NCBI GenBank assembly: GCA_023378865.1
Contig: JAMCSP010000010.1
Span: 20,056 to 52,308 of the forward strand
Source of the DNA: Candidatus Parvarchaeota archaeon
GTDB lineage: Archaea > Nanobdellota > Nanobdellia > Parvarchaeales > Parvarchaeaceae
Direction of reading: 5' to 3'
Length of the DNA: 32,253 bases
The notes beneath the pieces are model-generated. The model had not been told where the DNA came from. It made no database searches and saw only the letters and a list, made by a program, of their open reading frames with translations. Each line of letters opens with the position of its first letter. Positions within the stretch are counted from its first letter, which is position 1. This document shows, one piece after another, positions 1 through 32,253 of this stretch. The translations under genes were made by a program, and so were the position numbers.

Positions 1-970
1 AAGACAGACGTATTATACGGATTTGCAGCAGACTGGCACCAGTTCGTAAACAATGAATGCACTGCCAAGGTTACTGATCCATCAGGAATGATAATTACAG
101 GCATATCCAATTCCTCCACTTCCTACATTGTACAAAAGAAGACATACAACATAACATTCGCTGAAGAAGGTCTGCCTGCAGGATTCTCATGGACAGTAAA
201 CTTCAAAGGAACAAACTATTCAACTACCAACAAAGATAACAGTCTAATTTTAACAACATACGCATTTAATACCCAGTACCAGTTTTACAATGAATCTTAT
301 ACAGAAGACGGCTGCAATCTGCTTTATAGACCATACCCTTCATCAGGCAGTTACAATTCAGTAAGCGGAAACGTGACAGTAACGGTTCAATATTATGCAT
401 ATTCGAATTCATGTACTCCTTTCACAGTAGAAACAGGCTCCAGATACAGTTCTTTAAGCTTTAAATTCACAGTCCCTTCGGATTATTCCTCTAATAACCT
501 TGTTCTATTGGAGACTTCAGGCAGTGCTGCTGATAACATAAACAGTGTAACTCTTCCACCCAACTGTCAGATACTAAATGAAAGCGAAGATATAAATGGT
601 TATAGCGGTGTCTTCTCCGCGGTTTGCATCGAACCTGCTGGCTCATATTACATCAACACAAGCAGTAGTTACAGTTATATTGCTTCCGCTGCCTACATAC
701 TCAACGGCACGGATTATTCACTGGCATCTAACATGACAGAATACACAGGTTATTCTTCAGAGCAGCTTAACTCCACTTTAAGCAAGCTTTACCCTATGAC
801 AGTATGCAATGTAGGTGCCGGCGATGGCTTATCCGTTGCTTACAAGACAGACGTATTATACGGATTTGCAGCAGACTGGCACCAGTTCGTAAACAATGAA
901 TGCACTGCCAAGGTTACTGATCCATCAGGAATGATAATTACAGGCATATCCAATTCCTCCACTTCCTACA
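1..970 (+). repeat. In-frame tandem repeat, 843-bp period, about 1.15 units visible
   Basis: Direct comparison: 1-127 is identical to 844-970, diverging at 128/971 just before the stop codon. Confidence 0.93.
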
Positions 971-981
971 CTTTGCCTTGA
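1..981 (+). CDS. C-terminal part of a tandem-repeat surface protein (5' end outside the window)
   Basis: Frame 1 is open from base 1 (KTDVLYGFAADWHQ...) into the listed 88..981 ORF. Bases 1-127 recur at 844-970 (843 bp = 281 aa period). Contains the module FAEEGLPAGFSWTVNFKGTNYS...CNLLYRPYPSSG. Stop TGA at 979-981. Confidence 0.85.
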   Translation, partial: KTDVLYGFAADWHQFVNNECTAKVTDPSGMIITGISNSSTSYIVQKKTYNITFAEEGLPAGFSWTVNFKGTNYSTTNKDNSLILTTYAFNTQYQFYNESYTEDGCNLLYRPYPSSGSYNSVSGNVTVTVQYYAYSNSCTPFTVETGSRYSSLSFKFTVPSDYSSNNLVLLETSGSAADNINSVTLPPNCQILNESEDINGYSGVFSAVCIEPAGSYYINTSSSYSYIASAAYILNGTDYSLASNMTEYTGYSSEQLNSTLSKLYPMTVCNVGAGDGLSVAYKTDVLYGFAADWHQFVNNECTAKVTDPSGMIITGISNSSTSYTLP

Positions 982-1005
982 TTTTTATAAAAAATTGAAT
1001 TTTAT

Positions 1006-3705
1006 TTATTTCCAGTATTCTTTGGTTTCTATGTAATTTTTTTCTGCTTCAATTATTTTATCTATAAGCTCATCTTCATTTTTGCTGTATGAAGATAAAA
1101 TCCTACTAGCTGTTTTGGCGCCTATTCCATAAGCGGAACTTACTATGCATGCCTTTTTATCATAGCCTAAGTATAATGCGCCATTTTGTTTAACGCTTTC
1201 AAAGAGTAACTGCTCTTCTTTGTTTAATTTCTTGTTTTTAAATGCCTTCTTTAATATCTTTTCATAGATATCCTTTTGCTTCATTTTGTAGAACCCTATG
1301 TACCTTGCTTTGCATTTTGGACATTTTATCCCGTCTGTATTTTTTACCAGCATGCTACCTATCTTGTATCCGCAGTTCATGCACTGCATGAGTATCTCCG
1401 TGTTCTCTATTCTTTCAAGAACAAGCTGTCTTAGTACTTTCTTTGCCTCTTCTGGCTTTATTATAGAACCGCCATAGCTGCTTTCCAGCCCTTCATAAGT
1501 AAGTGGTGAGGCTTCACCCTTGTTTACAATAACTTCTATTTCCCCTTTATTTATCCTATTAAGTACGTCTTCAGCAGACTTTACGTCTATTTTACTGGAA
1601 AAAATCTCTTTGAAGGTTTCTTCCTCCACTACACTGTTATCATACATTTCTACAAGGCTTCTTAACCTCATCTTTGTAAAGTCTGCGTATTTGTTTATAA
1701 TTCCGAACCTTTTTGCTATATTAAGAAATCTATATTCATACAAGGAGGTTCTCTTTATGCTTTCTTTTATTCTTTTTTCAATATCATTTAAATTTACAAG
1801 CATGTCCTTTATTTTTTCTGCTGGTATGAATGTTTTTATCATTATCCTATAAGGATCAACTTTGCTTAGAACGCTTTCGCCGATTATTTCTGTTATTTTA
1901 GAGGTTATTGCCTTTGAAATTGCCTCATTTGTCATGTTTCCAAAAGTGGAATGGATTATAGCATAGTCCTCAACTTTTTCTATAACTATTCTTTTTGAGT
2001 TTGGAATTATGAAATTTTCTTTCTGTTCCTTTAAGACTGAAAACTTGTCAGAGTATTTTTCTCTTAAATCAGCGGCTTCCTCAGCCACGAATCTATAGAC
2101 TGGCATTAGTTCTCCCTCCCATGCAGGTATGGCTCCTACGCTGCTGTTTGTTCTTACGACTTCAATTTTCTGGTTTTCTATTTTTATTATTTTCCAGTTC
2201 TCCCCGCGCATTATAAAATTGTTTCCTTCTTTCCCATTTTCAGCTACGAACTCCTCATCCAATACCCCTATTTTTTTATTGAGTTGGCTGTCTATAACAA
2301 TGTAGGTTTTTCTGTCGGGAATTGAGGATATGTTATTTATATAAAAAAGCAGACCTTTCTTAGTTCTTATAAGCCCCTCCCCATAATATCTAATCATGAA
2401 ATGCTTTATTAGAAAATCAATTACTTCTTCAAATTTCTCTTTTTTCAGTTCTCTGTAAGCATAGCTCTTTTTTATTATCTGGAATATCTCATCTTTTTTC
2501 TGTACTCCGTCTATTATCAAGCCAACTATCTGATGTGCAAGGATATCCAAGCTTACTTTTGGCAGCGATATAACTTCAAGCTTCCCTTTTAATCTGCAAT
2601 TATCTATTGACTTGCTCTCTAAATAATCATCTATGTTTATTGTAACAAGCTTTCCTTTTGCTATTCCCATCTGGTTATGGTTTGATCTTCCTACTCTTTG
2701 TATAAGCTTTACTACCTGCCTTGGCGACATGTACTGTATTACCAAGTCCACATTTCCTATGTCTATACCAAGTTCCAAAGAACTTGTAGCTATCATAACG
2801 TCTATTTTGCCTACTTTGAATGCGTTTTCTATCTCTGTTCTAACTTCCTTTGAAAGGGAACTATGATGTACTTCCATTTTTTTGTCTTTAAGGAATTTGC
2901 TTAACCTAGAACCTAAAAGCTCAGCAGTTTCTCTAGTGTTTGTAAATATTATCGTCGACTTGGAGTCTTTTATTTCATCGCTTATGTATCTTAGGGAGTT
3001 TGCAACAAGTTTGCTCACATTCTCCTTTGAAGCTACTTCTTCATCCTCTTTGTTGAAACTAGGGTAAGCAACTTCAATATCGTATTTCTTTTCCCCTGGA
3101 AATTCAACGCTTTCTTCAGCCGATAAGTATTCTTTCGTTTCATTAAAATCTGCTATTGTTGCGCTTATTCCTACTACCTGGAAGTTTGAAATTCTGCGAA
3201 GTCTTTCGAGACCCACTGAAAACTGGGTTCCTCTTTTTGATTCCATCAGGCTTTGGACTTCGTCTACGATAACATACTTTAAATTTTTCAATTTTTCCAC
3301 TAGTTTCTTGCTAAGCATCATTGACTGAACGGTTTCAGGCGTAGTTATAAGACAATGCGGTGGCATTCGCGATTGATTTGCTCTTTCATATGCAGTTGTG
3401 TCTCCATGCCTTATATCGACTTCGATCCCCATTTTATTGCTTATGGTTATTATGTTTTTGAATATGTCTCTGTTTAGCGATTTCAATGGCGTTATGTAAA
3501 GAAGTTGTATGCCTTCCGAGTCAGGATTTAATTTGTCAAGCAAGGGTAAAAAAGCTGCAAGTGTTTTTCCGTATCCTGTCGGTGCCCTGAATATAATGTT
3601 CTTTCCTTCCTTTATCTTAGGTATAACTATCTTTTGTATCTCTGTAAGGTCAGTAAATCCAGCTTCCTTTAGTACCTTTTCCAGTTTTATTGATATGCCT
3701 TCCAT
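1006..3705 (-). CDS. lhr: Lhr-type superfamily 2 DNA/RNA helicase with C-terminal Cys4 zinc-finger-like motif
   Basis: Motif I APTGYGKT, motif II VDEVQS, SSLELGIDIGNVDLVIQYMSPRQVVKLIQRVGRSNH (typical of Lhr), C-terminal CMNCG...CPKCKA. Confidence 0.9.
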   Translation of the reverse strand: MEGISIKLEKVLKEAGFTDLTEIQKIVIPKIKEGKNIIFRAPTGYGKTLAAFLPLLDKLNPDSEGIQLLYITPLKSLNRDIFKNIITISNKMGIEVDIRHGDTTAYERANQSRMPPHCLITTPETVQSMMLSKKLVEKLKNLKYVIVDEVQSLMESKRGTQFSVGLERLRRISNFQVVGISATIADFNETKEYLSAEESVEFPGEKKYDIEVAYPSFNKEDEEVASKENVSKLVANSLRYISDEIKDSKSTIIFTNTRETAELLGSRLSKFLKDKKMEVHHSSLSKEVRTEIENAFKVGKIDVMIATSSLELGIDIGNVDLVIQYMSPRQVVKLIQRVGRSNHNQMGIAKGKLVTINIDDYLESKSIDNCRLKGKLEVISLPKVSLDILAHQIVGLIIDGVQKKDEIFQIIKKSYAYRELKKEKFEEVIDFLIKHFMIRYYGEGLIRTKKGLLFYINNISSIPDRKTYIVIDSQLNKKIGVLDEEFVAENGKEGNNFIMRGENWKIIKIENQKIEVVRTNSSVGAIPAWEGELMPVYRFVAEEAADLREKYSDKFSVLKEQKENFIIPNSKRIVIEKVEDYAIIHSTFGNMTNEAISKAITSKITEIIGESVLSKVDPYRIMIKTFIPAEKIKDMLVNLNDIEKRIKESIKRTSLYEYRFLNIAKRFGIINKYADFTKMRLRSLVEMYDNSVVEEETFKEIFSSKIDVKSAEDVLNRINKGEIEVIVNKGEASPLTYEGLESSYGGSIIKPEEAKKVLRQLVLERIENTEILMQCMNCGYKIGSMLVKNTDGIKCPKCKARYIGFYKMKQKDIYEKILKKAFKNKKLNKEEQLLFESVKQNGALYLGYDKKACIVSSAYGIGAKTASRILSSYSKNEDELIDKIIEAEKNYIETKEYWK

Positions 3706-3775
3706 TATGTATTTTATCCTGCGATAATTTTATGCCGTGTATAATTTATTAATACCTTTCAAATGATATATTGCT

Positions 3776-4972
3776 ATGGATAAGTTTAAAAAAGTACTTG
3801 ATAGGGCGTATTCTGTGTTTGTGCCTTCTCAAAAAGAGAAAGCTAAGCTCGATAAAACCGCGGAAGAATTGATGAGTCTGTTAAATAAAAATGCAACCAA
3901 TAAGCAAGCGAACGTTGAGTTCAGATTTAGCGGTTCTTATGCAAAGGGGACATGGATAAAGAATGAGAGCGATATAGACATACTTGCAATTTTCAATTCA
4001 GAAGAGGAAATGAAAAGTTTGTCTTTCTTAGTTCCGAAAGGCTTTATTCCTACTTTTGGTACAAGGAAATACTTTAAGGGGCTGTTTAATGGGATAAAAG
4101 TAGAAGTCGTTCCAGTACTTAGATTTTCTGACGTAAACTCAGTAGAAAATTCTATAGATTTATCAGTTCTTCATGCAAATTACATAAATGCTTCTTTGTC
4201 CAGTTCACAGAAAAAGGATGTTATAATATTAAAGGCCTTTTGCAAGGCTAATAACTGTTATGGCTCGGAGACATACATGCATGGGTTTTCAGGTTATTCA
4301 TTGGAGGTAATGGTAAAGGAATTTGGAAGCTTTATGGCTTTGGTGGAAGCAGTTAATTCGTGGAAGCCGCCCGTTATAATTGGGAAGGCTTTGAATAAAA
4401 ACAGTTTTCCTATTTTTATTCCTGATCCAACCAATATAAAAAGAAATATATGCGCTTCTGTGAATGAAGAAAACCTGTCGAAGTTTGTTCTTTCTATGAA
4501 GCTTTTCTATCTTTCTCCCTCGTTCGATTTTTTTATAAAGCAGAGCATTAAGAAGCAGGTGCTGAAAGAGGCTAAAGCACGCGGAACAAAATTATTTGTT
4601 TTTACCACAAAAATAATGGAACCAAGGGATGTTTTTCTTTCAAAGTATGTAAAGAACCTGGATAAACTGGTAAAGGAACTTAAAGCAGAAGATATAGAGA
4701 TATACTCCTTTGATGTTGATTTTACTGAAAAAAGCGCAAGTTTGTTCCTTCAAGTTAAAAATACCCCTAAGACAAAAACTAAAATAGTATATGGCCCAGA
4801 AGTCTTTTCAAATGTTGAGATAGTCAAAAATTTTATCAGGGCGCATAAAAATGTATTTATTGCAGGAAAATTCATCTGTTATGATAAAAATTACAATGTT
4901 AAGGATTTCAATAAATTTATATTGCTTAAAATAAAAGAATATATGTCTCCCAAATCAATATCTATTAATTGA
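3776..4972 (+). CDS. cca: Archaeal (class I) CCA-adding tRNA nucleotidyltransferase
   Basis: Nucleotidyltransferase signature FRFSGSYAKGTWIKNESDIDILAIF, archaeal-type length and C-terminal region. Confidence 0.9.
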   Translation: MDKFKKVLDRAYSVFVPSQKEKAKLDKTAEELMSLLNKNATNKQANVEFRFSGSYAKGTWIKNESDIDILAIFNSEEEMKSLSFLVPKGFIPTFGTRKYFKGLFNGIKVEVVPVLRFSDVNSVENSIDLSVLHANYINASLSSSQKKDVIILKAFCKANNCYGSETYMHGFSGYSLEVMVKEFGSFMALVEAVNSWKPPVIIGKALNKNSFPIFIPDPTNIKRNICASVNEENLSKFVLSMKLFYLSPSFDFFIKQSIKKQVLKEAKARGTKLFVFTTKIMEPRDVFLSKYVKNLDKLVKELKAEDIEIYSFDVDFTEKSASLFLQVKNTPKTKTKIVYGPEVFSNVEIVKNFIRAHKNVFIAGKFICYDKNYNVKDFNKFILLKIKEYMSPKSISIN

Positions 4973-4973
4973 T

Positions 4974-5045
4974 GCCCGAGTAGCTCAACGGCAGAGCACT
5001 TGGCTGTTAACCAAGGCGTTGCAGGTTCGAATCCTGCCCCGGGCG
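4974..5045 (+). tRNA. tRNA-Asn (anticodon GTT)
   Basis: Cloverleaf: acceptor gcccgag/cccgggc (A6-C67 mismatch), D arm gctc/gagc, anticodon arm cttgg-ctGTTaa-ccaag, T arm gcagg-ttcgaat-cctgc, discriminator G; CCA not encoded. Confidence 0.95.
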
Positions 5046-5076
5046 CTTTAAATTTTAATGGCTGTTTTATAGTGTT

Positions 5077-5092
5077 GGAAATATTTATATAT
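5077..5092 (+). promoter_or_regulatory. Putative archaeal BRE/TATA promoter for the 5115 ORF
   Basis: ggaaatatttatatat centred about 27 nt upstream of the ATG at 5115, consistent with leaderless transcription. Confidence 0.5.
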
Positions 5093-5114
5093 TAGTAGTA
5101 ATCAAATAGAAAAT

Positions 5115-5822
5115 ATGGGATTGTTTGATTTGATCAACTTTGCGGCTGACAAAGCATATCATAAGTATAAAGACTCTAAATTAGAAAGCGCAATGGATGC
5201 TATTTTAGATTCTCTGGATTTAACAGCAATAAACATAGAAATTTTGCCGTATACTGAAGGACAGGATAAGCACAAGATAAGAGGAAAGGTCTACAAATTA
5301 AGTAAAGATGAAGTACTTAAATCAAGTGCGACTTATTTTTTGACAACTTCTGATTGGCTTTTAAAATCATGCATATCCGTAAATTATGATAAAACCTACG
5401 AGGCAGCTTTACATGAAAAGTCAGGTTACTTCTATCAGAATTTTGTTAAAGGATATCCGGATCCATCTAAAAATTACAAAGAAAAATATGGCTCAAGTCC
5501 GGCCATTACTGCTTTATTTTTGTATGTCCCAGAAGATAAGGTAATGCTGGCAATTCCAAAATTCATAAGAGACGAGAAGACTGGTAAGAACCTATTGTCA
5601 AAGAGGGCAGCTTCTGAAGAATTTGATAAAATTGAAAAGTTAAAAGTTGAGAATCCAGAAAAATTTGAACATCTCCTTTCAAATTTCTATTACAGGGCAA
5701 AAATGTTCTCGTATAAAGTTGCAGAGGAATTAAAAAGCTACGATAAAAATGATCTAGGAAATGCATTTAAGCAATTCCAGGAAAAACACGGCCCTGAAAG
5801 TGAGATAGAATACACTTTCTAA
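5115..5822 (+). CDS. Hypothetical protein (235 aa, no recognised family)
   Basis: Long ORF with its own TATA-like element; predicted soluble and charged. Confidence 0.75.
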   Translation: MGLFDLINFAADKAYHKYKDSKLESAMDAILDSLDLTAINIEILPYTEGQDKHKIRGKVYKLSKDEVLKSSATYFLTTSDWLLKSCISVNYDKTYEAALHEKSGYFYQNFVKGYPDPSKNYKEKYGSSPAITALFLYVPEDKVMLAIPKFIRDEKTGKNLLSKRAASEEFDKIEKLKVENPEKFEHLLSNFYYRAKMFSYKVAEELKSYDKNDLGNAFKQFQEKHGPESEIEYTF

Positions 5823-5882
5823 ACTTTATAAAACTAATTAACGTCTAAAAAGGATAAATATCAACATAAATTATAACTATTT

Positions 5883-8312
5883 ATGTTGACTAAGAAGGCA
5901 CAGATAGTTATAGGTATAGGAGTTATTATATTATCCGCTGCATTTCTTTTGGTAGGTGTTTATTTTGCTAATTTACAGGGGCTTTTCTTCCAAAATGGCG
6001 CAAGGTCTTTGCAGTTATTCGCTGACAACATAGGCTTTTCAATAAATTCTCTTTATAGTGCACCTTCATCAATGTCTATTACTTTGGCAGGAAACAATTC
6101 AATGTGTACATGGGACCCATCGATAGCAGCTTATACCTGCGCTGGCGGATCTAAAGTATATAATGTATCCTATGCTAATGGCCCTACTCTAGATTCCGGT
6201 AAAAATGTGTTCAGTGTTGCTCTTTGTTTTATGATAGGATACGGTTTTGGAGGGGTTGGTGGTTCGGAAGATACTGCAGAAGAATCCGTTGATACAGCTG
6301 CACAGGTGACAAAAGATGAAGTAGCAACCGGATTAGAATCTGCAGGAGAAGAGTCAGCAGACTTAGCTGAATCTACTGCAGAAGAGTCGGCAGGACAGGT
6401 TGCACAGGAGGCTGGGCAGGGGCCTAAAAGCAGTTTATTAACTAGAATAAAAACTGCAATAAAAGACAGGATAATTACAGACATAAAACAGCCTTTTGTG
6501 CAGGATTTACCCGAGGATTCTTTGCTTTCCAGCAGTCTTTCAAATATAAGGGATATCCTACCAAGTATGAAAGTATTTATACCAACTGCTGTAGCGTCCC
6601 TTTCTGTAGCCTTGGTATCCGTTCCTATAATAGAGGCTTGGTTTGGTACTAACAGTGCAAATCTTAATACTTTCGTTACTAAGGGAATTTATATAAATGG
6701 ACAACAAGTTGGAGCTTTAACCGGACCATCTGTATCGATAAGCCAGCAGATAGCTTCGGCATATCTCACGCAGGCCCCATTGCCATTCAAGTATGCTGCG
6801 GCAGACTACGTATTACAGCAATACTCCCAGTTGTTATCAAGTGAACAGACATTAAACTCCTTGCCATCAGGCATCGGAAAGGATACTTTGATTCTTTTTG
6901 CTTCAAAGCAGGTTGCTGTAAAACAGGATGTTTTATCCGAACTTTCTAATTCAGCATCTACAGCGGCTTCAAATAATCCATATGGGACTCCAATTTCTGG
7001 CGTTTCCGCCCCGGGTAGTTTAAGTTCTTCAAGTTCATTGGTAGGCTCAGTGTCATTGTCGCAAAGCGGAAGTGATCCATTGCTGTCTATTCCATTTTTC
7101 CTTGCACAGAATGCATTTCTTGTTTATGCTAGAACTGCCAGCTGCTTAAGTCTTCCATCCCAGCCTTTGAATGTAAAGAATTATAACTCAGCAGGATCTG
7201 CATTCTCGTCGTTATCTTCTGAATTAGGCGCAGCTACTACCCTTGTAAATTTATATACAAAAGTGAATAGCGTTCTTCCTTTAGGAACATACTTTGTAGG
7301 ATACGGTGGTGAAATATACCTTAACGGCCAGTCAAGCGGTAGGCCAACGCAGGTTACCAGCCCTTTGATAACAGATATGAATGACATGTGTGAGCTTGCA
7401 CAGACTGCAGCAGAACCTGGGCAGAATTTAAGGACTCTTATACAGCCAAGCGGTAACGGTTCTATTTCATTTTCAATATCTCAGGGACTTTATAATACTC
7501 TTTGCTCACCAAATAATGCTTTGTTTCCACATACGCTGCAAACAGAACTTAACAGTCTTTTTAATTCAAAGGCAAGCACTCAAAATATAACTATTTTGTT
7601 ACCGCCTGGAGAATCATTGGCCATCTCTAATCAGAAAAACAATGTAAACCTGTGCATATACAGGATGCTTGTTGATTCTTTTGGTTCTCCAGTAATAGAT
7701 ACAAACAATTTCAATAATCCCTCATTTAATGTTACTGAATATGGCGCACCAGTTTCATGCGTTAATATTACAAATTTAAGTGATGGAAAAGTCAATATAG
7801 GTTTAACTCAAAAGGAATTATTAGAATTGGAAAACATGAGAAATAATCCAGATTTCTACATAAACAATGGTTCATTGTTTGGTTTTTCTGTTCCTTTAAT
7901 GGATTTTCCAAACCAGTTAACTGCAACCAATAGTTTAGGTCAAAACAGCTTCCTGTCAGCAGGCAACTTTATAGGAGGAGGGCAGCCGGTAATGAAAAAA
8001 GACTTCGGGGTGGATTTCCCAGTGGCTTCTTTGATTGCATCTTTTATCGGAAAAAGTATTCCTAAACTTCAAGTCGGCATATCAACATCTTTGGATAATT
8101 TCCTGGTTTCCCCAATGATAACTATATCAGCGTATGATACTAATCTTTCATACTACGAAACGGATTATTCAAATGTAACTTTGGAATTTACAAAAACACA
8201 GCAAGGCAGCGTGACAGATTATAATATAAATAATGTTTATAATAATTTAGTTTTCGGAGTGTATCCGAATAATCCAAATTCGTTCGGAGGTACTTATTTT
8301 TCGGGGAGTTGA
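5883..8312 (+). CDS. Large membrane-anchored surface protein with prepilin-like N-terminus (KKAQIVIGIGVIILSAAF); first gene of the surface operon
   Basis: N-terminal hydrophobic segment after a short basic leader, Ser/Asn/Thr-rich body, TATA-like ggataaatat about 26 nt upstream, tight spacing to the next gene. Confidence 0.8.
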   Translation: MLTKKAQIVIGIGVIILSAAFLLVGVYFANLQGLFFQNGARSLQLFADNIGFSINSLYSAPSSMSITLAGNNSMCTWDPSIAAYTCAGGSKVYNVSYANGPTLDSGKNVFSVALCFMIGYGFGGVGGSEDTAEESVDTAAQVTKDEVATGLESAGEESADLAESTAEESAGQVAQEAGQGPKSSLLTRIKTAIKDRIITDIKQPFVQDLPEDSLLSSSLSNIRDILPSMKVFIPTAVASLSVALVSVPIIEAWFGTNSANLNTFVTKGIYINGQQVGALTGPSVSISQQIASAYLTQAPLPFKYAAADYVLQQYSQLLSSEQTLNSLPSGIGKDTLILFASKQVAVKQDVLSELSNSASTAASNNPYGTPISGVSAPGSLSSSSSLVGSVSLSQSGSDPLLSIPFFLAQNAFLVYARTASCLSLPSQPLNVKNYNSAGSAFSSLSSELGAATTLVNLYTKVNSVLPLGTYFVGYGGEIYLNGQSSGRPTQVTSPLITDMNDMCELAQTAAEPGQNLRTLIQPSGNGSISFSISQGLYNTLCSPNNALFPHTLQTELNSLFNSKASTQNITILLPPGESLAISNQKNNVNLCIYRMLVDSFGSPVIDTNNFNNPSFNVTEYGAPVSCVNITNLSDGKVNIGLTQKELLELENMRNNPDFYINNGSLFGFSVPLMDFPNQLTATNSLGQNSFLSAGNFIGGGQPVMKKDFGVDFPVASLIASFIGKSIPKLQVGISTSLDNFLVSPMITISAYDTNLSYYETDYSNVTLEFTKTQQGSVTDYNINNVYNNLVFGVYPNNPNSFGGTYFSGS

Positions 8313-8318
8313 ATAAAC

Positions 8319-9125
8319 ATGGCATTAGTTGAAATGATGGCTTTTTTGAATGCAGGCATACTAATAGTTGCATTTGCCCTGTTGTTAGTGGTATTATCCT
8401 TTAGCGTTTCTCAGATAAACAGTACAAGCGTCTTTGCAAACTCAGAATCGGTTGCAGCAGGGATAGGCACAAGATTAATAACTTCTCCAAATTGTTTTGC
8501 TTATAAAAACACAATTTCCTATTATAATTCAAGCCTTGATGCTCCAGGCGGGCCATTGTATTCTTCTTCATACACTGAACCGGGAGTAGTAAATATAAAT
8601 AAATTCATTGAAAATTACTTCCTTTCCTGCATGCAATACATCTATTTTGGAGGGGCAACAGACATTCCTTCCTTACAGTCAGATCTTCAGGCAGCAACAG
8701 GGGTTTCATTGACTTTGTTTGATACCCAAAATCCAAACGAGCTTGGTCCAACTGGCTCTTTGTATCTTTCTAATTACAATCAGTTTAATTTTGGAGAAAG
8801 CTTTCAGCAGACAGAAGCTTTAATAGAAAAATATGCGCAAGATGCAGAATATGCTGCCATGGGTGCAAGCTTAGCTTCTAGTTTGGCAATTATGATTGCT
8901 ACTGGAGGGGCTATCCAGTTTAATATAATTCTTGCAGTGGGCCAACACTCCACTACAGAAATAGCACCGCAATATGCTTTAGCATCGATATTCTACTCCG
9001 AAAATACATATACTGAAAGTTTTCCTGTAGAGATACAATTTACTAATGCACAGGGACAGCCGACTTTCCAAAACAGCGGCGTATTACAAGTTCAGGTTAC
9101 TTATGGAATTCCGCCTTACAGTTAG
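8319..9125 (+). CDS. Membrane-anchored surface protein, N-terminal TM (268 aa)
   Basis: MALVEMMAFLNAGILIVAFALLLVVLSFSVSQ followed by an Asn/Ser-rich domain; 6-nt gap from the upstream gene. Confidence 0.8.
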   Translation: MALVEMMAFLNAGILIVAFALLLVVLSFSVSQINSTSVFANSESVAAGIGTRLITSPNCFAYKNTISYYNSSLDAPGGPLYSSSYTEPGVVNINKFIENYFLSCMQYIYFGGATDIPSLQSDLQAATGVSLTLFDTQNPNELGPTGSLYLSNYNQFNFGESFQQTEALIEKYAQDAEYAAMGASLASSLAIMIATGGAIQFNIILAVGQHSTTEIAPQYALASIFYSENTYTESFPVEIQFTNAQGQPTFQNSGVLQVQVTYGIPPYS

Positions 9126-9126
9126 A

Positions 9127-9687
9127 ATGGGTAAAAAAGGCCAGCTTACGATGCTGGATTTGGTTTTGGCACCATTAGCTGCAGTAGTATTAGCAGTATT
9201 AGCGTCTGCTTTATTGCATAGCGCTACTGCAAATTTGTTAACGGCGGTAAGCCAGCAGCCAGTTTCATTTTCATGTAATTTTGCTTTGGATACAATGTAC
9301 AGTACATACTATGTTCATAATGCATTTGCTTTGTCCCAGCTGGCATTAACCAATCCAAGCCAGTATGCTCTTGCGAATTCGAATAAAGAGCAGTCCTTTT
9401 CAACGAACTGCAGCGGAGCCTGCGATTCCAATTACAATTACATTCAAAGTTACCTTTATAATTCCTCTTCGCTTTACAGTGATTTTATAGGCTATTTTTC
9501 TGGGTTTTCCCTAAGTAATTTTCAGGTTTTGACAGGACAGGAGGCAGCCACATTGAAAGCATTAGGTATGCAGGTCTTTTTGAATCAGATACCTGCAGGA
9601 GTTACAGGCACTTCGGAGTGCAGCATGCAGGTTTATAATCCTGCAGATCCTTCGAAGCCTTATACTATTTACGGGGTGATGAATTAA
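9127..9687 (+). CDS. Prepilin-like membrane-anchored protein (start reassigned from 9046)
   Basis: ATG at 9127, in frame with the listed ORF, gives MGKKGQLTMLDLVLAPLAAVVLAVLASALL (KGQ class III/prepilin-like); 1 nt after the upstream stop. Confidence 0.8.
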   Translation: MGKKGQLTMLDLVLAPLAAVVLAVLASALLHSATANLLTAVSQQPVSFSCNFALDTMYSTYYVHNAFALSQLALTNPSQYALANSNKEQSFSTNCSGACDSNYNYIQSYLYNSSSLYSDFIGYFSGFSLSNFQVLTGQEAATLKALGMQVFLNQIPAGVTGTSECSMQVYNPADPSKPYTIYGVMN

Positions 9688-12600
9688 ATGCTAAATACTA
9701 AAGGACAGGCAAACATGATTGTGGTGCTTGGGATGGTCGCAGCTACAATATATATAATGCTTAATGCCTTTGGATATATAGGAAATGTAGGGCTTAGCTC
9801 AAAAATAGAGATAACTGCCCAAAACAGCATCTATCAAACACTCGCTTTAAAAGACTATCTTATGCAGGAAGCGAATTACAATTTTCAGAAAGCAGAGCTT
9901 TTTGACGGCTTGACATTGCAGCCGAGTACTCTGGATTGCGGTTATATAAATACCTCCCAATCATTGCCGTTTGTGCCGGTTCCTAAGGTTTATTACTGGA
10001 GGAATTTGGCAGGTCAAATCTGTCTTCCAAATAATAATTTGATAGAATACGGCCTTGAAACTCTGCTGAATAAAAATTCATTTGAAATTGTAAATTCATC
10101 TAATATAACTATACAGTCTAATCTTGTACTTAACCTTTCAAATCGTAATAGTAACGTGTTTTTCAGTAATTTCTCCGCCCCTTTTTTAAGCAATAAATAC
10201 GAATTCCAGTACAATACTTCATCAGCTACCTTTTCAATATGCGAATGGTCATCAAGTAGCTGTGTTTATGTTAGCCACAACGTTCCTTTAGGCGTTAATT
10301 TTAACCTGTCAAATATGGGTTTTACTTCCATGCCTTTGCAGGATATTGTTTCTGGAGTGATAGACCAGGCAACCGCGGTTAGTGCTTTTTTCAAAGGATC
10401 CGGGCTTTCCCCATCAAGCCAATATACATTAATTACATTTCCCAATGGAAACGTGGCAATACTTTACACAAATACAATATCTGGTGTGACTTCATTTTAT
10501 TTAACCCCTATGCCAAATGAAAATCTATATACACTTAGCAGTGTCATCTCTTATGATACTGCAAACAACATACCAAGTAAAATACAGCTTTTTAACGATT
10601 CAAAAAAGGGATTTATTTTTGACGGCACAAATTATACTTTTTCAGTGACTTCGAATACAAGTGGGATATTTACAATAGAACCTACAAATTATGTTATGTT
10701 TGGCATACAGCCTCAGTTCGTTTATTACAAATACATTCTAAACAGTATACAGAATTCAGGTACGCAGAATCTTTTATTTCCGAATAACCAGAATCTTTAT
10801 GTTTCGTATTCTTTGTTTCCGTTGTACTCGCCGCAGGTTTGTGTAAATTATAATGAAGGACAGTACGATTTACAAAATTGCCTCACACTTTCTGATTCCA
10901 TAACAGGTAATAATTATCTTAGCCAGTTAATGCAGTTAGGAATAGCATTTGTAAATCAAAGTTTTCCAATAGGCAATCAGAAAATAGAAGGTTTTGCACA
11001 GTATGAAATAGACAATTACATTTCAAACGCTATAAATGCCGTAAACCTTAAAACCGTATCGGTAAACGGCAAACCAAAGTATGACTGGTATTCTGCTTTG
11101 ATTCTCCAGCTCGGCTCTCCGCAGGGAACAAGTTATCTTTTGAATAAATTGAACAGAGTAAAGGAGCCGTATTATGGAACTTATATCTACAATTGTGAGC
11201 AAAATAGCTCAGATTTAGCTTATTGCAGAAATCTGCTATCTTCTACGCTGTCCCAAGATATTATTTCCCTGCTGCAGCAGCAGATGCCAAAGGAACTAAG
11301 CTTCCTTTCCGGCACTAACTTTAATATAAATGTTTTAAACTTATCTGTAAATGCAAGTGAGATAAGTTCCTGTACAAATGCAAGCAATTACAGTGTAAGC
11401 TCAAATTACTCGTATTCCGTAAAAAGTTTGCCAGTAAGTGGAAATTTCTCAGAAGAAGTGCTAGGTATACCGATATCCCTGGATTTCGGCTATCAAAACA
11501 ATCTAAGTTTAACTCCAACTGAAGCATGCGGTATACAGAAATCTCCGTACTCTACAGGCTATCCCGGATTTTCCGAAGCTTTGATAACAAACAATTTAAC
11601 TTATATTAACTGCGCTCCTGTCATTTCTCAGTTATTCTTAAACCATACCTGCATTGCCAGTTTACAGACAAATAATTATACAATGGAACAGTACCTTAAT
11701 TCTACTAGTTCAGCTCCAAGTGGCGAATACTGCAGCAAAATGCCGGATGGGCAGTATTTTTGTCCCTATTATAAGGTTTCTAGTTTTTCTTATAAGAACT
11801 GGATAACAAGCAGCAATACATGTCCAGATTACTTTGTGATAGACAGTAAAAATTTCACAACTTCCCAAAGCAGTAACTACAGGCTTGTTTCAGTTTATGG
11901 AGGGGGCTCGGATTCAGCCAAATTATCATTTTACAACAAGACGTTTGCATTGTACAATGGCTCTTTAAATCTTCCTGTAAATTTCAGTTTTAATGTCGGA
12001 TTTAATTCAACCGGCCCTTACGCAGGTATAAGTGCTTTCTTTTCAAGCAAAACCGATTTATCCAACAATGTTATTTCTGCTTCTTTCAATTCGGTACAAA
12101 ATCCAGATGGATTATACAATTATTCTATAGAAACCGATTCGGCAATTCTGCTGGGAGGTTCTGATAGTCATGTCTCTCCAGATACACAAAATGAGCTAAG
12201 TTTTAACCGTTACTGCATTGATAACAGCGGCTGCAATCTCACTGCGTACCTTAATTCCAATCTTCAAAGCAGTTTTTACAGTAATTCTACTCAAATTACT
12301 TCTGCCGTTAATTTATTAGGTATATCAACCACTTCTAAGCCTTCCTCTAACCTGATAAGTTACGCCTTCGTGAGTAATTATATTCCATCTTATAAACCTG
12401 TTGAAAGGGAATTATCTTATGCTCCATCTTCAGAGCTTAATCCTTCCTTAAATGCTTCATTCGGACTTAAAACTAATAATAACACGTATTTCAATGAGAT
12501 TATTTTAAATCAATCCTCATTTTCCAATAGTTTCCAGCTTTCCGTTAGTCTTAATAGTAATTTCAATTTCGGTTATTTAGTTCCTGGCTACGTAAAGATC

Positions 12601-13113
12601 TTTGGAGTTTATCCAAATAATAACATTTTGCAGCTTTACTGGTGGAATCAGACAACACTAGGAAACGGCGGTTTGTTGTGGATTAATCTTACAAAAAATG
12701 TGCCAAATGAATTGTATATAGTTTATGGACAGGGTGCTTCTTACAATGGAAAGTTTTCTGACAATGGCTCTGAGGTTTTCCCCTTTTTCTATTCTGTAAA
12801 TTCAAATAGCCAGCCTTTTACATTCCTTTATCCGAATAAAGTGCAGCATGATTTCAATGCATATTACTCTAATACAGGGCTGAATCTTTCAAATACAGAG
12901 CCCATCCCTCCTTATGTTTATAACGCTACTTTAAGTCTTTATTCCGAGGAGTTTGCGTGTATAAATGTTAATCCATTTAAGCTAACGCTTCTTAATGGAA
13001 CTTATTCAGCTTACCCTCCAAACTTTAATATAAATGAATTGTATAATGATTTTAGCACATTATACCCAGATTTAACTATAATAGGAAAGCAAACTTATAC
13101 AAATTGGCCGTGA
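9688..13113 (+). CDS. Giant surface protein (1141 aa) with prepilin-like N-terminus and a C-terminal DUF2341-like region
   Basis: MLNTKGQANMIVVLGMVAATIYIML; C-terminal GGLLWINLTKNVPNELYIVYGQGASYNGKFSDNGSEVFPFF resembles DUF2341; abutting the upstream stop (0-nt gap). Confidence 0.82.
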   Translation: MLNTKGQANMIVVLGMVAATIYIMLNAFGYIGNVGLSSKIEITAQNSIYQTLALKDYLMQEANYNFQKAELFDGLTLQPSTLDCGYINTSQSLPFVPVPKVYYWRNLAGQICLPNNNLIEYGLETLLNKNSFEIVNSSNITIQSNLVLNLSNRNSNVFFSNFSAPFLSNKYEFQYNTSSATFSICEWSSSSCVYVSHNVPLGVNFNLSNMGFTSMPLQDIVSGVIDQATAVSAFFKGSGLSPSSQYTLITFPNGNVAILYTNTISGVTSFYLTPMPNENLYTLSSVISYDTANNIPSKIQLFNDSKKGFIFDGTNYTFSVTSNTSGIFTIEPTNYVMFGIQPQFVYYKYILNSIQNSGTQNLLFPNNQNLYVSYSLFPLYSPQVCVNYNEGQYDLQNCLTLSDSITGNNYLSQLMQLGIAFVNQSFPIGNQKIEGFAQYEIDNYISNAINAVNLKTVSVNGKPKYDWYSALILQLGSPQGTSYLLNKLNRVKEPYYGTYIYNCEQNSSDLAYCRNLLSSTLSQDIISLLQQQMPKELSFLSGTNFNINVLNLSVNASEISSCTNASNYSVSSNYSYSVKSLPVSGNFSEEVLGIPISLDFGYQNNLSLTPTEACGIQKSPYSTGYPGFSEALITNNLTYINCAPVISQLFLNHTCIASLQTNNYTMEQYLNSTSSAPSGEYCSKMPDGQYFCPYYKVSSFSYKNWITSSNTCPDYFVIDSKNFTTSQSSNYRLVSVYGGGSDSAKLSFYNKTFALYNGSLNLPVNFSFNVGFNSTGPYAGISAFFSSKTDLSNNVISASFNSVQNPDGLYNYSIETDSAILLGGSDSHVSPDTQNELSFNRYCIDNSGCNLTAYLNSNLQSSFYSNSTQITSAVNLLGISTTSKPSSNLISYAFVSNYIPSYKPVERELSYAPSSELNPSLNASFGLKTNNNTYFNEIILNQSSFSNSFQLSVSLNSNFNFGYLVPGYVKIFGVYPNNNILQLYWWNQTTLGNGGLLWINLTKNVPNELYIVYGQGASYNGKFSDNGSEVFPFFYSVNSNSQPFTFLYPNKVQHDFNAYYSNTGLNLSNTEPIPPYVYNATLSLYSEEFACINVNPFKLTLLNGTYSAYPPNFNINELYNDFSTLYPDLTIIGKQTYTNWP

Positions 13114-13116
13114 TTT

Positions 13117-16100
13117 ATGGATAAAAGAAAGGTATCTGCTGAAGTATTGATGATTTCCTTCATAGTCGTATTATCCGTACTTATTGCATATAGAGGAGTA
13201 ATTCTGCTATCAAATAATAATTTATCCGTTAATTCGGCTGCAAAATTACAGTTAATAAACACATCAAATACTTCTAATCCATTATTGAATCTTGCTAGTT
13301 ATAGCAATTCAGATCCATTAAGTCTGATAACAAGCAATGAATATGTATCCTCTTCTTCTATTTACTCAAAAAATAATTTTTGGTTCAATGAGAAGTTTTA
13401 TCCTGGAAATATTTCTTCCTCAAGTGGTTATTCTTGCAGTGCAGTGAATGAGATAATCGCTCCGCATTTATGTCTAAGTTTATTCACTTTCTTTTCGTGC
13501 GGAGGCGGTCCAGAGACTTCTACATTTAATAATTTAGTAGGCTATCTTGGTTTTCCACAAGGAGATAGTGGATTTCCAAACAGCGGTGGTGTAAACTATT
13601 CAAACCTTTACTCTGCGGTAAGCAACGGGACTTCGCAGAATGTTTATCAGTTACCTTCATCAGAGTTTCCTTATCAAAACTTTATAAACTGGAGCAGTTC
13701 AACTATACATTCTTATTCTGGTTTATCAAGTACTGGAACTAATTATATATATGCTATTAATAATTCCTTTACAGGATATTCAAATATAGGTATAACCGGC
13801 AGCGTACCAAAAAGCACATTGATAATCCCTGCGGTTTCATGCGGTTCTACTTTCATAAACAATTATATAGATTACCCAGGTTTTGTAGGGACGTTGTACA
13901 ATATATCGACTTTAAGCGGCTTTACCCCTTCTGTTTTCCTAGCATCTCCTAATGAAAATGGTTATGGCGCATATTATTCTTTTGGGCATATCCTTACTTT
14001 AGGAAACGATCCGTGGATAGGTTCCTTCAATTCGCTTTTGGCATATCAGATTCAGTCAATAAGCCCCGCTTTTAATTATACTATGCCATCAGTTGATTAT
14101 GCGCAGTTTCCAAAGGGAAATAAAGGAGACCTCCAGTACATAAATGTTTCGACTAGTTTTTTAACTCCGCTGTCAATGTCCTATTACGGAGGAAATTCTT
14201 CGGGTGTCGAAATATATGTTTCAAATAAAGGCATTTCTTCCTTATTGAATACTTCTGCAGCCCAAACTGTATGTACTGAAGAAGGCCCGCATGGCTCGTG
14301 TTTAAGATACGGCCAGGATGTAACGACCACACAAACTGCAGATACTTTTACTTCTCCAGATCTGGAAGGAGCTTATTACCCTAATTATGGCAATGGAATT
14401 TACCTTGAGTTTAGGACTGATGGCGTATTCCCCATATGTGCCTGGAATTCTACCATTGATAATACGTTAAGTAGCTGTACATTCGAAAATCCTTTAACCA
14501 TAAACAATGTTTCTTATGAGAGATTGTGGCTGTCAAATAATTTAAAGAATAACCAGTTGTATAACACTCCATTTATTCCTGGTTATTCAAGTTCTTCCCC
14601 CCAAAATAACTTTACATTGACTGCTTTGAATAGCTTCTGCTTTTATGGAGAAAACTTCAATACTAACGACGGAGTTTATACCTCGCCAAGTTACACTAGG
14701 ATAATACCGCCAACTGCATCTGAAAACTACACAAGTGCAATTGGAACTTGTAATGCATTTTTCAACAATACAAACTGTTTCAGTAAAAGCGCAAGTCAGT
14801 ATCTAAATTTCCAGGATGGGATATTTGCAAACAACATAAAATGTACTTCAACAGGCATACATGCACAGAACGTTACAGATGCTTGGATTAATTCAATATA
14901 TATAGCAAATAACGCAGGTAATTACTGCGGTTTATTCAATGGACAGAAGAACCCTTCTAATCCAGAAGCTAACTCTACGATTTTCCTTCAGGGCATAAGC
15001 ACAAATTGTCCAGAATTTAATGCAAATTCCTCTTCGGTTAACCTCGTTATAACTGTTAAGAATGTTGGTAATACAAAAATAACAAATCCATACCTTGTTG
15101 CATTATATGGAAATAACAATCTAAGCACAATATTTTATAATTCTGAAAACAGTCAAAGTATAACCTATCAGTTATACCAGGACTTTCTTTCTTCTATGTC
15201 AGCTACAACAGGAGTAATACAGGTAGATTATAATAATAATTTCGATACAAACATGTATGTATTTGATAAAGGTTATCCTTTGAATCCCATTCCACTGGAA
15301 TCTCTTTTCTCATCAGCTCAAGGCTATGAAAATGGCCCTTTCAATAATTCTTTGTTGGGGATGTGGATATATGCTCCTGGAGATGGCCTTCCAAACAATG
15401 TTATAAGAACGTCTAATGCACTGCTTGTACATTCGGATTCCGGCAGTTCAAATGTTCCGGTAATTGAGCCGAATGGTACAGCAACGTTTACCTTGCAAGT
15501 TCCAATGTCTCTTTTCAGAGCATTACTTTACGGTAAATACAATTTAAGCGTTTTCTTTGGAAACACCTTCAATGTTACCTGGGGCAGTTCAGACTCTCCA
15601 AGCGGCTCGTTAGCAAGCAACATAAATATACAAGTTAATCCTTTAGTCTCATCTTCTACGCAAAATGTTTCTCAGGACCATAACAATGAGATAATGACTA
15701 ATGGAAGCGGAGCCGTTTCTCCTATCTGGCAGTACATTGTCAGCTATAATTTTAATCTTTCAAAATCGCCAATGAAGGGAATCGGCATATACAGTGATAA
15801 TCTATCAATTGATGTAAATGCTGTAAATTCTACCTCCAATGCATTAAATGTAACAGTTAATCCTTCTGTTTCCATTACAAATGGCAGTGGCAATTACAAA
15901 TTGGGGCTTAGTCAGCTAAAAGGTTCTTCGATATCCTGTTTTGTTTCACCTGATAATGTGCAGGACTTTGGCGTTTTTTGGTCTAAGCAGATAGTTTCCC
16001 CATCCAATTTGAATTATGCCTTATCCAATAGTCTGTATTATGGAAATGCAAAACAGGCCAGCAATGTATTGATAACAAGCTGGACCGGAATCCTATTCAT

Positions 16101-19100
16101 GCCTTACTCAGACCAAGTAGCATTAAATTACAATAATCTGCCGCAATATTCCTCTGCACTCTCTTCATTTCAGTTAGAAAAGCCTACTCTTAATCAGACC
16201 TCTGGTAATTTCAAATATGAAGCATTTGCATATTTTGGAACTGGAAGCGAAAGTAATGTATTTAATAGCCTTTCCAACCTTTATGGGTCCCTTAATTCGA
16301 CTGTGTCTTCTTTCCCGGTTTCTCTTCCAAATAGCTCACTTCCGTTTAATCTTTTTTCAAATTCAATAGTCAGTGACCCTTCAATATTAAGAATAGTAGG
16401 TACTGACACTTTAGTAAATTATTCAACATTTTCGAATAAGCCATTTACATTTTCATTGATTACCAAGGGCTCAATTCAATGTTCTGTAAGTGAATCAACT
16501 TCTGTTAATGCAACATTTGAATCGGGCTCTTCGTCTTCAATTTCATCCTGTTTAAGCAATGCAGTTATAAATGGTTCCTATATAAATATCTCTTCTAAGT
16601 ATGGCCCATTCTTTGTTGATATGTACAATAACTCTAATTTAAACATATCGAATGAAACTTCCGATGGAACAGTTCTTATGGCAGGTAACGAAACCTTATC
16701 TGTTCCGTCTAAAAATGGGCTGTTTACGGTGAAATTGCCAATAAATACAACAATTAAAAATGGGATTGCTTTGGTCTTTTCAGTTATTCCATTAAGCAGG
16801 CAACTTTCCAATTCAATGTTGTACCTTTATAATATAAATGGAACTCCTTTTAACTGTAATATAGTGAATGACTATAATAATACAGGTAATCTGGGGGTTA
16901 CTGAAATAAGAGACGGAGAATATTTCCTGCCAAATGGCACTATAATGTGCAATTTGGACAGCGATTTTACATATTTAAGAGCAGTGTTTATTAATCGGTC
17001 CAATGGTGCTTATCTGGGAAGCGGTGATATACAATCCGGCTTATCAATACAGAACATAAGCGGGAACACAGGTAAAGGACTTTTGAATATTAGTATAGAC
17101 GGGGTTCCTGTAAATGCACAAGATCTAAGTATAACTCCCTATTCAAATAGCAACTGTAATACGGTAACGGACAAGGTAGTCTATAACGGAATAGTTCAAT
17201 ACAACTTAGGTTGTAATTTATCAGATGCATTAATAACATTTGACTACAATAATAATGGAAGCTTAACACCGGAGTCAGCCTTTATATCGCCTGCAAATTA
17301 TAATTCAAATTCTAAAAAGTTTTTATTCATGAGCCCTTCTTCTATATCCGATTCTCCAATTGCGGAGTATAACCTCACAATTCCAAGCAGCGGCATAGGG
17401 AATGAACCGATTCAGTTCATTCTATCAAACAATTTTGGAGGATGCAATAATATTAGAGTTGTAGCACAGAGCCCATACCCCTATGCAGAAGTTCCTTTCC
17501 AGGTAGTCTCTTCAGGTTCACAGTACTGTGATTATACATTTGTAGGGAACAGTAATAACAGGTATTCAGTATTTGAAAGCAACTCTCCTTCTATTGCATA
17601 CAGTTCAAACTGGATAAGCTATAACAGTACTCAATACACTGTCCAGCTGTCTACGGCCTTATTTAACGCGGACCTTATAAGTAACTGCCAGTCTGGTTTT
17701 GGCCCATGTGTAGACTCCTTTTCCGTAGGCGGAAAAACATTGGGTAATCTGTTGTTTAATAATGTCTCTACCTCCTCTGCTACGATATATCAGTCAATAT
17801 CCGGCCCAGTTGAGGACTGCTTCACTGTAAGCTATTCCTCTTCGCAAACCGTTGAGTTCCCCGAAACCGGGTTTGGAAGCATAAACTACGCTAACAATAA
17901 AATTTATCAGACCAGTACACCTTCGCAATCTATAGACAGCATGTATTGTTTCTATGCCAATTCTCCAATAATTACCGATTCAATATCTGCACAGGGTTCT
18001 CCAATAGATTTCAAAGTACAAAACCAGCTAATATCCAATTTCTCTTATTTACAGGGTAGCAATCATGAGGCGTTTTATGTTCCGCCAGCAATAAAAGTAG
18101 GTTATAGTTCATACAGCAATGTAAATATAAGCACGTTAAACCCCGTATACTACAATGTTACAACTCTTGATAACATATTAACAAAATGCATAAATTACAC
18201 CTATATAACCTCCAATATTATGGATTTAAACAGCAGCAAGATAAATGCTGTAAATATCTCGTCTGCTAACATCTTAACTCCAGAAAAGCTTTATTGTATT
18301 TATGGAGGTACGCCCTCTTATACTACCCAGTATTCATTGAGTTCAACGAATAACATGAACTCTACTTCATCAGTTGGATTTGCGTATCAGCCCGGAAATT
18401 ACACAAATGGACAGGGCACCTTGTATGATTCTTGTTTGGGATCCTCGGCACTTGCTATATCCAGTTCACCTATCTTTTATTTAAATGGAAAAGAAGAACC
18501 ATACAGCTTTTCAAGCGCCGAGAACTACACAATGGCCCATTCTGCAGCAAATGGCGGTTTAGAGATGCTTTACAGTCCGACTGGAGGCGTGTTCATAGAC
18601 AGTTGTCCTTCTAATAGCACAATATTAAGTTATAGTACCTGCACAAAACCTGTGGCAGTTATTCCTTCAAATGGTTCTTATGACAGTATTGAAGCTATAC
18701 CTACAGGTAAAAATGGAAATCTTTCGTTTGGCGGGGGTTGTTATATTGGTACATTAAATGGTAACTCATACAGCTGTGCTCCAACAGATGGAGCCATTAA
18801 TTACCAGTATAAATCCAAATCTGCATCTTCATCCAGCGTTTCTGTTTCAAAAGTAATAATGAATTCGACAGAAGCGCCAACTTCAACATTTTCACTTTCA
18901 TTTGATTGCAGTGTAAATGCCTCCAATAACTCTAAATTCCAGTTATCCTCATGCAGTTATCCAAATAGCAAAAATTCCGGGTTATGCTCTGCAAGCGTTT
19001 CTTACAAAAGTATAAACTCAACAGCATATAATATAACTGCAATGTGTTCTGCGGTTTCAAATAATTCATTCAAAATAGTTTCTGCTGTAACAACTATCAG

Positions 19101-22100
19101 TAATCTTAATATTGATGGCTCTCAATCTGAAAAGACGGGTTTGATATCAAATTACATTTGTGGAAATGAAACAAATGTTATACAACACAATGTGCTTAAT
19201 GGATGGAATTGGGAAGCGTATTCAACAACTGGAAAAATAAATCCAGTTTCAACAACGAATCCGGCAGGAGTTGCAGAGGTAGGAGGATGCGAAGCAGGAA
19301 GAGATACATTCCTAACTGCAAATCCAAACATAACCTTAACCAAAAATGGAAGCACTTTTCAAAATTCTTATTCCTGCCAAAGCGGATATACTGGAACTAT
19401 AACGGCCTGCAGCCAGACTATGTCTTTGTCGCAGGTATCAAATTTGCTTAGTTCTAATCCTAAGTGCTCTTATACAAATACTACTTTGATAAACACAACA
19501 ATTAAAACAAACACAATAAATGGAAACGGAACTGGGGGTCAGGCAACAGCCTGTAATCCATTTAATAAAGCAGGATACCTGCAGCCTACTTTGCAGGATA
19601 ATTGCATTGCTTACCATAATCCTGTAATAAATTCAACGACAGCTTCGTACGCGCTTCAGTACATTAATTCAAGCAGTTTAGGTATAGGGCTAGGAGTTAT
19701 AGGGAATCAATATTCTTTAAACATCTCAATTCCAAATAACAAGCAGCAAAATTTGGTAAAGGATGCATACCTTACAGGATTATCGGAATCCCAGATAGAA
19801 GGGCCTAATAATATACTTACTAATATCCTGCCGACTTCCTTATTGGAATCTAATTTGCCAAGCAAGGCACTGTCCATATCTGCGGCTTACTCCTATGATA
19901 TGCTTAATATACTGATGCTCCAGAACCCGTCTCTGGGGGTAAGCGGAATACCTGGCTTTGTTAATGGAAGCATTTTGGATTATGCTTTAAGTCTGTTTAC
20001 AGGAGGTACATCGGGTAATTGCGCTCCTCCGTACAACGTAAGCGGCGATGGCATTTTCAGGTTAGGTGAGGGAGAGCTTTGTTCTGGCAAAAATTTGCCT
20101 GCAAGTTATAAAGAAGGAGTTTTCCTTTCATTGGGAACTTTAAACGAGGGCCTTCATTCACTACAATTTTACAGTATAGGTAATTCCACAAACGAAGCTC
20201 AGCCATCCGCTTCTATATTTGACAGCGTTGGAAATGCCGTTAATTTAAACAGTGCTTGTTCAAATGGCAATAGTAGGGTATTCACTTCAACTTACAGCGG
20301 AGGAAAGTGGAGCTTTAATATAACTTCTGATCAACAGTGTAATCCAATAAATAATCAATTGTACGGCTATATAGTTAATTGCCTGTATCAAACACCTGGA
20401 AATGAGACTTACACCATAGCTTCACAGTATTATCTAGCGTACAATCTTCCAACAATATGGAACATAAGTTACTCTTTGCTAGTTTCTCCAAAAAGTTACC
20501 AAGTCGTTCCTACTCCAGTATATCAAATAAACTATTCAACTGGTTCGATACTTACGCTACAGCAGCCGAACAAGACTATATTCATTGAAAAAGGCTTACC
20601 AAGCGGGTACAAATGGTATTTAAATTACAATGGAGTCAACAGAAGCTCTACCGGAAATAGTATTTACTTTTATTCGACTGGTAAAAATGCGTTTAAAACC
20701 TATACATTGTCCAATAGCTCTGCAACTTCTGACTGTTATACAACTTATACGCCAACGCCTTCGTCTGGAAGCGTAACATCAGGTACAACCACATATATAC
20801 AGTTTGCTGGCGTTACAACTTGCTATTCTTACTTCAAACAAAGTGGCTTGCCTACAGGATTAAATTGGAACGTTACATACAATAATATAATCGGAAGCAC
20901 GTCTATGCCAACGCCTTTGGCTCCTAATTCCGGAGGGGCCGTAAACGCAAACAGTAATTTAGCAATAGAATTTATAACCAGTAATCCTGGAGGATTTGGG
21001 GGCAATTTTTCATTTTATGTTTCTAACGTTAAAACAACTTCGGCTGCGTGTACACAAGTTTATGAGCCTTCTCCCAGTTCCGGTTATCTTATAGCTGGAA
21101 CAAACCAAAGTATAACGTTTTCGCTTAGCTCCAATACCTGCGTTACTACCTTTACTGAAAAAGGTCTGCCAACTAATCAAAAATGGAGCGTTGATTACAA
21201 TGATGTTATAAAGACGGCCACCATCTCGACTATAACATTTGTAACCAACCCAGGAATTCTTTCATATTCGGTAAGCTCTACTTCTTTAGTTTCCAATGGA
21301 TGTACTACCTCCTACAGTCCGGAGCCATCCTCAGGCTCTTTGTCGGCAGGGTCATCTGTTAATATAGACTTTTCATCAAAAACTTATTGTATTACTACGT
21401 TTACAGAAAAAGGCTTACCGAGCGGAGATAGCTGGTCCGTAACTTATGACAATAATAAAGAAACCTCTACAGGATCTTCAATAACCTTCAATACAAGCTC
21501 AGGGTCATTCTCTTGGTCTTCATTCGCTTCGCAAACTACTCCCTCAAGCGGTTGTACAGAGTCTTATAATTCTCCTACTGGCAAAAACACCGCTGGCACT
21601 CCCGTTTCAGTGTCATTTTCTGGGTCTATTTCATGCCCTACTACATTTTATGAAAGTAATCTTCCCAGCGGGTATACCTGGTCAGTATCATACGATGGGA
21701 AACAAGGTTCAGCCGGCACAGGTTCGCCTATAACCCTAAGTGCAGGAGAAGGCACATTCACTGCCCATGCATCTGTTTCTGGTCTTTCCTGTACAGCTAC
21801 GAGCATATCTGCCACTGCAGGCAATAGTTATACTTTCTCTAGCTGGTCATGTAATACGTATTTCTACATATGGACACAATCCCCGTTGCCAAGTAGTAGA
21901 TACACTGAAAATGTCATATTTAACGGCAATTCGCAGACACAAAATTGGGGCAATAAAAGAGTAACTCTTCCTAATGGCCAAACTGGCTTAGAATTCTCGT
22001 TTCCAAGCTCCAGCTCAACATCCCTGGATTCATGGTCGGTTAATAGCCCAATAACGGGGACTTGGGGAGATTGTGGTATTGCTACTGGTGCAGATGTCTG

Positions 22101-22185
22101 GACAGCCACTGTTTCGAGTGGCGGATTATACCCTGGACAAAGCATATATGTCTATTATACTGTATCATGTAATACGTTTGCTTAA
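13117..22185 (+). CDS. Giant surface protein (3022 aa): N-terminal prepilin/TM-like segment, Asn/Ser/Thr-rich body, five C-terminal FxExGLPxGxxWxV modules
   Basis: MDKRKVSAEVLMISFIVVLSVLIAYRGVILL; uninterrupted 9,069-bp ORF; CARDB-like stretch SVNLVITVKNVGNTKITNPYLVALYG; C-terminal Cys-containing modules. Confidence 0.88.
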   Translation: MDKRKVSAEVLMISFIVVLSVLIAYRGVILLSNNNLSVNSAAKLQLINTSNTSNPLLNLASYSNSDPLSLITSNEYVSSSSIYSKNNFWFNEKFYPGNISSSSGYSCSAVNEIIAPHLCLSLFTFFSCGGGPETSTFNNLVGYLGFPQGDSGFPNSGGVNYSNLYSAVSNGTSQNVYQLPSSEFPYQNFINWSSSTIHSYSGLSSTGTNYIYAINNSFTGYSNIGITGSVPKSTLIIPAVSCGSTFINNYIDYPGFVGTLYNISTLSGFTPSVFLASPNENGYGAYYSFGHILTLGNDPWIGSFNSLLAYQIQSISPAFNYTMPSVDYAQFPKGNKGDLQYINVSTSFLTPLSMSYYGGNSSGVEIYVSNKGISSLLNTSAAQTVCTEEGPHGSCLRYGQDVTTTQTADTFTSPDLEGAYYPNYGNGIYLEFRTDGVFPICAWNSTIDNTLSSCTFENPLTINNVSYERLWLSNNLKNNQLYNTPFIPGYSSSSPQNNFTLTALNSFCFYGENFNTNDGVYTSPSYTRIIPPTASENYTSAIGTCNAFFNNTNCFSKSASQYLNFQDGIFANNIKCTSTGIHAQNVTDAWINSIYIANNAGNYCGLFNGQKNPSNPEANSTIFLQGISTNCPEFNANSSSVNLVITVKNVGNTKITNPYLVALYGNNNLSTIFYNSENSQSITYQLYQDFLSSMSATTGVIQVDYNNNFDTNMYVFDKGYPLNPIPLESLFSSAQGYENGPFNNSLLGMWIYAPGDGLPNNVIRTSNALLVHSDSGSSNVPVIEPNGTATFTLQVPMSLFRALLYGKYNLSVFFGNTFNVTWGSSDSPSGSLASNINIQVNPLVSSSTQNVSQDHNNEIMTNGSGAVSPIWQYIVSYNFNLSKSPMKGIGIYSDNLSIDVNAVNSTSNALNVTVNPSVSITNGSGNYKLGLSQLKGSSISCFVSPDNVQDFGVFWSKQIVSPSNLNYALSNSLYYGNAKQASNVLITSWTGILFMPYSDQVALNYNNLPQYSSALSSFQLEKPTLNQTSGNFKYEAFAYFGTGSESNVFNSLSNLYGSLNSTVSSFPVSLPNSSLPFNLFSNSIVSDPSILRIVGTDTLVNYSTFSNKPFTFSLITKGSIQCSVSESTSVNATFESGSSSSISSCLSNAVINGSYINISSKYGPFFVDMYNNSNLNISNETSDGTVLMAGNETLSVPSKNGLFTVKLPINTTIKNGIALVFSVIPLSRQLSNSMLYLYNINGTPFNCNIVNDYNNTGNLGVTEIRDGEYFLPNGTIMCNLDSDFTYLRAVFINRSNGAYLGSGDIQSGLSIQNISGNTGKGLLNISIDGVPVNAQDLSITPYSNSNCNTVTDKVVYNGIVQYNLGCNLSDALITFDYNNNGSLTPESAFISPANYNSNSKKFLFMSPSSISDSPIAEYNLTIPSSGIGNEPIQFILSNNFGGCNNIRVVAQSPYPYAEVPFQVVSSGSQYCDYTFVGNSNNRYSVFESNSPSIAYSSNWISYNSTQYTVQLSTALFNADLISNCQSGFGPCVDSFSVGGKTLGNLLFNNVSTSSATIYQSISGPVEDCFTVSYSSSQTVEFPETGFGSINYANNKIYQTSTPSQSIDSMYCFYANSPIITDSISAQGSPIDFKVQNQLISNFSYLQGSNHEAFYVPPAIKVGYSSYSNVNISTLNPVYYNVTTLDNILTKCINYTYITSNIMDLNSSKINAVNISSANILTPEKLYCIYGGTPSYTTQYSLSSTNNMNSTSSVGFAYQPGNYTNGQGTLYDSCLGSSALAISSSPIFYLNGKEEPYSFSSAENYTMAHSAANGGLEMLYSPTGGVFIDSCPSNSTILSYSTCTKPVAVIPSNGSYDSIEAIPTGKNGNLSFGGGCYIGTLNGNSYSCAPTDGAINYQYKSKSASSSSVSVSKVIMNSTEAPTSTFSLSFDCSVNASNNSKFQLSSCSYPNSKNSGLCSASVSYKSINSTAYNITAMCSAVSNNSFKIVSAVTTISNLNIDGSQSEKTGLISNYICGNETNVIQHNVLNGWNWEAYSTTGKINPVSTTNPAGVAEVGGCEAGRDTFLTANPNITLTKNGSTFQNSYSCQSGYTGTITACSQTMSLSQVSNLLSSNPKCSYTNTTLINTTIKTNTINGNGTGGQATACNPFNKAGYLQPTLQDNCIAYHNPVINSTTASYALQYINSSSLGIGLGVIGNQYSLNISIPNNKQQNLVKDAYLTGLSESQIEGPNNILTNILPTSLLESNLPSKALSISAAYSYDMLNILMLQNPSLGVSGIPGFVNGSILDYALSLFTGGTSGNCAPPYNVSGDGIFRLGEGELCSGKNLPASYKEGVFLSLGTLNEGLHSLQFYSIGNSTNEAQPSASIFDSVGNAVNLNSACSNGNSRVFTSTYSGGKWSFNITSDQQCNPINNQLYGYIVNCLYQTPGNETYTIASQYYLAYNLPTIWNISYSLLVSPKSYQVVPTPVYQINYSTGSILTLQQPNKTIFIEKGLPSGYKWYLNYNGVNRSSTGNSIYFYSTGKNAFKTYTLSNSSATSDCYTTYTPTPSSGSVTSGTTTYIQFAGVTTCYSYFKQSGLPTGLNWNVTYNNIIGSTSMPTPLAPNSGGAVNANSNLAIEFITSNPGGFGGNFSFYVSNVKTTSAACTQVYEPSPSSGYLIAGTNQSITFSLSSNTCVTTFTEKGLPTNQKWSVDYNDVIKTATISTITFVTNPGILSYSVSSTSLVSNGCTTSYSPEPSSGSLSAGSSVNIDFSSKTYCITTFTEKGLPSGDSWSVTYDNNKETSTGSSITFNTSSGSFSWSSFASQTTPSSGCTESYNSPTGKNTAGTPVSVSFSGSISCPTTFYESNLPSGYTWSVSYDGKQGSAGTGSPITLSAGEGTFTAHASVSGLSCTATSISATAGNSYTFSSWSCNTYFYIWTQSPLPSSRYTENVIFNGNSQTQNWGNKRVTLPNGQTGLEFSFPSSSSTSLDSWSVNSPITGTWGDCGIATGADVWTATVSSGGLYPGQSIYVYYTVSCNTFA
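20581..21880 (+). repeat. Five diverged in-frame FxExGLPxGxxWxV modules (starts about 20581, 20833, 21151, 21400, 21646)
   Basis: FIEKGLPSGYKWYLNYNG / FKQSGLPTGLNWNVTYNN / FTEKGLPTNQKWSVDYND / FTEKGLPSGDSWSVTYDN / FYESNLPSGYTWSVSYDG; spacings 252, 318, 249, 246 bp; recurrent Cys and P-SSG motifs. Confidence 0.88.
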
Positions 22186-22186
22186 A

Positions 22187-22744
22187 ATGGAAACGAAAAT
22201 GGCCATCATTATTTTGATTATAATAGCAGCAGTAATTATAGCATTTTTGCTGCTTAACAAGCCTGAAAAAAGCACGGCGGCATTGACATTTCTACAAAAG
22301 GAAAACTTGTCTCATGTTTTTTCGTCTCCGACATTGTCATTTAATTTTAGCAGTGATTTTTATCTTGTTAACACAACGGGGCTATTGATATCACAGTATT
22401 ACAATTCTGCAAGATTTTATTATAATTATAATACCTCCGTAATTATAAGTGTAATTCAAAATAAGACGAATAAGAGCTCCGGGTACTTTTATAAACTAAT
22501 CTATAGCGAATTCAATGATTCTAATTATTCATTCCAAAACATTTCAGTAAAAGGATACAATGGTTTAAAGGTGATATCAGATAAAGCAGGGGCAGCATAC
22601 GCCCTGGCTTTTATATTTGGCCCAAGCGGTTATTATACAGCCGTATTTATAAGCGATCCTTTTTCGCAGTTTATAAATGTAAGCGATTCCGCATTAAATA
22701 AAATATTGCAGACAATAAGTTTTGGCCCATCTCCATACATATAA
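22187..22744 (+). CDS. Small membrane-anchored extracellular protein, last gene of the surface operon (start reassigned from 22073)
   Basis: ATG at 22187 in the listed frame: METKMAIIILIIIAAVIIAFLLLNK; 1 nt after the stop of the 3022-aa gene. Confidence 0.75.
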   Translation: METKMAIIILIIIAAVIIAFLLLNKPEKSTAALTFLQKENLSHVFSSPTLSFNFSSDFYLVNTTGLLISQYYNSARFYYNYNTSVIISVIQNKTNKSSGYFYKLIYSEFNDSNYSFQNISVKGYNGLKVISDKAGAAYALAFIFGPSGYYTAVFISDPFSQFINVSDSALNKILQTISFGPSPYI

Positions 22745-22793
22745 GAATGTAACCCGTAATTAAATTTATTAAATATAGATTATATGATAGATT

Positions 22794-23282
22794 ATGGAGA
22801 AAGTATCTGAAATAGAAATAAGCTTAGATAAAGACTCGAACATAATAATAGGACAGACCCATTTCATAAAAACCGTCGAGGATCTATATGAAGCATTGAT
22901 AACTTCCTTTCCTGGCATAGAATTTGGTATAGCTTTTAATGAAGCTTCAGGGGACAGATTAATAAGAAAGGACGGAAATAATGAGGAGCTAATAAAGAAA
23001 GTGGTAGAGTTCGCTGAAAAGATAGGCGCGGGGCATTCTTTTGTAATTTTGTTGAAAAATGCATATCCAATAAATGTTTTGAATAGAATCAAGCAGGTAA
23101 TGGAAGTAGTGAATATCTATGCAGCTACCGCTAATCCTTTGAAAGTTTTGGTTTATGATGATGGTAATGATGGCAGAGCTATAATAGGAGTTATAGACGG
23201 AAAGAAGCCTTTAGGAGTAGAGAACGAAGCTGATAAAGAAAAAAGGCACAAGTTGTTACGGGATATCGGTTATAAGCGATAG
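22794..23282 (+). CDS. Adenosine-specific kinase family protein (DUF355-like)
   Basis: GIEFGIAFNEASGDRLIRKDGNNEELI...GAGHSFVILLKNAYPINVLNRIKQVMEVVNIYAATANPLKVLV is characteristic of the family. Confidence 0.85.
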   Translation: MEKVSEIEISLDKDSNIIIGQTHFIKTVEDLYEALITSFPGIEFGIAFNEASGDRLIRKDGNNEELIKKVVEFAEKIGAGHSFVILLKNAYPINVLNRIKQVMEVVNIYAATANPLKVLVYDDGNDGRAIIGVIDGKKPLGVENEADKEKRHKLLRDIGYKR

Positions 23283-23318
23283 AATATTATATTTGCAGGT
23301 TTAGATATTAACAATAAA

Positions 23319-23390
23319 GTCGGGGTAGTACAGCGGTAGTACGCCGCCCTCATGAGGCGGAGGTCGTGGGTTCAAATCCCATCCCCGACA
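23319..23390 (+). tRNA. tRNA with CAT anticodon (elongator Met most likely; Ile2 not excluded)
   Basis: Acceptor gtcgggg/ccccgac, anticodon arm ccgcc-ctCATga-ggcgg, T arm gtggg-ttcaaat-cccat, discriminator A. Anticodon stem lacks the initiator GGG/CCC pairs. Confidence 0.93.
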
Positions 23391-23419
23391 TTTTTATTCT
23401 TTAAATTGCATTAATTTAC

Positions 23420-23836
23420 ATGGAATATGCATTTTTTTGGGGGTTAATAACGGGATTAGTGGTAATTTCGATTGCTTCTTTTTTTATACTTAAATACCTG
23501 TTGAAGAAAAAAATAGAACAGTGGGAGAAGTACGAGATGCAGAAAGCATTGGAAAAAACCGTTAACATACAACGGCCGATACTAAAAGGAAAGATAAGCG
23601 AGCAGCTCTTTCCGGTTTTATATGAAAAGGAGGGAGATCTATCCGATTTGAGATTTTTAGGCAACCCGATAGACTACATAAAGTTTGAAGGGCTCTCAAA
23701 TTTGAGTGAAACCCAGAAAATAAGGATAAAATTTATAGAGATAAAGACAGGCAATGCAAAATTGAATAGCAATGAAGAAGCGGTTAAAAAGGCAGTGCAG
23801 GACAAGGAAGTATACTGGGAGGAAATAACTATCTAA
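23420..23836 (+). CDS. Membrane-anchored endonuclease related to archaeal Holliday junction resolvase (PD-(D/E)XK, PF10107-like)
   Basis: N-terminal TM then GKISEQLFPVLYEKEGDLSDLRFLGNPIDYIKFEGL...IKFIEIKTGNAKLNSNEEAVKKAV; D-x(n)-EIK catalytic pattern. Confidence 0.82.
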   Translation: MEYAFFWGLITGLVVISIASFFILKYLLKKKIEQWEKYEMQKALEKTVNIQRPILKGKISEQLFPVLYEKEGDLSDLRFLGNPIDYIKFEGLSNLSETQKIRIKFIEIKTGNAKLNSNEEAVKKAVQDKEVYWEEITI

Positions 23837-23904
23837 TAATAGTTATTAATAAGCAAAATCCTGCATTTATAAGCGTTTAAATTTTAGGGTTTACATAATA
23901 TACT

Positions 23905-25956
23905 ATGGATATTAAAAGGTTTTTTGAGCCAGAAAGCATAGCTGTTATTGGTGCTTCAAGAGATCCTAACAAAGTCGGTAGTGCAGTTCTGAAAAATTTA
24001 ATAATAACATTTCGTGGGAAAATATTTCCAATTAATCCATTTGTTGATGAACTTCAAGGATTAAAAGCTTACAAATCTGTATTGAGCGTAAAGGAAAAAA
24101 TAGACATAGCGGTGATTGCAATTCCAGCAGAAATGGTTCTGGGAATATTAAAAGAGTGCGAAAAAGCCAAGATACCGCTAGCAGTAATACTTAGTGCAGG
24201 ATTTAATGAAATAGGGGGAGAAGGCACGAAAAGAGAGGAAGAAATAAAGAAATTCCTGTCAAAGGCAAAAATAAGGATAATAGGTCCAAACTGTTTGGGA
24301 ATAATAAATACTGATCCTAACTTTAATGCTACCTTCCTTGATCCAAATTCAAAGGTCATAAAGGGCCATGCAGGCTTTATATCGCAAAGCGGTGCATTGT
24401 TAAGCGCAGTAGTTGATGATGCTTCTACAAATAACATCGGTTTCAGCAAGATAATAAGCATAGGTAATGCCACTGATATAAGCGAGGCAGATATAATAGA
24501 AAGCTTCAAGACAGATGAAAAGACAAAAGTTCTCGCGCTTTATCTTGAAGGTTTAAACAATGGAAAAGATTTCTTAAAAGCAGGCCAGTCATTTTCTCAG
24601 GAAAAGCCATTGCTGGTATTGAAGGGAGGAAAATTTAAATCTACTTCGGGAGCGGTTTCTTCCCATACGGGATCTATGGCCGGAGACTATAAGGCATATG
24701 AGCTTGCTTTCAACAGGATAGGAGCAATTTCTGTAGAAAACATAGATGACCTGTTTAATTTCATGAGAGACGCTCCAAACATAAAGGTAAATTCAGATGA
24801 AGTTATAATAGCAACAAATGCTGGAGGAGCAGGGGTAGTTACGACAGATCATATATCCAGCAGCGGCTTAAAGCTTGCAAAGTTCAATGATAAGCTTTTG
24901 AATGAATTAGCTAAAGCTCTTCCAAAAGAGGCTAACATACATAATCCTGTTGACATGGTTGGCGATGCAACCCCTGAAAGATACAGGGATACATTGGAGA
25001 TACTTGTACAGATGAATAAACCCATAATAATACTTTTTTCTCCGCAGGAGATGTCACAGCCTTTGGAAACAGCAAAACAAATATACGAGACACATCTAAG
25101 GCACCCTTCCGTGCCATTTCTTTCTGTTTTTCTTGGAGGAGCAAGAGTGGAAAAAGCGAGGAGGTTTCTTCTGGAAAGGAGTATGCCGATATATGAATAT
25201 CCAAATGAAGCAGTATTCATGATTAAGGGCCTGTTTACGTATTATTCCCACAGAGCACAGACATTTAAGCTGATAGCTAAAGAAAAGGCAAAATACAGAG
25301 ACCTTAAGATAAAAACCGATATTTTTGGTATAGATGCAAAGAAGGTCTTTGATTCAATCGGAATAAAAAGCGCAGATGGAATAAAGTTTACTTCTTATAA
25401 AGAACTGGAAAAAAGTGCGGAAAAGATAGGTTACCCGTGTGTTTTAAAGATAGAATCCAATTTTCTTGCACATAAAAACAAGGTAGGCGCTGTAATAGTG
25501 GGGATAAAAGACAGAAAAGCATTAGAGGATGCATTTATGAAACTTTCAAAGATAGCTAAGGAGCAGAAGATAAACAAGGCATCATTCGGGCTTTATGAAG
25601 ACGTAAGTAAATTCGGAGAAGATAAAATGGAAATATTGGTAGGTGCACACAGAGACCCACAGTTCGGCCCTATGATTGCAATAGGCTTAGGCGGGATATT
25701 TGCCAATGAACTCAATGAAACCACATTTCTTTTATCACCGATTTCCGATCAGGATATAGACGAGTTAAAGGCTTCAAAGATAGGGAGGATAATAAGCGAA
25801 TTTTCAAGCGAAAGCGTTTTCAATGAATTGACAGGGTATCTGTTCAAATTGGATAAACTTATGACTGCAAACAATAACATAAAGGATATAGACTTAAATC
25901 CAATAATACTGTTTAAAGACAAATTGTTCGCAACAGATTTTAAGATATTTGTTTAA
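23905..25956 (+). CDS. ADP-forming acetyl/acyl-CoA synthetase, fused alpha-beta (CoA-binding plus ATP-grasp)
   Basis: FEPESIAVIGASRDPNKVGSAV, GFISQSGALLSAVVD, catalytic-loop-like SGAVSSHTGSMAG, C-terminal ATP-grasp with DLNPIILF. Confidence 0.92.
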   Translation: MDIKRFFEPESIAVIGASRDPNKVGSAVLKNLIITFRGKIFPINPFVDELQGLKAYKSVLSVKEKIDIAVIAIPAEMVLGILKECEKAKIPLAVILSAGFNEIGGEGTKREEEIKKFLSKAKIRIIGPNCLGIINTDPNFNATFLDPNSKVIKGHAGFISQSGALLSAVVDDASTNNIGFSKIISIGNATDISEADIIESFKTDEKTKVLALYLEGLNNGKDFLKAGQSFSQEKPLLVLKGGKFKSTSGAVSSHTGSMAGDYKAYELAFNRIGAISVENIDDLFNFMRDAPNIKVNSDEVIIATNAGGAGVVTTDHISSSGLKLAKFNDKLLNELAKALPKEANIHNPVDMVGDATPERYRDTLEILVQMNKPIIILFSPQEMSQPLETAKQIYETHLRHPSVPFLSVFLGGARVEKARRFLLERSMPIYEYPNEAVFMIKGLFTYYSHRAQTFKLIAKEKAKYRDLKIKTDIFGIDAKKVFDSIGIKSADGIKFTSYKELEKSAEKIGYPCVLKIESNFLAHKNKVGAVIVGIKDRKALEDAFMKLSKIAKEQKINKASFGLYEDVSKFGEDKMEILVGAHRDPQFGPMIAIGLGGIFANELNETTFLLSPISDQDIDELKASKIGRIISEFSSESVFNELTGYLFKLDKLMTANNNIKDIDLNPIILFKDKLFATDFKIFV

Positions 25957-26007
25957 AAAGCTTTCCATCGTTTAAAACTATTTAAGCTAAAAATACTAAT
26001 CTAAGTT

Positions 26008-26286
26008 ATGGCTTTAAAATTGAAAAGCATTGGTTCAACTTACGGTTTAAAAGTATACACCGACAACGGAACTTACTTTGGAGAGATAGAAGAGGCAGTT
26101 CTTCAGGATAACAGGATAGTCAGTTGGAGAATAAGGGCCAGCTCATCCTCTAACCTGTCAAAAATGATAAAAGGAGCAAAAGGCGCAATAATACAGCACA
26201 GCCTTGTAAGAGCAATTGGAGACATATTTATAATATCAAATATAGTGACTTCGCAATCTGAGCCTGAAACTTCAGAGGCGGAATAA
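26008..26286 (+). CDS. PRC-barrel-like small protein
   Basis: STYGLKVYTDNGTYFGEIEEAVLQDNRIVSWRI matches the PRC-barrel pattern. Confidence 0.7.
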   Translation: MALKLKSIGSTYGLKVYTDNGTYFGEIEEAVLQDNRIVSWRIRASSSSNLSKMIKGAKGAIIQHSLVRAIGDIFIISNIVTSQSEPETSEAE

Positions 26287-26341
26287 GCTTTTAAATTGGG
26301 AAATGCTTAACTTTAAGTTTTAGTAGAACGTAATATTGTTT

Positions 26342-28267
26342 ATGGATAATAACTTCAGTATCTCTTTTAAGACCACAGATGATATAAAGATCCCTCCAAA
26401 GATAGTGGACCAAGTGATTGGTCAGGAGGCTGCAGTAGAGATAATAAAGAAAGCAGCAATACAGAGAAGAAACGTTCTTTTAGTTGGAGCACCAGGTACT
26501 GGTAAAAGTATGCTTGGCCAGGCTTTGTCACAGCTATTGCCTGCTGAAAAGCTTGTAGATATACTTGCATTTCCCAATCCAAAGGATGAAAATGAGCCTA
26601 CTATAAAGACTGTTCCTGCAGGAGAAGGGAAAAGAATAGTTAACCAGGCAAAAGCTAGAAATATGTCCGCATTGGGCGGCGGCAACAACATGATAGTTTT
26701 CCTAGGTTTTATAGTCGCTTTTTTTATAGCTACATACATAGTCAGTATTCTGGTTTCTGATCAAAAAAATCCAATACTTGCGGCCGCAAATCAAATCTCA
26801 GGCACTTTATTCATAATAACGATGCTTATAGGCTTTCTTTTCGTTCTTTTAATGTATAGGCTTGGAAGGACGTCTTTAAAGGCCAGTGTACCTGCGCCCA
26901 AACTTCTGCTTGACAATTCAGGTGCAAAGTATGCACCTTTTATAGATGCTACAGGTGCAAAAGAAGGAGCATTGCTTGGTGATGTTCAGCATGATCCATT
27001 TCAATCAGGTGGGCTGGGTACACCTGCTCATGAAAGGGTAGTTCTTGGGGATATACACAAAGCTAACGGAGGGGTTCTTTTCATAGACGAGATAGCAAAT
27101 CTTTCACCGGAAACCCAGATTCAGCTGCTTACTGCGATGCAGGAAAAGAAATTAAGTATTACTGGGAGAAGTGAAAGAAGCGCAGGCGCGATGGTAAAAA
27201 CAAATCCGGTTCCATGTGATTTTATACTTGTAGGAGCGGGTAATCCAAATACTTTAAGCGAGATGAGCCCTGCTTTGCGTTCAAGAATAAGAGGTTACGG
27301 CTACGAAATCTACATGAATGAGACAATGCCGGATACCATAGAAAACAGGGACAAAATAGCAAGATTTGTTGCACAGGAGATCAGCAAGGACACTAAAATA
27401 CCTCCTTTTTCAAGGGATGCTGTCGTTGAAATATTAAATGAAGCTAGAAGAAAATCCAATAGGAAAGAATCTTTGACTTTGAAGCTTAGGGAGTTAGGCG
27501 GTGTGATAAGGGTAGCGGGAGATATTGCCGTAGAAAACAAGCATTCTATTGTTACAAGAGACGATGTACTAAAAGCAAAGAACTATGCAGGCTCATTCGA
27601 GCAGCAGATTGCTGCAAGATACATAAAAGAAAAGAAAGATTACGATGTTATACAGGTAAGTGGATCCAGAGTTGGCAGGGTAAATGGCTTAGCTGTAATA
27701 GAGAATTCAGATTCAGGTTTGATGCTGCCAATTGAAGCAATAGTCACAAAAAGCATGAGAAAAGGATCTGGAGAGATAATTGCGACAGGTAAACTAGGGG
27801 AGATAGCACAGGAAGCAGTTAAGAACGTATCTGCAATCGTTAAGCTGTATGCAAACAAGCCTCTAACGGACTATGATATACACATACAATTTTTACAGGC
27901 CTATTCAGGTGTTGAAGGAGATAGTGCAAGCGTAAGTGTTGCAATAAGCATACTGTCTGCTCTTACTAACATACCTATAAAACAGTCTATAGCAATGACA
28001 GGCTCCTTGTCGATATGGGGAGAAGTTCTGCCTGTAGGAGGAGTTTCAGCAAAGGTGGAAGCTGCCATAAACGCCGGAATTAAAGAGGTCATAATACCTG
28101 CTTCTAACATAGATGATTTGGTTCTATCTGATCCCAAGGCAATAAAAATAACGCCAGCAGATTCAATAACAGATGTAATAGAACATGCAATGGTTGACAA
28201 CGCTCAGAAGACAAAACTGCTTAATACGATAAAGAAATCCCTTAAAATAAAGCATGACAAAAAGTAA
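26342..28267 (+). CDS. lonB: Archaeal membrane-bound LonB protease
   Basis: Walker A GAPGTGKS, two TM segments inserted between Walker A and B ([38 protein letters not shown]), Walker [10 protein letters not shown], protease motif [13 protein letters not shown] and K in [14 protein letters not shown] chosen at 26342; the listed 26336 start is TTG. Confidence 0.94.
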
Positions 28268-28952
28268 GGTATTCTCACACGTGTTTGATGAGGAAACCCT
28301 GAGGAATATAAATAAGTTGCAGGGAGACGGATATATAAGCAATCTTCTTGGCCCAATAGGAACAGGAAAAGAATCATATGTTTTCTATAGCAGGGATTTT
28401 CATGATAGAATAGTTGCAGTTAAGATACATAGACACAATATAGATGCGTTCAAGAGCATTCCTGCCTATATACGTTTAAGGGGCAGAAAAAGCGGCGGTT
28501 TCATAAAACAGATAAATGACTGGACAAGATTTGAATACAATTTTCTTTCAAAGGCGCATAACCTTGGGATAAGCACTCCTGAACCTATCCGCTGTTATGA
28601 AAACATAATAGTAATGCAGTTTATAGGCAGCGATGAAAACCCCGCTAAACTTGCCATAAAAGAAAGCGATTTTGATGTAGAAAAGTGGTATACATTGCTA
28701 ATTAAGTTTATAGTCAGCATGGCAAGGAATGGAATGATACACGGTGATTTGAGTCCATACAATATATTAAACTACAATGGGGAGCCTTTTATTATAGATT
28801 TCTCTCAAGCATTAAAACTTTCTTCTTCAACTATTAATTTTTTGCTTAGAGATATAACTAATATAAATAACTGGTTTTTGTCTTTGAAGTACAAAAACAT
28901 AAAAGAAACAAAAGAGATACTTGGTGAAATAGGCTGGAAAGATGATAACTAA
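28254..28952 (+). CDS. RIO-family (RIO1-like) atypical serine kinase
   Basis: [39 protein letters not shown]; overlaps lonB by 14 bp. Confidence 0.88.
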
Positions 28953-29247
28953 AGAAGATAAGGTATACCTGTTATTGACAAAAATACCAAAAGGAAAGGT
29001 TACAACTTATGGCAGAATAGCCAAAAAACTTAGTATTTCTGCAAGAGAAGTTGGCAGAATACTTAGCAGAAATAAACATCCAGAGAAGTTTCCATGCTAT
29101 AAAGTAGTAAGATCAGACGGTAGTTTAGGAGGTTATACTATAGGAAACAGAAATGATTCCAGTACTTTGAAGGTTAAAAGGAGAAAATTGATAAGTGACG
29201 GAGTCAAATTCAATAAAGATAAAGTAGATAAGTCCTGTATAATCTGA
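28942..29247 (+). CDS. MGMT/alkyltransferase-like DNA-binding domain protein with PCYKV active-site variant
   Basis: IPKGKVTTYGRIAKKLSISAREVGRILSRNKHPEKFPCYKVVRSDGSLGGY; single-domain 101 aa; overlaps the RIO gene by 11 bp. Confidence 0.85.
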   Translation: MITKEDKVYLLLTKIPKGKVTTYGRIAKKLSISAREVGRILSRNKHPEKFPCYKVVRSDGSLGGYTIGNRNDSSTLKVKRRKLISDGVKFNKDKVDKSCII

Positions 29248-29585
29248 TTATATCTTGTAAGTGTATAGATCCATTTTTTAATAATGCATAGGTTTGTTAT
29301 GATATTAAAAATGGTCTTAGAGTTTTCAAAAAAGCCGAGTAAAAAAGAGATTTGATTATTATAAATATAAAATTACTAGGTAAAATAAATTCTAAATCTG
29401 GGTTGCTTTAATAATTTAATTACATATTTAGTGTCAAAAAACTTTAGCTAGGCAGAATAGCAAAAATTTAGTAAAATCTTATTATTTTAATTTTTATAGA
29501 CTTGGGTTTAAAGGACTTATAAACGATAAGATGAAATTACGCTTAATAGTAAACGATAAATTAATTCATCATTAAAATGGCTACC

Positions 29586-29617
29586 AAATTTAAATTAGGA
29601 TTTTTCCTTTTAAATTT
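29586..29617. promoter_or_regulatory. Inverted repeat/hairpin upstream of the right-hand giant repeat gene
   Basis: AAATTTAAA-TT-AGGA-TTTT-TCCT-TTTAAATTT: 9-bp and 4-bp paired arms around a TTTT loop. Confidence 0.5.
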
Positions 29618-29653
29618 TGATATCAGGAACCTAACTCTTTATTGTTTCAAAAT

Positions 29654-29661
29654 ACTTATAT
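29654..29661 (+). promoter_or_regulatory. Putative TATA box for the 29684 gene
   Basis: acttatat about 28 nt upstream of the ATG at 29684, same spacing as other genes in the window. Confidence 0.4.
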
Positions 29662-29683
29662 CCTTTACTTTACATCAAATAAT

Positions 29684-32253
29684 ATGCAATTAAGGCATTT
29701 AAAAGCGGAAGAACAGCATTATTATGTACCCAAAATCAAAAATAAGAAATTAAATTTTAAAATAAAGAGAAAAAAATCACAGTCAGCTCTGGAATACATG
29801 ATGACCTATGGCTGGGCTATCCTAGTAGTTGTAGTTGTTGCAGTGATTCTCTACAGTTTAGGAATATTTAATCCCTCTTCAAGCATAACAACAACAATAA
29901 CAGGCTTTGCAGGCTTGGGATCCCCGCAGGCAATCTGTTATTCAAACGGGAATCTAAACCTAAGTTTGGGCGATTCAGTAGGCTATCCAATAAATATACA
30001 GAGCATAACAGCAACCAATTCAACAAACGGAAAAGTTTCAATAACCCCGGATATTGCATTAAATCCAGGAGCATCTCATGTGTTTGTAATACCAGGCATA
30101 TGCCCTGCAGCAGGCAGGTATGCAATAAATGTTGAAGTAGAATACTACGAACCAACACAATCCCTTACAGGACCATATTTCTCAAAGGGATATATAACAG
30201 GGCAGGTGGTAACAGCACCTGTTATATCACATTACACTACTTTTACAGAGAGCAATCTTCCATTGAATACAAAGTGGAATGTTACCTATGACGGGGATAC
30301 TTTATACTCAACTTCAAGCATCATAAACTTCCCAATAACAAAAGGCACATATACTTATTTCATACCCTATGTCAACACAACCCCTTCAGGATGGTGCGTA
30401 TATACCCCCTCTGCTGACTCTAAGAACATTACAGGAACATTAGCGGCAGATTCAACATACAATGTAAATTTCGTAAGAATAGGCTGTCCCCCTACTTTCA
30501 CAGTACAGACAGACTCGGTATCCGGTTCTTTAAGCTTTAAGTTTACCGTTCCTGCAGATTATTCCTCCAATAACGTGGTTCTATTAGAGACTTCGACCAG
30601 CGATGGTTACATAAAAAGTGTAGCTCTACCTTCAAATTGCTACATAATAAATCAAAGCGAATCCATAAATAGCTTGAGCGGTGTTTTCTCAGCGGTTTGC
30701 ATAGAATCTCCAGGCTCATATTACATCAACACTAGCGTTCCTTATGGCGGTACTGTTTCCGCTGCCTACATACTCAACGGCACGGATTATTCACTGGCAT
30801 CTAACATGACAGAATACACAGGTTATTCTTCAGAGCAGCTTAACTCCACTTTAAGCAAGCTTTACCCTATGACAGTATGCAATGCCGGTGCCGGCTTAGA
30901 ATTATCAGTTGCTTACAAGACAGACGTATCATATGAATATGCGGCAGACTGGCACCTGTTCGTAAACAACGAATGCACTGCCAAGGTTACCGATGGAGGA
31001 GGAATGATAATTACAGGCATATCCCCATCAAGGAAGATAGACAACATAACTTTTATTGAGACAGGTCTTCCTTCAGGGTTCTCATGGACAGTAAACTTCA
31101 ATGGAACTAATTATTCCTCCAACAAAGAAGAGCAAAGTATAATTTTAGCAGCAGATGCAGTTGATAAATACCAGTTTTACAATGAATCCTATACAGAAGA
31201 CGGCTGCAATCTGCTTTACAGACCCTTCCCTTCATCAGGTACTTACAGTTCATTACAAGGAAATGTGACAGTAAAGGTTCAATATTATGCATATTCAAAT
31301 TCATGTACTCCTTTCACAGTACAGACAGACTCGGTATCCGGTTCTTTAAGCTTTAAGTTTACCGTTCCTGCAGATTATTCCTCCAATAACGTGGTTCTAT
31401 TAGAGACTTCGACCAGCGATGGTTACATAAAAAGTGTAGCTCTACCTTCAAATTGCTACATAATAAATCAAAGCGAATCCATAAATAGCTTGAGCGGTGT
31501 TTTCTCAGCGGTTTGCATAGAATCTCCAGGCTCATATTACATCAACACTAGCGTTCCTTATGGCGGTACTGTTTCCGCTGCCTACATACTCAACGGCACG
31601 GATTATTCACTGGCATCTAACATGACAGAATACACAGGTTATTCTTCAGAGCAGCTTAACTCCACTTTAAGCAAGCTTTACCCTATGACAGTATGCAATG
31701 CCGGTGCCGGCTTAGAATTATCAGTTGCTTACAAGACAGACGTATCATATGAATATGCGGCAGACTGGCACCTGTTCGTAAACAACGAATGCACTGCCAA
31801 GGTTACCGATGGAGGAGGAATGATAATTACAGGCATATCCCCATCAAGGAAGATAGACAACATAACTTTTATTGAGACAGGTCTTCCTTCAGGGTTCTCA
31901 TGGACAGTAAACTTCAATGGAACTAATTATTCCTCCAACAAAGAAGAGCAAAGTATAATTTTAGCAGCAGATGCAGTTGATAAATACCAGTTTTACAATG
32001 AATCCTATACAGAAGACGGCTGCAATCTGCTTTACAGACCCTTCCCTTCATCAGGTACTTACAGTTCATTACAAGGAAATGTGACAGTAAAGGTTCAATA
32101 TTATGCATATTCAAATTCATGTACTCCTTTCACAGTACAGACAGACTCGGTATCCGGTTCTTTAAGCTTTAAGTTTACCGTTCCTGCAGATTATTCCTCC
32201 AATAACGTGGTTCTATTAGAGACTTCGACCAGCGATGGTTACATAAAAAGTGT
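29684..32253 (+). CDS. N-terminal part of a giant tandem-repeat surface protein with class III/prepilin-like signal (3' end outside the window; missing from the ORF track)
   Basis: Open frame: MQLRHLKAEEQHYYVPKIKNKKLNFKIKRKKSQSALEYMMTYGWAILVVVVVAVILYSLGIFNPSSS..., then FTESNLPLNTKWNVTYDG module, then 272-aa repeats to the window end without a stop. Confidence 0.9.
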   Translation, partial: MQLRHLKAEEQHYYVPKIKNKKLNFKIKRKKSQSALEYMMTYGWAILVVVVVAVILYSLGIFNPSSSITTTITGFAGLGSPQAICYSNGNLNLSLGDSVGYPINIQSITATNSTNGKVSITPDIALNPGASHVFVIPGICPAAGRYAINVEVEYYEPTQSLTGPYFSKGYITGQVVTAPVISHYTTFTESNLPLNTKWNVTYDGDTLYSTSSIINFPITKGTYTYFIPYVNTTPSGWCVYTPSADSKNITGTLAADSTYNVNFVRIGCPPTFTVQTDSVSGSLSFKFTVPADYSSNNVVLLETSTSDGYIKSVALPSNCYIINQSESINSLSGVFSAVCIESPGSYYINTSVPYGGTVSAAYILNGTDYSLASNMTEYTGYSSEQLNSTLSKLYPMTVCNAGAGLELSVAYKTDVSYEYAADWHLFVNNECTAKVTDGGGMIITGISPSRKIDNITFIETGLPSGFSWTVNFNGTNYSSNKEEQSIILAADAVDKYQFYNESYTEDGCNLLYRPFPSSGTYSSLQGNVTVKVQYYAYSNSCTPFTVQTDSVSGSLSFKFTVPADYSSNNVVLLETSTSDGYIKSVALPSNCYIINQSESINSLSGVFSAVCIESPGSYYINTSVPYGGTVSAAYILNGTDYSLASNMTEYTGYSSEQLNSTLSKLYPMTVCNAGAGLELSVAYKTDVSYEYAADWHLFVNNECTAKVTDGGGMIITGISPSRKIDNITFIETGLPSGFSWTVNFNGTNYSSNKEEQSIILAADAVDKYQFYNESYTEDGCNLLYRPFPSSGTYSSLQGNVTVKVQYYAYSNSCTPFTVQTDSVSGSLSFKFTVPADYSSNNVVLLETSTSDGYIKS
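30501..32253 (+). repeat. In-frame tandem repeat, 816-bp period, two full units (30501-31316, 31317-32132) plus partial third
   Basis: cagtacagacagactcggtatccgg recurs at 30501, 31317 and 32133. The full units read identical by eye; identical antisense ORFs in the track are offset by exactly 816. Confidence 0.96.

Follow-up and report, generated by a model that had tools for sequence, protein, structure and literature searches.

A probable modular type IV pilin with repeated A-B modules in a Candidatus Parvarchaeota archaeon

Introduction

The tested precedents for modular type IV pilins are PilB and PilC of Streptococcus sanguinis (PMC8179133, PMC9934059). These resemble the protein described here in having a small pilin moiety with a class III signal and Glu+5, onto which functional modules are grafted. 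However, PilB and PilC are bacterial and their census was made with the bacterial motif IPR012902, whereas the present protein is archaeal and has an EppA-type Gln+1. Further differences are its lineage-specific A/B repeat ectodomain and its many paralogues, which number dozens in some genomes.

Archaeal type IV pilins and minor pilins (Makarova et al. 2016, PMC4858521; Haloferax PilA, PMC4371748) are alike in their class III signal, A24 peptidase, VirB11-type ATPase, TadC-type platform and an H-domain conserved among paralogues, although they are mostly small, and DUF2341-type adhesin domains are found there on separate large pilus-tip proteins. Class III signals are already known from large archaeal proteins (PMC4371748). 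The Sulfolobus bindosome (PMC2910488) combines large extracellular proteins, class III signals and type IV pilus machinery; it differs in being sugar-binding, is thought not to be pilin-derived (PMC4371748) and has no repeat arrays. The LamG and beta-propeller surface proteins of the ARMAN-type archaeon Mia14 are close in ecological setting and domain types, and some of the LamG genes are linked to type IV pilus loci; a fusion to a pilin head is not described for them in the available text (PMC5498576). In a Parvarchaeota family, only VirB11 and TadC were found as cell-contact genes in one report (PMC7779479). No description of a pilin-headed adhesin repertoire in Parvarchaeota was found in the mostly open-access literature searched. 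ARMAN-type archaea are reported to touch Thermoplasmatales cells via pili-like structures.

Results

Gene and protein architecture

The gene lies at the end of the window, which is the whole 32,253-bp stretch analysed (C10:20056-52308) of a genome of 807,505 bp in 35 contigs. The reading frame is open on the + strand from the ATG at 29684 to the last base of the window, without a stop. The original prediction had the frame leaving the window, and the window end is indeed the end of contig C10 (52,308 bp). The gene is on its own, and its neighbours are housekeeping genes (RIO kinase, a methyltransferase-type gene). The features are as follows, in positions of the window.

1..981, + strand: C-terminal part of an upstream paralogue (end of A, B, A, stop), ending in GISNSSTSYTLP and the stop, in the position that the orthologue occupies in G018
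29655..29661, + strand: TATA-like element (cttatat) read from the sequence, centre about 26 nt 5' of the ATG at 29684
29684..29779, + strand: basic leader of 32 aa, whose last residues (K-K-S) precede the predicted prepilin-peptidase site; unrelated to the leader of the upstream paralogue
29780..29875, + strand: class III H-domain QSALEYMMTYGWAILVVVVVAVILYSLGIFNP, with Gln +1 and Glu +5; the sole hydrophobic helix of the protein
29876..30223 (limits approximate), + strand: pilin-like beta-rich head domain, in alignment with pilins of the genus, both plain and modular
30224..30499, + strand: B', a diverged GLP-type module, 84% identical in the orthologue
30500..31030, + strand: A domain of unit 1, with four invariant cysteines
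31031..31315, + strand: linker and B (GLP) module of unit 1
31316..31846, + strand: A domain of unit 2, identical to unit 1
31847..32131, + strand: linker and B module of unit 2, identical to unit 1
32132..32253, + strand: beginning only of a third A domain, cut at the contig end

The TATA-like element would fit a leaderless archaeal transcript. The predicted class III site falls between KKKS and QSALEYMMTYGWAIL and is followed by one hydrophobic helix, in agreement with the prepilin-like signal that had been proposed. Both Gln+1 and Glu+5 agree with the rule for EppA-type substrates (PMC4371748). The diverged GLP module expected from 30242 is present in frame, where it reads FTESNLPLNTKWNV. 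The A-B unit is exactly 816 bp (272 aa), and positions 30495-31437 match the copy 816 bp downstream over 943 bp with zero mismatches; thus the repeat is not due to chance, and the identical 272-aa units of the original prediction are present in the assembled sequence. The very long array that it envisaged is not seen, as the window holds two full units and 127 bp of a third. Sequons number 25 against 14.1 +/- 3.0 in shuffled sequence, an excess as expected for what would be a glycosylated surface protein.

For the A and B modules, neither Pfam nor the PDB offers a credible match, and PDB profile searches with the head and with A-B returned nothing meaningful. Cyclin_C and TraK_N score under the gathering level in Pfam and were rejected as noise. 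The Pfam and NCBIfam matches of the window protein include no pilin model; its head is of archaeal type with Gln+1, and IPR012902 describes the bacterial N-methylation motif. The AlphaFold model of the A-B unit (mean pLDDT 57, pTM 0.46) and the AF2 model of the head plus B' (mean pLDDT 38) are too weak for fold assignment. A Foldseek search with the A-B model retrieved generic beta-sandwich proteins only, at TM (query) < 0.25, and no fold is claimed.

Contig ends, orthologue and array length

The third unit in the window consists of exactly 127 identical bases (32127-32253). The same length recurs at other breaks: the first 127 bases of contig C26 are repeated inside the same contig, contig C12 has 126 repeated bases, and each edge of an 869-N gap that lies just before the window (C10:19187-20055) repeats exactly 127 bases. 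This pattern suggests that the assembly graph used k=127. Because of this overlap at other breaks, and because the contig ends in the array, the copy number and C-terminus of the array are not readable in this genome.

A complete, gap-free orthologue is present in a related MAG at G018:C8:23712-26753 (JAMCRO010000008.1, 'Candidatus Parvarchaeota archaeon isolate FK_Sedi_A_Bin.253'). It reads head–B′–A–B–A–B–A–stop in a frame of 1,014 aa (987 aa counted from Gln+1, the mature form), and its A domains 2 and 3 have identical DNA. For comparison, the most extreme modular pilin named in the S. sanguinis work has 860 residues. Judged by its neighbours, a gene resembling the metallo-β-lactamase fold and a ~900-aa Lhr-type helicase gene (window 1006-3705), the orthologue is the counterpart of the upstream paralogue (C10:18874-21033). 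The head of that paralogue is outside the window, beyond the 869-N gap (C10:18874-19186), and the gene under study, which lies 29 kb beyond it, is a second copy. As the same order is found in a gap-free sequence, the tandem architecture is not an assembly artefact, copy number excepted; this answers by way of homologues the doubt raised with the original prediction. The product of the gene is, by comparison with the orthologue, probably ~1,000 residues long and not giant.

The pilin-head family across the genus

A head profile was built from an alignment of plain and modular pilins of the genus. Its matches number 12 in this genome, 23 in G003, 39 in G022, 14 in G020 and 5 in G015; these are not gene counts, since some, notably in G022, are halves at contig ends. 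In a class-wide sample, 17 genomes of the genus have from 5 to at least 16 head matches, and the other 219 genomes have at most 7 each. The gene is thus no unique oddity. The original prediction regarded a pilin head on a repeat array as unusual and the gene as a single-gene fibre, and neither description suits one member among dozens of pilin-headed proteins in the genus.

The same genomes also encode plain pilins of 150-165 aa (~155), which align over the helix and head domain. The helix QSALEYMMTYGWAILVVVVVAVILYSLGIFNP is identical to theirs at 22-28 of 32 residues. In this genome, C26 carries a tandem pair of them and C9 one. Among 35 sampled pilin-headed proteins, Laminin_G_3, of the same fold superfamily as the concanavalin-A-like lectin of PilC, is found in 18, beta-propeller families in at least 6 and DUF2341 in 3. 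The majority of heads are joined to one of these domain types or to GLP repeats. Fifty sampled long members range from 249 to 1,500 aa from Gln+1 (median ~385), some being cut by contig or locus ends. A longer pilin-headed gene in this genome (C25:713-6004) encodes 1,764 aa.

The residue at -1, counted in the pilin heads of the genus (loci L047-L084, L116, L121-L163), is Ser in 38 of 50 modular members, whereas all 14 plain pilins counted have Gly or Ala (Fisher p = 2e-7, as a guide only, since related sequences are non-independent). The gene under study has Ser, which is less usual than Gly or Ala. Ser at -1 may reflect slower processing, sparse incorporation, or modular members that stay tethered.

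The assembly machinery is encoded in the same genome. A T2SSE-family ATPase is found at C13:57716-58417, with two adjoining T2SSF proteins at C13:55748-56949, and an A24 peptidase with a GGGD motif lies at C25:10237-11094, beside a pilin-headed 1,125-aa gene.

Elsewhere in the window, positions 5883-22185 hold an operon-like run of five membrane-anchored secreted proteins (809, 268, 213, 1,141 and 3,022 aa). Several of their N-termini are class III-like (KKAQIVIG, KKGQLTMLD, NTKGQANMIV), the 1,141-aa protein matches DUF2341 weakly, below threshold, and GLP modules lie at the C-terminus of the 3,022-aa protein. The run could be a minor-pilin/adhesin locus. A small membrane protein with the motif SSPTLSFNF follows the 3,022-aa gene (22073-22744) and is also found between two pilin-headed genes at C25:6042-6677 (locus L041); it is a possible conserved companion.

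Mosaic heads and tails

The mature heads of the two copies in this genome have 2 differences in the first 144 bp, followed by at least 127 identical bp; the A and B modules of the two copies, by contrast, are ~84% identical, and the leaders are unrelated. In G003, five pilin-headed genes lie in a row (G003:C3:20001-35461, locus L079; Q codons at 5239, 8023, 10767, 13937 and 15251). Identity within this cluster is 95-100% in the leaders, 85-98% in the helices, mostly 60-71% in the beta domains (one pair 95%) and 66-76% in the 3′ parts; most upstream flanks are 64-77% identical. The mosaic suggests recombination around a constant head, although this is no more than a hint, since the genes are related and codon selection is a possible cause.

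A-B arrays on another anchor

Related A-B arrays, with perfectly repeated units, are carried by a 1,190-aa protein in this genome (C2:2271-5840, locus L039) and a 1,234-aa protein in G018 (G018:C27:3667-7368, locus L077). Both arrays follow an ordinary signal anchor and a coiled-coil-like stalk that is long and rich in Asn, Leu and Ser. The four cysteines of the A domain are invariant in 10 of 10 aligned copies. Across the class, the A domain turns up in 7 of 383 genomes, with strong matches in just three, all from this genus, and it looks restricted to the lineage.

Discussion

The gene probably encodes a modular archaeal type IV pilin, which would be displayed on the pilus and whose modules may serve as adhesin or spacer in cell contacts. 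Its product has a basic leader, a small -1 residue, Glu+5 and a hydrophobic N-terminal helix, peptidase and assembly machinery are encoded in the same genome, and it is homologous to plain single-domain pilins; the pilin moiety is followed by a C-terminal non-pilus module (A-B here; LamG, propeller or DUF2341 in paralogues). The assignment draws on the class III features, the complete orthologue with its stop, the machinery and the plain pilins with nearly the same helix, and further on the LamG, propeller and DUF2341 paralogues, the genus-wide expansion, the sequon excess and the precedent of S. sanguinis PilB and PilC. Against it count the -1 Ser typical of modular members, with which processing may differ, the position of the gene alone beside housekeeping genes, the poor structure models and the lack of a credible database match for A and B. 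Of the original prediction, the pilin head on repeated modules stands and the giant length is unsupported; its alternative wording, a pilus subunit carrying a long stalk, comes near to the assignment made here, a pilin head with an ectodomain of repeated modules.

In the mechanism we propose, the A24 prepilin peptidase would cut the basic leader before QSALE. The near-invariant helix would then anchor the protein and pack with the plain ~155-aa pilins in a filament, for whose assembly the same genome supplies the secretion ATPase and platform proteins. The small head would present the GLP (B) and A modules outward, and the ectodomain may act as an adhesin or spacer contacting other cells; the best guess for these is the Thermoplasmatales hosts that ARMAN-type archaea are reported to have.

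The array itself can be read in other ways. One is that an unrolled loop of the k=127 graph created the second of the identical units or joined head and array; for the gene as a whole this is hardly credible. Every break around these genes is at 127 bp, and the heads of the two copies share an identical stretch of at least that length, so the second unit could be such a loop; however, the order is the same in the gap-free orthologue, and the two copies differ in their 5' flanks and in their A/B sequences, so that copy number could be affected but architecture hardly. A true giant fibre, with many identical A-B units per chain as originally proposed, is very unlikely. Perfect identity of the units, a contig that stops inside the array and the 1,764-aa pilin-headed gene would agree with it, but the orthologue has two A-B units and a final A before its stop, the upstream paralogue likewise ends in A and a stop, and three other A-B arrays have only 2-3 units each.

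It is somewhat unlikely that the protein is instead a membrane-tethered surface adhesin, with the pilin-type helix a mere anchor that is cleaved slowly or never and lies outside any filament. The arrays on a non-pilin anchor at C2:2271-5840 and in G018:C27 indicate that A-B works without a pilus head, Ser at -1 is typical for the modular class, and the bindosome provides class III signals on large non-pilin proteins (PMC2910488). However, a plain anchor has no need of conserved Gln+1 and Glu+5 or of a helix almost the same as in plain pilins, and the C2-type anchor has none of these features, which leaves a modular pilin as our preferred reading. A wider and rather speculative extension, to which we give little weight, is that the pilin head in this genus is a constant 5' cassette recombining with changing 3' adhesin modules, so that one small pilus machine would show shuffling host-binding tips, with -1 Ser marking a decorated class for slow or sparse incorporation.

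Genomes of <1 Mb here spend many genes on decorated pilins, which bears on how ultra-small DPANN archaea recognise and grip their hosts. The grafted large domains are probably sticky, and pilin-headed proteins are plausible tools for gripping other cells. The modular pilin idea would thereby be extended from bacteria to archaea, and pilins with lectin, propeller or repeat modules are concrete candidates for the pili-like contacts between ARMAN and Thermoplasmatales.
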